Shown here one piece after another: positions 1 through 64,000 of a stretch of DNA of 64,000 nt. Each line of letters starts with the position of its first letter. Positions within the stretch are counted from its first letter, which is position 1. Both the position numbers and the translations under genes were made by a program. The notes beneath the pieces were generated by a model. It made no database searches. It saw only the letters and a list, made by a program, of their open reading frames with translations, and was not told where the DNA came from. Source of the DNA: Pseudoalteromonas marina (lineage in GTDB: Bacteria > Pseudomonadota > Gammaproteobacteria > Enterobacterales > Alteromonadaceae); NCBI RefSeq assembly GCF_000238335.3, contig NZ_AHCB03000005.1:62001-126000 (forward strand). The letters are read 5' to 3'.

Positions 1-76
1 CAACAAATTTGTTTTAACGACGTATGGTGCCAGACTTCGGGTTTGGAGAGCGATGCGGCCTTAACTAGAGGTTTCT

Positions 77-292
77 ATGAAAGAAGGTATTCACCCTAAG
101 TACGAAGTAATTTCTGCAACTTGTTCATGCGGCAATAAATTCGAAACAAGCTCTACTCTATGTAAAGACATTCACCTTGACGTATGTTCAGCGTGTCACC
201 CTTTTTACACTGGTAAGCAAAAAGTTTTAGACACTGGCGGACGTGTTGATCGTTTCAACAAGCGTTTCGGTGCACTTGGTAGCAAGAAGTAA
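77..292 (+). CDS. rpmE: 50S ribosomal protein L31, zinc-binding type
   Basis: 71 residues, the normal length for bacterial L31 of the large ribosomal subunit. Cysteines at 16, 18, 37 and 40 (CSC and CSAC) form the zinc site, so this is the zinc-containing (C+) form rather than the zinc-independent paralogue. The motif HPFYTGKQK after the second Cys pair is diagnostic of the family. The start is the ATG preceded by AGAGG about 7 bases upstream. The gene stands alone and is followed by a clear hairpin terminator at 314-336. The product joins the central protuberance of the 50S subunit. C+ L31 is commonly replaced by its C- paralogue under zinc limitation, but no Zur box can be identified in the 76 bases available upstream. 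Confidence 0.97.
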
Positions 293-313
293 TTTTTGCT
301 GTCTCGTTAAATT

Positions 314-336
314 AAGCACCTTAGGGTGCTTTTTTT
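314..336 (+). terminator. Rho-independent terminator of rpmE
   Basis: Perfect 7-bp stem AAGCACC/GGGTGCT with a TTA loop, followed directly by a run of T. It lies 21 bases after the rpmE stop codon. Confidence 0.9.
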
Positions 337-912
337 ATGCTTTTAATTTAGTTATACCAATTTAATAGTAATAACGTTTCGATTTAAAAAATTAAGTGTT
401 ACACGAACGGCGTCAATATTTTTTAATATAGGACAACTAAATAACAAATTATTTAGCTTATTGCTCGATTTTCATATTTCCCTGCTATGCATAACTATTT
501 CCTGTTCTTATTCTGAATATGCATAAACCTTTACAGACAAACCGCAAATTATTCTCTATATTTTTAATTAGTTCATTTTTTAACTAAGTGGTTAAATGCA
601 GCTAACGTGAAGTTATATGTTTTTAAAGTATGTGAATAAGCCTATTTTTGCTTATTTTTATAGGACTTTATTAAGATATTTTATAAAAAATAATGAAAGA
701 ACAATTGTGCCTTTAGAATCCGTTATTGGATGAATTTTTATTTATAAAGTGTCGATATAATTTACAAAAGTTATTGAAAAACCTCTTAAAATTAATCGAA
801 CTAGCATATAACAGGATAGACCTGATATTGCTTGGAATTTAAAAATAATAAGGGTATCGTAGCCTAAACTTCACCTCTCACTTTTACTTTAATTGCAGGA
901 TACAATCGCGTT
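337..912. other. AT-rich intergenic stretch, no gene seen
   Basis: This 576-bp stretch separates the rpmE terminator from the malic enzyme gene. It is strongly AT-rich with stops in all frames and no convincing RNA structure. The only weak signal is TTGGAA, 17 bases, then TATCGT at about 832-860, a possible promoter for the downstream gene. The stretch is long for a bacterial intergenic region, but I see nothing else in it. Confidence 0.5.
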
Positions 913-2154
913 ATGTCAGACTTTCGTGAACAAGCACTACACTATCATTCGCACCCCGTTCCAGGAAAAATTAGCATTGAACTAACAAAGCCTGCTGAAA
1001 CGGTAAAAGATCTCGCATTAGCATATAGCCCAGGAGTTGCAGAACCCGTACGTGAAATCGCTGCAGACCCTGCAAACGCTTATAAATACACAGGCAAAGG
1101 GAATATGGTTGCGGTTATCACTAATGGTACTGCAATTTTAGGCTTAGGTAATTTAGGCCCACTTGCTTCAAAACCTGTAATGGAAGGTAAGGCGTTACTG
1201 TTTAAGCGATTTGCTGGCCTTGATTCTATTGATATCGAAGTGAAACACCGCACTACTGAAGACTTTATTAATACAGTTGCTAATATTGCCGACACGTTTG
1301 GCGGAATTAACCTTGAAGATATTAAGGCGCCAGAGTGTTTTGAAATAGAAAAAGCATTGATTGAGCGTTGCAGTATTCCGATATTTCATGATGATCAGCA
1401 CGGTACAGCCATTGTAACTGCTGCGGGTATGTTGAACGCGCTTGAGGTGCAAGGCAAGTCTATCGAAAATGCGACTATTGTGTGTTTGGGTGCTGGTGCT
1501 GCTGCGGTTGCTTGTATGGAGCTGTTAATTAAGTGTGGTGCTTTGCGCGAGCACATTTATATGCTTGACCGTAAAGGTGTTATTCATACTCGTCGTGATG
1601 ACTTAAATGAATACAAAAAACTTTTTGCTAACAATACAGACAAGCGCACGTTGCAAGATGTTATTGAAGATGCAGATGTATTTGTTGGTGTATCGGGGCC
1701 TAATCTATTAGCTGCCGATGATTTAAAATTAATGGCAGAAAAACCAGTTGTGTTTGCTTGTTCAAACCCAGATCCAGAAATTGATCCTGCACTGGCTCAT
1801 TCTGCTCGAAACGATCTAATTATGGCAACGGGTCGATCAGATTACCCTAACCAAGTTAATAATGTACTGTGTTTTCCGTTTATATTCCGCGGTGCTCTTG
1901 ATGTACGCGCCAGTGCAATAAATGATGAAATGAAAATTGCAGCTGTAGAAGCGATTAGAAGTATTGCCAAAGAGCCTGTACCTGCTGAAGTACTGACAGC
2001 TGCGGGTGTTGATAAGCTGGAGTTTGGTAATAAGTATATTATTCCAAAACCAATGGATCCTCGTTTATTACCGCGTATTGCAAAAGCGGTTGCAATAGCT
2101 GCTGTAGAGTCAGGTGTTGCACAAATTGATTTACCAGAAAACTATATGGAATAA
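913..2154 (+). CDS. maeB: Malic enzyme (oxaloacetate-decarboxylating), short form
   Basis: 413 residues. Malic enzymes oxidise and decarboxylate malate to pyruvate and CO2 with NADP or NAD. The N-terminal malic domain carries YSPGVAEPV (about 38-46), ITNGTAILGLG (70-80) and the metal-binding segment FHDDQHGTAIV (157-167). The NAD(P)-binding half starts at CLGAGAAAVA (about 193), and SNPDPEI (about 280) is also typical. It matches the catalytic half of E. coli MaeB but lacks the C-terminal phosphotransacetylase-like domain (MaeB is about 760 residues). This short form is common near rpmE and metJ in Vibrionales and Alteromonadales. The cofactor cannot be settled by eye. The gene is monocistronic and convergent with metJ, sharing a palindromic terminator. 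Confidence 0.92.
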   Translation: MSDFREQALHYHSHPVPGKISIELTKPAETVKDLALAYSPGVAEPVREIAADPANAYKYTGKGNMVAVITNGTAILGLGNLGPLASKPVMEGKALLFKRFAGLDSIDIEVKHRTTEDFINTVANIADTFGGINLEDIKAPECFEIEKALIERCSIPIFHDDQHGTAIVTAAGMLNALEVQGKSIENATIVCLGAGAAAVACMELLIKCGALREHIYMLDRKGVIHTRRDDLNEYKKLFANNTDKRTLQDVIEDADVFVGVSGPNLLAADDLKLMAEKPVVFACSNPDPEIDPALAHSARNDLIMATGRSDYPNQVNNVLCFPFIFRGALDVRASAINDEMKIAAVEAIRSIAKEPVPAEVLTAAGVDKLEFGNKYIIPKPMDPRLLPRIAKAVAIAAVESGVAQIDLPENYME

Positions 2155-2165
2155 CGACTAAGTTG

Positions 2166-2220
2166 TAATTTAGACACAAAAAAAACCTCAATTAATTGAG
2201 GTTTTTTTGTGTCTAAATTA
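2166..2220. terminator. Long palindromic bidirectional terminator between maeB and metJ
   Basis: The whole 55 bp is an almost perfect palindrome. The arms begin TAATTTAGACAC and meet at CCTCAATTAATTGAGG, flanked by A8 on one side and T7 on the other. The A/T runs let the GAGG/CCTC hairpin end transcripts from either strand. Its right edge lies 4 bases from the metJ stop codon. Confidence 0.88.
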
Positions 2221-2223
2221 CGT

Positions 2224-2544
2224 TTAGTCTTCGTTTAAAACAGGCACTTCTAGCCCCATTTCTTGCATTATTTTTTTCACTTCTTCAGGCACTTTTTCGG
2301 CGTTGTCTTTGCGTAAGTCGTCGTCGTTAGGCAAAGGTTGACCGGTAAATGCATGTAAAAATGCTTCACAAAGTAATTCACTATTTGTTGCATGACGTAA
2401 GTTATTAATTTGACGACGCGTGCGTTCGTCCGTTAATACCTTTAATACATTTAGTGGGATTGAAACGGTAATTTTTTTTACTTGTTCTGATTTTTTCCCG
2501 TGTTCTGCGTATGGGTGAATATACTCACCATTCCATTTAGCCAT
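2224..2544 (-). CDS. metJ: Methionine repressor MetJ
   Basis: 106 residues; E. coli MetJ has 105. The ribbon-helix-helix strand is [34 protein letters not shown] (about 23-57). The protein is a dimeric repressor that, with S-adenosylmethionine as corepressor, binds tandem 8-bp met boxes (AGACGTCT) and represses methionine genes. It is transcribed divergently from metB, and a perfect met box lies in the shared 199-bp region, the same arrangement as E. coli metJ/metBL. The acidic C-terminal tail (EVPVLNED) is slightly different in length from the enterobacterial one. Identity is secure. Confidence 0.97.
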
Positions 2545-2675
2545 AAGATGTATCGTCGCCTCAGATTAATAATTGCTCATATGCACTACAATGCATATGA
2601 ATATGCGTGAAATTCTATCGATTTAAAAAAGATAGTCAAATACTAGTTGTTTAGCCATCTGGAGCTTTAAATGTT

Positions 2676-2715
2676 TTGACATCTTTAATAAGATAAATTA
2701 CTCTTTTAGACGTCT
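2676..2715 (+). promoter_or_regulatory. metB promoter with MetJ operator
   Basis: A -35 box TTGACA (2676-2681) and a -10-like TACTCT (2699-2704) are spaced by 17 bp. A perfect met box AGACGTCT lies at 2708-2715, where transcription would start. The following octamer AAACATCC (2716-2723) is a degenerate second box, as expected for cooperative MetJ binding. MetJ bound here would block the start site of metBL. Whether metJ itself is controlled from this operator is unknown. Confidence 0.8.
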
Positions 2716-2743
2716 AAACATCCAAATTAAATAGGTGACGAAT

Positions 2744-3973
2744 ATGAGCGAAAAAAATAAAGCAACCATTGCAGTAAGAAGTGGTGTTGAAGCAGACAAG
2801 CATCATGGCGCAGTTGTCGCACCTATTTACTTATCAACCACCTATTCGTTTGCCGACTTTGATACAAAGCGTCAATACGATTACGGGCGAAGTGGTAACC
2901 CCAATCGTGATATTTTAGCCGAAACCTTGGCTGAGCTTGAAGGTGGCGCACGCGGTATTATTACTGCCACGGGTATGTCTGCCGTTCATTTGGCTACGCA
3001 AATCCTGAATCATGACGATACGTTAGTGATCCCACATGATTGTTACGGCGGAAGCTATCGTTTATTTACTTCACTGCAAAAGCGCGGTTTGCTCAAGCTA
3101 GAAGTTTTAGATTTAACACAAGCACAAAGTTTAGATAAAATTTTAGCAATTAAGCCTAAGCTAATTTGGATAGAAACACCAAGTAACCCATTACTACGCT
3201 TAACTGATATTAAAGCAATAACCGATGTTGCTAAGCAGTGCGGTGCTTTAGTCGCTGCCGACAACACATTTTTATCACCAGCATTACAAAACCCTATTAA
3301 ATTTGGTGTTGATATAGTTGTACATTCCACCACCAAGTACATCAATGGTCATTCAGATGTAGTGGGCGGTGCGGTGATTGCTGCTTCACAAGAGCTGGGC
3401 GATGAACTGGCATGGTGGGCAAACAATATAGGTATTACAGGTGCGCCATTTGATAGTTATTTAACATTGCGCGGGTTGCGAACACTAAATGTGCGTTTAA
3501 AGCAGCATCAAGAAAACGCATTAGCGATTGCTAAATATTTAGAAAAATCGGAATTTGTTCGCCAAGTTTATTACCCTGGTCTTGAATCACACCCTCAGCA
3601 TGAATTAGTCAAAGCGCAGCAACTAGGCTTTGGTGGCATGGTGAGTTTTGATATTAAAGGCGACATAAACGATGCTGCGGCGTTTTTAACCAGCTTACGT
3701 GACTTTAGCTTGGCAGAGTCTTTGGGCGGAGTAGAGAGCTTAATATGCCATCCTGCAACTATGACCCATGCTGGCATGGAGCCTAAAGCACGTCTTGAGG
3801 CGGGAGTGGGCGATACACTTATTCGAGTTTCAGTAGGTATAGAAGATATAAACGACTTATTAGCTGATTTAGAGCGCGTGTTTCAGCTTGTAAAGCCAGG
3901 CAGTAAAGCAAATTTAAACAAAGGAGCTGGCGGTGACATTAAATTAAGTGCCGCTCATCCAGCGCTTTGGTGA
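2744..3973 (+). CDS. metB: Cystathionine gamma-synthase
   Basis: About 409 residues of the Cys/Met-metabolism PLP-enzyme family. It condenses an O-acylhomoserine with cysteine to give cystathionine in transsulfuration toward methionine. Family landmarks are YDYGRSGNPNRD near residue 45, TPSNPLLRL near 150, ADNTFLSPALQNP near 175, and HSTTKYINGHSDVVGG near 200, whose Lys binds PLP. I place the start at ATG 2744, with AGGTGA just upstream; an in-frame GTG at 2735 would add three residues and lies on top of that ribosome-binding site. It is directly followed by metL with almost no gap, forming metBL under MetJ control. Cystathionine gamma-synthase and beta-lyase look alike, but the neighbourhood and the GRSGNPN motif favour MetB. 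Confidence 0.93.
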   Translation: MSEKNKATIAVRSGVEADKHHGAVVAPIYLSTTYSFADFDTKRQYDYGRSGNPNRDILAETLAELEGGARGIITATGMSAVHLATQILNHDDTLVIPHDCYGGSYRLFTSLQKRGLLKLEVLDLTQAQSLDKILAIKPKLIWIETPSNPLLRLTDIKAITDVAKQCGALVAADNTFLSPALQNPIKFGVDIVVHSTTKYINGHSDVVGGAVIAASQELGDELAWWANNIGITGAPFDSYLTLRGLRTLNVRLKQHQENALAIAKYLEKSEFVRQVYYPGLESHPQHELVKAQQLGFGGMVSFDIKGDINDAAAFLTSLRDFSLAESLGGVESLICHPATMTHAGMEPKARLEAGVGDTLIRVSVGIEDINDLLADLERVFQLVKPGSKANLNKGAGGDIKLSAAHPALW

Positions 3974-3978
3974 ACAAT

Positions 3979-6324
3979 ATGACACAAACAGTACATAAAT
4001 TTGGTGGTTCAAGCCTTAGTTCGGCTCAACGGTATGAGCGGGTTGCGAGTATTATTTTAGATCATACTCAGCCGGGCGATTGTGTTGTTGTATCTGCGGC
4101 GGGAAAAACAACCGATACTTTGGTGAAGTTATGGCAAAGCTATCAGCAACAAGATACGCATGTCGTTGCTGATATATTGCTGCAATTAAATAATCATCAA
4201 ACTGATTTAATCACACAGTTACTTCATGCAGATCTTAAACGAACTGCTTTAAGGCTTTTGCATAGTGAACTAACAGCGATTAGTGAATTGATAAAAAACC
4301 AAGGCTTGAAAGAGGCTCCCTTGCTTGCTCATGGTGAGGTCTGGTCTGCACGCTTATTGGCGCTTTACCTTACGAAATTAAATATTAATGCTTGTGACCT
4401 TGATGCTCGAACACTTTTTACATTAAATAATGGGCAATTGTTACATACCCAAAATGCGCAGCAATGTGCGAAGTTTATAACCCCAGGCTGCATCAATGTT
4501 GTTACAGGCTTTATTGCATCAAATACGTTGGGTGATACGGTTACACTTGGCCGCAATGGGAGTGACTATAGTGCAACCTTACTCGCTAATTACTGCCATG
4601 CTAAGCAGGTGTGTATTTGGACCGATACACAAGGTGTATACAGCACAGACCCTCGCAAAGTTAGTAAAGCGGTTAAATACAATAAAGTGTGTAGAGGTCA
4701 AGCTAACCTATTAGCGCGATTAGGCAATCCTGTTTTACACGCTAAAACGCTTTCTCCTTTAAGAAACAGCGATATAAAACTATCTGTTCGTAGTAGTTTT
4801 GATGTGCAAGCAACGCCTACAGATATAGTTAAAGAAGGAAATGTAAAACAAAAGCGTTTTATTACCACGTTAAACAACATCGATTTATTAACAGTTGAAA
4901 AGCTGGCCGAAGGCGAAGTCGCAGATGTTAGCCAGCTTATTCAACACAGCATTCATCACTTTAGTCAAAATGGTGAAACTTATTTAGTTGTACCCTCTGC
5001 TTCAACATATAAAGTTGTTAGTTTTTTCGAGGGTAGAGCAAGCATTAGCGAATCGAGCTTAAATGGCTGTGCGGTTGTTGCGCCTGTTAATGATATTTCA
5101 AAATTGAATGTATTGGCTATTGATACGTTAAATGCTCATGCCATCGAGCCGCGCTTTATTCACCAAGACAGTGGATACATTTTACTATTAACGGATCAGG
5201 TTATAGATAGCGATATACTGAGCGTTTTACACGATAAGCTTATTAATAAAGGCCAAGAAGTCGCTTTAATAATCGCGGGCCTTGGAAATGTGGGAGAGGT
5301 ATTTATAGAGCAGCTGTCAGCTCAATTCGAGCGTTTCTCTGATGACTTTACAATTAAATTGGTTGGGTTAATACGCTCTGAAACGTTACTTTTTAATCCC
5401 AGTGGTATAAACATTGCTGATTGGAAAACGCATTTTCTCTCAGAAAGCAAAGCTTATAATAACCAAACATTACTAAACATAATTAGTGAACTTGATTATG
5501 AGCATAAAGTGGTCGTTGATATTACCGCAAGCGAGGCATTTAGCCAGTTATACCCGGAGTTTGTTGCATTAGATTGCCACTTGATCAGTGCTAATAAATA
5601 CGCTGGAACTGCAGACACAGCATGGTATAAAGCTTTGCGTACGAGTATTAGTGAGCGAAATTTGCATTGGCGCTACAACACAAGCGTAGGTGCAGGCTTA
5701 CCTGTTAACTTTGCATTGGCAGATTTGCAAAACAGTGGTGACAAAATCACTCGTATTGAAGGTGTTTTTTCAGGCACGTTATCGTGGTTATGCAGTAAGT
5801 TTGACGGAACAATACCATTTTCTGATCTGGTGCTTGAAGCACAAAAGATGGGGTTCACAGAGCCCGATCCGCGTGAAGATTTATCAGGACGTGATATGCA
5901 GCGTAAACTGCTTATACTTGCCAGAGAGCTTGGTTTAGAACTCGACCTTGATGATATAAGCTTATCAGCACTCATGCCCGAAACGCTTGCTATAGGAAGT
6001 TGGGACGACTTTTTAGCTAATGAATCCACCCTCAATGACTTTATTGACGCTCATGCTGCAAATGCCAAAGCACAAAGTTCCGTACTTCGTTACACGGGTT
6101 TACTTGAAATTACGGAAAACAAAGTAACCGCTCAAGTAGGTATTACTTATACTCCTATTGGTGATGCGTTAGCTAATTTAACACCTGGCGATAATATTTT
6201 TGTCATTAATAGTAAGTGGTATAGCGCTAACGCTCTTGTGATTCAAGGGCCAGGTGCGGGTAAGGAAGTAACAGCGGCGGGTATTCATTCTGACTTATAT
6301 TGGCTGGTACAAAATATAAAATAA
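3979..6324 (+). CDS. metL: Bifunctional aspartokinase II / homoserine dehydrogenase II
   Basis: About 781 residues. The N-terminal aspartokinase domain starts with HKFGGSSL and includes TLGRNGSDYSATLLA (about 185) and TDPRKV (about 220). A middle ACT-like regulatory region follows (about 300-440). The C-terminal homoserine dehydrogenase domain starts at IIAGLGNVGE (about 430), with ISANKYAG (about 535), NTSVGAGLPV (about 570) and DPREDLSGRD (about 635). It catalyses the first and third steps from aspartate to homoserine. The ATG at 3979 has GGTGA in front of it, overlapping the metB stop region, so the two genes are translationally close. Pairing with metB marks it as MetL (methionine-repressed) rather than ThrA. 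Confidence 0.95.
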   Translation: MTQTVHKFGGSSLSSAQRYERVASIILDHTQPGDCVVVSAAGKTTDTLVKLWQSYQQQDTHVVADILLQLNNHQTDLITQLLHADLKRTALRLLHSELTAISELIKNQGLKEAPLLAHGEVWSARLLALYLTKLNINACDLDARTLFTLNNGQLLHTQNAQQCAKFITPGCINVVTGFIASNTLGDTVTLGRNGSDYSATLLANYCHAKQVCIWTDTQGVYSTDPRKVSKAVKYNKVCRGQANLLARLGNPVLHAKTLSPLRNSDIKLSVRSSFDVQATPTDIVKEGNVKQKRFITTLNNIDLLTVEKLAEGEVADVSQLIQHSIHHFSQNGETYLVVPSASTYKVVSFFEGRASISESSLNGCAVVAPVNDISKLNVLAIDTLNAHAIEPRFIHQDSGYILLLTDQVIDSDILSVLHDKLINKGQEVALIIAGLGNVGEVFIEQLSAQFERFSDDFTIKLVGLIRSETLLFNPSGINIADWKTHFLSESKAYNNQTLLNIISELDYEHKVVVDITASEAFSQLYPEFVALDCHLISANKYAGTADTAWYKALRTSISERNLHWRYNTSVGAGLPVNFALADLQNSGDKITRIEGVFSGTLSWLCSKFDGTIPFSDLVLEAQKMGFTEPDPREDLSGRDMQRKLLILARELGLELDLDDISLSALMPETLAIGSWDDFLANESTLNDFIDAHAANAKAQSSVLRYTGLLEITENKVTAQVGITYTPIGDALANLTPGDNIFVINSKWYSANALVIQGPGAGKEVTAAGIHSDLYWLVQNIK

Positions 6325-6339
6325 AGGTTACAAGGGCCT

Positions 6340-6437
6340 TGTATCAATCCGCAATAATACCTAATCATTTTGCGGGGCTAAACGTGTCGCTACATGCGTT
6401 AAAAAATTCTTATTTAGAACAGCTAAATTTGGTATTA
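6340..6437. repeat. Possible dispersed intergenic repeat (MITE-like)
   Basis: The segment between metL and the shared terminator has AATACC near its left end and GGTATT at its right end, plus an internal inverted pair CCGCAA (6349-6354)/TTGCGG (6370-6375). Its wording (GTGTCGCTACATGCGTT, then TTAGAACAGCTAAATT) resembles an intergenic repeat I remember from Pseudoalteromonas genomes. There is only one copy in this window, so this rests on memory. Confidence 0.35.
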
Positions 6438-6443
6438 ACTAAA

Positions 6444-6470
6444 AACGGCAGCCAATGGCTACCGTTCTTT
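6444..6470. terminator. Terminator shared by metL and mrcA
   Basis: Inverted repeat AACGG-AGCC/GGCT-CCGTT with one mismatched pair. It is flanked by A-rich sequence on the left and T-rich on the right, so it can act on both strands. It ends 3 bases before the mrcA stop codon. Confidence 0.7.
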
Positions 6471-6472
6471 AT

Positions 6473-8974
6473 TTAAAACAGTTCTTCTTCTGTTTTAGTG
6501 TCTTCTTCAAATATATCTGTTGGTTGAGACATTACGTATTTTGTGGGGGCGGTGCCTTTGTCAAAATACTCAAAGCGACTGGTGTAATCATTTTTATGAC
6601 TTAATAAACCGGTTTCTAAATCAATCCGAATAGACACTAAACCTTCTGGCGGCTCTATGGGGGCTTCAGGTTTACCTTCAAGCGCAACTTTCATAAACTC
6701 AACCCAAGCTGGCTGTGCTGTTTTAGCGCCAGATTCAGCCCCTGATATTTGCCCGCTATCAAGATTATTATTATATGAAGTTCTGCCTAGCGGGTTGCCA
6801 GGGTTATCAAAACCAACCCATACCGAGGTCATCACATTTCGATTAAAGCCACTAAACCAAGTATCTACAGAGTCATTAGTTGTGCCTGTTTTTCCTGACA
6901 GATCACGACGGCCTAATGCTTGAGCACGCCAACCTGTTCCTGACCAACCCGTTTTATGTGACCAGTTTCCACCTCCCCAAACAGCGCTATGCATTGCTTG
7001 AGCAATTAAAAATGCATTTTGTTTTGATATGACCTGAGGGGCACATTTTAATTGTGGCGTATCAGTATTTTGTTGTGGGAATAATCCAGTAGCATTATCT
7101 GGGGTTAATGGCTGAGCTGAAGTGTCGTCACACACTACTGAAGGATTAGCTTTAAACAAACTGTTACCGTAAGCATCTTGGATTTCTGAGATAAAGTACG
7201 GCTCAATCAAATGCCCACCATTCGCAAATGCACTCATACCGCGAGCTAGTTCAATTGGAGTAATTGAAGCACTGCCCAGTGCTAAGGATTCACTGCGGTT
7301 GATGTCTGAATTTTTAAAGCCAAATTTTAGTAAGTGATCTGCTGTTCGTTGCAAACCAACACCTCGGAGCAAACGAACTGATATTACGTTTTTAGATTGT
7401 GCTAACGCGCGACGAATTCTAATTGGGCCATTGTAAACAGCCGGACTATTCTTAGGTCGCCATGCCACACCTTGGCTTTTATCCCACTGATTAATTGGCG
7501 CATCGTTTAAAATTGAGGCGAGCGTATAGCCGTTTTCAAGCGCAGCAGAATAAATAAATGGTTTTATGTTTGACCCCACTTGGCGCTTTGCTTGAATAGC
7601 TCGGTTGTATTGGCTTTGTTCAAAGCTATAGCCGCCAACAATGGCTTTAATGCGGCCATCTTGTGGGTCAAGTGAAACAATTGCGCTTGATGCTTCAGGT
7701 AGTTGGCTTAGTTCATACTCGTTATTGCTGTTTTTACGCACCCAGATTTGCATTCCTGGCGTTAATATTTCAGTTGCCGTAGTTGGAGCAAAACCTTGGC
7801 GATAACGAGTTATATATTTGCGTGCCCATTTTAAGTTGTCCCAATTCAGGTTTATTTGCTCTGCATTTTTAAGCAATACCGTGGCATTTTTTTCATCCAC
7901 GTTAATAACAGCAGCTGCTTTTAACGTTCCTATCTCTTTGGCTTCATTGAGTTTAGCTAGTATTTTCTCTTCACTTAGCGCTGATTGTTTTTCAGGAACC
8001 CATAAAATAGCGGTTGGGCCTCTAAAGCCATGACGCATATCGTAGCTATGAAGATTATTAACTAACGCGGTTTGCGCCGCTTTTTGTACTTTAGACTCAA
8101 CAGAGGTAAATATTTTAAAGCCTGAATTATATGCCTTGTCTATTCCGTAACGTGAAACCATTTCTGCACGCACCATTTCAGAAATGTACGGTGCGTATAA
8201 ATCTATTTCAGCACCATGAAAGTAAGCGGTGATAGGTTGGCTTGTCGCATCATCATATACGTCTTTTGTTATGTAGTTTTCAGTTAATAAACGACCAAGT
8301 ACAACATTACGGCGTGCTTTTGCACGGGCAGGGTTGCGAATTGGGTTTAACGCCGAAGGCGCTTTTGGTAAGCCAGCAATCATCGCCATTTGAGCAAGCG
8401 TTAAATCTTTTAACTCTTTACCGTAATAAACTTGAGCGGCAGCTCCAATACCAAAGGCGCGGTTACCTAGCTCGATTTTGTTTAGGTAAAGCTCTAAAAT
8501 TTCATCTTTAGTAAGTACATTTTCTATGTGTAGTGCGATGAATATTTCTTTTATTTTACGGATATAGGCTTTTTCTCGGGTTAAGAAAAAATTACGTGCA
8601 AGCTGCATGGTAATAGTACTAGCACCTTGTTTTTTCTCGCCTGTAGAAATAAGAACAATAGCAGAGCGAACTATGCCAATAGGGTCTATACCTATATGGT
8701 CATAAAAGCGATTATCTTCAGTTGCTAAAAATGCATCAATTAGAGGTTGTGGGATTTCATCAATAGTGACCGGAATTCGACGTTTTTCACCAAATTGATT
8801 GATCAAAAGGCCATCTTTAGTGAATACTTGCATAGGAGTTTGTAATTGCACGTCTTTTAAAACTTGCACACTGGGGATATCAGGTTTAACGTAGTAATAA
8901 AGACTGACCAAAGTTATCAGACCGATTAACGTACAAATGATAAAAAATTGTAAAGTTCGTTTTAATAAAATCAC
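6473..8974 (-). CDS. mrcA: Penicillin-binding protein 1A, bifunctional transglycosylase/transpeptidase
   Basis: 833 residues, close to E. coli PBP1a (850). It has one N-terminal membrane anchor (about 8-28). The GT51 glycosyltransferase domain has the catalytic Glu86 in ATEDNRFYDH and QGASTITMQLARNFF (about 116-130). An OB-like insert (about 310-420) precedes the transpeptidase domain, with the active SxxK in GSNIKPF (about 467), SKN (about 530) and KTGTTNDSVDTW (about 694). It polymerises and crosslinks peptidoglycan at the outer face of the inner membrane. It is divergent from pilM, the classic gammaproteobacterial arrangement. The upstream 131 bp must hold both promoters. Confidence 0.96.
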   Translation of the reverse strand: MILLKRTLQFFIICTLIGLITLVSLYYYVKPDIPSVQVLKDVQLQTPMQVFTKDGLLINQFGEKRRIPVTIDEIPQPLIDAFLATEDNRFYDHIGIDPIGIVRSAIVLISTGEKKQGASTITMQLARNFFLTREKAYIRKIKEIFIALHIENVLTKDEILELYLNKIELGNRAFGIGAAAQVYYGKELKDLTLAQMAMIAGLPKAPSALNPIRNPARAKARRNVVLGRLLTENYITKDVYDDATSQPITAYFHGAEIDLYAPYISEMVRAEMVSRYGIDKAYNSGFKIFTSVESKVQKAAQTALVNNLHSYDMRHGFRGPTAILWVPEKQSALSEEKILAKLNEAKEIGTLKAAAVINVDEKNATVLLKNAEQINLNWDNLKWARKYITRYRQGFAPTTATEILTPGMQIWVRKNSNNEYELSQLPEASSAIVSLDPQDGRIKAIVGGYSFEQSQYNRAIQAKRQVGSNIKPFIYSAALENGYTLASILNDAPINQWDKSQGVAWRPKNSPAVYNGPIRIRRALAQSKNVISVRLLRGVGLQRTADHLLKFGFKNSDINRSESLALGSASITPIELARGMSAFANGGHLIEPYFISEIQDAYGNSLFKANPSVVCDDTSAQPLTPDNATGLFPQQNTDTPQLKCAPQVISKQNAFLIAQAMHSAVWGGGNWSHKTGWSGTGWRAQALGRRDLSGKTGTTNDSVDTWFSGFNRNVMTSVWVGFDNPGNPLGRTSYNNNLDSGQISGAESGAKTAQPAWVEFMKVALEGKPEAPIEPPEGLVSIRIDLETGLLSHKNDYTSRFEYFDKGTAPTKYVMSQPTDIFEEDTKTEEELF

Positions 8975-9105
8975 TTATATTTCCCTAAATGGACTCCCAA
9001 TTGCGAGTTTGGACTGATAGTATATATTGATTAAAAAATGAATAATATTTTTTCAGAAAAAAATTATAACTTGTTTATTATTAAAACAAAGGCCAAGTTG
9101 CAAAC

Positions 9106-10185
9106 ATGCTAAGTCAACTATTTCAAAAGCCGTCGCCAATGATGGTAGGAATTGATATCGGATCGCACTCGATTAAAGCGGTGCTTCTGAGAGAAATTGA
9201 AAGTGGATTTCGATTAGAGGCCCTAGCAATTGAGCCCATGCCTAAAGGCGCCATGAGTGAACGAACGATTCAAGATATTGAAGCGATTGGTAATGTAATA
9301 ACAAAATTAAAAAGAAAATTACCTAAGTCACTTAAAAATGCAGCAGTGGCGGTGTCAGGGCAAACGGTTATTACAAAAGTAATTTTTATGGATGTGTCGT
9401 TAAGTGATGCAGAACTTGAATCTCAAATTGAAATTGAAGCAGATAGTTTAATACCTTACCCCCTTGATGAAGTTAGCTTAGACTTTGAAAAGCTTTCTAC
9501 TAACGAAGCTGATCCGAGTAAAATGAATGTATTACTTTCAGCAGCCCGAACAGAAAGTGTTGAAGCACGTGTTGGCGCATTAGAAGAGGCTAATCTCGAT
9601 ACTAAGATTGTTGATGTAGAAAGCTACGCTTTAAGCCGTGCGATGGACGTTTATTATCAACAACTACCAAGCGATGCTTTCAATAAGTGTGTTGCTGTTG
9701 TAGATATTGGTGCCGTACTCATGCTTGTAAGTGTTGTACAAGCTGGTGAAACTATTTATACACGTGACCAGGTTTTTGGTGGTGATCAATACACAAATAG
9801 TATTGTTAACTACTACAACAAAGGGTTTGATGAAGCTGAAATAGGTAAAACATCAGGCGACTTACCACCTAACTATACCTTTGAGGTATTAGCACCATTT
9901 CAAACAGCGTTGCTTCAGCAAGTACGTAGAGCGGTGCAAATGTTTTTAACAACGAGTGGTAAAGAACAAATAGACTACATTGTGCTTACCGGTGGAACTT
10001 CTATGATCAAAGGGCTTGATCGCTTATTAATTGAAGAATTAGGTATACACAGTGTTGTTGCAGAACCGTTTGCAAATATGGAAATTTCGCCAAAAGTAGA
10101 TCGTAATGTTATGCAACGTCACCGAACACAGTTTGCAATTGCAACAGGTTTGGCATTAAGGAGCTTTTCATCATGCCACATATAA
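9106..10185 (+). CDS. pilM: Type IV pilus inner-membrane platform protein PilM
   Basis: 359 residues with an actin-like ATPase fold: GIDIGSHSIKAVLL (about 15-28, phosphate 1), AVVDIGAVLMLV (about 202, phosphate 2) and IVLTGGTSMIKGLDRLL (about 296, adenosine site). PilM is cytoplasmic and binds the N-terminus of PilN, linking the PilNOP alignment complex to the assembly motors. It is the first gene of the pilMNOPQ operon, with successive overlaps. In the phosphate-2 loop the usual DIG-T is DIGAVL, a mild departure seen in some PilM proteins. Confidence 0.96.
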   Translation: MLSQLFQKPSPMMVGIDIGSHSIKAVLLREIESGFRLEALAIEPMPKGAMSERTIQDIEAIGNVITKLKRKLPKSLKNAAVAVSGQTVITKVIFMDVSLSDAELESQIEIEADSLIPYPLDEVSLDFEKLSTNEADPSKMNVLLSAARTESVEARVGALEEANLDTKIVDVESYALSRAMDVYYQQLPSDAFNKCVAVVDIGAVLMLVSVVQAGETIYTRDQVFGGDQYTNSIVNYYNKGFDEAEIGKTSGDLPPNYTFEVLAPFQTALLQQVRRAVQMFLTTSGKEQIDYIVLTGGTSMIKGLDRLLIEELGIHSVVAEPFANMEISPKVDRNVMQRHRTQFAIATGLALRSFSSCHI

Positions 10186-10745
10186 ATCTATTGCCTTGGC
10201 GAGAACTGCAGCGCGAAGAATCTAAAAAGAAATTTGTAACCATACTAGTTGGAATTGTTTTAGCTTGTTTTTTAAGTATGTACTTATTAAGTATGTTTTA
10301 CAGTGCATTAAAAGACGGGCAAAACTTAAAAAATAATTACTTAAGTTCTGAAATAAGCATGCTTGATCGAAAGATCAGTGATATTAGAGAATTAGACAAA
10401 CGAAAAGAAAACCTACAGCAGCGAATGCGATTAATCGAAGAGCTGCAAAGTAGCCGTAACCTTGGCACACAAATTATGGATGAAGTAACAAAAATAGTAC
10501 CTCAAGGTATTTACTTAACAAAGCTGGAGCGCAGAGGGAACCAGATTTATGTACTTGGCCGAAGTGAATCAAATAACCGTTTATCTACTATGATCCGCCA
10601 GGTACAAAGTTCATATTTGTTAGAGCGTCTGACTATGCAGGATATTGTTGCAGGTGATCAGTCTTCGCGTTTACTTAGTGACTTTAGTATGGAGTTTTAC
10701 GTAAAACCATTTGATGAGATTGGTGAGGTACGTAATGAACCTTGA
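10173..10745 (+). CDS. pilN: Type IV pilus alignment protein PilN
   Basis: 190 residues. The N-terminal cytoplasmic motif is INLLPWRE (4-11), the segment that docks into PilM. One membrane helix follows (about 22-45), then a coiled coil (about 55-95) and a periplasmic ferredoxin-like domain. The start overlaps the end of pilM by 13 bases, implying translational coupling. It forms heterodimers with PilO. Confidence 0.95.
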   Translation: MPHINLLPWRELQREESKKKFVTILVGIVLACFLSMYLLSMFYSALKDGQNLKNNYLSSEISMLDRKISDIRELDKRKENLQQRMRLIEELQSSRNLGTQIMDEVTKIVPQGIYLTKLERRGNQIYVLGRSESNNRLSTMIRQVQSSYLLERLTMQDIVAGDQSSRLLSDFSMEFYVKPFDEIGEVRNEP

Positions 10746-11340
10746 TTTTAAAGCACTTGGCGAAATAGATTGGAATGAAATTGAGTTAGACAATATTGGT
10801 GATTGGCCTGCTGCTGTAAAAGTAATTTGCTGTGCATTTGTTGCTGGGCTCATATTATTTTTTAGCTATAGCCTGTTAGTTTCTGACGAGATTGATAGCT
10901 ACCATAATGCGGTATCAAAAGAGGTCGACTTAAGAAGTACCTACAGAACAAAATACGCTGTAGCGAGTAAGCTAGATATTTATCGCCAACAAATGATAGA
11001 AATGGAAGATAAGTTTTCTCAATTACTTAAGCGGTTACCGACATCAAACGAAATACCTGGCTTACTTGACGATTTGTCTTATGTTGGCACAACGAGCGGT
11101 TTAACATTTTTAAAAATTGGTTGGTTACCTGAAGTTGAGAAAGAGTTTTATACCGAGCTACCTATCAAAATAGAAGTAGTAGGTACTTATCATGAATTTG
11201 GTGAATTTGTTGGCAAAGTTGCTCAGTTACCACGAATAGTTAGTTTGCATGACTTTTCTATTACGTCTTCTGGCGAAAAACAACTAACATTTAGTGTTGT
11301 AGCAAAAACTTACCGCTATGAAGAAGGAGTTAAAAAATGA
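10735..11340 (+). CDS. pilO: Type IV pilus alignment protein PilO
   Basis: About 201 residues. It begins MNLDFKALGEIDWNEIELDNIGDWP, typical of PilO. A membrane helix (about 27-47), a coiled-coil stretch and a C-terminal periplasmic domain with LPIKIEVVGTYHEFGEFVGKVA follow. I use ATG 10735, which has GAGGT upstream and overlaps pilN by 11 bases. An in-frame start 24 bases earlier would put odd residues ahead of the conserved N-terminus. The product partners PilN and PilP in the periplasmic bridge to PilQ. Confidence 0.94.
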   Translation: MNLDFKALGEIDWNEIELDNIGDWPAAVKVICCAFVAGLILFFSYSLLVSDEIDSYHNAVSKEVDLRSTYRTKYAVASKLDIYRQQMIEMEDKFSQLLKRLPTSNEIPGLLDDLSYVGTTSGLTFLKIGWLPEVEKEFYTELPIKIEVVGTYHEFGEFVGKVAQLPRIVSLHDFSITSSGEKQLTFSVVAKTYRYEEGVKK

Positions 11341-11876
11341 GGCTCCTTCATTTAATGCCGATATTGGCTGTTGTTGCGTTAGTGGGGTGTAACGACGATA
11401 CCTCGGAACAAAAAGAATTTATTGATCAGGTAAAAGCAAGCACAACGCCTAAAGTTGAGTCGATTCCTGAGCTTACTCAATTTGAGATTTTTGAATATAG
11501 TGCTGGAAATTTACGAAGTCCATTTGTGGCACCTCAACCTGAAATAATTCAGAACAAACTGACGCAAATAAAAAACTGTTTACACCCAGATCCAGACAGA
11601 CGCAGAGAGCCATTAGAAAAATATCCGTTAGATAATTTAGCAATGAAAGGTACAATTGGTTCAAGTGGTCAAGTTTGGGCGCTTATAACTGCTGCAGATG
11701 AAACATTACATCGTGTAACTATTGGTAATCATTTGGGTAGTTACGATGGCAAGGTAAAAGCTGTGAGTAACGATTTTATAGAATTAGTTGAATTAATCCC
11801 TGATGGGTCTGGTTGTTGGAAAGAGCGCCTGACTAAACTGGAAATGTTAGAGGCGGCAACTGATGGCGCAAATTAA
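11337..11876 (+). CDS. pilP: Type IV pilus lipoprotein PilP
   Basis: 179 residues. The signal peptide ends in a lipobox (VVALVGC, Cys at about 18), so the protein is lipid-anchored. The conserved segment PLDNLAMKGTIG followed by WALI (about 95-120) is the beta-sandwich HR domain that contacts the N-terminal part of PilQ. The start overlaps pilO by 4 bases (ATGA). Confidence 0.95.
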   Translation: MRLLHLMPILAVVALVGCNDDTSEQKEFIDQVKASTTPKVESIPELTQFEIFEYSAGNLRSPFVAPQPEIIQNKLTQIKNCLHPDPDRRREPLEKYPLDNLAMKGTIGSSGQVWALITAADETLHRVTIGNHLGSYDGKVKAVSNDFIELVELIPDGSGCWKERLTKLEMLEAATDGAN

Positions 11877-13956
11877 TAATAAAAAAGGTAAAAATAACAT
11901 GCATAAGGATGTTCTTTGGTTTAATCGCATTGCGAGAGCTTTATTTGCAACAGCCGCTTTGGTTTGTGCTAACAATGCTTTGGCAGGACCATTGCTTTAC
12001 GATGTACGTTATAACCCATTACTTAAAGGTGAAACCGAATTACAGCTTGTTTTCGACGAAGAGATAACTTTAGAACCGCAAATTCAAGTATTTAACAGCC
12101 CAGCGCGTATTGAAATGTTTTTTGATACCGCAGAGTTAGAGTTAGGATTAAATGACGTTGAAGTTAATCAAGCAGGTATTAGTAGTGTCACCAATGTGTT
12201 ATCTGAGCAAGGTTTAAAGGTAACAGTTAATCTAGACAGATTAAAAATGTATGAAACAGAAGTTAATAACAACTTAGTTTCAATACGTGTATCGGATAAC
12301 CCATTAACCGGTTCAGTAACTGAAGATGAAGCCGTTCTGACAGGTGATGTGAGTGGAAACTACATTAACCGTATCCAATCTATTGATTTTAGACGTGGTG
12401 AGAAAGGTGAGGCAAAGGTACTTGTATTTTTACAAGACACTCAAGCTGCTATAGAGGTTCACGAAAGTGGCGGCAAAATTTACGCAGATTTTCACCATAC
12501 AGATATTCTGGACGATCTACTTTATGAGTTAGATGTTTTAGACTTTGGTACCATTGTTAGTACTATCGAAACGTTTAAAGAAGAAGGGCGAAGCCGCGTT
12601 GTTATAGAACCTAATGCCGAGTTTACATTCACGTATCAGCAAATAGACAATATTCTTACCCTCACAGTTGAAAAAGATGAAACTCAAAATGCTTACTTAG
12701 ATGGTGGTAAAGAGTATCAAGGTCGACCAATGACCTTAAACTTTCAAGATATTTCAGTCCGTGCAGCGTTACAAATTATCGCGGGCTATAACGACTTTAA
12801 CTTAGTAACAAGTGATTCCGTTACCGGTAACATTACCTTGCGCTTAGATGGCGTGCCGTGGGACCAAGCACTTGATGTCGTATTACGTATAAAAGGGTTG
12901 GACAAGCGTATGGATGGCTCTATCTTAATGGTAGCGCCAGCAGAAGAGCTTGCAGCCCGTGAAGCAAAAGATCTAAAAGCAAAGCAGCAAGTTGAAGATT
13001 TAGAGCCGCTTTACAGCGAATATATGCGTTTAAATTATGCCAAAGCTGAAGACTTTGCTGATTTATTGAAAACTGATATTAATAGCATCATTACTCCACG
13101 CGGAAGCGTGTCGGTTGATCAGCGTACTAATACGCTACTCGTTAAAGATACTGTTAAGAGTATAGAAAATATTAGACGCATGATTGAAACTCTAGACATA
13201 CCGGTTCAACAGGTTGTTATTGAATCTCGTATGGTAACAGTTCGTGATAACGTAACTGAGGACTTAGGTGTGCGTTGGGGGTTTAGTGATCAGCAAGGTA
13301 GTGATGGCATATCAGGTTCTTTGGAAGGTGCTGAAACAATTTCAAATGGGGTAATCCCTGACTTAACAGATAGATTAAATGTAAATCTACCTATTACAAA
13401 CCCAGCGGCTAGTATTGGCCTGCACATAGCAAAACTCGCCAACGGTACATTAATTGATTTAGAGTTAAGTGCGCTTGAAGAAGAGAATAAAGGCGAGATT
13501 ATTGCAAGCCCGCGTATTATTGCTGCCAACCAGCAAAAAGCGCGCATTGAACAAGGTACTGAAATACCCTATACAGAATCAGCTTCTAGTGGTGCAACAA
13601 CGGTAAGCTTTAAAAAAGCAGTACTTAGTTTAGAGGTGACGCCACATATAACGCCTGATAATAAAGTGATTTTAGACTTAATTATCACGCAAGATACACG
13701 GGGTGATGTTGTACAAACAGGTACCGGTGAGGCCGTATCGATAGATACTCAAGAAATTCAAACACAAGTATTAGTAGAAAACGGGCAAACCATTGTACTC
13801 GGTGGTATTTTCCAACAACAAATAATCAACACCACAAATAAAGTGCCAGTATTAGGCGATATTCCTTATGTTGGTAGGTTATTTAAAAGCACTAGCGAAT
13901 TTAATGAAAAACGCGAATTGCTTATTTTTGTGACACCGAAAATACAAATAGATTAA
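11863..13956 (+). CDS. pilQ: Type IV pilus secretin PilQ
   Basis: 697 residues. A signal peptide ends near ANNALAG (about 42). Two AMIN domains follow (about 45-240), then the STN/N0 domain (MTLNFQDISVRAALQIIAGY, about 290), an N1 domain with SVDQRTNTLLVKDT (about 420), and the secretin domain with ALEEENKGEIIASPRI and GEAVSIDTQEIQTQVLVENGQTIVLGGIF. VPVLGDIPYVGRLFKS near the C-terminus is the secretin signature. It forms the outer-membrane pore for the pilus. The ATG used overlaps pilP by 14 bases and has GAGG upstream; ATG 11899, with AAGG upstream, is a good alternative giving a more ordinary signal peptide. Confidence 0.96.
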   Translation: MAQINNKKGKNNMHKDVLWFNRIARALFATAALVCANNALAGPLLYDVRYNPLLKGETELQLVFDEEITLEPQIQVFNSPARIEMFFDTAELELGLNDVEVNQAGISSVTNVLSEQGLKVTVNLDRLKMYETEVNNNLVSIRVSDNPLTGSVTEDEAVLTGDVSGNYINRIQSIDFRRGEKGEAKVLVFLQDTQAAIEVHESGGKIYADFHHTDILDDLLYELDVLDFGTIVSTIETFKEEGRSRVVIEPNAEFTFTYQQIDNILTLTVEKDETQNAYLDGGKEYQGRPMTLNFQDISVRAALQIIAGYNDFNLVTSDSVTGNITLRLDGVPWDQALDVVLRIKGLDKRMDGSILMVAPAEELAAREAKDLKAKQQVEDLEPLYSEYMRLNYAKAEDFADLLKTDINSIITPRGSVSVDQRTNTLLVKDTVKSIENIRRMIETLDIPVQQVVIESRMVTVRDNVTEDLGVRWGFSDQQGSDGISGSLEGAETISNGVIPDLTDRLNVNLPITNPAASIGLHIAKLANGTLIDLELSALEEENKGEIIASPRIIAANQQKARIEQGTEIPYTESASSGATTVSFKKAVLSLEVTPHITPDNKVILDLIITQDTRGDVVQTGTGEAVSIDTQEIQTQVLVENGQTIVLGGIFQQQIINTTNKVPVLGDIPYVGRLFKSTSEFNEKRELLIFVTPKIQID

Positions 13957-14034
13957 AATAAGGTACTTTTTTGTTAATCGACGGGTGATTATCTAGTTTA
14001 ATTGCTCGTTATGTGGCTTTTTATTCTAATTGAC

Positions 14035-14064
14035 TTGAAATACCCCTGCAATTACTGAGATAAT
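14035..14064 (+). promoter_or_regulatory. Predicted promoter of the aroK operon
   Basis: TTGAAA (14035-14040), an 18-bp spacer, then GATAAT (14059-14064), 76 bases upstream of the aroK start. It suggests aroK-aroB-damX-dam can be transcribed separately from the pil operon. No clear terminator was seen after pilQ, so read-through is also possible. Confidence 0.5.
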
Positions 14065-14140
14065 CCCCTCCTTAATTTTGGGGCCAGGTCGTTAGGCGGG
14101 GTTTTATTTCAAATTTTAGAGTTCGTTTGTACTAAAAGAT

Positions 14141-14659
14141 ATGGCTGAGAAACGTAATATATTTCTAATTGGCCCCATGGGGGCTGGAAAAAGCACAATT
14201 GGTCGTCACATTGCCGATCAATTACACCTTGAATTTGTTGATTCTGATCAAGAAATCGAACGCCGCACGGGTGCAGATATTGCCTGGGTATTCGATCTTG
14301 AAGGTGAAGAAGGCTTTAGACTTCGTGAAGAATCTGTTATTGGCGACTTAACTGAAATGCAAGGTATTGTACTTGCTACAGGTGGTGGTTCAGTAATGAG
14401 TAAAGAAGTTCGAAACAAGCTTTCGGCTCGTGGTATCGTTGTATACCTAGAGACACCTATTGAAAAGCAAGTTGCACGCACACAACGCGACAAGCGTCGC
14501 CCGTTACTGCAAACAGAAGAAGCACCTCGTGATGTACTAGAGCGCTTAGCAGAAGAACGCGAACCGTTATATAAAGAAGTGGCTGATTTTGTTGTACGCA
14601 CTGATGAGCAAAGCGCTAAAGTTGTTGCAAATCAAATCATTGAGAAACTAGATTTTTAA
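14141..14659 (+). CDS. aroK: Shikimate kinase I
   Basis: 172 residues, the same size as E. coli AroK. The Walker A loop is [12 protein letters not shown] (11-22). [11 protein letters not shown] (about 32) binds shikimate, FRLREESV (about 57) follows, ATGGGSV (about 79) is the shikimate/Walker B loop, and RDKRRPLL (about 117) is the lid. It phosphorylates shikimate in aromatic amino acid synthesis. It is followed by aroB after 30 bases. Confidence 0.97.
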
Positions 14660-14689
14660 AACCAATACATAATAAAGGATTAGCTGAGC

Positions 14690-15760
14690 ATGCTTAAATT
14701 AACTGTTAATTTGGACGAGCGAAGTTATCCTATTTATATTGGGAAATCTGCACTTCAAGATAATGGCCGTCTAATTCATCATATTGGTGATTGTCGGCCT
14801 ATCATCATTACTAATGACACAATTGAACCTTTATATCTACAAGGCTTACTTGATTCATTAGCTGAATTAAATCCTCTTTCCTTTATCATACCTGATGGTG
14901 AGCAGTACAAGTCACTAGAGTGGTTTGAAAAAATATCCGCTTTTTTACTGCAAAATAATTGTGGTCGCGATACTTGTTTAATTGCATTAGGTGGTGGCGT
15001 AGTTGGTGATTTAACTGGTTTTGTAGCTGCATGTTATCAACGTGGCGTGCCGTTTATTCAAATACCGACAACACTTTTATCGCAAGTAGATTCATCTGTT
15101 GGTGGAAAAACAGCGGTGAACCATCCGTTAGGAAAAAACATGATTGGGGCTTTTTATCAGCCACAAGCTGTTTTTATTGATACTCAGTCTCTTCATACAC
15201 TCCCAAAAAGAGAGTTTGCGGCAGGAATGGCTGAAGTTATTAAGTATGGTTTAATATACGATACCGAGCTTTTTAATTATTTAGAGCAAAATGTTGAAAA
15301 CTTACAGCAGCTAAATGAAACATGCCTGCAGCATATCATTTACAGGTGCTGTGAAATTAAAGCGTTAATAGTTGCTGAGGATGAAAAAGAGCAAGGTCTT
15401 AGAGCACTACTAAACTTGGGGCATACCTTCGGTCACGCAATTGAGGCCCAAATGGGTTATGGTAAGTGGCTTCATGGTGAAGCTGTTGCTACGGGTATGG
15501 TGTTAGCTTCTCAGTTGGCTCACACTCGAGGTGACTTAACGCTGCAGGATGTAGCGCGTATTGTGGATATTATTAAACAATATAACTTGCCAACTGAAGT
15601 ACCTGTAGATATGACGAGTGAGCAATTTTTATTGCATATGCGTAAAGATAAAAAAAATAAAAAAGGAACTATCCGTTTTATTTTACCCACTCAATTTGGT
15701 CAATGTGCACTGGTAGACAATGTATCTGACGATCAAGTCCGAGCATTAATCGAGCACTAA
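14690..15760 (+). CDS. aroB: 3-Dehydroquinate synthase
   Basis: 356 residues. NAD-binding and active-site landmarks are DGEQYKSLEW (about 69), ALGGGVVGDLTGFVAACYQRGVPFIQIPTTLLSQVDSSVGGKTAVN (about 98-140, two blocks of one conserved region), NMIGAFYQP, and metal-ligand histidines in NLGHTFGHAIE (about 243) and LHGEAVATGM (about 260). It converts DAHP to 3-dehydroquinate, the second step of the shikimate pathway. It abuts damX with no gap. Confidence 0.97.
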   Translation: MLKLTVNLDERSYPIYIGKSALQDNGRLIHHIGDCRPIIITNDTIEPLYLQGLLDSLAELNPLSFIIPDGEQYKSLEWFEKISAFLLQNNCGRDTCLIALGGGVVGDLTGFVAACYQRGVPFIQIPTTLLSQVDSSVGGKTAVNHPLGKNMIGAFYQPQAVFIDTQSLHTLPKREFAAGMAEVIKYGLIYDTELFNYLEQNVENLQQLNETCLQHIIYRCCEIKALIVAEDEKEQGLRALLNLGHTFGHAIEAQMGYGKWLHGEAVATGMVLASQLAHTRGDLTLQDVARIVDIIKQYNLPTEVPVDMTSEQFLLHMRKDKKNKKGTIRFILPTQFGQCALVDNVSDDQVRALIEH

Positions 15761-17116
15761 ATGCAGTCACAAATTTTACCAAGCCGTGCGGCTTTGGTGG
15801 ATAGAATCGCACTGCAATTTGAATATGGTCAAAACCTCATTGTTTTACTGGGCACATCAGGCCTAGGTAAAAGCTATCTACTTGAAACCTTTATTACCGA
15901 TAAATACAACGACTTTAATAAAGCATTTGTACAATCGAGTGCAAAATTGACGGACGCTCAGTTAATGAGCGATCTATTAGAGCAAAGCTTTAACAACCCG
16001 TTGGTTGATCATAATTTAAGTTTGTCTGAAAATTTTTATCAGTTACTTAATCAACAGCAACCGGGCTCCTGTTTATGGGTTATTGACGGTGGTAGGCACT
16101 TATCAGAAGAGTTTTTAATTGAGCTGGAGCTGCTAGCTAAAAATAGCCCAATCACTCTTTATATTATGATTGCCTCAGCTGCAAAGTTACCGGTTGAACA
16201 TGCAGTTGAAATTCATCTTGAACGGCTTCCTCTTCATGAAAGTAAGCAGTTAATGGGGTGGTACTTTGAAAAGCTTCCTCACGATGAAGATCCTGTTTTC
16301 CAAGCTTTTTTAGCTGAAGCTAATGGTAATCCTAATTTATTGCTTGCATGGCAACAGGATGAGTACGTCGCAGATATCAAAGTTAAAGATAAAGTATCAT
16401 GGCGTGTACATTTACTGGTACTTATGTTGCTCATTATGTTCTTAATTATAGGCTTGTTATATAAGTCAGATATGAGTGATTGGTGGCAAAAGCATTATGA
16501 GCAAGGCACCATTGAGGTTGATAGCACTGCTATTCCAGTGAGTCAGATCACAGCACCTTCTACTTTTGAGGACAATACAGCAAGTATTACTGATATATCA
16601 GCCGAAACAAGCGCCAAGCAGAGTGAGCAACCAAACGTTGAGCTGCAAAGTACAAACGATATACCTGCAATAATGCAAAGCTTAAGTGCTGGAAGTCAGG
16701 AAAATAATTCAACTAGCTCAAATAGCCTTCTAGAAGATGAGCCGGTTGAAGAGTTTGTAGAGGCGAGGCAAACAAGCACTGGAGCAGATGAATCACCAGT
16801 GCAGCTGCCCATTAACGAAGCTAGTGCGTGGTACTCTCAGCAAAATGATTCAAATACAGTTATTCAGTTGCTTGCAGTCACACAAAAACAAGTTGTAGAT
16901 GATTTTATAGAGCAGTATGCACTTCAATTAACTGCGTACACCTATCAAACACAAAGAAACGGTAAAACATGGTGGGTTGTTACAACCGGCAGTTTTACAA
17001 GCATGAATGATGCACAGCAAGGTATGAAAAAACTACCTGCAAGTATCTTAAAAAATAAGCCGTTTTATAAAAAAATTAGTAAAATAAAACAAGAAATTGC
17101 ACGAGTTGATCAGTAA
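15761..17116 (+). CDS. damX: DamX-type cell-division protein with AAA and SPOR domains
   Basis: 451 residues. An N-terminal cytoplasmic ATPase-like domain carries a Walker A loop GTSGLGKS (31-38) and a Walker B-like LWVIDGG (about 107). One membrane helix follows (about 213-232, LLVLMLLIMFLIIGLLY). A long low-complexity Ser/Glu-rich periplasmic linker leads to a C-terminal SPOR domain (about 365-450) that binds denuded glycan at the division septum. The gene starts at the base after the aroB stop codon. The position between aroB and dam is the conserved damX slot. The ATP-binding half has no proven role. Confidence 0.9.
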   Translation: MQSQILPSRAALVDRIALQFEYGQNLIVLLGTSGLGKSYLLETFITDKYNDFNKAFVQSSAKLTDAQLMSDLLEQSFNNPLVDHNLSLSENFYQLLNQQQPGSCLWVIDGGRHLSEEFLIELELLAKNSPITLYIMIASAAKLPVEHAVEIHLERLPLHESKQLMGWYFEKLPHDEDPVFQAFLAEANGNPNLLLAWQQDEYVADIKVKDKVSWRVHLLVLMLLIMFLIIGLLYKSDMSDWWQKHYEQGTIEVDSTAIPVSQITAPSTFEDNTASITDISAETSAKQSEQPNVELQSTNDIPAIMQSLSAGSQENNSTSSNSLLEDEPVEEFVEARQTSTGADESPVQLPINEASAWYSQQNDSNTVIQLLAVTQKQVVDDFIEQYALQLTAYTYQTQRNGKTWWVVTTGSFTSMNDAQQGMKKLPASILKNKPFYKKISKIKQEIARVDQ

Positions 17117-17169
17117 TATAAATCGCTTTAGTGTAAAATCGCGCAACACCAGATTGAAGTAAAGAACCA

Positions 17170-18039
17170 ATGCAGCAAAAGAGTAGAGCCTTCCTTAAAT
17201 GGGCTGGCGGAAAATACAGTCTCGTTGATGATATTAACGCGCGATTAAACCAAGCAAGTTCGCATGCTGATACCTTGGTTGAACCTTTTGTTGGTGCCGG
17301 TTCCGTTTTTCTCAATAGCGATTTTAAGCATTATATTCTTAACGATATTAATGCTGATTTAATCAACTTATATAAAGAACTAAGAAATTCACCCGATGAA
17401 TTTATTAGTGATGCAAAAAAGCTATTCGTTGATTTAAATAACCACCCCGATGCGTACTACGAATACCGAGTTCAGTTTAATCAAAGCCGTGATGTATACG
17501 AGCGGTCAATGCTATTTTTATACATGAATCGGTTTGGTTACAACGGCTTATGCCGTTATAACTTAAAAGGTATTTTTAATGTACCATTTGGTAAATATAA
17601 AAAGCCTTATTTTCCTGAAAAGGAAATGTACTTTTTTGCTGAAAAAGCACAGCAAGCGACGTTTACATGCTTAGGCTACGATAACGTATTTAAACTGGTT
17701 CCTAATAACGCGGTTATTTATTGCGATCCACCCTATGTCCCTTTGAGTAAAACGGCTTCGTTTACTTCTTATGCTAAGGGCGGGTTTAATTTAGATGATC
17801 AGGCTAATTTAGCTAATTTGGCAGAAAAAGCGGCGTTTGAAAATAACACCCCAGTGCTTATTTCAAATCACGATACAGTATGGACACGGAAAATATACAG
17901 CCAAGCATCACTTGATCAAATTCAAGTAAAAAGGACGATAAGCCCTAAGGGCGGAACTCGTAATAAAGTAGGCGAGTTAATGGCTATGTACTTACCACTA
18001 AAACAACCACAGCGTAAATTGAAAGCGCAAAAGCGATAA
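17170..18039 (+). CDS. dam: DNA adenine methylase Dam (GATC)
   Basis: 289 residues. The AdoMet-binding motif is FLKWAGGKYSL (about 8-18), then EPFVGAGSVFLN (about 40) and the catalytic DPPY at about 186-189 (IYCDPPYVPLS). Class alpha N6-adenine methylase order. Dam methylates GATC and supports mismatch repair, replication timing and phase-variable regulation. It lies in the aroKB-damX-dam order of E. coli. The 3' end overlaps a convergent DUF2970 gene by 56 bases. The C-terminus is slightly longer than enterobacterial Dam and very basic (KQPQRKLKAQKR). Confidence 0.96.
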   Translation: MQQKSRAFLKWAGGKYSLVDDINARLNQASSHADTLVEPFVGAGSVFLNSDFKHYILNDINADLINLYKELRNSPDEFISDAKKLFVDLNNHPDAYYEYRVQFNQSRDVYERSMLFLYMNRFGYNGLCRYNLKGIFNVPFGKYKKPYFPEKEMYFFAEKAQQATFTCLGYDNVFKLVPNNAVIYCDPPYVPLSKTASFTSYAKGGFNLDDQANLANLAEKAAFENNTPVLISNHDTVWTRKIYSQASLDQIQVKRTISPKGGTRNKVGELMAMYLPLKQPQRKLKAQKR

Positions 18040-18169
18040 ATAGTATTATCGCAATAGCAATGATTGAGGAAATAGAGTGTTCTTGAAAATCTGCGCGGCG
18101 CTTTTGTTCTGATTGAACACCAAAAAATGCGGCTAGCACACTTTGCAACGCGCTAATAAAGTGCCGCAT
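17984..18169 (-). CDS. DUF2970 small membrane protein
   Basis: 61 residues. The pattern SVLAAFFGVQSEQKRRADF followed by one long hydrophobic segment (about 35-59) is the DUF2970 signature of proteobacteria, whose function is not known. It is a single-span inner-membrane protein by appearance. It overlaps the 3' end of dam on the opposite strand by 56 bases and follows its partner gene by 3 bases, so the two small genes form an operon between dam and rpe. Confidence 0.85.
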   Translation of the reverse strand: MRHFISALQSVLAAFFGVQSEQKRRADFQEHSISSIIAIAIILFIAFALSIYAVVVLVVST

Positions 18170-18172
18170 TGT

Positions 18173-18469
18173 CTAGAATAAAGGCTTTAAAGAAGGTGCT
18201 TTCTTGCTGTCGTCTGAGCTTGTTAATAACTCTAGTAAATCTAGGTAGTGAAACTGAGCACTGCGGCTATCGCCAGTGATCCAAGAAAACCAAGAAGAGT
18301 CTTCTTCAAGTACGTGTAAACAGGGTTTATTTGTGTTTATTTCGTGTGTTAATTGCGGAGCACAATTACTGACCGAGCTTAACTCTTGCCCTGAACTTGG
18401 CGTAAAACTTACTACCCCAACAACTAATAATGCAGATGCAATTAATATCCCAATTTTAAAAGCGCGCAT
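18173..18469 (-). CDS. Small exported or membrane-anchored protein of unknown function
   Basis: 98 residues. The N-terminus MRAFKIGILIASALLVVGVVSF is a signal sequence or anchor. The rest is polar, with two cysteines (about 36 and 50), and has no motif I recognise. It is spaced 3 bases from the downstream DUF2970 gene, which supports it being real. It is divergent from rpe, with 204 bases between them. No function can be offered. Confidence 0.65.
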   Translation of the reverse strand: MRAFKIGILIASALLVVGVVSFTPSSGQELSSVSNCAPQLTHEINTNKPCLHVLEEDSSWFSWITGDSRSAQFHYLDLLELLTSSDDSKKAPSLKPLF

Positions 18470-18673
18470 GGTTTAAACCTAATGTTTTGTTACTTTTTTA
18501 AGCATAACAAAAACTGTTCAAATAACAAACTTTTTTCTAATAAAGACGATTAATTAAATGTAAAAATAATCACGTAACCACTTTAAAAACAGCAGGTTTA
18601 CGCCTTAGTTGCTTGGGTAACGTCATCAATTGAGTTACATTAACGTAATATTTTACTCATTGGTGAATCTGCT

Positions 18674-19357
18674 ATGTTTAGCCCAGAACAAAAATACTTA
18701 ATTGCCCCATCAATTCTTTCAGCTGATTTTGCAAAGCTTGGTGAAGATGTTGATAGCGTTTTAGCCGCAGGTGCAGATGTAGTGCATTTTGATGTAATGG
18801 ATAATCACTATGTACCTAATTTAACGATTGGACCTATGGTGTGTAAAGCACTAAGGGACTACGGTATCACCGCGCCAATTGATGTGCATTTAATGGTTAA
18901 GCCTGTTGATAGCATCATTCCACAATTTGCAGAGGCGGGGGCTTCAATAATTACTTTTCACCCAGAGGCGAGTGAGCATATTGATCGCACGATTCAATTA
19001 ATCAAAGATCATGGCTGTAAAGCTGGCTTAGTATTTAACCCAGCGACCAGTTTAAGCTATTTAGATCATGTAATTGATAAGCTAGATACCATTTTACTCA
19101 TGTCTGTTAACCCCGGATTTGGTGGGCAGAGCTTTATTCCTCATACACTTAAAAAGTTAGCGCAGGCAAAGCAACGAATTGTTGAGTCAGGTCGAGATAT
19201 TCGACTTGAAGTGGACGGTGGTATTAAGGTTGATAATATCGCTGCAGCAGCTCAAGCCGGTGCAGATATGTTTGTAGCAGGCTCTGCTATTTTTAATCAG
19301 CCAGACTACAAAGTGGTTATTGATCAGATGCGTAAGCAACTTGAGAGCGTAAAATAA
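18674..19357 (+). CDS. rpe: Ribulose-phosphate 3-epimerase
   Basis: 227 residues, TIM barrel. [16 protein letters not shown] (about 9), [19 protein letters not shown] (about 35) with metal ligands His and Asp, DVHLMVKP, and [14 protein letters not shown] (about 140) followed by EVDGGI (about 177) are diagnostic. It interconverts ribulose 5-phosphate and xylulose 5-phosphate in the pentose phosphate pathway. The stop codon overlaps the gph start (TAATG). Confidence 0.97.
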
Positions 19358-20022
19358 TGCAGTACGATGCGGCATTTTTTGATTTGGATGGCACACTAGT
19401 CGATAGTGTATACGACCTCTATATTTCGATTAACTTAACATTAAGCGACTTGGCATTTCCTATTGTAAGCCAGCGTTTGGTCGAAAGCTGGGTTGGTAAT
19501 GGTATAGATATGTTGGTAAAGCGGGCACTGAGTGGTGATATGCAGGTTAGTGAGCATTTAGATGAATCGCTAACTAATAAAGCTATTGCACAGTTTCATA
19601 AGCATTATGAACAACAGGTAGGCCAATACAGCGTGTTATACCAACATGTTGAAACAGGGCTTGCTGCTTTACGTGGTATGAAAAAAGCATTGATAACTAA
19701 TAAGTCTCGAATTTTTACTGAAAAACTTCTTGATAAGTTAGCACTTACCAATCATTTTGAGCTTATTATTTGTGGCGATGATATGGCAAAAAAACCGTCA
19801 CCTGAGCCATTATTGTTTGCGTGTAAAAGGCTAAATATTGAGGCCTCTAAAGCAATAATGATTGGCGATTCTAAAAGCGATATACTTGCTGCAAAAGCGG
19901 CGGGTATTGATGTAATTGCAGTAGGCTATGGCTATAATCAAGGTGAAAACCTTGCTGATTATAATCCACAGTACCTATGCGATAACTTCTTAGATATAAT
20001 ACCTGTCCTAACACAGCGTTAA
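19357..20022 (+). CDS. gph: Phosphoglycolate phosphatase
   Basis: 221 residues, HAD superfamily. Motif I is FFDLDGTLVDS (about 7-17), motif II LITNKS (about 110), and motif III with MIGDSKSDILAAKAAG (about 168). The rpe-gph-trpS context fits Gph, which removes phosphoglycolate arising from DNA repair. Translationally coupled to rpe by a one-base overlap. Confidence 0.94.
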   Translation: MQYDAAFFDLDGTLVDSVYDLYISINLTLSDLAFPIVSQRLVESWVGNGIDMLVKRALSGDMQVSEHLDESLTNKAIAQFHKHYEQQVGQYSVLYQHVETGLAALRGMKKALITNKSRIFTEKLLDKLALTNHFELIICGDDMAKKPSPEPLLFACKRLNIEASKAIMIGDSKSDILAAKAAGIDVIAVGYGYNQGENLADYNPQYLCDNFLDIIPVLTQR

Positions 20023-20053
20023 ATATTAATAATTAAGTAAATAAAGGAAAATC

Positions 20054-21058
20054 ATGAGTAAACCAGTAGTTTTAAGCGGCATTCAGCCAACCGGTGGTAT
20101 GACAATAGGCAACTATGTTGGCGCTATTAACCAGTGGCTAAAGTTACAGGAAGATCACGAAAGTTTCTTTATGTTGGTTGACTTGCATGCTATCACCGTT
20201 CGTCAAGAGCCAGAATTATTACGCTCTCGTGTACTAGATGGCGTTGCATTGTATGCTGCATGTGGTATCGACCCTGAAAAGTCAGCGTTATTTGTTCAGT
20301 CTCAAGTGCCTGAGCACGCACAGTTAGCGTGGGTACTTAATTGTTACGCACAAATGGGTGAACTTAACCGCATGACCCAGTTTAAAGATAAGTCGTCAAA
20401 GCATGCTAACAATGTAAACGTGGGCTTATTTTCGTACCCAGTTTTACAAGCGGCCGATATTTTACTTTATCAAGCCGATCAGGTACCAGTAGGCGAAGAT
20501 CAAAAACAACACTTAGAGCTAACGCGTGACATAGCGACACGCTTTAATAACTTATACGGTGACGTTTTTAAACTGCCAGAGCCTTACATTCCAGAGTTTG
20601 GTGCGCGTGTAATGAGTCTACAAGACCCACTCAAGAAAATGTCAAAGTCTGACGAAAATCCAAACGGCTACATTATGCTATTAGATGAGCCTAAAAAGAT
20701 TGAGAAAAAGCTTAAAAAAGCAGTGACCGATTCAGACGAGCAAGCGCGTATTTACTTTGACCGAACTGAAAAGCCAGGTGTATCTAACTTACTTACTTTA
20801 TTAAGCGTAGCGACTAAGCGCTCAATAGAAGACTTAGTGCCAGAGTTTGAAGGGAAAATGTACGGTCACCTTAAAAAAGATACAGCCGATGCAGTAGTAA
20901 GCATGATTGAACCAATTCAAGCTCGCTTTAAAGAAATTAGAGAAGATCAAAATTTACTTGATAATATAATGAAATCTGGAGCTGAAAAAGCCAGTGTACG
21001 TGCCGAGAAAACGCTTAAATCGGTATATGATGCATTAGGGTTTATTCCACGCGGGTAG
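20054..21058 (+). CDS. trpS: Tryptophanyl-tRNA synthetase
   Basis: 334 residues, class I synthetase. The HIGH-equivalent is TIGNYVGA (about 17-24), and [11 protein letters not shown] (about 197) is the KMSKS loop. [32 protein letters not shown] (two adjacent blocks, about 135-166) is conserved in bacterial TrpRS. It has AAAGGAAA before the ATG. It charges tRNA(Trp) and ends the rpe-gph-trpS operon, followed by a hairpin terminator. Confidence 0.98.
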
Positions 21059-21072
21059 GTTTATTGAAATAA

Positions 21073-21100
21073 AAATGCCGCTTATTAGCGGCATTTTTTA
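21073..21100 (+). terminator. Terminator of trpS
   Basis: Stem AATGCCGCT/AGCGGCATT with a short TATT-type loop, followed by TTTT. It sits 15 bases after the trpS stop codon and touches the 3' end of the small peptide gene on the other strand, so it may also end that transcript. Confidence 0.9.
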
Positions 21101-21172
21101 TATTGCACATATCAACATGATAGACCCAAATAAAAACAGCAGGGATACTGCTAATTTGTCTGTTTTATCCAT
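21098..21172 (-). CDS. 24-residue hydrophobic peptide coupled to the TraB/GumN gene
   Basis: A 25-codon frame encodes MDKTDKLAVSLLFLFGSIMLICAI: a short charged head and one membrane span of about 17 residues. Its ATG shares a base with the stop codon of the upstream gene (TAATG), the junction type used for translational coupling in several operons of this window. GGAGCCGAATA before the ATG provides a GGAG ribosome-binding site. Small single-span peptides of this kind are easily missed by gene finders. No function is known, and conservation has not been tested. Confidence 0.55.
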   Translation of the reverse strand: MDKTDKLAVSLLFLFGSIMLICAI

Positions 21173-22092
21173 TATTCGGCTCCTTTTGCAGTAATTTCTT
21201 GTGCGTTATTAATGCTCACTAATGAAACGCTGTAGCCTTTATTTTCAAGTAATGTAAGCAAGCTATCTTCGCCTACAAGGTGTCCAGCTCCAACAAGTAC
21301 AAACTCATTACTATCGTTATTAAACATTGCCTCTACTTTTGGTAACCAATTATTATTTCTATCTTTGAATAGCTGCTTGTAGCTGTTTGGGTCATTTTTC
21401 TGCATTTTTTCAACCGCTACCTTATTTAGTGTGTCGGTATCACCTTCTCGCCATGCAGTTAATAATCCTTTAAACATATCATTATAGTTATTAAGATCGG
21501 CTAGATTACGTTTAATAAAGTCATTTTCGTTACCTTGACCCATTGTTTTAAATAACGCTAACTGAAACTCCATTGTTTCTAAGTAGTTTTTTGTTTTGTT
21601 GTCTTTAGTCGCTTTTTTCTCATAGTAAGCATCAACACCTTCACCTATTAAGTTTTGTTTTTGCAGTTCCATCGACATTAAAACGATACTCACCATGGCT
21701 GGGCGAAAACCATCTAACTTTTCTAGGTTAGCGCCAAACTCGCTAAGCTTATTTTCGAGTGAAGCCTTAACCTCAGGCTCTAACTTTTCGCTTAACGTTT
21801 CATTATTTGTATATGAAAGCGCGCCAAGCATTTGCATTTGAGCATGAGTATCAGCTGGGTCTGGTACTGGCGCTTCAAAAACAATTGTATCGGCTTGTTC
21901 ATAAGCATGATTAAACTCAACAGGTAATGGCATTTCAGCTTTAGGCAAAATATGTACAGTACCGCCAATAAATAACGAGTCATTCCCTTTGCTTACTTGC
22001 CATACTGAACTTTGTGCATCTGCTGTATTTGCTACCAAGCTACAACCAAGTAAAATGCTGGCAGACACTAATTTTTTTGTAAAATTTTTCAT
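21172..22092 (-). CDS. TraB/GumN-family exported protein
   Basis: 306 residues. A signal peptide ends near NTADAQ (about 27). SVWQVSKGNDSLFIGGTVHILP (two blocks, about 29-50) with the GT-H motif, and FVLVGAGHLVGEDSLLTLLENKGY near the C-terminus (about 263) with the conserved GxxH, define the TraB/PrgY/GumN family. Related proteins include the Tiki metalloproteases, so a periplasmic metal-dependent protease-like role is possible but unproven. A 121-residue exported protein lies 36 bases upstream on the same strand, and the 24-residue peptide is coupled downstream. Confidence 0.85.
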   Translation of the reverse strand: MKNFTKKLVSASILLGCSLVANTADAQSSVWQVSKGNDSLFIGGTVHILPKAEMPLPVEFNHAYEQADTIVFEAPVPDPADTHAQMQMLGALSYTNNETLSEKLEPEVKASLENKLSEFGANLEKLDGFRPAMVSIVLMSMELQKQNLIGEGVDAYYEKKATKDNKTKNYLETMEFQLALFKTMGQGNENDFIKRNLADLNNYNDMFKGLLTAWREGDTDTLNKVAVEKMQKNDPNSYKQLFKDRNNNWLPKVEAMFNNDSNEFVLVGAGHLVGEDSLLTLLENKGYSVSLVSINNAQEITAKGAE

Positions 22093-22128
22093 GATGATTC
22101 CTTAATGTAATTTCTAAATTTATTGTTT

Positions 22129-22494
22129 TTAGTTAGATAAAATATTGCTGAAATAAGCAGTGATTGACGATGTGACCTTTGAAAGGTTTTTATCTATTTG
22201 TGAGTTTATTTTGTCCATTGAAGAATCAAGTTCAGCTGCTATTTTTTCATCTATTGAAGAGAGTAGTGTTTGCGTATCGACATGAGTTTTTAAAGACTCA
22301 GTTGCATTTACTGTGTTAGTTTTTTGCTGCTTTTTGTTAGTTGGTTTGTTTGTTTCTGTATGTTCACCAATTACACACTGCTCAACGCTCTTTTTAAATA
22401 TGTGTTCTTTCGTATCAACTGCGAAGGCTGATGTAGTATTAAAAGCAGTTACTAGTAGTAAAGTAGATAGACCTTTTTTCATTGTGCTGTTCAT
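22129..22494 (-). CDS. Small exported protein of unknown function
   Basis: 121 residues. MNSTMKKGLSTLLLVTAFNTTSAFAV is a signal peptide cleaved near residue 25; ATG 22482 (second Met) may be the real start. The mature part is Lys/Thr/Asn-rich, then amphipathic and helical (SSIDEKIAAELDSSMDKINSQIDKNLSKVTS). It lies 36 bases before the TraB/GumN gene, so the three small exported or membrane products probably form one operon. I recognise no family. Confidence 0.6.
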   Translation of the reverse strand: MNSTMKKGLSTLLLVTAFNTTSAFAVDTKEHIFKKSVEQCVIGEHTETNKPTNKKQQKTNTVNATESLKTHVDTQTLLSSIDEKIAAELDSSMDKINSQIDKNLSKVTSSITAYFSNILSN

Positions 22495-22775
22495 AATTAA
22501 ACCTTTTATATTTTTAATTGCAGCTAATTTAGAATCGCAAATGATTTTTAGTAAGCTGCTTGTTGATGACGGTTTAAAGAATATCGCTGAATTTACTGAG
22601 AGTCGCTTATCTAGTTATGAGCAATTAATAGATAAGGTTTTAATCGTATTTAATTGTTTTAATTTAGTGGGTTAGCGTAAAACCTTATATTGTTGATATA
22701 AGGTTTTAAATGCTTTTTATACACAATAATGAGTTGATGTGGTACGGTTTATAAAAATAAAAATACCTAAAGACT

Positions 22776-24920
22776 ATGAATTATCAAATCGGACCTTGGC
22801 AATTTATAAGTAATCGCTGTGTGATTACTTCAAATAACTTAGAAAGGGAATTAGATCCACTTTTAGTAAAGTTATTACTGCACTTTGTAAATAAGCCTCA
22901 ACAAATAGTTTCCCGCCAAGCGCTAATCGAAAGTGTGTGGCAGCAAAGCTTTGTTGACGATAACGCGATTAACCGAGCTATCTCAGAGCTAAGAAAACAG
23001 CTTGCTCATCCAACTGAAAAAGCACCGCTTTTAAAAACGCATTACCGTAAAGGATATAGCCTTACGGTAATACCTGAACAGTTAACACGAGAAAGCGTTA
23101 CTGAAAAGCCTGTAAACTCAATATCTGATTCGGCTACTGAAACAACAAATAGTGATGATTTTACTGCTGCAACTATTTCAAAACCGGTTCCAGAAAAGAA
23201 CATCAAAACGCTTTTGGCTTATACGTTATTAGTCATCACCTGTATTTGCTCTATTGTGTGGTTGGTACTGTTTTATACAAGTGAAGGCGCTGGTGATGTA
23301 GTTAAACAAGTTACGGTAAATAAGGTTGCGAGTACGTGGAATATAGGTAGTGAGGTTCATCCCGAGCTATCTTCAGATAAACACTATTTAGCTTATACCA
23401 ATGTTGAACCTGAACAGGATTTTAATCGTGCATTTGTTAAGCGACTTTCTGATCAGCGAGAAGTAGAAATTACATACCCTGGTTTTCAGGTATCTATTTT
23501 ATCGTGGCAGCTAAATCAACATGCTGTGCTATTACAAGCGACAAACTTAAAACAGCAGCAATGCGAAATGGTATTAGTTGATTTAAGCCAGTTTCCTATT
23601 ATTGGAGACGCTAAACTTATAAAAAAATGTGACCTCAGATACACAGGTTATGCGCAATTAGATCAAAATGGTGAGTATGTTTATTATACCGAATACAAAA
23701 ATGAGCAAGATGGCTCAGGGTTATACAAATTTGATTTAGAATTACAAAAGGAGTCGATTGTTATTCCTCCGCCAGGTGTAATGTATGGTGTAATAATGCC
23801 GCGTTTATCTCATTCGGGTAATAAAATAGCGTACATACTAAGCCAAAAAGGCCAGCCATTTTCTGTATTTAGTTACGACTTTAACACACGTGAGACTAAG
23901 CGATTATTTAAGGCAAAGAGAAGAGCCATCAGTTTCGCGTTCGATTGGCTTTCAAATGATCAAGGCGTTATTGTGTTTGAAGACTCTGATCTTTCAAGCA
24001 TTACGTTTAATGAAAATAATATAATTAAACATACTCTGAATGTTACCCCCGCAATTTCACCTTATTATATTGCAGTTCAGTCTGCTAATAGTCTGTTTTA
24101 TTCAGCAAATAAAACACAAGCATTTTCATTAATTAAAGCAACAGATACCTTTGGCGACAATCCAGCTTATGAACCTTTGTATAAAAGTGATAATGACGAC
24201 TACAGTATTGTTGAAGTAATAAATAAAGCAGGGCCAGCGCATGTTTTTGTATCAGAGCGCTCTGGTAGCAGCCAATTATGGATTGCTCAAAATGGGCTAA
24301 CTAAGCAACTTAGTTTTTTTAATTACGACGATGACTCCTCTACCTATAAATTAAGAGGGTTAAAAGTATCTCCTAATAAGAGGCGTATATTATTAATAAA
24401 AAATAAGCGCTTTTCACTTTATGACCTAAGTACGCAAAAATTCTACCCGTTAGAGATGTTAAGTGGGCGTAAAATAGAGAGTTATATTTGGTCAAAAAAT
24501 AACGAAAGTATTATTTATATTGAGCAGCTTGATTCAAAAAATAGAGTCGTTGAGTTGAACTTGCTAACCCGAGATACTCGCGTAATTGAAGACATTAAAG
24601 CCAATAAGCTCATTTCAGATAGTGAAGGGAATGCTTACGCAATAACACTTGATCAGTTAATTCGTCTCGCAGATAAGCAAAGCTGGGCATTACCTAAAAA
24701 TGCCAGAAAGGCGAATGTATATGGAGTAAGCAAAGACTATTTTTATTACTCAGATTCTATTTCAAGAATTGCTAGGCTCAATTTAAAAGAGGGTACCATG
24801 CAAGATACACACGTGGACTTTCGGCCTATAACCTTTGAGGTGAGTTCAGATAACGAAATTTTATTTACGGGTGCTAAATACAAAGATATGCAAATTATAC
24901 AAATTAGTTGGGATGAATAA
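22776..24920 (+). CDS. CadC/ToxR-like membrane transcription factor with beta-propeller sensor
   Basis: 714 residues. The N-terminal OmpR-type winged helix (about 5-100) contains LDPLLVKLLLHFVNKPQQIVSR, and VWQQSFVDDNAINRAISELRKQL with HYRKGYSL. A linker leads to one membrane helix (about 148-167, TLLAYTLLVITCICSIVWLVLF). The periplasmic part (about 185-714) has repeated TolB/WD40-like blades (SHSGNKIAYI, SPNKRRILLI, WSKNNESIIYI). This layout is common in Alteromonadales and suggests an inner-membrane regulator that senses a periplasmic signal and binds DNA directly. It is divergent from the exported-protein operon, which is its most likely local target. The signal is unknown. Confidence 0.82.
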   Translation: MNYQIGPWQFISNRCVITSNNLERELDPLLVKLLLHFVNKPQQIVSRQALIESVWQQSFVDDNAINRAISELRKQLAHPTEKAPLLKTHYRKGYSLTVIPEQLTRESVTEKPVNSISDSATETTNSDDFTAATISKPVPEKNIKTLLAYTLLVITCICSIVWLVLFYTSEGAGDVVKQVTVNKVASTWNIGSEVHPELSSDKHYLAYTNVEPEQDFNRAFVKRLSDQREVEITYPGFQVSILSWQLNQHAVLLQATNLKQQQCEMVLVDLSQFPIIGDAKLIKKCDLRYTGYAQLDQNGEYVYYTEYKNEQDGSGLYKFDLELQKESIVIPPPGVMYGVIMPRLSHSGNKIAYILSQKGQPFSVFSYDFNTRETKRLFKAKRRAISFAFDWLSNDQGVIVFEDSDLSSITFNENNIIKHTLNVTPAISPYYIAVQSANSLFYSANKTQAFSLIKATDTFGDNPAYEPLYKSDNDDYSIVEVINKAGPAHVFVSERSGSSQLWIAQNGLTKQLSFFNYDDDSSTYKLRGLKVSPNKRRILLIKNKRFSLYDLSTQKFYPLEMLSGRKIESYIWSKNNESIIYIEQLDSKNRVVELNLLTRDTRVIEDIKANKLISDSEGNAYAITLDQLIRLADKQSWALPKNARKANVYGVSKDYFYYSDSISRIARLNLKEGTMQDTHVDFRPITFEVSSDNEILFTGAKYKDMQIIQISWDE

Positions 24921-24956
24921 AAATTTATCAAGGACTAGCAGTTGGGAGCTAAATAT

Positions 24957-24994
24957 AAAAAACACCAAGTAGTTAAATTACTTGGTGTTTTTTT
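24957..24994. terminator. Bidirectional terminator between the CadC-like gene and uvrA
   Basis: Perfect 11-bp stem AACACCAAGTA/TACTTGGTGTT around a 7-base loop, with A-run before and T-run after, so usable from both strands. Confidence 0.9.
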
Positions 24995-25001
24995 ATTGGT
25001 A

Positions 25002-27821
25002 TTAAAGCAATGGCTTTAGGTAATGACCTGTGTGCGAGCGTTCACATTCGGCTACTTCTTCAGGCGTACCTGCAATAAGTATCTCACCGCCGCCAGCGCC
25101 ACCTTCAGGGCCTAAATCAACCACCCAGTCTGCAGTTTTAACCACATCTAAGTTATGCTCAATAACTACGATGGTGTTACCGTGATCGCGCAGGCGATGT
25201 AATACAACAAGCAGTTGTTCAATGTCGGCAAAATGTAAGCCGGTTGTGGGCTCATCAAGTATGTACAGTGTTTTACCTGTATCGCGTTTAGAAAGCTCAC
25301 GGGCAAGCTTTACACGCTGAGCTTCACCGCCAGAGAGCGTAGTAGCTGCTTGTCCTAAGCGAACATACGATAAACCAACGTCCATTAGCGTTTTAAGCTT
25401 ACGGGCTATTGCAGGTATTTTATCAAAGTAGTCATGCGCGTCTTCAACGGTCATTTCGAGTACTTGGTGAATGTTTTTACCCTTGTATTGTACTTCTAGA
25501 GTTTCGCGGTTGTAGCGTGCCCCTTTACATACATCACAGGGGACATATACATCAGGTAAAAAGTGCATTTCTACCTTAATTACGCCATCACCTTGGCAGG
25601 CTTCACAGCGTCCACCTTTAACGTTAAAACTAAAGCGACCCACTTTATATCCACGAGAGCGTGACTCTTGTGTACCCGCAAATAACTCACGAATACCCGT
25701 AAAAATACCGGTATAGGTAGCAGGGTTTGAGCGTGGTGTACGGCCAATAGGGCTTTGGTCAATATCAATTACTTTATCAAAATGATCAAGACCACTAATT
25801 GATTTATACGGTGCAGCTTCTGCTGTGGTTGCGCCGTTTAATTCAGTATGCGCTAGTTTGAATAGCGTATCGTTTATAAGTGTTGATTTACCAGAGCCCG
25901 ACACCCCTGTTATACAGGTCATTAACCCAAATGGAATTTTTAAATCGACATTTTTAAGGTTGTTACCTGTTGCGCCAAATAGCTCAAGCCATTTATCGCC
26001 GGTTGGGTTACGCTCTTTTGGTACTTCTATTTTTCGCACGCCTGATAAAAACTGGCCAGTTACTGAGTCTTTGGTTGCTAAAATATCGTCGCGTGTACCT
26101 TGTGCGATAATATGTCCGCCGTGCACACCCGCACCTGGGCCAATATCAATAATATGATCGGCGGCGCGAATGGCATCTTCATCATGTTCAACAACGATAA
26201 CGGTGTTACCTAAGTCGCGTAAATGCACCAATGTTTGTAATAGACGGTCGTTATCTCGCTGGTGTAAACCAATTGATGGTTCGTCTAATACATACATAAC
26301 ACCAACAAGACCCGCACCAATTTGGCTGGCTAAACGAATTCGCTGCGCTTCACCACCAGAGAGGGTATCGGCACTGCGCTCAAGCGATAAGTAATTAAGG
26401 CCAACATTGATTAAAAACGATAAACGGTCGCGAATTTCTTTAAGAATTTTTTCTGCTATTTGTGCTCTTTGGCCACTTAACGATAAGCTCTCGAAAAAAT
26501 CCATCGCTTCGCCAATACTCATGGTAGTAATAGCAGGTAAGTTAGTTTGGCCAATAAATACGTGGCGTGCTTCTTGGCGTAAACGTGAACCCTTACAGCT
26601 AGGGCAGGCTTGGCTGGTTTGATATTTAGCGAGCTCTTCACGTACCGAGTTTGACTCAGTTTCGCGATAGCGACGGTTCATGTTATTTAACACGCCTTCA
26701 AACTCGTGGTTGCGTGTGATTAAATCGCCTCTGTCGTTACGGTAGTTGAAGGCTATTTTTGTACTGCCTGAACCTTCTAAAATAATTTTTTGAGAATCTT
26801 TAGCCAGCTTTTCAAACGGTACGTCTAAATCAAATTTATAATGTTCTGCTACGGCTTGAAGCATTTGGAAGTAGTAAAAGCTGCGTTTATCCCACCCTTT
26901 TATAGCACCTCCGGCTAAGCTTAACTCTGGGTTATGCACTACGCGGTTAGGATCAAAGTACTGGCGTACGCCTAAACCATCACAACTTTGACACGCACCG
27001 GCAGGGTTATTAAACGAAAATAAACGCGGTTCTAATTCGGTCATTGCATAGCCACAGGTAGGGCAGGCAAAGTTGGCTGAAAACAGCATTTCTTCAATAC
27101 TGCTGTCGTCCATGTAAGCTACATTTGCTACGCCGCCCGACATTTCAAGTGCTGTTTCAAACGACTCAGCTAAACGCTGCTGTTGACCGTCTTTTACCTT
27201 AAAGCGGTCAACAACCACTTCAATAGTATGTTTTTTATGAAGTTCAAGAGTTGGCGGATCTGATAAGTCGCACACTTCGCCATCTATTCGGGCACGGATA
27301 TAACCTTGGCTTGCAAGCTGCTCAAGTAATTTAACGTGCTCACCTTTACGGTCTTTAACCACTGGAGCTAAAAGCATCAGTTTAGTGCCCTCTGGCAGCG
27401 CTAAAACGGTATCAACCATTTGGCTAATTGTTTGTGCGGCTAAAGGTAAATCATGTGTAGGGCAACGAGGTTCGCCCACACGAGCAAACATTAAACGTAA
27501 GTAATCGTATATTTCGGTAATGGTACCTACGGTAGAGCGCGGATTATGCGAAGTTGATTTTTGTTCTATTGAAATTGCAGGAGACAGTCCCTCAATATGA
27601 TCAACATCGGGTTTTTCCATCAAGGATAAAAACTGTCTTGCATAAGCAGAAAGTGATTCAACATACCGGCGTTGCCCTTCAGCGTATAAAGTATCAAATG
27701 CAAGTGATGACTTTCCCGAACCAGATAGGCCTGTGATAACAATTAATTTATCACGTGGGATGGTTAGGCTGATGTCTTTTAAGTTGTGCGTACGGGCGCC
27801 TCGGACTTCAATGTTTTCCAT
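25002..27821 (-). CDS. uvrA: Excinuclease ABC subunit A
   Basis: 939 residues (E. coli 940). Two ABC modules: Walker [15 protein letters not shown] (about 31-44) and [14 protein letters not shown] (about 640), with [16 protein letters not shown] and [16 protein letters not shown] signatures and [14 protein letters not shown] / [14 protein letters not shown]alker B regions. Zinc-finger CPTCG...CQSC (about 253-280) and a second CEACQGDG...CDVC (about 738-766). UvrA recognises bulky DNA lesions with UvrB. It is divergent from the yajR-ssb pair. I looked for a CTG-N10-CAG LexA box in the 161-bp upstream region and did not see one. Confidence 0.98.
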
Positions 27822-27982
27822 GCTATCTCGTTAATTACCAAAATTATTTACTGAGTATCTCATAATACGCTGCAATATTAATCCTTGATCATGAAAAATC
27901 CTTAGCTTTAAGCGATTAATTATTGCCAAGCTTGTGGTAGAATCCTTGCCTAATTTTTTCACATCGTAAGATTTAGCTGATA

Positions 27983-29350
27983 ATGACTGCATCTTCACTT
28001 AATTCACGAGAAAAGCGCGCCGCTGTATCGCTAGCGAGTGTGTTTGCATTTAGAATGCTCGGCTTATTTATGCTGATGCCGGTATTAGCGATTTATGGCC
28101 AGTCGCTTGACGGTTTTTCACCTATTTGGATTGGCTTTGCTATTGGTGCGTATGGCCTAACGCAGGCTGTGTTGCAAATACCTATGGGCCGTTTGTCAGA
28201 CAAAATAGGCCGTAAAAAAGTTATTATTGGTGGCTTAGTTGTGTTTGCTATTGGCTCAGTCATAGCCGCATTAGCTGAATCTATCCAAATGGTAACTGTG
28301 GGGCGTGCCTTACAAGGCATGGGCGCTATTGCTAGTGCTTTGCTTGCATTTGCCAGCGACTTAAGCCGAGACGAACAGCGACCCAAAGTAATGGCGGTTA
28401 TAGGTATGAGCATAGGCATGAGCTTTGCTTTTGCTATGTTATTAGGGCCTATTGTTGCCGCGTCGTGGGGTGTTGCTGGCGTTTTTTGGCTAACAGCAAT
28501 ACTTGCGGTATGTGGTATTTTTATTATTACGTTTTTAGTGCCCAAAGCGGTTAATAAAGCCCCCAAAGGCGACACGCTTGCAAGCTTTAGCGATATTAAA
28601 AAACTGATTAAACACCCGCAGTTAGCACGCTTAAATGCCGGTGTATTACTGTTGCATTTAACATTAACAACCATTTTTGTTGTGTTACCCAGCCAGCTAA
28701 TAAAAGAAGGCCTAGCGGCAGAACAACATTGGTATTTGTATATTCCAGTCTTGCTTTTAGCATTTCTATTAATGGTGCCCATTATGATTGTGGCCATAAA
28801 AAAAGAAAAAGAAAAGCAAGCATTTATAAGTTCTGTAGCGCTGTTAACAGTCAGCATGCTTGCCATGTCAGTATGGATTAATAGTGTGGTAGGAATTGCA
28901 ATATGTATGTTGCTTTATTTTGTTGCGTTTAACTTTTTAGAAGCAACAATGCCCGCGCTTGTATCGCGCTTAGCGCCTGCTAGCCAAAAAGGGTCAGCCA
29001 TGGGCGGGTACTCGTCTAGCCAGTTTTTAGGGGCTTTTTTAGGTGGTATTTTAGGTGGTTACGTAGCACAAACAATAAGTACGCAAGCTGTGTTTGCGGC
29101 AGCGGCACTTGTTGGGTTAATATGGCTTGTTGTTGCGTGGAAAATGGAAGTACCACCCAAAAGTAAAGTTATTAGTTTAATGACCAAATTAAGTACTGAG
29201 GAGCATGCCCAAACACTGGCTTCTCAGTTAGTTGCTTTACCCGGTGTAATAGAAGCAACAGTAGTACGCGACGAAAGCCGTAGCTACTTAAAGATTAATG
29301 ATAAAGAATTTGACCTAGACCAAGCGCGAAAAGTCGCTGGTTTAATCTAA
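27983..29350 (+). CDS. yajR: YajR-type MFS transporter
   Basis: 455 residues with 12 predicted membrane helices and the MFS motif [13 protein letters not shown] (about 72). The C-terminal cytoplasmic domain (about 392-455, [27 protein letters not shown]) matches the ferredoxin-like YAM domain of E. coli YajR (454 residues), which sets it apart from simple drug exporters. Position between uvrA and ssb is conserved in Vibrionales and Alteromonadales. The substrate is unknown. Confidence 0.85.
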
Positions 29351-29370
29351 CGTTTATAGGAGATGGTTTC

Positions 29371-30072
29371 ATGGCACGCGGTGTGAACAAAGTAATTTTG
29401 GTTGGTAATTTAGGGCAAGATCCTGAAGTTCGTTACATGCCTAACGGTAACGGTGTAGCAAATATTACCTTAGCAACTTCAGACAGCTATAAAGATAAAA
29501 ACACTGGCCAAATGGTTGATAAAACTGAATGGCACCGTGTTGTATTTTTTGGGAAACTGGCTGAAATTGTGGGCGAATATTGTCGTAAAGGTTCACAAAT
29601 ATACGTAGAAGGTAAACTTCAAACACGTAAATGGACTGATCAACAAGGCCAAGAAAAATATACCACAGAAATCGTTGTTGATGGCTTTACAGGTCAAATG
29701 CAAATGCTAGGTGCTCGCGGTGGAGACCAGCAAAGTGGTGGCGGTTACCAAGGCAATCAAGGTGGCCAGCAAAACAGTGGTTATCAAGGTAATCAAGGTA
29801 ATCAACAAGGCGGTTATTCACAAAATAATCAAAACCAGCAAGGTAGTTATGCACCACAGCAGCAAGCTGCACCTGCTGCACAGCCTCAATCGGCGCCTGC
29901 ACCACAGCAAAATAACCAGTATCAGCCACAAGGCGGTGGTTTTGCTCCACAGCAAAATAGTGCACCACAGCAGCAAGGTGGTTTTGCACCTAAGCCTCAA
30001 AATGCACCACAAGGCGGCGCATCAAATCCAATGGAACCAACAATAGATTTTGACGACGACATTCCGTTTTGA
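29371..30072 (+). CDS. ssb: Single-stranded DNA-binding protein
   Basis: 233 residues, longer than E. coli SSB (178). OB-fold residues 1-110 begin [26 protein letters not shown] (start of the conserved core). A long Gly/Gln/Asn-rich linker (about 115-218) has repeated GYQGNQG-type and APQQ-type units. The acidic tip DFDDDIPF recruits repair and replication partners. The ATG has AGGAG upstream. No terminator follows directly: a genomic island starts within a few bases of the stop codon, and the likely native terminator is now at 43576-43599. Confidence 0.97.
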
Positions 30073-30075
30073 CTT

Positions 30076-30173
30076 TTACTTAAGACATGTTTTTGTAAAG
30101 TATCACTCTATAGCCCTTTAATAGCGTAATACTTAAAAGAGAGTTTACATTAAAGTAGTATTTTTTTGTAAAC
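30076..30173. promoter_or_regulatory. Candidate left attachment / recombinase-binding region
   Basis: Holds TTACTTAAG (30076-30084), TATCACT (30101-30107), direct repeats of TTTTTGTAAA (30090-30099 and 30163-30172) and the inverted pair GTTTAC (30143-30148)/GTAAAC (30168-30173). The same words TTACTTAAG...TATCACT and TGTAAA...TTTACA recur near the right end (43378-43401; 43492-43506). Such clustering is usual where tyrosine recombinases bind, but the motifs are AT-rich and could partly be chance. Confidence 0.4.
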
Positions 30174-30234
30174 TTTTTTTATACTCTATTTAAAGGTTTA
30201 CGCTTACTTAGAATTGTGTAAGGTATGGAGCGTT

Positions 30235-31539
30235 ATGAAAACAAAATTATTTGTTGGTAAAACAGGTGAAAGATATTCAATTCTTTTGAATGATGAGGGT
30301 ATGCCACTTGAACATCCGAATCTATTTGTCACCACGATTTATAGAAACGATGGACAAGCAGCTTCTTCATGTCAAAAAGCGTTAGAGCATATTTCTTTTT
30401 TTTTAGAGATGTGTAACGGTTTAGAAATTGATGTTGAAACAAGAACCGCTAAAGCGGAGTTTCTCACTCATGAAGAAATACAGAGGATTGTCTATTTCGC
30501 AGGGATCACTCGTGAAGCAACGAAAGCAAAACTTAAAGCAACAAACAAAAATGTTGTAAAGCTTAAAGTGGCGAAGCCTAGGATGTTGGAAACAGCTAGG
30601 TATTCAATCGTTGCAGAAAAAAAAGAAGACAAGGTCCATTGGCAAACCAAGTACAACCGAATCAGTGTTTTCTCACGTTACGTTAGTTGGCTTGAAAAAT
30701 ATCATCACCCCTATACAGAGACGAGGACTGAATTTTACTTCACTGAACTACGACCTCAAAAAAATGAGGGACCAACCTATGGAGAGATGCTTGAAGCCGC
30801 TACCTACAAGTCATTAACCGCTGATGAAATCGCAATTTTCCTTGACCGTATTCGCCCGGAGTATTCTGATAACCCTTGGAATGACGAAAGTATTAAGGTT
30901 CGCAACTATGCAATGTGTATGTTTATGTGGGCACTGGGTGTGCGACTAGGCGAATGTCTCAACGTGAAGATTCAAGACCTGATCTTTAAAAAAGAAAAAC
31001 GATACGTTGTGATCAGGCGCAATGCTGATGACATTAATGACTCGCGTGCCAACCAACCAAGGGTTAAAACCAATGGAAGGAGCCTAGCATTGTCACCAAA
31101 GCTCCAAAAGATCCTTGATTATTACATCAACGAACATAGAGCAAACTTACAGAATGTTGCTACCAATGAATTTTTGTTTGTTTCTCATCGTGTACGGAAA
31201 GGTAAATTAAACCCCTTATCGATAAGTGCAGCCGAAAAAATATTCGCACAACTAAGCGAGACATTGGGCTTTCATGTACATCCACACCGCCTCCGCCATA
31301 CTTGGAACGACCGTTTCAGTGAAGCAATGGATAAAGCGATCGCCGCAGGGACAACAAATGAAGATAAATCAGAGGCTGACCGCTGCCAACTCATGGGCTG
31401 GCGACAAGGTTCGTCAATGTCACTTGTGTACGCCTCGCGACACAACGCAAAGCGAGCTATGACGCTTGCGCTGAATATGCAAGATGCTGACTTCGCAATG
31501 AAGGAAAGTATTGAGTATGACGAAGATCTGCCTTTTTAG
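30235..31539 (+). CDS. ginA: Tyrosine recombinase GinA-like, first of trio
   Basis: About 434 residues. ATG 30235 is preceded by GGAG; a longer in-frame start at 30214 lacks one. The C-terminal catalytic domain has the Arg of GVRLGECLNV (about 241), HPHRLRHTW (about 351, H-x-x-R), GWRQG at the third His/Trp position (about 385), and the Tyr nucleophile in MSLVYASR (about 394). So the R-H-R-(H/W)-Y set is complete. It is the leading gene of a four-gene block with ginB, ginC and ginD, as in GInt islands. Tn554 and RIT elements also use recombinase trios, but the extra fourth gene and the sizes favour GInt. Confidence 0.82.
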   Translation: MKTKLFVGKTGERYSILLNDEGMPLEHPNLFVTTIYRNDGQAASSCQKALEHISFFLEMCNGLEIDVETRTAKAEFLTHEEIQRIVYFAGITREATKAKLKATNKNVVKLKVAKPRMLETARYSIVAEKKEDKVHWQTKYNRISVFSRYVSWLEKYHHPYTETRTEFYFTELRPQKNEGPTYGEMLEAATYKSLTADEIAIFLDRIRPEYSDNPWNDESIKVRNYAMCMFMWALGVRLGECLNVKIQDLIFKKEKRYVVIRRNADDINDSRANQPRVKTNGRSLALSPKLQKILDYYINEHRANLQNVATNEFLFVSHRVRKGKLNPLSISAAEKIFAQLSETLGFHVHPHRLRHTWNDRFSEAMDKAIAAGTTNEDKSEADRCQLMGWRQGSSMSLVYASRHNAKRAMTLALNMQDADFAMKESIEYDEDLPF

Positions 31540-31557
31540 AGCAGTATGGAGAGCACT

Positions 31558-33132
31558 ATGAATAAACAACATGAAAGTTACGCTAATGCTGACACTAGCC
31601 AGTATTTCAAAAGTGATTCAGACAATAGAATTCAAATTTCGTCTGCTGGTTTCGAGTTTGATACTAGTGATCGCAAGTGGGTGCTGGATTCAGAGACTAA
31701 TGCATATGTTGGCTTCGTTGGATCATACCCTCAAGAATATCAAGAAAGCATCATTAAAACGCTGGCACACTTTGCAATAACTTGTTCCGCTAAGTATGTC
31801 ACCCAGCATATAAGTGAATTGAAGCGTTTTTTGAAGCATGAAAAGGGCTTTACGTTAGCAGGTTTAATGGCATACAAGATGTTGACTCCTAAAGGCTCCA
31901 GAGAGCAAAGCATCTCCGTTTTACGTACTTTTTTGCGAAAAATGGTTTATTTGGATTTTTATGTGCCCGATGAATTTATGAAAGAATTCAACACTTGGAT
32001 ATTGAAAGGGCGTGAGAAAGGGGTGCCAGTATCAAGTCAAGACCCAGTAGAGGGACCATATAGCGAATTAGAGTTTAGAGCAATCCAAGCAGCGTTGGAC
32101 TTTAAATATGCTGACCACACAATTACTGATAGAGAGTATTCGATTGTAAAGTTGTTTTTAGCAACATTTAGAAGACCGGCAAACTTAAAGCAACTAAAAG
32201 TGAAGGATCTCATAGCCAACTCAAATATCCTGGTCACAAAGCAGACAATCTTTAAACTTAACATACCTCGCTCAAAGGGCGGGGGAAGTAAATTTCGCCA
32301 GCAGTCAAAAGCATTTGTGCTAGTTGAAAGTATTGGTTTAGTACTAACTAGACATATCCAAAGTTCGATTAAAGAGGCTGAAGCCAAGTTAGGTCGAAAA
32401 TTCAGTGAGGAAGAGGCGAAAGAGTTGCCGATGTTTTCTAACCACAGGTTGATAAATGACCTGCGCAATCAAAATGCTAATAACGTAATCGATTATCTAA
32501 AAACTGAAATCCCGCACTTGACGACATATGAATTAACAAGAGAATTGCAAGCGATAGTTGATAAACTTGAGGTCATATCTGAGCGTACCGGCAAGCCTTT
32601 GAAAACTACCGCATATCGCTTCCGATACACTGGTGGCACAAGAGCGGCGGAGGCGAAGGCCGGTGCTGTAACTATTGCGGAACTCTTAGATCACTCAGAT
32701 ACCGAGCATGTTGGAGTATACGTTGCTAATTCACCTGAGTTAGGCCAGCAAATATCAAGCATTATGAATAATCCGTTGGCTCGCTATGCAAGTGCATTCA
32801 GAGGCGAGATTGTTAAAGATGAGGAAGATGCCTTTAAGGTTAATCCTGATGCTACTCGTATTCCCTGTGCCGATAAAGGGTGTGATGTCGGTAGTTGTGG
32901 TTCAAGAAGCGTTTGTACCGACTATGCCCCTATAGCTTGTTATCTCTGCCCTAAATTTCTACCTTGGAAAGATGCGCCACATAATGAAGTGCTTCAATGG
33001 TTGCTTGAAGAACGCAATAGGTTATCCGAAACACTTAATGACGCAAAAGTAGTGCAAATTAATGACAGCGCCATCTTGGCTGTTGCGCAAGTAATGAAAG
33101 CTTGTGAAGAGGAGAAAAAGAAAGATGTCTGA
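31558..33132 (+). CDS. ginB: Tyrosine recombinase GinB-like, second of trio, atypical active site
   Basis: About 524 residues. I use ATG 31558, which has GGAG upstream. The integrase fold is recognisable: box-I Arg in TFRRPANLKQLKV (about 203), TAYRFRYTGGTRAAEA (about 350) in place of the usual H-x-L-R-H-T, then LLDHSDTEHVGVYVANSP with the third His and the Tyr nucleophile (about 391). Both histidines around the second catalytic Arg are Tyr. A Cys-rich tail (CADKGCDVGSCGSRSVC, then CYLCPKF, about 440-470) looks like a zinc module. It overlaps ginC by 8 bases, so the two are co-translated. Probably needed with GinA and GinC for recombination. Confidence 0.8.
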   Translation: MNKQHESYANADTSQYFKSDSDNRIQISSAGFEFDTSDRKWVLDSETNAYVGFVGSYPQEYQESIIKTLAHFAITCSAKYVTQHISELKRFLKHEKGFTLAGLMAYKMLTPKGSREQSISVLRTFLRKMVYLDFYVPDEFMKEFNTWILKGREKGVPVSSQDPVEGPYSELEFRAIQAALDFKYADHTITDREYSIVKLFLATFRRPANLKQLKVKDLIANSNILVTKQTIFKLNIPRSKGGGSKFRQQSKAFVLVESIGLVLTRHIQSSIKEAEAKLGRKFSEEEAKELPMFSNHRLINDLRNQNANNVIDYLKTEIPHLTTYELTRELQAIVDKLEVISERTGKPLKTTAYRFRYTGGTRAAEAKAGAVTIAELLDHSDTEHVGVYVANSPELGQQISSIMNNPLARYASAFRGEIVKDEEDAFKVNPDATRIPCADKGCDVGSCGSRSVCTDYAPIACYLCPKFLPWKDAPHNEVLQWLLEERNRLSETLNDAKVVQINDSAILAVAQVMKACEEEKKKDV

Positions 33133-35386
33133 TATCAACATATTACTATTCACCCCTAAGCATGAGATTGAGCTTGAGAAGAATGTTGAAGACTTCATCA
33201 GCGAAGTTGAAGACACACCAAACCCAAATGCTAAAATGGATTACAGTTCTCATTACTGGGAAGGTCTCGGTAACTTCACTAAAATGGGTGTCAATAGTCG
33301 CAAAAAAGATAAATCTACTCGGCTTGATGACTCAATCATCAGGTTTGCAAAGGCTTACATAAAATATCAAGCGATAAAACGTGGAACATCGATTTATGCG
33401 CATTTCTATGCAATAAGAGCATTGGAAGCAGCAGTCTTAAAGCGTGGTGAACAAGTCGTAATTTCTAAATTACTTCCCCTAGATTTCGATCAGGCAGCAC
33501 AAGAAGCAAAAGCAAACATGAAGGAGGGCGCTGCATATCAAGCGGGAATGAAGTTAAACTTCATGCGCAAATTTTTAATTGATCACAAAATGATAAAGCC
33601 TTTTGAGTGGAAAAATCCCTTTTCTAAACCAAAAGACAAAAAAGACCTTACGGGCGACGTTGGCCAAGAGTACCGAGAGAGCAAAATGCCTGACGAAAAC
33701 TCGATAATGGCGATGGCATCAATCTTCGCTAAAAAAGACTCAGAGCTTACCTCAAGGGATATATTCACATCATCTACATTTAGCTTGATGATGTGCGCTC
33801 CAGAAAGAGGTTCAGAGCCCCTTTATCTTAAGTCTGATTGTCTTGATGTCCATATTATTAAAAATCCGCAGAGTGACGCTGAGCGCGATTCTGAAAAGGC
33901 ATTAAAGCAAGGTGATGGATCAGAGCTTTTGTTGGCCGAAAATGACGAAGAGCAACCTGTTGAAGAGCAAATAGGCATACGATGGTTTTCAGGAAAAGGC
34001 TATGGCTACGAAAACAAATGGGTGCCAGATGTTATGAACCCTGTTATTAAAGCGGCCATAAAGAGGTTGAAGAAGCAGTCAAAACAAGCAAGAGAGTTCG
34101 CAAAAATGCTTGAAGAGTCGGATGACTTTCCTCGTCATCCTCTTTGTCCAAGAGTCGATGAAGACAAGTTACTTACTAAAGCACAAGCAGTCGCTGCACT
34201 TGGCCTGGACACATCTCTACTAACTCAGAAACAAGCGAGAACATCTGGCAATCAGCTCCTTACTAAAGTTGGTATAGAAAGAGCTGACTATGTAGTTTCA
34301 TTAAGAGACCTAAATAAAATTGTGAGGGCAAGGCTACCAGTAGGATGGCCGTACATACCATTTAAGAAAGGAAAGGTTAAACTCAAATGGTCAGACGCAC
34401 TCTATGCGGGTTTTGCTAACCAATTCAGTGTATCTAAAGGCACTATATACACGGAGCTTTGGATACCCAATATTACGACTTTAAATGAGGATCTAAAGCC
34501 ATCCATAAAAAAAAACCGATCAACGGATAAAATCGCTGATGGTAATCTTTCAGTATTCGCTCGCCATGGATACAATGGATTGGAGTTAAGAAGTCATCAA
34601 CCTCGACATCTGCTTGATACCTTGGCATCTGTTAACGGTATGAGCGATACCTTAAGGTCTAAATGGGCGGGTAGAGCTGACCCAAAACATAATCGCTATT
34701 ACGACCATACGGATGAACAAGAGTACAATCATGATTGGCTAGAGCACGAGTCTAAAGATGAATTGGTAAATAATGACGTTAGAAGCCTGTTTAAAATCCA
34801 AATAGCGAAAGGCAATATGCGTTCTCTGCAAGAGCATAATACTCGTGCAAGCCTTGCTGTTCACATCACTGAATACGGTGAATGCAAACATTCATATATC
34901 GATGAACCGTGCATGAAGCATCGAGATTGCTTAAATTGTAATGAGCTAGTTTGTACTAAAGGGAATGAGGATAGGCTTAAGCGGATTCAAGAAAAGCTAA
35001 AGAAGGAAAGATTATTGCTGCGTGGTGACGAAAAAGCAGTTAATGATGGAGTGAAAGGTGCAGAGCAGTGGTATCAACGTAGGTTAACCACTATAAAGCG
35101 TTGCGAGAGCCTCATAGCATGGTTAACAAGCGATGATGTTAAAGATGGCGACATGATCAAGCTAGCTGACGCTGAGAACGTGACACATTTAGACAGAGCA
35201 TTAGAGGCTAACGGCCGCAAAAGACTACCTAAGATTGAGAATCACCTCCGTAAAGACAAAATTGCTGATAATCCAGCCCCAGTAGAATTTGTTTCTATAA
35301 ATCAGCTACTAGCACCAACCGGCATCGTTGTGCCAAATGACGATGATGACTTAAACTATAACGACTTTGTCTTGGAGGATTTTTAA
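33125..35386 (+). CDS. ginC: Tyrosine recombinase GinC-like, third of trio
   Basis: About 753 residues from ATG 33125, with GAGGAG about 10 bases upstream. The catalytic region has Arg in CAPERGSEPLYL (about 230), SHQPRHLLDT (about 490, H-x-x-R-H), WAGRADPKHNRYYDH with the Tyr nucleophile (about 520), and a downstream Cys cluster CMKHRDCLNCNELVCTKG (about 600), typical of the large member of these trios. A C-terminal helical part follows (about 620-753). The third catalytic position is Arg (AGRAD) rather than His. It is followed by ginD after 2 bases. Confidence 0.82.
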   Translation: MSDINILLFTPKHEIELEKNVEDFISEVEDTPNPNAKMDYSSHYWEGLGNFTKMGVNSRKKDKSTRLDDSIIRFAKAYIKYQAIKRGTSIYAHFYAIRALEAAVLKRGEQVVISKLLPLDFDQAAQEAKANMKEGAAYQAGMKLNFMRKFLIDHKMIKPFEWKNPFSKPKDKKDLTGDVGQEYRESKMPDENSIMAMASIFAKKDSELTSRDIFTSSTFSLMMCAPERGSEPLYLKSDCLDVHIIKNPQSDAERDSEKALKQGDGSELLLAENDEEQPVEEQIGIRWFSGKGYGYENKWVPDVMNPVIKAAIKRLKKQSKQAREFAKMLEESDDFPRHPLCPRVDEDKLLTKAQAVAALGLDTSLLTQKQARTSGNQLLTKVGIERADYVVSLRDLNKIVRARLPVGWPYIPFKKGKVKLKWSDALYAGFANQFSVSKGTIYTELWIPNITTLNEDLKPSIKKNRSTDKIADGNLSVFARHGYNGLELRSHQPRHLLDTLASVNGMSDTLRSKWAGRADPKHNRYYDHTDEQEYNHDWLEHESKDELVNNDVRSLFKIQIAKGNMRSLQEHNTRASLAVHITEYGECKHSYIDEPCMKHRDCLNCNELVCTKGNEDRLKRIQEKLKKERLLLRGDEKAVNDGVKGAEQWYQRRLTTIKRCESLIAWLTSDDVKDGDMIKLADAENVTHLDRALEANGRKRLPKIENHLRKDKIADNPAPVEFVSINQLLAPTGIVVPNDDDDLNYNDFVLEDF

Positions 35387-35388
35387 TT

Positions 35389-35787
35389 ATGGCAAAGCAT
35401 TTAACTGACAGTGATATAGAGGCGATTGTTGAATACCTTGACGAGTGGGATCTCAGTAAGAAAGTGACTTGGGAAAGGCTTTGCATTGCTCTGGATGATG
35501 ATTTAGGTATCAGCCACACTCGGCAGACATTGCAAAGTCATGATCGTATAAAAGGCGCATTTGACGATTTAAAACTCCACCTCAGAGGTAAAAAGAAACG
35601 AGGAGGCAAAGTGTTACCCAGTTCTTTAGCCGCCGCAGCAAAAGAGATTGAAACACTAAATCGAAAGAATGCTCGGTTAGAACGGGAAAATAAAAACTTG
35701 CTGGAACAGTTTCTCGTTTGGCAATACAACGCTCATATTCACGGAATGAAGCAAGATCAACTTAATCGGCCGCTCCCAGAAAAATAG
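35389..35787 (+). CDS. ginD: GinD-like small coiled-coil accessory protein
   Basis: 132 residues, within the known GinD size range. The N-terminal half (about 1-70) is compact and helical with ISHTRQTLQSHDRIKGAF, suggestive of a helix-turn-helix. A basic patch KKKRGGK follows, then a coiled coil (about 80-108, IETLNRKNARLERENKNLLEQF). The same design is seen in TnpC of Tn554-like trios. GinD is required for GInt recombination; by inference it binds the ends or bridges the recombinases. Starts 2 bases after ginC. Confidence 0.78.
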   Translation: MAKHLTDSDIEAIVEYLDEWDLSKKVTWERLCIALDDDLGISHTRQTLQSHDRIKGAFDDLKLHLRGKKKRGGKVLPSSLAAAAKEIETLNRKNARLERENKNLLEQFLVWQYNAHIHGMKQDQLNRPLPEK

Positions 35788-35805
35788 ACTGGCAGCGGTT
35801 TTTTC
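35770..35805 (+). terminator. Terminator of ginABCD
   Basis: Stem CCGCTCCCAG/CTGGCAGCGG (one mismatch) followed by TTTTTT. The left arm lies inside the last codons of ginD. It closes the recombinase operon and separates it from the cargo. Confidence 0.85.
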
Positions 35806-35911
35806 TTTTTATTCCATCTCTAATTAGTTTCATGACGATATCTAGTTCTCCTCGTTTAATTAAAGACAAAGTGGTATGCCCTTTCGCAAAATATTTTCAT
35901 AGCAACTAATA

Positions 35912-36035
35912 AAGAAAATAAAACGGTCGTTTTCTTTACGATTCTATTGCATCATATATACGTTATAAATCACCTTGCTTTTGTGTAAAACAACTCGTAA
36001 AGTAATCTATGTAAATTAAACGTACGTTTATAACG
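35912..36035. promoter_or_regulatory. Dyad-rich region upstream of the serine recombinase, possible res site
   Basis: Contains AAGAAAA (35912-35918)/TTTTCTT (35930-35936), AAAACGGTCGTTTT (35920-35933), CGTTATAAA (35961-35969)/TTTATAACG (36027-36035), and the 14-bp palindrome TAAACGTACGTTTA (36017-36030). Serine resolvases bind paired dyads just upstream of their own gene, so this may be both recombination site and operator. Confidence 0.45.
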
Positions 36036-36043
36036 AGGTTGTT

Positions 36044-36628
36044 GTGAAATTTGGATATGCAAGAGTTAGCACAGATGAACAGTCTGATAATGCTCAATTA
36101 GATGCACTAAACGATGCTGGGTGTGAGCGCATATTTAGCGAGAAGTTTAGTGGTAAGTCAAAACAACGGCCTGAACTAGAGCGTATGATCGATTCACTGA
36201 GAAGTGGCGATATTGTTGTGGTGCAGCGTCTCGACCGACTCGGGCGTAGTCTAAAAGATCTGATTGAGTTGTTAGATGGCTTTAAATCGCAGCAGGTTAG
36301 CTTTATTAGCCTCAATGAGAATATCGACACCACAACTGCGGTTGGTGAGTTAGCGTTCCATATGATTGGTTCTATCGCACAATTTGAACGTCGCTTAATT
36401 TCGGAAAGAACCAAAGCTGGTTTAGATGCAGCGCGAGCCAGAGGGCGAAAAGGTGGGCGACGCGTTAAGTTAAAACCTTCGGATATAAAAAAAGCACAAG
36501 CAATGCTGCTTGACCCTACCGTCACAAAAAGCGAAGTGGCAGAGCATTTCGGTGTAAGCCGGCCAACACTAAATAAATCATTGAGCACAGCACCTCCGCC
36601 ACAAGAACGATCACTATTTGAAAAGTGA
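36044..36628 (+). CDS. Serine recombinase of the resolvase/invertase family
   Basis: 194 residues. KFGYARVSTDEQSDNAQLDAL carries the nucleophile Ser9 in the N-terminal catalytic domain. RLDRLGRSLKDLIEL (about 65) and ERRLISERTKAGLDAARARGRKGGR (about 120, E helix, in two blocks) follow. A C-terminal helix-turn-helix (about 160-185, TKSEVAEHFGVSRPTLNKSL) binds the site. The start is GTG with GAGG upstream. The size fits Tn3-type TnpR or Hin/Pin invertases. No Tn3 transposase is present, so the target could be its own upstream dyads (multimer resolution) or an invertible segment, which I do not see. Confidence 0.88.
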   Translation: MKFGYARVSTDEQSDNAQLDALNDAGCERIFSEKFSGKSKQRPELERMIDSLRSGDIVVVQRLDRLGRSLKDLIELLDGFKSQQVSFISLNENIDTTTAVGELAFHMIGSIAQFERRLISERTKAGLDAARARGRKGGRRVKLKPSDIKKAQAMLLDPTVTKSEVAEHFGVSRPTLNKSLSTAPPPQERSLFEK

Positions 36629-36770
36629 GCTGAACAACTCTTAAGCAGTGAAGTTTTAGGGTAAAGTCGCTTAGCTTCATAAATTAATAGCAATTGCTTG
36701 GATTAATGACATAGATTAAGGTTCTATTCAAAAAACAGGACTAGGTTTAACTTTCCCCAACGTCCTCTTC

Positions 36771-36818
36771 ATGCCCTGAAGCATTCGCCTAAACACGATT
36801 TGGGGCAGAAATGAGTTA
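36771..36818 (-). repeat. Recombination-site-like motif, copy 1 (minus strand)
   Basis: Read on the minus strand it runs TAACTC-N5-TGCCCCAAA, then GTTTAGGCGAATGCTT. It aligns over about 45 bases with copies at 39447 and 41366 (consensus TGCCCCAAA, 5-9 bases, TTWANGYRAATG). Inverted relative to the other two copies. Confidence 0.55.
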
Positions 36819-36852
36819 CTACTGATAGCACTAAGCCGAACTTCGGCAAAGA

Positions 36853-38082
36853 GCTGTGAGTTCAACTGGTGAATGCAACGCTATCCTTATTATTAGTTAA
36901 AGGAGCGTTTACATGAAACAGAGAAAGCGTATTTATTATAATGCAGAACAAAGAAGGTTAATTTGGGATCGATATCAGCGCGGTGATAGTGCGCATGATA
37001 TAGCAAGGCTATTTGATCGATACCATTCATCTATATTAGGTATTATCCATAAAACAGGTGGTGTTCGGCCGCTTGAGCCCAAACGCTCACCAACAACACT
37101 AACTCTTGCAGAGCGAGAAGACATTTCACGAGGGTTAGCAGCAAGTAAGTCACTTCGAGAAATAGCGAGATACCTTAATCGCTCACCTTCCACTATTTGC
37201 CGTGAAGTAAACCGCCACGGCGGGATTAAAAAATATCGAGCGAGTAAAGCTGACAAAGTTGCCTGGGAAAATGCCAAACGCCCTAAGCCTTGTAAGCTGT
37301 ATGGCAACAAAGAATTATGTTTAATCATTGCTCAAAAGATGGAATCTGCATGGTCACCTCAGCAAATCTCTGGTTGGCTTAGGCGGAGATACCCCAATAA
37401 TGAGGATTTGAATGTGTCGCACGAAACAATATATAAAACCCTATATATACAAACCCGCGGCGCCTTAAAAAAAGAGCTACAAAAACACTTAAGGACGCAG
37501 CGGGTAGTCAGGAAATCAAAACACGCCACTCTTAAAGGTAAAGGGTTAGGAAAGATAGTTGACGCTGTACCAATTAGTGAAAGGCCATCAAATGTTGAAG
37601 ACAGAGCTGTTCCAGGCCACTGGGAGGGAGACTTGATCCAAGGCTCAGGAAACAGTTTTATCGCGACTCTAGTTGAGCGGCACTCTAGGTATGTAATGTT
37701 AGTGAAAGTACCTAGTAATAAAACAAAGCCAGTAATCGAAGCGTTGATTAAACAAGCTAATAAGTTGCCAGCAGAGCTTTATAAATCATTAACTTGGGAC
37801 AGAGGATGTGAGCTTACAAATCATAAAGACTTTACTCTAGCTACAGATATTCAAGTATATTTCTGCGATCCACAATCACCTTGGCAACGCGGCTCCAATG
37901 AAAATACAAATAGGTTATTAAGACAATATTTTCCAAAAGGAACTAACTTAAATGAGCATTCTCAGATAAGATTAAACCAAGTTGCCAGACAACTTAATGA
38001 GAGACCGCGGAAAACACTAGAATACGAAACACCTGCGGAGCGATTTAATCAGTGTGTTGCATCGAGTGGTTGAACTCACAGC
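36853..38082 (+). mobile_element. Complete IS30-family insertion sequence
   Basis: 1230 bp. The terminal inverted repeats are about 27 bp: left GCTGTGAGTTCAAC (36853-36866) with ATGCAAC further in, and the exact complement at the right (GTTGAACTCACAGC, 38069-38082). The element is flanked by the 2-bp target duplication GA (36851-36852 and 38083-38084), normal for IS30. It contains one intact transposase, so it may be active. It sits in the non-coding gap between the serine recombinase and the epimerase. Confidence 0.9.
36913..38073 (+). CDS. IS30-family transposase
   Basis: 386 residues. The N-terminal half has helix-turn-helix segments (RDSA-type GDSAHDIARLFDRYHSSI, and ARYLNRSPSTICREVNRHGG about 90). 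The C-terminal DDE domain has GHWEGDLIQGSGN (first Asp, about 239), LTWDRGCELTNH (second Asp, about 298) and SPWQRGSNENTNRLLRQYFP (Glu, about 330), the IS30 signature. GGAG precedes the ATG. The last codons overlap the right inverted repeat. Intact. Confidence 0.95.
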   Translation: MKQRKRIYYNAEQRRLIWDRYQRGDSAHDIARLFDRYHSSILGIIHKTGGVRPLEPKRSPTTLTLAEREDISRGLAASKSLREIARYLNRSPSTICREVNRHGGIKKYRASKADKVAWENAKRPKPCKLYGNKELCLIIAQKMESAWSPQQISGWLRRRYPNNEDLNVSHETIYKTLYIQTRGALKKELQKHLRTQRVVRKSKHATLKGKGLGKIVDAVPISERPSNVEDRAVPGHWEGDLIQGSGNSFIATLVERHSRYVMLVKVPSNKTKPVIEALIKQANKLPAELYKSLTWDRGCELTNHKDFTLATDIQVYFCDPQSPWQRGSNENTNRLLRQYFPKGTNLNEHSQIRLNQVARQLNERPRKTLEYETPAERFNQCVASSG

Positions 38083-38115
38083 GAAAACCAGTCATTGCGA
38101 TTGACTAAATATAAT

Positions 38116-38308
38116 AGCTAACAGATTGGTCAATGTTGTTTGCTCATTAATTGGAGGAAATGAGCGGCGCGCGTATATTGTTTCATTTAACTTTACATAA
38201 AAACTTTAGAAAACTTAGTAATATCTTAGGTAATTTGTTAAAACTATGTAGAGATGAGCTAGCAATAGCAAATAAATACGCTATTTGCACACTATTAAAT
38301 TGTTAGCT
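38116..38308. repeat. Inverted repeat bounding an AT-rich non-coding segment
   Basis: AGCTAACA (38116-38123) pairs with TGTTAGCT (38301-38308), extendable to 12 bp with two mismatches. The arms resemble the outer boxes of an integron attC site (RYYYAAC/GTTRRRY), but 193 bp is long for one and no second box pair is clear. An inner hairpin GCAAATA/TATTTGC lies near 38269-38289. The segment holds no gene and ends 33 bases before the epimerase start. Confidence 0.3.
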
Positions 38309-38341
38309 GCTTTGAGGTAAATCATTAAGAAGGTGCTGTAA

Positions 38342-39223
38342 ATGAGAATATTGGTAACAGGCTCTGCGGGTAGAGTAGGGCGTGCGATCTATATTAAATT
38401 AATGCGAACACATAACGTAGTCGGTATTGATAAAACACCTTGTTCAACAGCCGATTACATTGGTGATATTCGTGATAGTGCTCTGATTGATGGGGTTCTT
38501 GAAAATATTGATGTCATCATTCATACAGCGGCTCTTCATGCTCCTCATGTTGGTTTAGTGCCTGATTCTGAGTTTAAATCTATCAACGTAGACGCGACTG
38601 AGAAACTGGCTTTGTCTGGCTTAAAAGCAGGTATTAAGCACTTTGTTTTTACCAGTACAACTGCGTTGTACGGTTATGCTTCGACTCCGAAAGGTATTTC
38701 AGGTTGGATTAATGAGGAGGTTACTCCGCAACCTAAGTCGATTTACCATAAAAGTAAAATTGATGCTGAAACTAAGCTAAAAGAAATTTCAAACCTGTTT
38801 CAGCTTCCAGTGACTGTGCTGCAAATGTCGAGATGTTTTCCTGAGGCTGCGGATTTAATGGCGGTATTTCGTCTGACTCGTGGTATTGATGCTCGAGATG
38901 TAGCAAGTGCTCATTTATGTGCTGTGGAAAAACGTTTAAACGGTTTTAATCGTTTTATAATTTCAGGTACAACACCTTTTCATCTTTCTGATTGCGAAGC
39001 TTTATATACTGAAGCTGGATCTGTCATCAAGCGTAAGTGCCCAGAAATCGCGCTAGCATTTAAACAAAGAAATTGGGAATTACCTCAATGCTTAGATCGC
39101 GTATATGATTCATCGTCCGCACGTGAGAAATTAGGTTGGTCACCTATACATGATTTTGAAAGCGTTTTGGAAATGTTAGATTCTGAAACAGCAGAAGTAT
39201 TGCCAATTTTAAAACGAAGCTAA
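38342..39223 (+). CDS. NAD-dependent epimerase/dehydratase (extended SDR)
   Basis: 293 residues. MRILVTGSAGRVGRAI gives the TGxxGxxG nucleotide-binding loop (6-13). DIRD (about 42) and HTAALHAPHVG (about 61) follow. Ser-Thr of FTSTTALYG (about 103) and YHKSK (about 140) supply the S/T-Y-K catalytic set. The C-terminal part (about 175-290) binds substrate; EKLGWSPIHDFE is the usual closing motif. It acts on a sugar nucleotide or related alcohol, but the substrate cannot be told. It stands alone as island cargo with no other sugar genes. Confidence 0.85.
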   Translation: MRILVTGSAGRVGRAIYIKLMRTHNVVGIDKTPCSTADYIGDIRDSALIDGVLENIDVIIHTAALHAPHVGLVPDSEFKSINVDATEKLALSGLKAGIKHFVFTSTTALYGYASTPKGISGWINEEVTPQPKSIYHKSKIDAETKLKEISNLFQLPVTVLQMSRCFPEAADLMAVFRLTRGIDARDVASAHLCAVEKRLNGFNRFIISGTTPFHLSDCEALYTEAGSVIKRKCPEIALAFKQRNWELPQCLDRVYDSSSAREKLGWSPIHDFESVLEMLDSETAEVLPILKRS

Positions 39224-39264
39224 ACGCGGTAAGTCGGGCTGTTTCTAGTAAACTCATCATTTTT

Positions 39265-39353
39265 GTCGGATGGCGTGGCTTCGCCACTTATCCGACCTAC
39301 CCCGTACAGTAACGTCAAAAGGTAGGTTGGTTAAGCCGAAGGCGTCACCCAAC
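39265..39353. repeat. Two REP-like palindromes downstream of the epimerase
   Basis: Hairpin 1 (39265-39296): GTCGGAT...ATCCGAC around an inner GTGGC-TTC-GCCAC. Hairpin 2 (39326-39353): GTTGG...CCAAC around AGCC-GAA-GGC. The two are joined by inverted CCTACC/GGTAGG. The words resemble the REP/BIME-type repeats common after genes in gammaproteobacteria. They may act as terminator or mRNA stabiliser for the epimerase. The 363-bp gap (39224-39586) otherwise holds only motif copy 2. Confidence 0.6.
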
Positions 39354-39446
39354 AGAGTTACAGATTCACACCTTGAAGGTCCGCAACTGGCACAGAGCTG
39401 TCCCTTCGTCTTTAACGAGTTTTTGTCCATAGGTGAGTTATTAACA

Positions 39447-39493
39447 TAACTCGCCTTTGCCCCAAAATGCGTTAACGTAAATGCTCTAAAACC
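39447..39493 (+). repeat. Recombination-site-like motif, copy 2
   Basis: TAACTCGCCTTTGCCCCAAA followed by ATGC, GTTAACGTAAATGCTCTA. It is preceded by a hairpin GAGTTA/TAACTC (39435-39452) and by TAACGAGTTTTTGTCC (39413-39428), which is echoed at 42633-42648. Direct repeat of copy 3. Confidence 0.55.
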
Positions 39494-39586
39494 AACAGCA
39501 GAAATAAACCTTTGGGTTGCTCTGTAGAATTCATATCTCATTTACGATAGATTGAAACGCCATTATTTCAGATTAAGGACGATGTT

Positions 39587-41125
39587 GTGGAGATACCTGT
39601 CGAATATTTACTGATTTGCATTTTATGTTTATCTGTTTCAACTTTAGTTTGTTTAGTAGTCCTTAGGGGACGTAAGCGAAGAATAAAAAATCTACAGGAC
39701 GAACAAAAAGATTCGCAAGACAATTATATTAAAGCCAACGAAAAGTATATCGAATACAAAGGACTGTATGATCAGCTCAATAGTGAACATAGAATCCTTA
39801 ATAATGAGCATCAAAACCTCCGCCAGCAATACTTACCTATTCTTGACATTAATAATGCAGTTTCAGAGGCGCAGTCAGAACTAGAATCATTAAATCAGCA
39901 AACTCGAGAGCAAAGAGAAAAATTTGAGTTCGATCGCAAAACTTTAACAAGGCAGCAAAACGAAAAAACGGCTGAACTAAGTCGTGAGTACGCAAGTAAA
40001 AAAGTTTATTTAGATAAATTGTTGCAACAAGTTGCGATATATGACGAAGCCATAGAACTAGCGGAGCTGGGATTCTATAAACCCCATTTTTCGTTTGACA
40101 CGTCAGAACGATATAAAAAAGAGATTGAAAAAATAAGAGCTATGCAGAAACAAATGCTAGCCGATAAACGGGCTGTTGCATGTCACACTGAATGGGTAGT
40201 TGAAGGTAGCAAGACCAAAGGTAAAACCATGACTAACCGAAACATAAAGCTAACAACAAAAGCGTTCAATAACGAATGTGATGCGGCGTTGGCTAATGTT
40301 AGTTGGAATAATGTAACTCGGATGGAGTCCCGCATAACTAAGGCATTTATGTCTATTAACAAGCTTAATGAAACCAACAATACCCTTATCAGCAACGAGT
40401 ATTTAGAACTTAAACTCAATGAATTGAGACTAACTCACGAATATAAAGACAAAAGACAGCAAGAGAAAGAAGAACAGGCAGAGATTAAACGCCAAATGCG
40501 TGAAGAGGCAAGGCTCAAGCAAGAAGCGGAGAAAGCTCAGAAGGAAGAAGAAAATTACCAGAAATTACTCAACAAAGCACTAAGGAGTGCGGAAAAAGCA
40601 ACGGGAGACAAGCTTGATAGCCTCAATAACGAAATTGCTCGCCTTAAAAATGATCTTGAAAATGCACATAATTTGTCTGAACGCGCAAAGTCAATGGCAG
40701 AGCAAACTAAACAAGGTCACGTTTACGTTATTTCAAACATAGGCTCATTTGGTAAAGGTGTATACAAGATCGGAATGACAAGGCGTTTGGAACCCCTTGA
40801 TAGGGTAAGAGAATTAGGTGATGCCAGCGTACCATTCTTATTTGATGTTCACGCGATGATCTTTTCCAAAGATGCACCAGGTCTTGAAAAAGAACTACAC
40901 AGGTTGTTTGATGATAAACGAGTAAACCTTGTTAATTATCGCAAAGAATTTTTTGAAGTAACTTTACCAGAGATCCAGAGTGCAGTTAGTAGAATATGCG
41001 ATGACGCAGAATTTATTGAAACCGCCGAAGCCCGAGAGTATAGAGAGTCGGAAGCAATACGCGCTCAACGTAAAGATGATAAAGAGTCCGTTACAGTGAT
41101 AAATGAGCTACCAGAAACTATATAA
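39587..41125 (+). CDS. Membrane-anchored DUF4041 / GIY-YIG nuclease-like protein
   Basis: 512 residues from a GTG start with AAGGA upstream. An N-terminal membrane helix (about 4-26) is followed by coiled coil (about 35-150). A DUF4041-like region (about 160-260) contains GFYKPHFSFDTSERYK, and KTMTNRNIKLTTKAFNNECD. A second, charged coiled coil (about 285-370) leads to a C-terminal GIY-YIG domain of the T5orf172/MUG113 type: HVYVISN (about 377), GVYKIGMTRR (about 388) and a Glu in EKELHRLFDD (about 438). Proteins with this layout sit in phage and island accessory regions; a role in anti-phage defence or DNA processing is plausible but not shown. The GIY-YIG core looks intact. Confidence 0.78.
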   Translation: MEIPVEYLLICILCLSVSTLVCLVVLRGRKRRIKNLQDEQKDSQDNYIKANEKYIEYKGLYDQLNSEHRILNNEHQNLRQQYLPILDINNAVSEAQSELESLNQQTREQREKFEFDRKTLTRQQNEKTAELSREYASKKVYLDKLLQQVAIYDEAIELAELGFYKPHFSFDTSERYKKEIEKIRAMQKQMLADKRAVACHTEWVVEGSKTKGKTMTNRNIKLTTKAFNNECDAALANVSWNNVTRMESRITKAFMSINKLNETNNTLISNEYLELKLNELRLTHEYKDKRQQEKEEQAEIKRQMREEARLKQEAEKAQKEEENYQKLLNKALRSAEKATGDKLDSLNNEIARLKNDLENAHNLSERAKSMAEQTKQGHVYVISNIGSFGKGVYKIGMTRRLEPLDRVRELGDASVPFLFDVHAMIFSKDAPGLEKELHRLFDDKRVNLVNYRKEFFEVTLPEIQSAVSRICDDAEFIETAEAREYRESEAIRAQRKDDKESVTVINELPETI

Positions 41126-41215
41126 TTTTTGAAGGTTCAAACACGCGTCTGCCCAAACTTTAGCTGCCAAAACTAGCTGACTATTCTTATAGTGACTTTT
41201 TAGAAGGAGGTCACT

Positions 41216-41344
41216 ATGAAACCACATTTAAATTATAATGTGACTGGCGTGAAACGTCCTTTCAAACTTGAAGAAATCTGGCGTATTCGCACTCGAATTG
41301 AAATTGAAGATGCAATTAAGATATCCAGAGAAACGGATTGTTAA
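41216..41344 (+). pseudogene. Remnant of a small tyrosine integrase with in-frame internal deletion
   Basis: A 42-codon frame with a strong AAGGAGG ribosome-binding site encodes MKPHLNYNVTGVKRPFKLEE, IWRIRTRIEIED and AIKISRETDC. The first 26 or so residues match my memory of the N-terminus of a widespread integrase family of about 200 residues (VTGVKRPFKLEEIW). The last 15 match its C-terminus (G-IE-DALEISE-T). The catalytic middle of about 170 residues is missing, and the frame is kept. It cannot be an active recombinase. Motif copy 3 begins 22 bases after its stop codon. Confidence 0.6.
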
Positions 41345-41365
41345 TTTAATATAGGCAGCAACCCC

Positions 41366-41412
41366 AAGCTGCCTTTGCCCCAAAAAATTATTTAACGTGA
41401 ATGTTTTAGAGG
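41366..41412 (+). repeat. Recombination-site-like motif, copy 3
   Basis: CTGCCTTTGCCCCAAAA, then TTTAACGTGAATGTTTTA. Like copy 2 it follows a hairpin (GGCAGC/GCTGCC, 41354-41373). Copies 2 and 3 are direct repeats bracketing the GIY-YIG gene and the integrase remnant. The rest of the gap to 41561 holds nothing I can identify. Confidence 0.55.
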
Positions 41413-41561
41413 TCGGCTTTGAGCGATCAGCTAGAATATTATTCATCTAATGATATTGGCTCTACTCCATAAATCTGATATTCCACTAACTTTTAAGTCA
41501 TCACTAATATAAAAACTGTATAAATACACAGTTTAATTGATGTACTCCTATATTCAAGAAA

Positions 41562-42608
41562 ATGAGCGACGAGCACACTTTCTTTTTTCTAGATCTCTTT
41601 AGCGTCAATAAAAATATTAAAGTTGGCAATGCATTACGTTATTTGTTAAAAATAGATCTATTAATACATAAGCGTGACATTGGCAGAAAGATGAGTGGCG
41701 CGCTCACTATGAAATTGTCATGTGCCAAGGAGTCTAGGTTGAAACGATACAAAGTCATTCGTTTTCAGTTTGATGGAAGAGCAGCTGTTCTCAATCAAAA
41801 AATATCGGACGATTGGGAAACGAGCGTCAAGGACAATTGGCTCGATAATAAGCGAAAAATTAAAGAGGAAATCATTGCTGAATTTGGTGCAATAAATTGC
41901 TTTCGAAAGATTCAGGACTTTTCAGATATAGACTCAGATCAACCATCTTTAATAGCGTTTCATAACCAGTTTATGAAACAGATTGCTAATGCCTACTCTT
42001 TCGGGGCTTATTATCCTGCACTCACTGGTGCGTCTTCTTTAGGAGAAAGGATACTAAATCACTTGGTTCTGAAACTAAGAGAATATTTCAAAGCTACTCC
42101 TGAATACCAAAAAGTGTACAGAAAGAATTCTTTTGATAACTGGGATTTAGCTATCAATACTTTGGAATCATGGGATGTCTTACTACCTGAAGCAGTCGCG
42201 ACCTTTAGAGAGTTAAAAACTGTTAGAAATCACTCTATTCATTTTAATCCTGAAACGGATGAAAATTACAAAGAGACCGCTTTAAATAGTATTTTGTTGT
42301 TAAAAAAAATCATAAGACAGCAGTTTTCGGGTTTTGGAGCCCAGCCGTGGTACATTGCCGGCACTATGGGGGCTTGTTACGTAAGAGAGTCATTTGAAGA
42401 CGTACCATTTGTCAAAGAAGTAGTATTACCTAATTGCGTAAAGGTTGGTCATCTTCATTCTGTTGAAAGGGTCGGACATCAATTTCAAATAATAGATGAG
42501 GAAAATTATGCAGATATCAGTGTTACAGATGAGCGTTTTAAAGAGTTGGTTAACAATGCCAGCAAATATGATAAAAACAATTTATTAATAGGTGGAGACG
42601 GCACATAA
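41562..42608 (+). CDS. Uncharacterised protein with HEPN-like RNHSIH motif
   Basis: 348 residues, no signal peptide or membrane span. A helical central region (about 130-265) includes ASSLGERILNHLVLKLREYF, and FRELKTVRNHSIHF (about 215-228), where R-N-x3-H fits the R-x4-6-H signature of HEPN RNase domains. HEPN proteins are frequent in toxin-antitoxin and abortive-infection systems. The N-terminal 120 residues and the C-terminal beta-rich part are unrecognised. No ribosome-binding site is obvious before the ATG (TCAAGAAA only). A defence role is inference from the motif and the island setting. I see no antitoxin or nucleotidyltransferase partner adjacent. Confidence 0.6.
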   Translation: MSDEHTFFFLDLFSVNKNIKVGNALRYLLKIDLLIHKRDIGRKMSGALTMKLSCAKESRLKRYKVIRFQFDGRAAVLNQKISDDWETSVKDNWLDNKRKIKEEIIAEFGAINCFRKIQDFSDIDSDQPSLIAFHNQFMKQIANAYSFGAYYPALTGASSLGERILNHLVLKLREYFKATPEYQKVYRKNSFDNWDLAINTLESWDVLLPEAVATFRELKTVRNHSIHFNPETDENYKETALNSILLLKKIIRQQFSGFGAQPWYIAGTMGACYVRESFEDVPFVKEVVLPNCVKVGHLHSVERVGHQFQIIDEENYADISVTDERFKELVNNASKYDKNNLLIGGDGT

Positions 42609-42807
42609 CAAAACGCTGTCGAATAAATACTCTAACGTGCTTTTGTCCAAAAACGAGTTTACTCGACCGTCTGCTTCTCGCTCATAGCTGCATGTCAGAT
42701 AAAGTCCAAACATATTCATCGAAACTTCTAGATCAGATATGAGCTACTACAATTTATTTGAACTTGCTATCTAAGCTATGACTTCACTTTAATATTCCAA
42801 ACCAATC

Positions 42808-43222
42808 AAGGCTTCACTCTGATCACGAACAAGGCTTCATCTCAGTATTCAACCGTATTAAGGCTTCATACTGATCGCAAACAAGGCTTTATTTCAGTAT
42901 TCAACGGATTAAGGCTTCATCCTGATCGCAAACAAGGCTTTATTTCAGTATTCAACCGGATTAAGGCTTCATCCTGATCGCAAACAAGGCTTTATTTCAG
43001 TATTCAACCGGATTAAGGCTTCATCCTGATCGCAAACAAGGCTTTATTTCAGTATTCAACCGGATTAAGGCTTCATCCTGATCGCAAACAAGGCTTTATT
43101 TCAGTATTCAACCGGATTAAGGCTTCATCCTGATCGCAAGCAAGGCTTCATTACAGTATTTAACCGGATTAAGGCTTTATCCTGATCGCAAACAAGGCTT
43201 CATTACAGTATTTGACTACATT
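42808..43222. repeat. Array of eight 52-bp tandem repeats, non-coding
   Basis: Unit starts (AAGGCTTCAT) are at 42808, 42860, 42911, 42963, 43015, 43067, 43119 and 43171. Spacing is 52 bp except one of 51. Units 3 to 6 are nearly identical, while the first and last are degenerate, as in an expanding array. Each unit has two AAGGCTTYA words (23 and 29 bp apart) and one GATC site in the same place. The length is not a multiple of 3, so a repeated peptide is excluded. It lies in the island's right-hand non-coding region; 42609-42807 before it holds no gene, only a TAACGTGCTTTTGTCC word (42633-42648) like that at 39413. Confidence 0.92.
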
Positions 43223-43567
43223 AATCCCAAGATACTCTGTGTGTTTTGTTATTTATGTATTGCTTGTACCTTTGATTAACTTTTACTAACGGACCGTGGT
43301 GATGGTGATAAAACAAGTATTAAGCGCCCCCTAATGAAGATGAACTTTTCTGAAAAGGTAATTTCAATAATAAGTGCTTACTTAAGGTGGTATATATCAC
43401 TGTTTAGATGTCATAAAAATTACAAAAAACATTACACTTATCTTTATTTTTAGGTTGATATTTAATCTATCGCCATATATAATATGGTCAATGTAAATTC
43501 TTTACAAAAATAAATTTACTCTCAAGTAAAAGAAACCGTTTTAACCAAAGAAAGAATGTTGAAATAA
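43223..43567. other. Right end of the island, no gene seen
   Basis: AT-rich, no frame of note. It holds TTACTTAAG (43378-43386), TATCACT (43395-43401) and the perfect dyad TGTAAA-TTC-TTTACA (43492-43506), which echo words at the left end behind ssb. The junction between island and chromosome should be in this stretch. Confidence 0.5.
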
Positions 43568-43575
43568 ATTATAGA

Positions 43576-43599
43576 AAGCCGCTATTAAGCGGCTTTTTT
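43576..43599 (+). terminator. Hairpin terminator, probably the original ssb terminator
   Basis: Stem AAGCCGCT/AGCGGCTT, 4-base loop, T-run. No gene ends just before it on the plus strand: the closest upstream gene end is 42608, about 970 bases away. If the island is removed it falls shortly behind ssb, as expected for that gene. Confidence 0.75.
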
Positions 43600-43755
43600 A
43601 TGTCTTTCACTCCATCAATGTTAGCCAATTTTCTCGTGTTGCTAATAATGGTAATTAGCTTAAGTACTGTTTTATATTTAAAGTTAATTGGCTACCTTGT
43701 GCTTATGGCTTTTTTGAACAACACTTTAGTGACTAATATTACGTGTGGGTGAGTT

Positions 43756-45438
43756 ATGTCTAAGGGGCAGTATTGGTTATTAAGATATTTTAAGCCGATT
43801 TGTTTGGTCATGCTTGTTGTATCGCTTATTGGCTTTAACCTCATTTTAAGCAATGCGTTACATTTAAAAGTACATAGCGCTGGCCAGCAGCTCACAAAGC
43901 AAGTTTATGAGTTACAATTAAATGCCCCTTTGAATCAAAAAACACTGTCTGTTTTAGCACAAAGCAATGGCTTTATGCTTGCACCTGAGTCGTCTTCCCT
44001 CCACTTTAAAAACATTATAAAGCCGCAGCTTGAGGTGTTTTCATATAAAACATTAAACTTAGGCCTTTACCATTCACCTGTGTGGATAATGGAAAGCTAC
44101 TTATTTATTTTACTTAACCTGGTGATAGTGGGTGCCGCTATTTCATTATACCGTTGGGGAAGCGCTGCTAACTTTAGACAATTAAAACACCGAAGTCTTC
44201 ATCACAAGACGACAAAATTGACTAGTAGTATTTCCAATTTAAATGTGGTTAAAAATGTTGAAAGTGAGGAGTTAGCCTCACTATATGCTGCCGCTGAACA
44301 GTATCATAGTTTGTTTGTTTTGGTCAGTTGGGAGTGTAAGTTTGACAAAAATACCGACTTAGAAACTAGTTTTAAAGTTTTTATTCTAAAAGGTATTCCA
44401 GAGATAAAAAAAGTAGCTGTGAAACTTATTAATCCAGACAAGCTAACCATTATGCTTTACAACGTCCCTATTGCAGAGCTTGATCGGTACACGGAGCGTT
44501 TGCATAAAATAATTTTTAATGTGTGCCAAAGCCATCAAAAAAATACGACTCGTAAGCATGTTAAATTGGGTGCGTGTAATTTTCGTCTAGGAGCTGATCA
44601 ATCAAAGGTTTTGCAAATAGCGCAGTCGGCCCTAACGCTTTCAAAAAATAGTATGTTATTACACCGTCACCGGTTGGCGCTGAGCAAAAGCCAAGAAGTG
44701 TTATTTTGTAATGAGCAGGTTATAAACAATATTAAGAAAAATAAATTTATGCTGTCTTTTCAGCCTGTTTTCGATCTGATTAGTGGTGATATTATCCAGC
44801 ATGAGGCGTTAATTAGAGTAAGACACGACATGCATGGATTACTAGCTGCTCAGTATTTTATTAACCAAGTTGAGAGTAAAGATGACGCGTTAATTCTAGA
44901 TAAGGCGGTATTGTCGCAAATACTAACACTTGTAATGGCAGAGAAGTCGCCTTTGAGCGTAAGTATTAATATGCATCCTAAAAACTGGCTTAACGATAAG
45001 TTTTGGAGCTGGTTAACCATGCAAATGGATAAGCTTAATCTAAGCTGTCAATTACAGTTTGAAATGAGTGAATTTTTCTTTTGCAACAACAAAAATGCGT
45101 TAGCAAATACGTTAAATATAATAAAAAAACACAGATCTAATATTATTATTGATAATGTGAAAACGAGTGAAAACATTCCTTTGCTTATTCACTGTGAAGA
45201 GGTAATAGGCCTAAAGCTAAGCTATGAACTCGTTCACTTAGTTAATGAGAAATCGCATAATCAAAAATGTATTAAAGAGATTGTTAATGCAGGTAAAATG
45301 TTAAACCTTCCTGTTTATGCCGTAGGCGTTGAGACTCAAAAAGAGCTCATTATGTTAACTAAATTGGGCGTTGCTGGCGCACAAGGTTTTTATTTTTCGG
45401 AGCCTTTACAAGAGCTAACTCAGGCTGTTTTTCATTAA
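43756..45438 (+). CDS. csrD: CsrD/MshH-like degenerate GGDEF-EAL membrane protein
   Basis: 560 residues. Membrane helices are at about 13-33 and 110-132, with a short periplasmic loop between. A degenerate GGDEF-like domain follows (about 175-310) with no GGDEF motif. The EAL-like domain (about 325-558) begins FMLSFQPVFDLISGDIIQHE; it keeps EALIRV but has DNVKTSE where active enzymes have DDFG-G, and a weakened Lys/Glu set. CsrD does not turn over c-di-GMP; in E. coli it targets CsrB/C RNAs for RNase E decay. The V. cholerae counterpart, mshH, heads the MSHA locus between ssb and mreB. It is shorter than E. coli CsrD (646). Confidence 0.8.
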   Translation: MSKGQYWLLRYFKPICLVMLVVSLIGFNLILSNALHLKVHSAGQQLTKQVYELQLNAPLNQKTLSVLAQSNGFMLAPESSSLHFKNIIKPQLEVFSYKTLNLGLYHSPVWIMESYLFILLNLVIVGAAISLYRWGSAANFRQLKHRSLHHKTTKLTSSISNLNVVKNVESEELASLYAAAEQYHSLFVLVSWECKFDKNTDLETSFKVFILKGIPEIKKVAVKLINPDKLTIMLYNVPIAELDRYTERLHKIIFNVCQSHQKNTTRKHVKLGACNFRLGADQSKVLQIAQSALTLSKNSMLLHRHRLALSKSQEVLFCNEQVINNIKKNKFMLSFQPVFDLISGDIIQHEALIRVRHDMHGLLAAQYFINQVESKDDALILDKAVLSQILTLVMAEKSPLSVSINMHPKNWLNDKFWSWLTMQMDKLNLSCQLQFEMSEFFFCNNKNALANTLNIIKKHRSNIIIDNVKTSENIPLLIHCEEVIGLKLSYELVHLVNEKSHNQKCIKEIVNAGKMLNLPVYAVGVETQKELIMLTKLGVAGAQGFYFSEPLQELTQAVFH

Positions 45439-45500
45439 AATATTTCAGCTTTGTAAATTAATGCCTTATCGCAGTGGGGCTTAACCGAAAAGAAGTATGT

Positions 45501-46409
45501 CTAAATAAGTTGTCTGTATTTAAGACCCTCCAGCCCCTGCAAACCACCGGTATGAATCGCAATTATTTTACTGCCAGAAGGAAAATAATCCTGCTCTATT
45601 AGGTTCCATATTGCGTACATCATTTTACCACTATAAATAGGCTCTAATGGTAAATTGTGTGTAATGTCCATATGTTGGCAAAACGCCCATAACTCAGGGG
45701 TAAATTTACCGTAACCACCTCCATGAAAGTCGCAAAGTAATTGCCAGTTAGTTTGTGACTTTGCTTTGCAGCTTAGCTCCCGGACTTCATCTATTAAATA
45801 TTGCGCTTGCTTTAAAACTGCAATTCCTATTATTTGTGTTGCTGTATTACTCCCCTCAATTAACCCTGCTAATGTCCCTCCGCTTCCTGTGGGGCAAATT
45901 AGGTAATCGTGTTCTGGTAAACTTTGTGCAAGCTCTGCACAACCAGGTACTGCGTAGGTATTTGTCCCGCCTTCGGCAAGAATATACGCATCTGGAAACT
46001 TCTCTTGAAGCTCAGCAAGGTATTGTGAATCGTTTCGTAACTTATATTCAATGCGTTTAACAACATGAAGCTGCATGCCACACTGCTGTGCAAATTGAAT
46101 TGTTGGGTTGCTTAGATCTAAGTTAGGCCCACGAATAATCCCATGTGTTTTTAAACCAAAGATTTTTCCAGCTGCGGCGCATGCATGTATGTGGTTTGAA
46201 AACGCCCCACCAAAAGTAAGTAGCTCAGTTTTATTCTGCGACTGCATTTTTAATAAATTATATTTTAGTTTGCGCCACTTATTCCCATTTATTAGAGGGT
46301 GAAGCAAATCATCTCGTTTTACTAGTAACTCAATACCTTTACTTTTTAACCACGGATCATCAATTGTTTGCGTAATAGTGGTTTCATTTATTTTGAAAGA
46401 TGCAGGCAT
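45501..46409 (-). CDS. PLP-dependent ACC deaminase / D-cysteine desulfhydrase family enzyme
   Basis: 302 residues, fold type II PLP enzyme. KRDDLLHPLINGNKWRKLKY (about 31-50) holds the PLP lysine (Lys44 or Lys47). TFGGAFSNHIHACAAAG (about 64) and CPTGSGGTLAGLIEG (about 190, phosphate loop) are typical. IIAIHTGGLQGLEG ends the protein. Members deaminate 1-aminocyclopropane-1-carboxylate or D-cysteine; bacteria without plant association more often have the latter. It is a single gene, convergent with csrD. Confidence 0.82.
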   Translation of the reverse strand: MPASFKINETTITQTIDDPWLKSKGIELLVKRDDLLHPLINGNKWRKLKYNLLKMQSQNKTELLTFGGAFSNHIHACAAAGKIFGLKTHGIIRGPNLDLSNPTIQFAQQCGMQLHVVKRIEYKLRNDSQYLAELQEKFPDAYILAEGGTNTYAVPGCAELAQSLPEHDYLICPTGSGGTLAGLIEGSNTATQIIGIAVLKQAQYLIDEVRELSCKAKSQTNWQLLCDFHGGGYGKFTPELWAFCQHMDITHNLPLEPIYSGKMMYAIWNLIEQDYFPSGSKIIAIHTGGLQGLEGLKYRQLI

Positions 46410-46584
46410 TTTTTCTCAATTAAAAGGATTAATAAAATACATGACCAATTTTATAGCTTATAAACAAAAGGGGCTATCCAAAATTACGACGGATTGTTGC
46501 GTGTAACAGTGCGTTGATTAAATTTTGAGTAGCTAGATTGGTAAACATGTTTTAAAGTTAACCAATTGTAAAGGGAGTTTAGTT

Positions 46585-47106
46585 ATGAAGAAGCAATTTC
46601 AAGAAACAATACTTATAAAAAAACAGGTTGGCTTTTCGTTACTGCAGCTAATAATTGTTATTGTCACTTTTGGTGCGTTAGCTGTTTATTTTGCCCCGCG
46701 CTTTTTAAACCTTCAAGGTGAGGCACACGCATCCATTCTTGAAACACTGCAAGTATCAATTCAAGCTGAAATAAGCGTTGTACATGGAAAAGCTATTGTA
46801 AAAAGTATGCATAATAAAGCTAATGCTAGTATCGAGCTTGATTCAGGAAAAATGGTTGATATTGTTTACGGCTACCCTGCTGCAACCGAGGCCGCTTTTA
46901 AGGCATTTTTAGATACTAAGTTTGCGAGTGATAATACTGGGGAATTTAATATTACTAGCAACCCACAAGTTGCAAAAGCTATTATTTATCCCAACAGTTA
47001 TTCTGCAGTGGATAATTGCCGTATTGAATATGTTGAAGCCAAAAAAAACACTAAACAAAATATAATTACTGCGCCCGCTTTAAGCGTATTTACGTCTGAG
47101 TGTTAG
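46585..47106 (+). CDS. Orphan MSHA-like type IV pilin with Gln at position 5
   Basis: 173 residues. The prepilin leader ends KKQVG, then the mature helix starts FSLLQLIIVIVTFGALAVYF. APRFLNLQGEAHASILETL (about 37-56) is the MshA/MshB hallmark. A C-terminal Cys pair (CRIEYVEA...SEC) could form the disulfide loop. The normally invariant Glu5 of the mature pilin is Gln (CAG). No other msh genes are present, so it is probably a leftover of the MSHA operon or a pilin using another machine. GGGAG precedes the ATG. Confidence 0.78.
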   Translation: MKKQFQETILIKKQVGFSLLQLIIVIVTFGALAVYFAPRFLNLQGEAHASILETLQVSIQAEISVVHGKAIVKSMHNKANASIELDSGKMVDIVYGYPAATEAAFKAFLDTKFASDNTGEFNITSNPQVAKAIIYPNSYSAVDNCRIEYVEAKKNTKQNIITAPALSVFTSEC

Positions 47107-47480
47107 TACAAAAAATAAGTGTTTATAAGTTTGCTAGTTTATTTGATAACGTTATTTTTAATGGTTAACGGTTAAATAACGCAAATACGCTAGCTTTAAT
47201 ACAAAGTGACACTTAACGGTGATCAATAACCTAAAATAAAATAGTTTCACTGTTAAGTGTAAGTTTATGAATTTAATGAGAATCTAAGCATTGTTTCACA
47301 ATTTATCGGGTTTAGAGTAAATGATCAGGTTATTTACTAGCGTGAAACGGGCGAATAGTTGTAAACTAAGATAATAATTGAACAAAGCTTGTGTTTTGCG
47401 CTGCAAGTACATAGCATAAGACTTTAATTATAAAAAAATAATAACGACCAAATAATTGCCGCTTTTTGGGACTGGAATAT
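47107..47480. other. Intergenic stretch between the orphan pilin and the SUMF1 gene
   Basis: 374 bp, AT-rich, no reading frame of note. The only structure is the inverted repeat CGTTATTT (47150-47157)/AAATAACG (47174-47181), which has no T-run of terminator quality. It may be what remains of regulatory sequence at the former MSHA locus. Confidence 0.4.
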
Positions 47481-49529
47481 ATGCGAATTACTCCTTTATC
47501 TCTGTTAATTACAGCTAGTTTGTTAGCAAGTAGTGCATTTGCACAAGACACAGCTACCGTAACTGGAATTGAGTCAGAGATTAGTGTTAAACAGACAGAA
47601 TACGATAACTCGACAAGAATACTTGATAAACATTTAAAAGAAGAAAGTCAGTTACAAAATCAATTAGAGCTACTTCGTTCTCGTTCAACTGAGCTAGATA
47701 AAGAAAAAAACCAAGCGCTCGACGCGATGAACGAAATGTATCGCCGTTTAATTGATGATCCATCAATAAATATTACAAGTGCTCAATCTCGCTATCAACA
47801 GGCGGTAGTTGATCACAAGCAAAATAAAGATGATATCTCTATGCAGTTGGCGGCAATTGCATCTCACCGAAAAGATATTGAGCAAATACGAGTTGCTAAG
47901 CACACTTTACTAAATACCTTAGAAAGTTTAAAAGAGCAGTTAACAACGGCTCGTGTTGAGCGCTTGCGTAACGAGTTTACGCGTGAAGGTACGCTTGAGG
48001 TTAACCATACAATAAATTGTAAGCGCACCGAAACACTTGCAGCCTGTGAGCAACGTGGTCAGCAAATGGGTTTACAAAAAGCAACCAAACGCTTTGTAGA
48101 TCAAATTTTTGCAAACTTAACCGAAGAGCGCATAGTTGAACCAAAACGCAATTTAGCAGGGGCGCAAGTACAAATTTTGAGTAGCCATGTGGTTAACAGT
48201 GCGTTTAGCGGCCAAGGTAATTACAACGTTAACTTAAGCGTTTCAATGCGCGGCGAAGTCAATAGCAGCCGTTTATGTAACCTATTAAGTATAGATAACC
48301 GTTATTGTTCAGAATACGGTTCACCGCTAAATACAGCTTACCAGCCAACTTATGGCACTACCTATTCAGATAGTCAGTTAACATTCAGCAATAGCGCGGA
48401 TAATAACAATACAGTTTCGGTATCGCGTTTAAACAACAAGCCTGTACGCGATTATTCTGTTAAGCAGCCAGTTCAGTCTAAGCCTGATTACACGGTTGTT
48501 GAACAAAAAAAAGATCAGTCGGTAGAGTTAACACTTCGCTCTAATGTATACGATGATGAAGTATTCATTAACGGTGTAAGCTTTGGTTCTACTCGTTTAA
48601 TTACGCGTTTACCAAAAGGTGTGCATGAAATTGAAATTCGTAAATTAGGTTACAAGCCTTACCAAGCACGTGTAAACCTAAATAAAGCGCAAACAATTAA
48701 TGCTAACTTAGTAAAAAAGCCTAAGTCGATTGCTGCACCGACCTATACTCGCGAGCAACCAGAAGCACAAACACGCAGAGTAAGCGAAAATGTTAACGTT
48801 TTAAACGCAAATGTAGAAACACCTGTTGTGGTTATTCCTGCTGGCAAATTTAAAATGGGTGATATCAATGGTAACGGATTAGCTAATGAGCGCCCCGTTA
48901 TTGAAAAAGCCATTGCTAACTCTTTTGCTATGCAAAGCAAGGAAGTGACTGTAGGCGACTATGAAAAATTTGTTGCTAATACGGCGTATAAAACAGAAGC
49001 AGAAATAAATAAAGGCTGCGCATATTATTTAAATGGCGAGCCAGTATGGGAAGCGGCTTTAAACTGGCGCAATCCTGGCTTTGAACAAGGCAGTGACTTT
49101 CCGGCTGTATGTTTAACTTATAACGATGCAAAAGCATATGCTGACTGGTTATCTGGCCAGACAGGGCAGCAGTTTCGTTTACCTAGCGAGGTTGAGTGGG
49201 AATATGCAGCTCGTGCAGGCACAGAAACTGAGTACCCTTGGGGTAACGAAATTGGTAAAAACTTAGCTAACTGTGGTTGGTGTGGTAGTGAATGGTCAAA
49301 CAAGCGCGCAGCACCGGTTGGGTCTTTTTCTCCAAATGCGTTTGGACTTTACGATACGGTAGGTAACGTATGGGAATGGACCGGTAAAAAATCAGGTGAA
49401 TCGGATGTGGCAGTAAGAGGCGGGGCATGGAACTTTGCACCAAGCCTTGCACGCGTATCAACACGATTAATTTTAGCGTCTGATTTTAGATCAAACTACA
49501 TTGGTTTTCGCTTAGTTCGCGAGAGATAA
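47481..49529 (+). CDS. Periplasmic coiled-coil / PEGA / SUMF1 (FGE-like) protein
   Basis: About 682 residues from ATG 47481, with GGA upstream; the signal peptide is MRITPLSLLITASLLASSAFA. A coiled-coil region (about 30-160) is followed by a middle domain with Cys pairs (NCKRTETLAAC). A PEGA repeat (about 340-405: VFINGVSFGSTRLITRLPKG, then YKPYQARV) precedes a C-terminal SUMF1/formylglycine-generating-type domain (about 445-682: IPAGKFKMGD, FRLPSEVEWEYAARAGTETE, YDTVGNVWEWTG, VRGGAWNF). SUMF1-like domains often bind peptides or sugars rather than oxidise sulfatases. It lies before mreB behind its own terminator; a cell-envelope role is inference. Confidence 0.8.
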   Translation: MRITPLSLLITASLLASSAFAQDTATVTGIESEISVKQTEYDNSTRILDKHLKEESQLQNQLELLRSRSTELDKEKNQALDAMNEMYRRLIDDPSINITSAQSRYQQAVVDHKQNKDDISMQLAAIASHRKDIEQIRVAKHTLLNTLESLKEQLTTARVERLRNEFTREGTLEVNHTINCKRTETLAACEQRGQQMGLQKATKRFVDQIFANLTEERIVEPKRNLAGAQVQILSSHVVNSAFSGQGNYNVNLSVSMRGEVNSSRLCNLLSIDNRYCSEYGSPLNTAYQPTYGTTYSDSQLTFSNSADNNNTVSVSRLNNKPVRDYSVKQPVQSKPDYTVVEQKKDQSVELTLRSNVYDDEVFINGVSFGSTRLITRLPKGVHEIEIRKLGYKPYQARVNLNKAQTINANLVKKPKSIAAPTYTREQPEAQTRRVSENVNVLNANVETPVVVIPAGKFKMGDINGNGLANERPVIEKAIANSFAMQSKEVTVGDYEKFVANTAYKTEAEINKGCAYYLNGEPVWEAALNWRNPGFEQGSDFPAVCLTYNDAKAYADWLSGQTGQQFRLPSEVEWEYAARAGTETEYPWGNEIGKNLANCGWCGSEWSNKRAAPVGSFSPNAFGLYDTVGNVWEWTGKKSGESDVAVRGGAWNFAPSLARVSTRLILASDFRSNYIGFRLVRER

Positions 49530-49535
49530 AATTAT

Positions 49536-49558
49536 AAGGAAGCATTGCTTCCTTTTTT
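49536..49558 (+). terminator. Terminator of the SUMF1-domain gene
   Basis: Stem AAGGAAGC/GCTTCCTT with a 3-base loop and a T-run, 7 bases after the stop codon. It insulates the mre operon promoter region at 49559-49660. Confidence 0.9.
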
Positions 49559-49627
49559 AACAAATTCACAAAGGCGCTGCACTTTATATTGCTCATCAAA
49601 ATGAGCATGTTAAAGTGAGGTAGCTAA

Positions 49628-50703
<1,076 letters not shown>

Positions 50704-50704
<1 letters not shown>

Positions 50705-51546
50705 TGAAATTAATGTTTGGGCGCACTGTCTCTTTGCAACTGCGACTTTTTGTCGCAGTGCTTTTGAGTATCGTACTCATAGCTGGAGATAGGTACACAG
50801 AAGGTGGAACCGTTGTGCGCACCAGTTTAAATACACTGGTTAGCCCGCTTATTTATGTTGCAAACTTACCTTATGAGTTATTTAGCATTGGCGCTAAAAG
50901 CTTACACACGCGAGACCAACTCCTTACTGAAAACGAAGCACTGAAAAAAAAGCAAATGCTACAAAGTGAGCAGCTGCAACAGTACCAATTTTTAGCCAGA
51001 GAAAACCAGAAGTTGCGTGCGTTACTTGGCTCATCGGCAAAACAATCTAATCGTAAAATTATTGCACAAGTATTATCGGTTCACTCAAACCCATATAGCC
51101 ATCAAGTCGTTATTAACCGTGGTACTACAGACGGCATAAGCGAAGGGCAAGCTGTAATAGACGAAATGGGGGTGGTAGGGCAGCTTACTAAAGTAGGTTC
51201 CACTACGTCGCGCGTATTATTGATGACCGATACAACTCATGCAACACCTGTTCGCATACTTAGGAATGATGTACGAACCGTCGTTGAAGGCATTGGTAAA
51301 ATTAATATAGTTAAGCTTTCGCATGTGCCTCATAGTTTAGATGTGCGAATAGGTGATGTATTAGTGACTTCTGGGTTAGGTGGTACATTTCCTGAAGGGT
51401 ATCCTGTGGCGATAGTCACAGAAATTAACCGCGACGAAGGCCGTCCATTTGCACAAGTATTTGCAGAGCCAATCGCGTTGCTCGACCGAATTCGCTTACT
51501 TGTAATTCTATGGCGCAGCCAGCAGGAGCAAATAAACGATGATTAA
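50704..51546 (+). CDS. mreC: Rod-shape protein MreC
   Basis: 280 residues. One N-terminal membrane helix (about 10-28), a coiled coil (about 70-105) and a periplasmic beta-domain with GTTDGISEGQAVIDEMGVVG (about 140) and DVLVTSGLGGTFPEGYPVA (about 218). It scaffolds PBP2-RodA to MreB. TAATG overlap with mreB. Confidence 0.97.
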
Positions 51547-52018
51547 CCGTTATTCATTGTTAATTGCGCTAAGCATATTTTTTGCTTTAATTATGGCGCT
51601 AATGCCGCTGCCATTTTCGTTTGAACCATTTAGGCCGGATTGGGTCTTATTAGTACTTATGTATTGGTCATTGGCCGTGCCACATCGGTTAAATATTGGT
51701 ACTGCTTGGGTCGTAGGTTTACTCATTGATTTAGCGTCAGGCTCACCTTTAGGTGTTAACTCGCTGACATTTTCGGTATGTATATTTATTACCGCAAGTA
51801 ACTTTCAAAAAATTCGTAACTTCTCGCTTTGGCAGCAAAGTTTGTTAATTGGCTTGTTTTTAACGCTTTATCATTTAATGCAGTTTTGGCTAAATCATTT
51901 TTTGCTTGGTGTTTACTTTAACCCACAATATTTATGGCCGGTATTTACTGGCATGGTAAGTTGGTTTTGGGTGTTTTTATTACTTCGTAAGTACCGCAGA
52001 CATTTTAGGATCAGATAA
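51539..52018 (+). CDS. mreD: Rod-shape protein MreD
   Basis: 159 residues, about five membrane helices. FRPDWVLLVLMYW (about 31) and LIDLASGSPLGVNSLTFSV (about 62) are conserved in MreD. Overlaps mreC by 8 bases. Inner-membrane part of the elongasome. Confidence 0.95.
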   Translation: MINRYSLLIALSIFFALIMALMPLPFSFEPFRPDWVLLVLMYWSLAVPHRLNIGTAWVVGLLIDLASGSPLGVNSLTFSVCIFITASNFQKIRNFSLWQQSLLIGLFLTLYHLMQFWLNHFLLGVYFNPQYLWPVFTGMVSWFWVFLLLRKYRRHFRIR

Positions 52019-52587
52019 TGAATACTGCCGTATATCTGGCATCAGCTTCTCCTCGTCGTAAAGAGTTATTGGCTCAACTTGGTATCGAATTTTCGCAATT
52101 TAGTGTTGATGCGGACGAGAGCCAATTTCCTAATGAACTTCCTCATGCCTATGTAGAGCGCTTAGCGAGGCTAAAAGCTTGCTCAGGTGTCAAGCTTGGT
52201 TACACAGACCGGCCAGTACTAGGTAGTGACACAGTAGTTGTTATTGATAATGAATCCTTGTGTAAACCACGCGATGAAGCCGATTTTACGCATACACTTA
52301 AACGCTTGTCCGGAAACACTCACCAGGTACTAACCGCTATTGCTTTTGCGACTGAAGATAAAGTGCTTAGCCAAGTTATCAGTACTGATGTGACATTTAA
52401 AAAACTGAGCGATGAAGAGATTAAAGCCTACTGGCAAAGTGGTGAGCCACAAGATAAAGCGGGTGGATATGGTATTCAGGGGCTAGGTGGTCGCTTTGTT
52501 ACACATATTTCGGGTAGCTATTTTAGTGTTGTCGGCTTACCTTTATATGAGACTGAACAATTATTACACGCATTTTTAAGAGGGTAG
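52018..52587 (+). CDS. maf: Maf-family nucleotide pyrophosphatase
   Basis: 189 residues. LASASPRRKELLAQLGI (about 7-23), GSDTVVVIDNESLCKPRD (about 69) and DKAGGYGIQGLGG (about 146) are the Maf signature. Members hydrolyse dTTP, UTP or modified nucleotides; the YhdE subgroup (dTTPase/UTPase) is the one found next to mreD and rng. One-base overlap with mreD. Confidence 0.94.
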   Translation: MNTAVYLASASPRRKELLAQLGIEFSQFSVDADESQFPNELPHAYVERLARLKACSGVKLGYTDRPVLGSDTVVVIDNESLCKPRDEADFTHTLKRLSGNTHQVLTAIAFATEDKVLSQVISTDVTFKKLSDEEIKAYWQSGEPQDKAGGYGIQGLGGRFVTHISGSYFSVVGLPLYETEQLLHAFLRG

Positions 52588-52588
52588 C

Positions 52589-54061
52589 ATGAGTACAGAA
52601 TTACTGATCAACGTAACACCGAGTGAAAGTCGTGTTGCCCTAATCGAAAACGGTGTGCTTCAAGAGATTCAGTTAGAACGAATTGGTAACCTAGGTATTG
52701 TTGGCAATATTTATCTAGGAAAAATAAGCCGTGTTTTACCTGGAATGCAGGCCGCTTTTGTTGATATTGGCTTAGAGAAAGCCGCATTCTTACATGCATC
52801 TGACATAGTAAATAGTGCCTCCATTGTTGAAGGTGTTGACGATGTACCAATAAAGAAAGTGCAAGATATACGAGAGTTAGTGCGCCAAGGTCAATTTATT
52901 ATGGTGCAAGTGGTTAAAGATCCATTAGGCACGAAAGGCGCGAGACTCACTACCGACATCACTATTCCGTCTCGCTACTTAGTATTTATGCCAGACGCAA
53001 CGCATGTTGGTGTAAGCCAACGGATAGAAACTGAAGAAGAGCGATCTCGCCTTAAAAAAATTGTTGCTGAATATGGCGATGAAAATGGCAGTTTTATAGT
53101 ACGTACCGCGGCTGAAGGTGCAAGCGAAGCAGAGTTAAGACATGATGCTGGTTTTTTAAGAAAATTATGGGAAAAAATAACCGCACGTCGTAAAAAAACT
53201 AACAAAGCAACCATATTGCATGAAGACCTAACACTTGCCTTTAGAACACTGCGTGATTACGTAGGTGAAGACATGGAGCGTATTCGTGTTGACTCAAAGC
53301 TTACCTACCAAGAGCTAAAAATATTTACCGAAGAATTTGTACCGCAACTTTCACAAGTACTCGAGTACTATCCGGGTGAGCGCCCTATATTCGACTTATT
53401 CGATGTAGAAAACGAAGTGCAAAAAGCGCTGCATCGCAAAGTCACGTTAAAGTCAGGCGGGTACATTATTATTGATCAAACAGAAGCGATGACTACGGTT
53501 GACGTAAACACCGGTGCGTTTGTCGGCCATCGTAATTTAGAAGAGACTATTTTTAACACTAATGTCGAGGCAACGTCTGCCATTGCGCGCCAGTTAAGGC
53601 TTCGTAATTTAGGTGGAATAATTATTATCGACTTTATCGATATGGTCAGCGAAGAGCATAAAAGCCGTGTATTACACTCGCTTGAATCGGCGCTTGCTAA
53701 AGATCGTACTAAAACAAATATTAATGGTTTGTCAGCGCTAGGGTTAGTTGAAATGACCCGAAAACGCACCAGAGAGAGCTTAGAGCATATTTTATGTGAT
53801 GTATGCCCTGCATGTTCAGGGCGAGGCTCACAAAAAACAGTCGAAACGGTATGCTACGAAATATTACGTGAAATTGTTCGCGTAAACCGCGCCTACGCAG
53901 CCGATAAATTTATGGTTTATGCAGCACCAGCAGTAAGTGAAGCCTTACTTAATGATGAATACCACAACTTGGCGGAGCTTGAGCTATTTATAGGTAAGCA
54001 AGTACACATACAAACAGAAAGCTTATACAGCCAAGAGCAGTTTGATGTGGTAATGATGTAA
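52589..54061 (+). CDS. rng: Ribonuclease G
   Basis: 490 residues (E. coli 489). An S1-like domain (about 35-125) starts at GNIGIVGNIYLGKISRVLPG-type text. The catalytic DNase I-like domain has the metal-binding Asp residues in MTTVDVNTGAFVG (about 302) and GGIIIIDFIDM (about 345), and the zinc-link CPACSGRG (about 408). It processes the 5' end of 16S rRNA and some mRNAs. It starts one base after maf. Confidence 0.97.
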   Translation: MSTELLINVTPSESRVALIENGVLQEIQLERIGNLGIVGNIYLGKISRVLPGMQAAFVDIGLEKAAFLHASDIVNSASIVEGVDDVPIKKVQDIRELVRQGQFIMVQVVKDPLGTKGARLTTDITIPSRYLVFMPDATHVGVSQRIETEEERSRLKKIVAEYGDENGSFIVRTAAEGASEAELRHDAGFLRKLWEKITARRKKTNKATILHEDLTLAFRTLRDYVGEDMERIRVDSKLTYQELKIFTEEFVPQLSQVLEYYPGERPIFDLFDVENEVQKALHRKVTLKSGGYIIIDQTEAMTTVDVNTGAFVGHRNLEETIFNTNVEATSAIARQLRLRNLGGIIIIDFIDMVSEEHKSRVLHSLESALAKDRTKTNINGLSALGLVEMTRKRTRESLEHILCDVCPACSGRGSQKTVETVCYEILREIVRVNRAYAADKFMVYAAPAVSEALLNDEYHNLAELELFIGKQVHIQTESLYSQEQFDVVMM

Positions 54062-57000
54062 TGAAAGCAAAAGCGGTCTGTTTTTTTTGTTTTAGAAAGT
54101 TATGGCAAACCTGCGCCATAATTTTGGTATTACTGGCTGTTATTGTTTCAATATTAAAGTACACACTCCCTTACGCAAATGATTACAAAGGCGATATAGA
54201 AACCTACCTAGACGAAAAGTTTGCTATTAGTTTATCTATTGGCGCTATTTCAGCAAGCTGGCAGGGAAATGGTCCTGCCCTTGTGCTTGAAGACTTATCA
54301 TTTAAAGATAATGAAACTGCACCTATTTCGCTAACCATTGCAAAAACCAGCCTAGAGCTTAACTTATGGGAAAGTATAAAAACACTGCAATTAAAGTCCA
54401 ATTACTTTGTTATAAATGGCTTTCATACCACAGTAAATGTGACAGACTTGTTTGAGAGTAGTACTCAAGATGATGTTTCGTTTGAGCAAAAAGAGCTTAT
54501 AGAGGGGCTTTTTTTAGGTAATACAGGTCATTTTGCAATAGAAAACTCCAGTATTAATTTTGTCTTAGACGATAACAAAGAGCGTAAACTCCTGCTCGAA
54601 AATATCATTTGGCAAAATGAAGAGTCTCAACATTTAGGTAGCGGAACATTAGCTTTACCTGGCATCACAGTGGGCACCTTTGACGCGCGTATTGCTCTAA
54701 AGGGAGAGAGCTTAGAAGAAGTTGCGGGCAACATGTATGTCCAAGCCAATAAGGTAGATGTGTCTAATTGGTTGGCGCAATATATAAATACTGAAAAACA
54801 ACAGTTAACTAGCGATATCAATTTACAGGCTTGGTTAAAAATTGAAAAAGGCCTCATTGACGATATAAAAATGCAATGGCTGCCAAGCTCCGTTACTTGG
54901 TTTAATGAAGCGCAAAGCCAGCAAGTTAGTTTAAGTGAAGGTGGCTTTCATCTTTATCCTGAGCAAGGTAATTGGCATTTAAAAAGCACCGGTTTAGCGT
55001 TTAATAACAACAATACGACATGGCCAAGCCTAGAGTTTGAGGCTCAACTAGGTGAAAATAATCAAATTTGGTTAAATCAAATAGATATAGCGCTGCTGGC
55101 TAACTTGGCAGCGCTGACAAATTTTGACTCTCTCGACGCGTTTTTAAAACGCAAACCAAGTGGCCAAATACAGCAGGCTTACGTTAATTACGAGAGTAAC
55201 CAGCAGTGGCAAGTATGGTTTAACGCCAATAACATAGGCTGGCAAGAGCTTAATTCAGTACCTGCTGCGCAAGGTTTACGCGTAAGCGGTTTATTAAACC
55301 AAGATAAAGGTCGTATCAGCTTATTTGGAGAAAACGGCACTTTAATAACTGGCGATAGTTTTAGTGACAACATTAGTTATAACCAGCTCAATATAGAATT
55401 AGACCTCGCAAAGCAAAATAATAACTGGCGTATTAGCAGTGATAATATTTGTTTTGATAACAATGAGATAACGCTAGCCGCAGAAATGCAACTGAGCTTT
55501 GGTGATACACCGCGTCTTGATTTATACGCAGAGGCATTTGCAGAGGATGCCAGTATTGCCGGTCATTATTTTCCGTTAAAAGCGATGAGCCCAGAATTAG
55601 TTAGCTACCTAAACGGGGCTATAAAAGGCGGTGAAATATCAAAAGCGCAGGTTCTATTTGCAGGGCCGTTATCAGGATTTCCATTTAAAGATGGCTCAGG
55701 GCAATTTGATGTACTTGCTCAAATTGACAATGCCACGTACCAGTTCGACCCGCAGTGGCCAGCAGTAACAGATGCAAAGGTAAAGCTACATTTTGCTAAT
55801 GAACGAATGGACATTTACAGCCAACAAGGCTCTTTGGTTAATTTAGATGTGGGTAATAGCGTTAAAGTTAGCATTAATGATTTAATGAATGCCGATGAGC
55901 TTGTGGTACAAATAGATAAAAAAGCACCGATGGAAAACCTGCACACCTTTTTTAAAGCCACGCCGATTGCGAGCCCGCTAGCTGATATTTTTGAGGTCAT
56001 ACAAGGCCAAGGTGAAGCCGATGCCAGCATTGAGTTACTGGTAGGTTCAAAGTTTGAAGGTGGTGCCAGTGTTAGCGGCACTGTCGAGCTAGATGATTTA
56101 CCCGTATTTATTGCCACACCCGGTATTGCGTTAAATAACTTAACCGGCGTGCTTAACTTTAAAAACGATAATATTGAACTTAAAAATGCCACCGCTACAT
56201 GGCTTGGGATGCCGCTTGCAATTAATTACAACAGCCAAAGTGAAGCGAGTGACTACAAAGCAAACATAGATATTAATGCACAACTTGATGCCAATACCTT
56301 AATTGATAGCGGGCAAGGTATTTTAAAAGGGTCACTAGAAGGACAAAGTGCAGTTGATATTGGACTTGTGCTTAATTTTACCGAGCAAGGGTTTAATTAC
56401 CGTGCACAGGTTAAATCTGACCTTGTTGGATTAACAAGTAAATTGCCAACACCATACAATAAAGCTGAGACACAACCGTGGGTTCTTGATGCGGTTGTTC
56501 AAGGCGATGACATTTCAAACCTTATAACTGCACAGGTAAATAAGCGGTTTTATTTTAATGCAATATTAGAAAATGGAAAATCGCAATTTAGTAATGCGCA
56601 TTTTGTTATAGGTAAGCAAGATTTAGGGCTAAATTCACAAGACTTAAGCGTTACAATAAACCTAGAGCAAACCGAACTTGTACCTTGGGTTGATCTTATT
56701 GATCAAATCATTAGTGCGGCCCAAAACGAGGATGACCCTGAATCACAAGGCATCATGCCACCACTTAATGAAGTAGTCGCCAATATTGGCATGCTCGATA
56801 TTAGTAGTATGGTGTTTAATGACTTTGAAATGCGCCTAGCCCCTGAGCAAAGCAATGTGTATTTAAAATTAAATGCCAAAGAATTACGTGCAGGTGTATT
56901 TATTCCTACCTCGCAGCGCAGCCAACCCATTCGATTTAATGCTGATTACTTACGCGTAAATTTTGCAGAGCAAATTGAAGCGCCCATCACTGAGGCTGCA

Positions 57001-57924
57001 AAAGCAGACCCTGACACCGATTTAACGTGGCTGACGAACTTACCGGCTATAGAGTTTGAATGTGCAGATTGTAAAATTACCAACTACCAATTAGATAAAG
57101 TAAGCGCCTCGTTACTTGGTGACAGTAAACGTTTGGTTATTTCTGAGTTGGTTGTTGATAAAGGCGATCATATTTTGCGCACGAAAGGGCAATGGAAAGA
57201 TGGGCTTACACAGCTAAGCGGTGAAGTTAAAAGTGATGATATAGGTGCGTTGTTTGATGAGTTTGATATTACCACGGCTATCAAAGGCTCTAAGGCCACT
57301 ATAAATTACAATCTTGCTTGGCAAGCCCCACCTTACTCATTTGATGTTCCGAGCCTCAGTGGTGAAATTGATTGGGATTTAGGAGAAGGGCACCTAACAG
57401 AAATTAGTGATGGTGGCGCACGGGTTTTTTCGTTGTTGAGCTTAGATTCGTTGGTTCGAAAACTAAAACTTGATTTTAGAGACGTATTTTCAAAAGGTTT
57501 TTTCTACAACAGCATGCAAGGTTCTATGCAGTTAGAGAACGGTATCGCTTATACAAAAGACACTAAGATGGATGGCGTTCCGGCTGATTTAACCATTAAA
57601 GGCTACGCAAATTTAAATACGCTTGATATCAACTACGATCTCGCTGTTGCGCCGCAGGTTACCTCAAGTATTCCGGTTATTGTGGCGTGGATGGTAAACC
57701 CAGTAACAGGGCTAGCAGCATTGGCACTAGATAAAGTAATACACTCTGCGCGCGTAATTTCTGAAATTAACTTTAAAGTGACTGGCACCATGAGTGAGCC
57801 TGTTGTTCAGGAGCTAGATAGAAAAAGCCGTGAAGTTACCTTACCACAAGCGGCGCAAAACCAGCCCCAAGCCTCAGTCGATTTAAAACTTAAAGATGCT
57901 GAAGTAACCGCAACTAATGACTAA
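54061..57924 (+). CDS. yhdP: YhdP, AsmA-like inner-membrane bridge protein
   Basis: 1287 residues (E. coli 1266). One N-terminal membrane helix (about 14-36) is followed by a very long beta-rich periplasmic part and an AsmA_2/DUF3971 C-terminal region (about 1120-1255: GEIDWDLGEGHLTEI, GARVFSLLSLDSLVRKLKLD). YhdP with TamB and YdbH carries phospholipid between inner and outer membranes. One-base overlap with rng and 8-base overlap with nit. Confidence 0.95.
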   Translation: MKAKAVCFFCFRKLWQTCAIILVLLAVIVSILKYTLPYANDYKGDIETYLDEKFAISLSIGAISASWQGNGPALVLEDLSFKDNETAPISLTIAKTSLELNLWESIKTLQLKSNYFVINGFHTTVNVTDLFESSTQDDVSFEQKELIEGLFLGNTGHFAIENSSINFVLDDNKERKLLLENIIWQNEESQHLGSGTLALPGITVGTFDARIALKGESLEEVAGNMYVQANKVDVSNWLAQYINTEKQQLTSDINLQAWLKIEKGLIDDIKMQWLPSSVTWFNEAQSQQVSLSEGGFHLYPEQGNWHLKSTGLAFNNNNTTWPSLEFEAQLGENNQIWLNQIDIALLANLAALTNFDSLDAFLKRKPSGQIQQAYVNYESNQQWQVWFNANNIGWQELNSVPAAQGLRVSGLLNQDKGRISLFGENGTLITGDSFSDNISYNQLNIELDLAKQNNNWRISSDNICFDNNEITLAAEMQLSFGDTPRLDLYAEAFAEDASIAGHYFPLKAMSPELVSYLNGAIKGGEISKAQVLFAGPLSGFPFKDGSGQFDVLAQIDNATYQFDPQWPAVTDAKVKLHFANERMDIYSQQGSLVNLDVGNSVKVSINDLMNADELVVQIDKKAPMENLHTFFKATPIASPLADIFEVIQGQGEADASIELLVGSKFEGGASVSGTVELDDLPVFIATPGIALNNLTGVLNFKNDNIELKNATATWLGMPLAINYNSQSEASDYKANIDINAQLDANTLIDSGQGILKGSLEGQSAVDIGLVLNFTEQGFNYRAQVKSDLVGLTSKLPTPYNKAETQPWVLDAVVQGDDISNLITAQVNKRFYFNAILENGKSQFSNAHFVIGKQDLGLNSQDLSVTINLEQTELVPWVDLIDQIISAAQNEDDPESQGIMPPLNEVVANIGMLDISSMVFNDFEMRLAPEQSNVYLKLNAKELRAGVFIPTSQRSQPIRFNADYLRVNFAEQIEAPITEAAKADPDTDLTWLTNLPAIEFECADCKITNYQLDKVSASLLGDSKRLVISELVVDKGDHILRTKGQWKDGLTQLSGEVKSDDIGALFDEFDITTAIKGSKATINYNLAWQAPPYSFDVPSLSGEIDWDLGEGHLTEISDGGARVFSLLSLDSLVRKLKLDFRDVFSKGFFYNSMQGSMQLENGIAYTKDTKMDGVPADLTIKGYANLNTLDINYDLAVAPQVTSSIPVIVAWMVNPVTGLAALALDKVIHSARVISEINFKVTGTMSEPVVQELDRKSREVTLPQAAQNQPQASVDLKLKDAEVTATND

Positions 57925-58756
57925 TTTAGCGAAGCCTAACAACCACAATATATATGCTTTGCAAATGTGCTCTGGTCTAAATGCTGACGACAATATTGCA
58001 GAGTTAAAAAAAGCATTAAACACACTTCCCGCAACACGGCCATTGCTTATATGTCTCCCTGAGGCCTTTTTGGTGTTTAGCAAAAGTGGTCACGACACGC
58101 TGTTAATAGCTAAACATATTGAGCAATACAAACGTCAAATAAGCCAGTTGTGTAAACACCATAATATTTGGTTAAGCGCAGGGACAATTCCTGAGCCTTA
58201 CAACAATACTAAATATTATGCCGCCTCACATTTATATAATAATCAGGGTGAGTGCGTTGCAACGTATAATAAAATACACCTATTTGATGTAAACGTAGAT
58301 GATAAAACGGGGAGTTACCGCGAATCCGATTTTACCCAAGCTGGTAGCGATGTGGTTGTGGTTGAATCCCCCTTTGGTAAACTAGGTCTAACAATATGTT
58401 ATGATCTGCGTTTTAGTGGCTTATTTACTGCGCTTGTGCGTAAAGGCGCAGAGGTTATTTTGGTACCAAGTGCATTTACAATGGTTACAGGCCAAGTACA
58501 TTGGCAACCATTATTAGCGGCGCGAGCGATAGAAACCCAATGTTATGTCGTTGCTGCAGCCCAATATGGCGCACATGAAAATGGCCGACAAACGTATGGT
58601 CACAGTATTATTATTTCACCCTGGGGTAACACTTTAAGTAATTTACCCAGCGGTACAGGTTTTATTAGCGCTAACGCTGATTTAGAGCAGTTAAAAAAAA
58701 TTAGACGAGATATGCCTGTGCAGTCTCATCAACGATTTAGAGAGCATTTATTATGA
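57917..58756 (+). CDS. Carbon-nitrogen hydrolase, nitrilase family (Nit-like)
   Basis: 279 residues. The catalytic triad is visible: Glu in CLPEAF (about 49), Lys in YNKIHLFDV (about 117) and Cys in LTICYDLRF (about 159). It resembles Nit1/Nit2-type amidases that hydrolyse deaminated glutathione or omega-amides, an assignment made from family resemblance. It is embedded between yhdP and tldD, overlapping yhdP by 8 and tldD by 4 bases (ATGA). Confidence 0.88.
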
Positions 58757-60192
58757 ATTCGGTTGAACAGCATTTATTACACGACAGCCAGCTAAATAGA
58801 GAAGAGCTCGAAAAAACGCTCGCCTACATACATCAGCACAAAGTAGATTACGCCGATTTATACTTTCAATCGAGTCATCACGAGTCGTGGGTACTTGAAG
58901 ATGGCCTAGTAAAAGAAGGCTCTTACAATGTAGAGCGCGGAGTTGGCGTACGTGCAGTAAGCGGCGAAAAAACGGGCTTTTCATATTCAGATGCTATCAA
59001 CTTAGAAGCGCTTAACAAAGCGGCTACAGCAGCTCGCAGCATTGCCGATGCAGGCGAAGATAAAGCTATTAAAGTATTTAGCGATGTATCAGCAAAAGTG
59101 CAATTTGCACCGCATCAGCCAATTTCAAGTATGAGCGATAGCGATAAAGTTAGTTTATTACGCGAGCTTGAAAACTACATTCGAGAACTCGCCCCCGATG
59201 CAGAGCAAGTAATTAGCTCTATGTCAGCAGTATACGAAGAAGTATTAATTGCAGCCAGTGACGGTACATTTGCTACCGATATTCGCCCGCTTATTCGTTT
59301 AAACTGTTCAGTATTGCTTGAAAAAAATGGCCGTCGTGAGCGTGGTGGCGCAGGCGGTGGAGCACGTTTAGATTACGGCTATTTTAAAGAGCTGGTAAAC
59401 GGTAAACCACGTTGGATGGAGTTTGCACAAGAAGCTGTACGCCAAGCTAAAGTCAACCTAGAAGCCATTGACGCACCAGCTGGCACTATGGAAGTGGTAT
59501 TAGGAAATGGTTGGCCAGGTGTACTTTTACACGAAGCGGTAGGCCATGGCCTTGAAGGCGACTTTAATCGTAAAGGCGCATCAGCGTTTAGCGGTAAAGT
59601 AGGCCAAAAAGTAGCTTCTGAGTTATGTACCGTCGTTGACGATGGCACCATGGCCGATCGTCGCGGCTCTCTAAACGTAGATGATGAAGGCACGCCTGCT
59701 GCATATAACGTGCTTATCGAAAACGGTATTTTAAAAGGCTACATGCAAGATAAGCTAAACGCACGTTTAATGGGGGTTAACCCAACCGGAAATGCGCGTC
59801 GTGAGTCGTATGCGCACTTACCTATGCCACGCATGACAAATACCTATATGTTAGGTGGCGAGCATAGCCAAGCCGATATTATCAGTAGCGTTAAAAAAGG
59901 CGTGTTTGCACCTAACTTTGGTGGCGGGCAGGTTGATATTACCTCGGGTAAGTTTGTATTTAGTGCATCAGAAGCGTACTTAATTGAAAACGGTAAAATT
60001 ACTCAGCCGATTAAAGGCGCAACACTTATTGGTAATGGCCCAGAAGTAATGCAGCAAATATCGATGGTTGGTAACGACTTAGCACTTGATAAAGGTGTTG
60101 GTGTTTGTGGTAAAGATGGTCAAAGTGTTCCGGTAGGCGTTGGTCAGCCTAGCCTTAAAATTGATCAGCTAACGGTCGGTGGAACAACTTAA
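58753..60192 (+). CDS. tldD: Metalloprotease TldD
   Basis: 479 residues (E. coli 481). The zinc-site helix is [15 protein letters not shown] (about 256, HExxxH), and [10 protein letters not shown] (about 200), DEGTPAAYN and [18 protein letters not shown] (about 345) are typical. TldD acts with TldE/PmbA to cleave small peptides such as microcin B17 precursor and CcdA. Last gene of the mre operon. Confidence 0.97.
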
Positions 60193-60211
60193 AGGCCCAA
60201 CCGATAAAGTT

Positions 60212-60235
60212 TAGGCGCGAAACCCTTCGCGCCTA
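60212..60235. terminator. GC-rich hairpin between tldD and the MscS gene
   Basis: Perfect 10-bp stem TAGGCGCGAA/TTCGCGCCTA with an ACCC loop, 20 bases after tldD and 7 before the convergent gene's stop. There is no T-run on either side, so it may be a weak or Rho-assisted terminator. Confidence 0.6.
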
Positions 60236-60241
60236 GTCGCT

Positions 60242-61099
60242 CTATGAGCTAGTTGCTTGGTTATTTACTCCGCTTAACGCAATTTTATGCTTCATTTCTT
60301 CTTCATACCATAGCGCCATAAAACACTCAGTGAGTTTATGCTCTATGTCCAGTGCCTGCTCGGTTGGGCAAAATAGCGTAAAGCGCGCTTTAAACTCACC
60401 CAATTCGGTTGTTCCAAAATGTATTTCTGGTGCAGGGCCCGATATTTTTGCATCTAGTTTTCGCTCAATAATCGAGTTATAACGAGTGGCGAGCTCTTCA
60501 AACTCTTCGCAGTACATTTTAGCTTTCACCGAGAGCGTGTCGTAAATTGGGTAAGGGTTAAAGCTCTCTTTTCGAACAATAGAAAAGCTATGTGTTGCAA
60601 AGCGTTTTACATAATTTAGATTTTTAATTGGGCTGGTGATGAGTTTATTATTAGGTATGTAAATCGTTTTTCTTGAAAATTGATAAGTGTGCATGTCTAT
60701 TTCATGCATGGTTGTTTTTATCCAGTCTGTTTCTGCTACTTCACCGTAATATTCACCGACTTGCACCCAGTCGCCAACTCTAAATGGGCGTGTAGTGACT
60801 AAGTAAAAAAAGCCAATAACACATTGAATAAACTCACGAGTGGCTAAAACAATGGCAACTGCAAAGGCCGCGATAGATAACGCAAAATTTTGAATTTCAG
60901 TCGACCACACAAACAATAGCGACAACACCAACACAAAATTAATAAAATGCTTAATGTTATGCGCAATGTAGCGAATATCTTTGTCTTTTTTTTCTGCGCG
61001 GTTTCTCGCTAATTTATCAACAAGTACTTTTAATCCAAGTGCAAAACTAAGCATAACAATTGAAACAAGAAACGGGTGTAGCAATATATCAGTAATCAT
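60242..61099 (-). CDS. Small mechanosensitive channel of the MscS family
   Basis: About 285 residues from ATG 61099; an in-frame GTG at 61132 would add 11 residues but has no ribosome-binding site. Three membrane helices (about 10-27, 47-66, 70-92) are followed by the MscS beta-domain (TRPFRVGDWVQVGEYYGEV, about 104-122, and IYIPNNKLITSPIKNLNY, about 150). The pore helix is AAFAVAIVLATREFIQC. It releases ions during hypo-osmotic shock. Single gene, convergent with tldD. Confidence 0.88.
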   Translation of the reverse strand: MITDILLHPFLVSIVMLSFALGLKVLVDKLARNRAEKKDKDIRYIAHNIKHFINFVLVLSLLFVWSTEIQNFALSIAAFAVAIVLATREFIQCVIGFFYLVTTRPFRVGDWVQVGEYYGEVAETDWIKTTMHEIDMHTYQFSRKTIYIPNNKLITSPIKNLNYVKRFATHSFSIVRKESFNPYPIYDTLSVKAKMYCEEFEELATRYNSIIERKLDAKISGPAPEIHFGTTELGEFKARFTLFCPTEQALDIEHKLTECFMALWYEEEMKHKIALSGVNNQATSS

Positions 61100-61174
61100 A
61101 ATATCCAGTTGTAGGTATGTTGATAAACACACGCTAGTATATTGAGTTATTTAGCTAATAAGCAAATTTTACCC

Positions 61175-61213
61175 TAATAAAAAGGCCCCTTAACACATAA
61201 CTGTAAGGGGCCT
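61175..61213 (-). terminator. Terminator of gorA
   Basis: Perfect 10-bp stem AGGCCCCTTA/TAAGGGGCCT; on the minus strand it is followed by TTTTTATT. It lies about 68 bases after the gorA stop. Confidence 0.85.
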
Positions 61214-61280
61214 AGTTAAATTAGTAAATAACTTGAACTCTGGTTAAGAGATTTATTATCCAGAGTTTAGGTTAAATAGC

Positions 61281-62642
61281 TTAGCGCATGGTAACAAACT
61301 CTTCAGAGCCCGTTGGATGTAGTGCAACAACAGCATCAAAGTCAGCTTTAGTTGCGCCCATTTTCATCGCTACGGCAAAGCCCTGAATCATTTCATCAAC
61401 GGCAAAACCAAGGCCATGTAAGCCAACCACTTTTTCGTCTTCTCCTGCGCAAACTAGCATCATATTACATGCTTGGCGGTGCTGAGTTACCGCGGTGTAC
61501 ATAGCAGCAAAGCTTGATTTATACACTTTTACGTTTTCTGCGCCGTACTGAGAAATCGCTTCTTGCTCGGTTAAACCAATGGTACCAATAGGCGGATGAC
61601 TAAATACCACGGTAGGTACTAGGCTATAATCCATTTTTAAATCGTCTGGGAGGTCTTTATTAAATAAGCGTTCTGATAACGTGCGGCCTGCTTTAACTGC
61701 CACAGGGGTAAGCTCAATACCGCCTTCAATAATATCACCCACTGCATAAACGTTTTTAGCCGTCGTATTTTGGTACTCATCTACTTTCACATAACCGCTT
61801 TCATTTACTTCTACACCGGCTGCTGCAAGGTTTATCTTGTCTGTTGTAGGTGTGCGGCCAATGGCCCAAATAACCTGATCAACATTTTGGCTGTAACCGT
61901 TTTCAAAATGAATAGTTAAACTGCCGTCACTTTCTTTGATTACTTCTTTAGGGGAGCATTCAGTATGAAGAGTCGGACCTTCTTTAGCCATAATATCGAC
62001 TAGCGTGTCGATTATGTAGGGGTCAAATGTACGCAGTGGCTTACTTTTACGAACGAATAAATGTGTTTCTGTGCCTAAACTATGTAATACACCTGCAATC
62101 TCTACGGCAATGTAACCGGCACCGATTACAGCTACGCGTTTAGGTTGTTCGTTAAGCTCAAAAAAGCCATTTGAATCAATACCATGCTCAGCGCCCGGAA
62201 TGTTTGGAATAGTAGGGCGCCCACCTACAGCCACTAAAATATGATCGGCGGTGTAGTGTTCACCATTTACTTCTACTGTTTTGCTGTCAATAAAGGTAGC
62301 AAAGCCTTTAATAACGGTGACGCCATTACTTGCTAAACCGTTGTCGTACCCTTTATGAATTCGGCCAATATAGGCTTCACGACTTTCTACTAGTTTGCTC
62401 CAATTAAAGTCTTTTACCTCAACGTTAAAACCGTAATCGGGTGCATATAAGTTAATTGCTTCGGCTACTTGTGCGCCGTGCCACATAACCTTTTTAGGCA
62501 CACAGCCTACGTTTACACAGGTACCACCCATGTGTTTTGCTTCAATAAGTGCCACTTTAGCACCGCGCATTGCAGCTCTGTTTGCAGAAGCAATACCACC
62601 GCTGCCACCGCCAATTGCAATATAATCAAAGTGTTGTGTCAT
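61281..62642 (-). CDS. gorA: Glutathione-disulfide reductase
   Basis: 453 residues (E. coli 450). FAD motif [16 protein letters not shown] (about 10), redox-active disulfide [17 protein letters not shown] (Cys about 42 and 47), NADPH-binding [17 protein letters not shown] (about 176), [17 protein letters not shown] region and C-terminal active-site [23 protein letters not shown] precedes the ATG. It reduces GSSG with NADPH in the cytoplasm. It is divergent from prlC. Confidence 0.96.
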
Positions 62643-62974
62643 TTTAAGTCCTTAGGCGTTGAGTTTTATGCGCATAAGCATAACATTAAGTTTTAAAAAT
62701 AAAGAGTGTTTAGATGACCTATGTTGAGTAAAAAAACATTCAGATTTACAGCCTTATCGATATAAAGCGATACGTTAAGTCAGTACCAAACAGAATATCT
62801 GCAGTACGTAACCGGGCTCGCTTTAGATTGCATTACCTGTAGGCATTTCATTATTACCGAGCCTAAAAGTAGTTATTAATGGCTTTCGAATAGCCAGATT
62901 CATAAAAAGTATGTTGTTTTTTAACTTTTAGACCCAATCTAAAAATGAAATGCATTAACGCAAAGAGAGTATTT
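62643..62974. promoter_or_regulatory. Divergent intergenic region of gorA and prlC
   Basis: 332 bp without a gene. It must hold both promoters. I see an inverted repeat GGCTCG (62815-62820)/CGAGCC (62858-62863), but no clear sigma-70, OxyR or sigma-32 element that I would stand behind. Confidence 0.45.
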
Positions 62975-64000
62975 ATGAGCAACCCACTAATTGGCCTTGA
63001 AGGCTTACCACCATTTTCTAAAATTAAGCCTGAATTTGTAGTACCGGCACTTAAAGACGGAATAGCAAATTGTCGAAAAGCCATCGATGACGTACTCGCT
63101 AAAAAGTCTTACACGTGGGATGACTTAGTGTTACCACTTGAAGAGGCCGACGATAAACTATCGCGACTATTTTCGCCTGTTTCTCATTTAAATTCTGTTA
63201 TGAATAACGACGAACTGCGTGAAGCATACGAGCAGTGTTTACCGCTTATTTCTGAGTACTCTACGTTTGTCGGTCAGCATCAAGGTTTATACGAAGCGTA
63301 TAATGCCTTGTACAACAGTGACGAATTTAAAACGCTGACTACAGCACAACAAAAATCAATTACCAACGCGCTGCGCGATTTTAAATTGTCGGGCATTGCA
63401 TTAGCGCCGAAGCAGCAAAAACGCTACGGTGAAATAAGCGCGCGTTTATCAGAGCTTGCTTCTAAGTTTGGTAACAATGTAATGGATGCGACTTTAGCGT
63501 GGCACAAGCACATTACTGATGAAGCCGATTTAGCCGGACTCCCCGAGTCTGCACTTGCGCTTGCTGCTGACACCGCCAAAAGTAAAGATCTAGACGGTTG
63601 GGTATTTACGCTTGATTTTCCATCTTACTTGCCAATTATGACTTACGCTGATAACCGTGAACTTCGTAAAGAAACCTACACCGCATTTAGCACACGCGCA
63701 TCGGATCAAGGCCCAAATGCGGGTGAGTTTGATAACTCAGACATAATGAAAGAAGCACTTGCACTTCGCCATGAACTTGCGCAGTTATTAGGGTTTAAAA
63801 GCTACGCTGAAAAATCATTAGCAACAAAAATGGCTGAAACACCAGAGCAAGTGTTTTCGTTCTTAGAAGACCTAGCGGCTAAATCAAAACCACAAGCAGA
63901 GCAAGAAGTGGCAGAGCTAAAAGCGTACGCTGAGCAAAAACATGGTATTTCTGAATTAGAAGCATGGGATTTTGGCTACTATGGCGAAAAACTAAAACAA
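62975..64000 (+). CDS. prlC: Oligopeptidase A, N-terminal part (cut by window end)
   Basis: 342 residues visible of an expected 680 or so. It begins MSNPLIGLEGLPPFSKIKPE; VLPLEEADDKLSRLFSPVSHLNSV and ADNRELRKETYTAFSTRASD are characteristic of M3-family oligopeptidase A. The zinc-binding HExxH would lie beyond the window. It degrades peptides and cleaved signal peptides in the cytoplasm. AAAGAGAG precedes the ATG. In many gammaproteobacteria prlC neighbours gor, as here. Confidence 0.95.
   Translation, partial: MSNPLIGLEGLPPFSKIKPEFVVPALKDGIANCRKAIDDVLAKKSYTWDDLVLPLEEADDKLSRLFSPVSHLNSVMNNDELREAYEQCLPLISEYSTFVGQHQGLYEAYNALYNSDEFKTLTTAQQKSITNALRDFKLSGIALAPKQQKRYGEISARLSELASKFGNNVMDATLAWHKHITDEADLAGLPESALALAADTAKSKDLDGWVFTLDFPSYLPIMTYADNRELRKETYTAFSTRASDQGPNAGEFDNSDIMKEALALRHELAQLLGFKSYAEKSLATKMAETPEQVFSFLEDLAAKSKPQAEQEVAELKAYAEQKHGISELEAWDFGYYGEKLKQ

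Follow-up and report, generated by a model that had tools for sequence, protein, structure and literature searches.

The window analyzed here, a 64,000-nt stretch of Pseudoalteromonas marina (assembly GCF_000238335.3, contig NZ_AHCB03000005.1, positions 62,001–126,000, forward strand), raises the question of what kind of DNA separates ssb from csrD and how it came to begin within the last codons of ssb. A sequence-only reading had described four contiguous, co-oriented genes at the edge of a 13.5-kb accessory stretch in this interval, and our analysis confirms that arrangement. It had also proposed a GInt island that targets the 3' end of ssb. We estimate a probability of about 0.9 that this stretch is indeed a GInt, a figure that applies to the island as well as to its borders and target. 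The features are as follows.

29371..30072, + strand: ssb, host gene and target; the product of this ORF ends DFDDDIPF
30064..30069, + strand: attL spacer CCGTTT, the Pro-Phe codons of the SSB tip
30070..30086, + strand: left terminal motif TGACTTTTACTTAAGAC, an inverted match to the right end (13/17 positions)
30235..31539, + strand: ginA, tyrosine recombinase of 434 aa with C-terminal YDEDLPF
31519..31539, + strand: SSB-tip-like end of GinA, including the DEDLPF codons and TAG
31546..33132, + strand: ginB, site-specific integrase of 528 aa (NF041502, 494.6 bits)
33104..35386, + strand: ginC, product of 760 aa modelled with a tyrosine-recombinase fold
35389..35787, + strand: ginD, small accessory protein of 132 aa; homologues come after ginC in relatives
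36044..36628, + strand: serine resolvase; related DNA occurs in loci G025 (74%) and G103 (75%)
36853..38082, + strand: IS30-family element (transposase 36913–38073; 27-nt inverted ends, 81%)
38342..39223, + strand: NAD-dependent epimerase/dehydratase, cargo
39587..41125, + strand: PD-Lambda-1 anti-phage family protein, cargo (DUF4041 + T5orf172; 596.9 bits)
41562..42608, + strand: 348-aa cargo protein
42808..43212, + strand: tandem array, 52 bp x 7.8
43213..43535, no strand: AT-rich right end, 28.2% GC
43519..43535, + strand: right terminal motif CTCTCAAGTAAAAGAAA, an inverted match to the left end
43536..43541, + strand: attR spacer CCGTTT, second copy
43573..43598, + strand: native ssb terminator, displaced; aligned to DNA just behind ssb in G015 and G032

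Borders and target site of the island

Measured from CCGTTT spacer to CCGTTT spacer (30064 and 43536), the island is 13,472 bp long. The motif CCGTTTTRAC occurs twice in the window at exactly this spacing, compared with an expected count of 0.26, and 3 of 100 shuffles reach the same count. The borders carry imperfect direct repeats, CCGTTTTGAC and CCGTTTTAAC, of the kind that defines GInts (10–17 nt), and the terminal motifs just inside the spacers are inverted with respect to each other. As in GInts, the 3' end is AT-rich relative to the 39.6% GC of the window. At the opposite end lies ginABCD (30235–35787), which starts 162 bases downstream of ssb; its four genes are all on the + strand, overlap or are parted by a few bases, retain open reading frames throughout, and encode the three tyrosine-recombinase-type products and one small protein expected of a GInt. 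Homologues of GinC and GinD were found using tblastn and phmmer. Across 39 aligned GinCs, R235, H498xxR501H502, and Y533 are invariant, and by eye we infer these to be the catalytic residues.

The spacer in the last codons of ssb and the island-free ssb flanks of relatives support the proposal that the 3' end of this gene is the target. An ssb DNA match is present in 55 of the 60 genomes searched, the island's own genome included, and in relatives without the island ssb continues directly into a terminator that in P. marina lies 13.5 kb away. The DNA just behind ssb aligns to the displaced terminator region at 82% over 73 columns in G015 and at 73% over 64 columns in G032, with G030 matching over a shorter stretch; these flanks are 73–82% alike and none is a near-identical twin. 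The terminator scan returned no terminator-like site between ssb and ginA, from which it follows that ssb, separated from its own terminator, may be transcribed onward into ginABCD. Coupling to the SOS response via ssb was considered but is not supported, as no LexA-like site (CTGTN8ACAG, at most one mismatch) was found in the stretch from uvrA to the MFS gene that precedes ssb. A single such site with one mismatch lies within that MFS gene (28649).

If the DNA to the right of the attL spacer is read as island, the TGA stop of ssb would be supplied by the island. A Gilvimarinus locus has the same left end including this TGA, likewise behind ssb, and its left end and gin genes are 83–88% alike to those of P. 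marina at the DNA level; homology begins at 30064, which is the first base of the query used. In the mechanism we propose, GinA and GinB, together with GinC and GinD, would recombine the joined ends of a circular island with the 6-bp spacer CCGTTT. With the spacer formed by the last two ssb codons, the Pro-Phe needed by SSB would be retained and a new stop provided by the island.

The ssb–csrD interval of relatives also bears on whether the block moves at all. It could be an old, immobile accessory block in a gap that is a general hotspot, with the gin operon simply located there, a reading that we consider unlikely. The gap in G008, G010, G015, G019, G021, G029, and G030 extends over several kb without a gin match in the stretch; this favors a hotspot, as does the IS30 element within the cargo. 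On the side of a GInt, 14 of 29 loci from relatives have a csrD-like match no more than 1.5 kb from ssb, some at only 21–33% identity. Also set against the hotspot reading are the four open gin genes, the spacer and inverted motifs at both ends, and the similarity to Gilvimarinus, which argues for recent movement of the island family. Furthermore, the relatives examined lack gin genes directly behind ssb, and the GInt interpretation came through this comparison unrefuted. A mobile island, as judged from the sequence, is supported by its att-like repeats, inverted ends, island-free relatives, gene order, and ssb-sited relatives. That the block is instead a RIT or Tn554 element, or an SE (strand-biased circularizing element), is very improbable. 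As described, such elements share with it a general plan in which several tyrosine recombinases are joined by a small helper, with inverted motifs at the ends and a spacer of 6 bp. The SE order intA-tfp-intB-srap is not found here, however: the third protein is the largest, and the second, GinB, falls in NF041502. In Tn554, nothing corresponds to the large third protein.

The nuclease-like cargo noted in the sequence-only reading matches PD-Lambda-1, while searches of Pfam, NCBIfam, PADLOC, and PHROG, at the limits applied, yielded nothing for the 348-aa cargo protein. A search of positions 29000–45000 against Rfam at the gathering threshold also returned no match. The tandem array had been put forward as part of a novel GInt combination, and this did not hold. 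It is found in two of 108 genus genomes, its own included, and the second Pseudoalteromonas has its similar array right next to a Tn7-like operon with tnsA-, tniB-, tniQ-, and tnsD-like genes, so we rejected it as a GInt-specific end structure; in the family draw of 295 genomes it occurs only in its own genome. The array is within the island, yet probably not a GInt component.

gin operons at chromosomal and plasmid ssb

Of 75 gin operons in which GinA could be parsed, 30 have ssb within the 2.5 kb that precede ginA (L060 assigned by hand); the set of 75 excludes operons without a parsed GinA or, as with L122, a parsed GinB, and retains near-identical operons; the fetched loci L115, L146, and L147 were left out of the analysis. 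Among 72,556 plasmid records, 60 match GinB at E 1e-20, and 33 of these are predicted to be conjugative. In 10 of 15 gin-bearing plasmid records ssb is directly upstream of ginA, although the 15 were picked by hand and five of the 10 positives represent one E. coli island. A query consisting of the ssb end, junction, and ginA finds matches in 435 of 5,426 E. coli genomes (370 across at least 80% of the query), at 380 chromosomal places and 91 on plasmids, counts that include short matches, some limited to its initial 86 bases. Among the matches listed (40 of 456 records), the island end is 99–100% identical at chromosomal and plasmid ssb.

Since the targeted codons belong to a near-universal gene also present on many large plasmids, GInts of this class could occupy both kinds of ssb, and ssb may be the common target by which such islands travel. 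The identical ends at the two locations suggest that GInts of this class sit in chromosomal and plasmid ssb and, somewhat more probably than otherwise, travel by conjugation. Our search of open-licence PMC literature found no account of a plasmid-ssb route for GInts. If true, the sharing of ssb between chromosomes and conjugative plasmids would give GInt transfer a simple, testable route, and would help account for the spread of PD-Lambda-1, Avs4, and other defence genes.

The C-terminal tail of GinA

GinA ends in YDEDLPF and the host SSB tip in FDDDIPF, a likeness that the sequence-only reading does not mention, just as it makes no mention of plasmid ssb. The GinA of the island thus fits the SSB-Ct pattern (three acidic residues, an aliphatic residue, Pro, and a C-terminal Phe), which many homologues do not. 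In the structure model a helix is predicted up to residue 425 and the last nine residues are coil, with a mean pLDDT of 54 for the last block. The strict tail is present in 6 of 31 ssb-sited operons and in 1 of the remaining 44, which lie at other sites or at contig edges (Fisher p 0.018), and the relaxed pattern in 8 of 31 and 5 of 44 (p 0.13); these counts place L111, 5.4 kb from ssb, among the 31, draw on kin-related rows, and use patterns set after viewing the tails. A tail strictly bound to ssb insertion was rejected, as by both patterns it is absent in 23 of 30 ssb-sited GinAs and a similar motif occurs at non-ssb sites; it is also absent from all ten plasmid GinAs behind ssb. Instead, SSB-like tails recur in separate GinA lineages, neither in every ssb-sited GInt nor confined to them. 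In a tree of 77 rows, from which 15 near-identical or cut GinAs were omitted, the strict motif falls in two lineages, and a single clade is rejected by the AU test, with groups named after viewing an earlier tree. As a genome-wide enrichment test the tail pattern was discarded: it gave four matches in 108 genomes, three of them GinA ends, versus eight for the reversed control, and a second set of 197 genomes gave one match and one control match.

The likeliest role of the tail may be the docking, during strand exchange, of host proteins that partner SSB in repair or replication restart, a proposal we make tentatively and at less than even odds. A competing explanation, to which we give an even chance, is that within the recombinase complex YDEDLPF docks GinB, GinC, or GinD, its likeness to SSB being accidental. 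Tyrosine recombinase subunits usually exchange C-termini, which counts in favor of this explanation. Additionally, the last residue is Phe in just 10 of 34 and 9 of 22 GinA sequences, one GinA clade has D more often than P at the penultimate position, the motif stops four or five residues short of the end in L173, L178, and L185, and tails are degenerate in the near relatives L151 and L153; SSB-Ct binding, according to the available text of PMC10164576, requires the last Phe and is weaker when Pro is changed. Pointing away from docking among Gin proteins, the strict motif in the fetched loci is, GinA aside, nearly restricted to SSB, it occurs in the two lineages rejected as a single clade, and two defence-type proteins also have SSB-like ends. 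We retain docking of SSB partners as a hypothesis for several lineages, that of P. marina included. A broader proposal, which we regard as possible though rather doubtful, is that several GinA lineages independently gained a working SSB-tip mimic that would recruit PriA, RecG, RecO, ExoI, and others, linking the recombinase to replication or repair, while the islands would use the ssb of conjugative plasmids as a transfer vehicle. An integrase bearing such a peptide would, unusually, connect site-specific recombination directly with the host SSB hub; a search of open-licence PMC literature, with several broad queries, found no SSB-tip mimic on a mobile-element recombinase.

Comparison with known systems

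The P. marina island is a further example of an already known kind of mobile island, its target being the last two codons of ssb. An ssb-proximal site, combined with this cargo and array, had been thought unreported; however, the founding GInt paper (Bardaji et al. 2017, PMC5385486), in the text available, already names the ssb end as a preferred target, and also reports that transfer was attempted and could not be demonstrated. The word "tail" is absent from the available text, whose "ssb" passages are about the insertion site. Like the GInts described there, the island has ginABCD at one end, cargo, an AT-rich opposite end, imperfect direct repeats, a 6-nt stagger, and insertion at the ssb end with the product unchanged, whereas its cargo differs. 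From the accessible parts of these sources, the first Arg is absent from GinC in PMC5385486 and GinC is without a catalytic motif in PMC10214605, in contrast to the invariant residues aligned here.

Cargo of this nature is not new in itself, as the accessible text of PMC10121019 already describes Tn6571-family/GInt islands of E. coli bearing defence genes; those lie at chromosomal hotspots, with the word "ssb" absent from that text, while here the host is Pseudoalteromonas and the cargo includes PD-Lambda-1. As far as the available description by Idola et al. (2023; PMC10214605) goes, SEs likewise have inverted end motifs around a 6-bp spacer and no mobilization genes, but differ in gene order and core proteins, with SE and GInt proteins clustering separately there. 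The GInt identity is supported by gene order and protein families. Finally, judged against the accessible account of the SSB-Ct tip (PMC10164576), YDEDLPF shares the aromatic residue, three acidic residues, aliphatic residue, Pro, and terminal Phe, and differs in being borne by a recombinase whose counterparts in other GInts often end in PM, DM, or DF.

Island borders and the target site in ssb

The island lies at the 3' end of ssb. The window has two copies of CCGTTTTRAC, one at 30064 and one at 43536 (0.26 expected; at least two occurrences in 3 of 100 shuffles). Immediately inside the borders are the terminal motifs TGACTTTTACTTAAGAC and CTCTCAAGTAAAAGAAA, mutually inverted and matching at 13 of 17 positions. 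From these sequences we read CCGTTT, which coincides with the Pro-Phe codons at the tip of SSB, as a 6-bp spacer at both borders; a 6-bp stagger is put forward for GInts in PMC5385486. Three of the genomes compared have the junction without the island: in G015, ssb continues straight into the window's DNA to the right of attR, terminator included (82% over 73 columns), G032 has the same junction, again with the terminator, at 73% over 64 columns, and G030 has it over 40 columns, terminator not included. Spacers, inverted ends and island-free flanks together bear out the sequence-only reading of a GInt at the 3' end of ssb. The terminator itself has been displaced:

43573-43598, ssb terminator, shifted 13.5 kb away from ssb

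The stop codon after CCGTTT is TGA in G015 and TAA in G030 and at the window's attR. Because of this TAA, together with the TGA that ends ssb in the window and the same TGA-bearing left end behind ssb in Gilvimarinus, the ssb stop codon is most likely supplied by the island itself. GinA-D would carry out recombination as PMC5385486 describes, and transcription would read through from ssb.

The right part of the island contains the following features:

41516-41531, perfect LexA-like box CTGTATAAATACACAG, 30 bp before a cargo gene of unknown family (41562-42608)
42808-43212, 52-bp array, roughly two 26-bp units with common AAGGCTTYAT
43455-43483, promoter-like site (11/12) at the right end, directed outward from the island to csrD

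LexA-like boxes show no enrichment across the whole window, nor do promoter-like sites in the region (28 found versus 36.4 expected). An 8-copy counterpart of the array, about 86% identical, lies in another Pseudoalteromonas (G123, L192 7275-7706) directly behind tnsA-, tniB-, tniQ- and tnsD-like genes; the array may be a Tn7-like end or a regulatory array.

Gin operons and ssb loci in relatives

Relatives have both sites with ginA and sites without the island. By manual count of 29 same-genus ssb loci, ginA follows ssb in two, a csrD-like match starts within 1.5 kb of ssb in 14, the weakest of these possibly being other EAL proteins, and 13 have neither, one being a contig edge. Seven genomes have an ssb-csrD gap of several kb with no gin match in the stretch fetched, so the interval is variable in general. 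Of 108 genus genomes, 12 have an NF041502 match scoring over 60 bits (manual count), and gin operons were found in 31 of 394 genomes of the order at E 1e-20, the window's own genome being included in both counts, and, at E 1e-15, in 34 of 296 genomes from the Vibrionaceae, to which G710 belongs. Among 75 operons with a parsed GinA, ssb lies within 2.5 kb upstream in 30 and 5.4 kb upstream in one; 39 are without ssb there and five are at a contig edge. Another site is umuC, with an operon behind a cut umuC at L113 2546-2947 and a near relative at L163.

At a near relative in Gilvimarinus gilvus (L065 10001-15746), ginBCD is inverted relative to ginA, with breaks at about 31526/31551 in window terms, through either inversion or misassembly. 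At L017, L020 and L016, the DNA right after ssb resembles by eye the left ends of other GInts (cf. L159, L112, L109), with no gin operon in view; these flanks are possible scars or decayed islands.

An SSB-like tail on GinA

GinA of the window ends in YDEDLPF. A strict pattern of one aromatic residue, three that are acidic or Asn, one that is aliphatic or Phe, one free position and a final hydrophobic residue ends 25 of 45 GinA homologues and 12 of the 22 proteins found with a remote GinA, seven more of which have one or two departures (manual counts), and ends none of 80 GinB, 76 GinC and 73 GinD proteins. It matches 52 of 1,474 unique ORFs of at least 150 aa from the window and fetched loci, a set enriched for ssb and gin loci; sorted by hand, these are 43 SSBs, eight GinAs and one TIR-like protein. 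A DNA-level pattern for tails of this kind has four matches in 108 genus genomes, three GinA ends and one away from any gene end, and its reversed control has eight, so the pattern as such is not enriched. A stricter version has one match in 197 Vibrionaceae genomes, a DUF4062 protein, and its control likewise has a single match. The DUF4062 protein (L195 1501-2466, minus strand) and the TIR-like protein, which lies close to a gin operon (L184 1204-1881, minus strand), both have SSB-tip ends, hinting at use of the SSB tip by defence-type proteins.

Within the remote clade (n = 22; whole-GinA identity 62%), the last seven residues average 48% identity, against 11-24% in the three heptads ahead of them. 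In the window's clade (n = 34; whole protein 52%) the difference is smaller, 51% versus 33-48%. An AU test, on a quick tree with long branches, rejects a single clade uniting these two main tail clades (p 1.6e-7). Other tails are placed elsewhere in the GinA tree: YDNDIDF at the umuC site (L163), a partial MEDIPW at ssb (L112), and those of L173, L178 and L185, where another four or five residues come after the motif. These three, with L176, belong to a remote lineage with ends such as YDEDIPFDLFD, in which a short stretch containing LF or IF extends beyond the SSB-like motif.

The tail may act in docking. Against an SSB mimic is the small number of GinAs with a C-terminal Phe (10 of 34 in the window's clade, 9 of 22 in the remote clade), a residue required for SSB-Ct binding according to PMC10164576, as are the degenerate tails of two near relatives (L151, L153).

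Plasmid-borne islands and comparison with known GInts

GinB matches (E 1e-20) occur in 60 of 72,556 plasmid records, 33 of them predicted conjugative. Of 15 gin-bearing records examined, ten have ssb directly upstream of ginA. Two annotated plasmids (Bosea, Pseudomonas CIP-10) have no ssb upstream of ginA, two unannotated ones (Acinetobacter, Azospirillum) have none by tblastn within the stretch, and a Pasteurella record starts too close to ginB to judge. By left end and GinA end, five of the ten represent a single E. coli/Salmonella island; one of these, AP026530, may hold chromosomal DNA, since uvrA adjoins ssb.

Among 5,426 E. coli genomes, 435 match a query made of the ssb end, junction and ginA of an IncF plasmid, and in 370 the match covers 80% or more of the query; the places matched number 380 on chromosomes and 91 on plasmids. 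Among the matches listed (40 of 456 records), copies 99-100% identical lie at chromosomal ssb1 and plasmid ssb, and spread by conjugation via plasmid ssb would be one route. Matches of 86 bases on E. coli plasmids are possibly like the flanks of L017, L020 and L016.

The combination of an ssb-proximal site with nuclease-like cargo and a tandem-repeat array had looked unreported from the sequence alone; this claim of novelty does not hold, because PMC5385486 already gives ssb as a GInt site, with 6 of the 11 GInts analysed located there and its end a preferred target. The GinA tail and plasmid-ssb siting did not turn up in the papers searched, and they are separate points, since the GinAs of all ten ssb-sited plasmid islands are without the tail.

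What the first reader, a model, noticed from the sequence alone, without database searches (positions are those of the whole stretch)
30073..43567. GInt-type island (ginABCD plus cargo) inserted directly behind ssb
Seen: four contiguous co-oriented genes, three with tyrosine-recombinase catalytic motifs and a fourth coding for a 132-residue coiled-coil protein, placed at one edge of a 13.5-kb accessory block between ssb and csrD. Known: GInt islands carry exactly such a ginABCD operon at one end. Inference: this is a GInt using the 3' flank of ssb as target. The combination of an ssb-proximal site with nuclease-like cargo and a tandem-repeat array looks unreported to me, but I cannot search.
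Basis: partly seen in the sequence, partly recalled or inferred. Interest (0 to 1): 0.7.

Follow-up and report, generated by a model that had tools for sequence, protein, structure and literature searches.

The report
GInt island at the ssb tail
A 13.5-kb mobile DNA island of a known kind (a GInt) sits in the last codons of a marine bacterium's ssb gene, gives that gene a new stop codon and probably a new terminator, and encodes a recombinase whose tail resembles that of the SSB protein itself.

Summary
Confirmed. The island is a GInt: ginABCD plus cargo, 13,472 bp, in the genus of Pseudoalteromonas sp. XI10 and TB64. It lies inside ssb: the 6 bp encoding the terminal Pro-Phe (CCGTTT) stand at both ends, the element supplies the ssb stop codon and a terminator-like hairpin, and 14 of 29 relatives examined have an empty ssb-csrD interval. 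GInts at ssb were published in 2017, so that part is not new. Not seen in the papers I read in part: (1) a GinB-led scan gives 69 of 73 evaluable loci with ssb just upstream of ginA; (2) such GInts also sit behind plasmid ssb genes (11 of 16 plasmid loci examined, about eight distinct elements); (3) in two plasmid insertions with known empty sites, the target's 6 bp stays on the left while the right end carries a foreign CCGTTC, as described for SEs; (4) GinA of the window's clade and of a distant second clade ends in an SSB-like tip (here YDEDLPF), a strict motif seen only in SSB-like and GinA frames among 2,209. The tip's function is inferred, and the plasmid elements that show the footprint lack it. 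Cargo includes a PD-Lambda-1 defence gene. Mobility was not tested.

The parts
29371..30072 (+). ssb, target gene; final codons GAC GAC GAC ATT CCG TTT TGA; the TGA is element DNA
   Evidence: empty site in G051 reads CCGTTTTAACCAAAGA
30064..30069 (+). attL 6-bp core CCGTTT (Pro-Phe codons)
   Evidence: the crossover is read from one element in two different plasmid ssb genes
30073..30085 (+). left terminal inverted repeat CTTTTACTTAAGA
   Evidence: 12/13 match to the right arm
30134..30184 (+). element-supplied hairpin plus T-run, probable replacement ssb terminator
   Evidence: -14.9 kcal/mol, z -5.07, 0 of 200 shuffles as good; AT-rich, fails the strict scan
30235..31539 (+). ginA, tyrosine recombinase; C-terminus EYDEDLPF resembles the SSB tip (DFDDDIPF)
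31546..33132 (+). ginB, NF041502 site-specific integrase
33104..35386 (+). ginC, large tyrosine-recombinase-like protein with catalytic residues kept (true start probably a few codons later)
35389..35787 (+). ginD, 132 aa
36044..36628 (+). serine resolvase cargo gene, 84-86% identical in two other Pseudoalteromonas ssb-GInts
36913..38073 (+). IS30-family transposase
38342..39223 (+). NAD-dependent epimerase/SDR cargo
39587..41125 (+). PD-Lambda-1 anti-phage defence protein (DUF4041 plus T5orf172)
41562..42608 (+). HEPN-like protein, R222-x4-H227 invariant in 28 sequences; true start probably about 60 codons downstream
   Evidence: fold matches weak
42808..43212 (+). 52-bp tandem repeat, 7.8 copies
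43520..43532 (+). right terminal inverted repeat TCTCAAGTAAAAG
43536..43541 (+). attR 6-bp core CCGTTT, followed by the original ssb stop TAA
43565..43605 (+). displaced original ssb terminator
   Evidence: -15.3 kcal/mol, z -4.62; same layout behind empty ssb genes

Best explanation
A GInt integrated by GinABCD at the six bases that encode the terminal Pro-Phe of SSB (CCGTTT here, CCNTTY in general). SHOWN BY SEQUENCE: the left end continues the reading frame with a stop codon of the element and a terminator-like hairpin; the right end leaves the old stop and terminator behind; relatives have empty sites. SHOWN IN RELATED ssb-GInts: in both informative cases the target's 6 bp stays at the left junction and the right junction has a different 6 bp. 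INFERRED: the right 6 bp was carried from the previous ssb site (a footprint route as described for SEs and Tn554), and plasmid ssb genes serve as shuttle sites. INFERRED, weaker: the SSB-like GinA tail of this clade docks a protein that binds the SSB tip. Confidence by step: GInt identity and site 0.95; re-supplied stop and terminator 0.85; carried 6-bp footprint 0.65; plasmid shuttling 0.7; GinA tail a functional C-terminal motif 0.75 (lowered from 0.8, because in the window's own clade the tip is no more conserved than the residues before it); that motif acting as an SSB mimic 0.4.
For: ginABCD plus GinB model hit. 14 of 30 csrD loci fetched (own genome plus 29 relatives) have an ssb end 162-637 nt upstream of the csrD match; G051's empty site shares CCGTTTTAACCAAAGA with the window's attR. 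Inverted repeats 12/13. Published ssb target. One 11.9-kb element, 99.9% identical, behind IncN and IncF ssb: attL six-mers CCATTT and CCGTTC, attR CCGTTC in both; empty IncN ssb CCATTT, empty IncF ssb CCGTTC. Serratia IncF insertion: attL CCCTTT, attR CCGTTC, empty site CCCTTT. Strict terminators after the ssb stop in 60 of 78 elements vs 16 of 1560 mononucleotide shuffles. [quoted passage not shown] GinA tip.
Against: No excision or transfer was tested. The window's own two six-mers are identical, so it says nothing on the footprint. Only two informative events, and conservative exchange with heteroduplex could give that orientation by chance (1 in 4 for both). The type GInt proteins (P. stutzeri DSM 4166) were not compared directly. 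The strict terminator scan missed the window's own hairpin, and some of the 78 elements are near-copies. Most GinAs of ssb-GInts have no SSB-like tip, nor do any of 14 plasmid GinAs read, so the tip is needed neither for the ssb target nor for the footprint.
Confidence: 0.9

Rival explanations
1. It is a strand-biased circularizing integrative element (SE), the sister group found mainly in marine Gammaproteobacteria.
For: Four-gene operon, host group, and the 6-bp footprint seen in related elements fit SEs as described in PMC10214605 (abstract, passages, sections 12 and 13).
Against: SE order is intA-tfp-intB-srap with a non-catalytic second product; here the second gene is the NF041502 integrase, and the large recombinase-like protein is third and keeps catalytic residues. 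ssb targets are reported for GInts.
Confidence: 0.05
2. Conservative tyrosine-recombinase integration and excision; the differing six-mers are only heteroduplex resolution.
For: Bardaji et al. see empty sites in some strains and attI variants that they explain by 6-nt staggered cuts and repair. Two events cannot exclude it.
Against: Both informative insertions keep the target six-mer on the left and a foreign one on the right.
Confidence: 0.35
3. The GinA tail is a chance or DNA-level echo of the ssb attachment site, not a protein motif.
For: In the window the last ginA codons resemble the ssb end at DNA level. Most GinAs of ssb-GInts lack it. In the window's clade the tip's mean entropy (0.88 bits) is about that of the 14 residues before it (0.93).
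Against: Other members end in PM or DM with codons that are not CCNTTY. In clade 2 the tip's mean entropy is 1.18 bits against 2.78 for the 14 residues before it. Among 2,209 frames the strict motif was seen only in SSB-like and GinA frames.
Confidence: 0.12
4. The tail is a docking motif for an element-encoded partner (GinB, GinC or GinD), not an SSB mimic.
For: The last residue is F in only 10 of 23 and 8 of 19 members, otherwise M, W or aliphatic; tyrosine recombinases commonly use C-terminal tails for partner contacts (recalled).
Against: Match to the SSB tip over seven positions, including the aromatic at -7 in 22 of 23 and 17 of 19.
Confidence: 0.43
5. The island is now an immobile remnant.
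For: Resolvase and IS30 cargo; no read evidence of movement; one GinC copy in the genome.
Against: All four gin genes are open, both ends are intact, and GinAs 86-92% identical exist in other public sequences.
Confidence: 0.3

Closest known systems
GInts (Bardaji et al. 2017, PMC5385486); called a Tn6571-family transposon in PMC10121019
   Same: ginABCD at one end, cargo, AT-rich other end, imperfect direct repeats, ssb 3' target
   Different: GinC keeps the first Arg (published as missing); GinA has an SSB-like tip; junction six-mer and the supply of stop and terminator are resolved here
SEs (Idola et al. 2023, PMC10214605)
   Same: Four proteins, 6-bp core; target six-mer at the left and a carried one at the right (seen in related plasmid GInts, not in the window)
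   Different: Gene order, and the identity and catalytic state of the second and third proteins
Tn554
   Same: 6-bp footprint; TnpC as counterpart of GinD/Srap (both as stated in PMC10214605)
   Different: Three genes, no GinC/Tfp counterpart
SSB C-terminal tip (SSB-Ct, DDDIPF)
   Same: Aromatic, three acidic, aliphatic, P, F at a free unstructured C-terminus
   Different: Carried by a recombinase; last residue F, M or W in relatives; binding untested. The telomere resolvase ResT binds the SSB tail (PMC7861564, passages), the reverse relation

Membership tests
GInt | ginABCD operon at one end, three recombinases plus a small protein | tested here: met
   (operon transcription not tested)
GInt | Cargo of 2.5-70 kb and short AT-rich far end | tested here: met
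   13,472 bp in all; GC 0.282 at 43213-43535
GInt | Imperfect direct repeats of 10-17 nt | tested here: met
   10 of 15 identical around CCGTTTT
GInt | Site-specific target with empty sites in relatives | tested here: met
   8 of 12 GinB-bearing genomes of the genus have the element at ssb
GInt | Sequence relation to the type GinABCD | tested here: inconclusive
   Type proteins not fetched; GinB is homologous to that of an element behind an apparent nrdA, another reported GInt target (E 7e-21)
GInt | Excision as a circle, all four genes essential | not testable with these tools
   needs bench work
SE | Order intA-tfp-intB-srap with non-catalytic second product | tested here: not met
SE | Target 6 bp at attL, carried 6 bp at attR | tested here: inconclusive
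   Window uninformative (both CCGTTT); met in 2 of 2 informative related GInts
RIT | Three recombinases of 315-410 aa and 34-bp inverted repeats (as given in PMC10214605) | tested here: not met
   434, 528 and 760 aa plus a fourth gene; 13-bp arms
Tn554 | tnpABC, three genes, no GinC counterpart | tested here: not met
   no tree with Tn554 proteins was made
SSB-Ct-type tip | Unstructured acidic C-terminal tail ending in aliphatic-P-F | tested here: met
   DEDLPF; coil at 426-434, pLDDT 51 for 431-434
SSB-Ct-type tip | Binds SSB-interacting proteins | not testable with these tools
   needs a peptide binding assay

The most novel reading that the evidence does not exclude
Two distant GInt clades have equipped their first recombinase with a copy of the SSB tip. 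GinA bound at the half-exchanged junction uses it to recruit the host's SSB-tip-binding restart and repair proteins (PriA, RecG, RecQ, Topo III), so that replication rather than a second strand exchange resolves the junction; the element copies itself out with the left 6 bp attached, from a gene whose own last codons encode the same tip, and travels between chromosomes and conjugative plasmids through their ssb genes. Probability lowered from 0.22 to 0.15: the plasmid elements that show the footprint have no tip, so the tip could at most add to the route, not be required for it.
Probability: 0.15. Interest if true: 0.82.

Novelty: new variant of a known kind. Interest (0 to 1): 0.5.

Why it matters
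How GInts move between cells and whether they cut out or copy out are open in the papers read: attempts to show transfer failed in Bardaji et al., and GInt movement is marked not tested in Table 1 of Idola et al.. Plasmid ssb genes as landing sites, and a readable 6-bp footprint with known empty sites, make both directly testable. An SSB-tip-like motif on a recombinase, if it binds the SSB partners, would be a new way for a mobile element to enlist host replication proteins. The Pro-Phe codons, among the most constant bases of ssb, would explain why unrelated hosts share one target.

Tried and rejected
The GInt reading was tested against empty sites and held. Strict terminators are missing in the window's clade and I thought this might go with the GinA tip; folding the same stretches shows AT-rich or longer-loop hairpins there too, so I dropped it. 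The tip does not mark the ssb target, and 14 plasmid GinAs lack it. Nineteen loci fetched with a clade-2 GinA from 394 genomes hold no strict-tip frame of 350 aa or more. The DNA-level explanation of the tip was judged unlikely on codons of nine ginA ends. The resolvase is close (84-86%) in two other Pseudoalteromonas ssb-GInts and 59% in Ferrimonas, with weaker matches in L096, L090 and L181; I take it as cargo. Aligning its upstream stretch shows a conserved block; no res site was sought further. The 52-bp repeat was found in its own genome only among 71; function unknown. Rfam gave nothing at E 0.1. No GinB relative in phages at E 1e-20. The class-wide draw was sparse (4 of 369). A search for right ends in the 80 loci printed three candidates besides the window, not confirmed. 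In one search the IncN right flank was compared out of register (200 of 700); redone in register (697 of 700).

Rows dropped before counts: P0015 (truncated) and P0023 (short, tip present) from clade 1, and P0059 (no tip) from clade 2; P0023, P0027 and ten near-copies (P0029, P0030, P0032-P0034, P0036, P0038-P0041) from the tree, which was given 38 of the 80 contig loci; its label 'none' also holds near-tips such as L062, P0002, P0011, P0045, P0054 and L147. Seven of 80 contigs start too close to ginA to judge (L069, L073, L079, L083, L097, L106, L130).
Full report
WHAT IS THERE. Between ssb (29371-30072) and an EAL-domain gene (43756-45438) lie four contiguous + strand genes of 434, 528, 760 and 132 aa, then cargo. 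GinA and GinB match Phage_integrase and GinB the NCBIfam integrase NF041502 above cut-off. GinC matches no family, but in an alignment of 48 GinCs (window, 44 of the 80 contig loci, L142, L181, L182; nearly all at ssb) the residues R235, H498, R501, W521 and Y533 of the window are R 48/48, H 46/48, R 48/48, W 45/48 and Y 48/48. This differs from the published statements that GinC lacks the first Arg (PMC5385486, section 3) or the RHRY motif (PMC10214605, passages).

BOUNDARIES. The six bases CCGTTT (Pro-Phe of SSB) occur at 30064-30069 and 43536-43541. Just inside are 13-bp inverted repeats with 12 matches, equalled in 13 of 2000 shuffles of the right end. The right junction reads on into TAACCAAAGA and a strong terminator, the layout seen behind empty ssb genes; the relative G051 has CCGTTTTAACCAAAGA intact. 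CsrD-like genes were found in 109 of 119 genomes and the 30 best loci were fetched. Of these 30 (own plus 29 relatives), 14 have the ssb end 162-637 nt upstream, i.e. an empty interval. Of the other 15 relatives, four carry GInts at ssb (G025, G031, G038, G058; in G031 and G038 the csrD lies on another contig), G008 has other genes there, and ten were not examined. In the genus, 12 of 108 genomes have GinB at E 1e-8; eight of these, the window included, have it at ssb, one (G009) behind an apparent nrdA, and three (G019, G022, G052) elsewhere. In G058 (Pseudoalteromonas sp. XI10, same contig as L062) about 5 kb separates ssb from ginA.

HOW IT SITS IN THE GENE. The stop codon now used by ssb is element DNA, and a hairpin with a T-run follows (-14.9 kcal/mol, z -5.07). 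Of 78 elements at ssb (window, 70 of the 80 contig loci, 7 plasmid loci; some near-copies), 60 have a strict terminator-like hairpin just after the ssb stop, mostly starting 29-42 nt into the element, against 16 of 1560 mononucleotide shuffles. Several of the others, the window included, have AT-rich or longer-loop hairpins. The left ends share a motif counted from the stop codon: A at +9 in 69 of 70 and C at +10 in 62 of 70, then mostly CT and a TGTAA box. So insertion replaces what it displaces.

A FAMILY OF ssb-GInts. A scan of GTDB genome contigs with a GinB alignment kept the best 80 of 185 loci. Seven contigs are too short upstream. Of 73 evaluable loci, 69 have an ssb end within 900 nt upstream of ginA (L100), one (L062) has it 5 kb away, and three (L087, L095, L136) do not. 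Hosts are mostly Proteobacteria and include a Holophagaceae, a Campylobacterota and Desulfobacterium MAGs. The ssb target itself was published for six GInts in 2017.

PLASMIDS AND THE 6-BP FOOTPRINT. In PLSDB, 60 records hold a GinB relative at E 1e-20, 33 of them typed conjugative; none in 50,697 phage records. I examined 16 of these 60: 11 have a plasmid ssb directly upstream, about eight distinct elements since L181, L184, L193 and L194 share one; L198, L202 and L203 have none, and L183 and L199 are unannotated and show no ssb end. One 11.9-kb element, 99.9% identical, lies behind an IncN ssb and an IncF ssb. IncN: attL CCATTT, attR CCGTTC, empty site CCATTT. IncF: attL CCGTTC, attR CCGTTC, empty site CCGTTC. 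A second case, a Serratia IncF plasmid: attL CCCTTT, attR CCGTTC, empty site CCCTTT. Both informative insertions therefore keep the target's six bases on the left and bring foreign ones on the right, as described for SEs and Tn554 (PMC10214605 section 13). A third (L213) and the window have the same six-mer at both ends and say nothing; in L211 and L212 no right end was found in the stretch scanned. Heteroduplex repair could give the same picture in two cases by chance.

THE GinA TAIL. Window GinA ends EYDEDLPF; SSB ends DFDDDIPF. In 23 GinAs of the window's clade, position -3 is aliphatic and the last residue hydrophobic in 23, -7 is aromatic in 22, and at least three of the last seven are acidic in 21. 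A second clade, 21-24% identical to the window's GinA in nine members compared, has position -3 hydrophobic and the last residue F, M or W in 19 of 19 profiled, -7 aromatic in 17 and three acidic residues in 16; a twentieth member, P0059, has no tip and was left out. In clade 2 the mean entropy of the seven tip positions is 1.18 bits against 2.78 for the fourteen before; in the window's clade there is no such contrast (0.88 against 0.93). The strict motif [YFW][DE]{3}[ILVM][PD][FMWY] ends 16 of 23 and 8 of 19 of these, 25 of 63 fetched GinA homologs, and 76 of 2,209 stop-to-stop frames of 150 aa or more: 69 are SSB-like by length and tail and 7 are ginA frames of three elements (loci overlap, so rows are not independent). 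The two clades are apart on the tree with tipless clades between, but the tool warns of long branches. Codons at the tip differ and mostly do not keep CCNTTY. The model leaves the tail unstructured on a Xer/Cre-like recombinase. None of 14 plasmid GinAs has the tip. The listings of three paper searches (20 of 754, 16 of 16 and 4 of 4 shown) name no such motif in an integrase; of the listed papers I looked at passages of PMC7861564, where the telomere resolvase ResT binds the SSB tail, and PMC8744291. The library lacks most subscription journals. Function is inferred only.

CARGO. PD-Lambda-1 defence protein; an HEPN-like protein with R222 and H227 invariant in 28 sequences, 933 homologs at E 0.001 and no Pfam hit (fold matches all above E 0.5, with HEPN proteins prominent among the best); a serine resolvase, an IS30 transposase and an epimerase. 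Papers seen: PMC5385486 abstract, sections 3 and 13 and passages; PMC10214605 abstract, sections 12 and 13 and passages; PMC10121019, PMC9709138, PMC8865565, PMC7861564 and PMC8744291 passages only.

VERDICT. A real GInt at a published kind of target, hence not a new class. The carried 6-bp footprint and plasmid ssb sites (in relatives), the complete GinC and the SSB-like GinA tip are additions that specialists could test at once.

Noticed in passing
42808-43212: 52-bp tandem repeat, 7.8 near-identical copies near the right end, found only in its own genome among 71 searched; role unknown.
   Followed up: partly
36044-36628: Serine resolvase 84-86% identical in the ssb-GInts of G025 and G058, whose GinB is only 29% and 58% identical to the window's, and 59% in a Ferrimonas GInt; a short block upstream is conserved.
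   Followed up: partly
41562-42608: HEPN-like cargo protein of a large family without a Pfam hit; the listed start is probably about 60 codons too early.
   Followed up: partly
41217-41345: Small ORF in the cargo that looks like the N-terminal remnant of an integrase (recalled, not searched).
   Followed up: no
39257-39560: Palindromic repeat-like DNA between the epimerase and PD-Lambda-1 genes.
   Followed up: no
L148: In G009 a GInt-like ginABCD sits behind a gene whose product ends GCEGGACKI, apparently nrdA, a target reported for P. aeruginosa GInts.
   Followed up: partly
L152: G038, the relative with the closest CsrD-like protein (84%), has a different GInt at the same ssb site.
   Followed up: partly
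L123, L097, L077: Second, mostly partial, ginD matches downstream of ginD, perhaps tandem or decayed GInts.
   Followed up: no
L204, L205, L206: Plasmid ssb-GInt with Avs4 and an AbiGi-family gene as cargo.
   Followed up: partly
L087: Aeromonas GInt preceded by CCGTTTTGA but not by an ssb tail, a possible secondary target.
   Followed up: no
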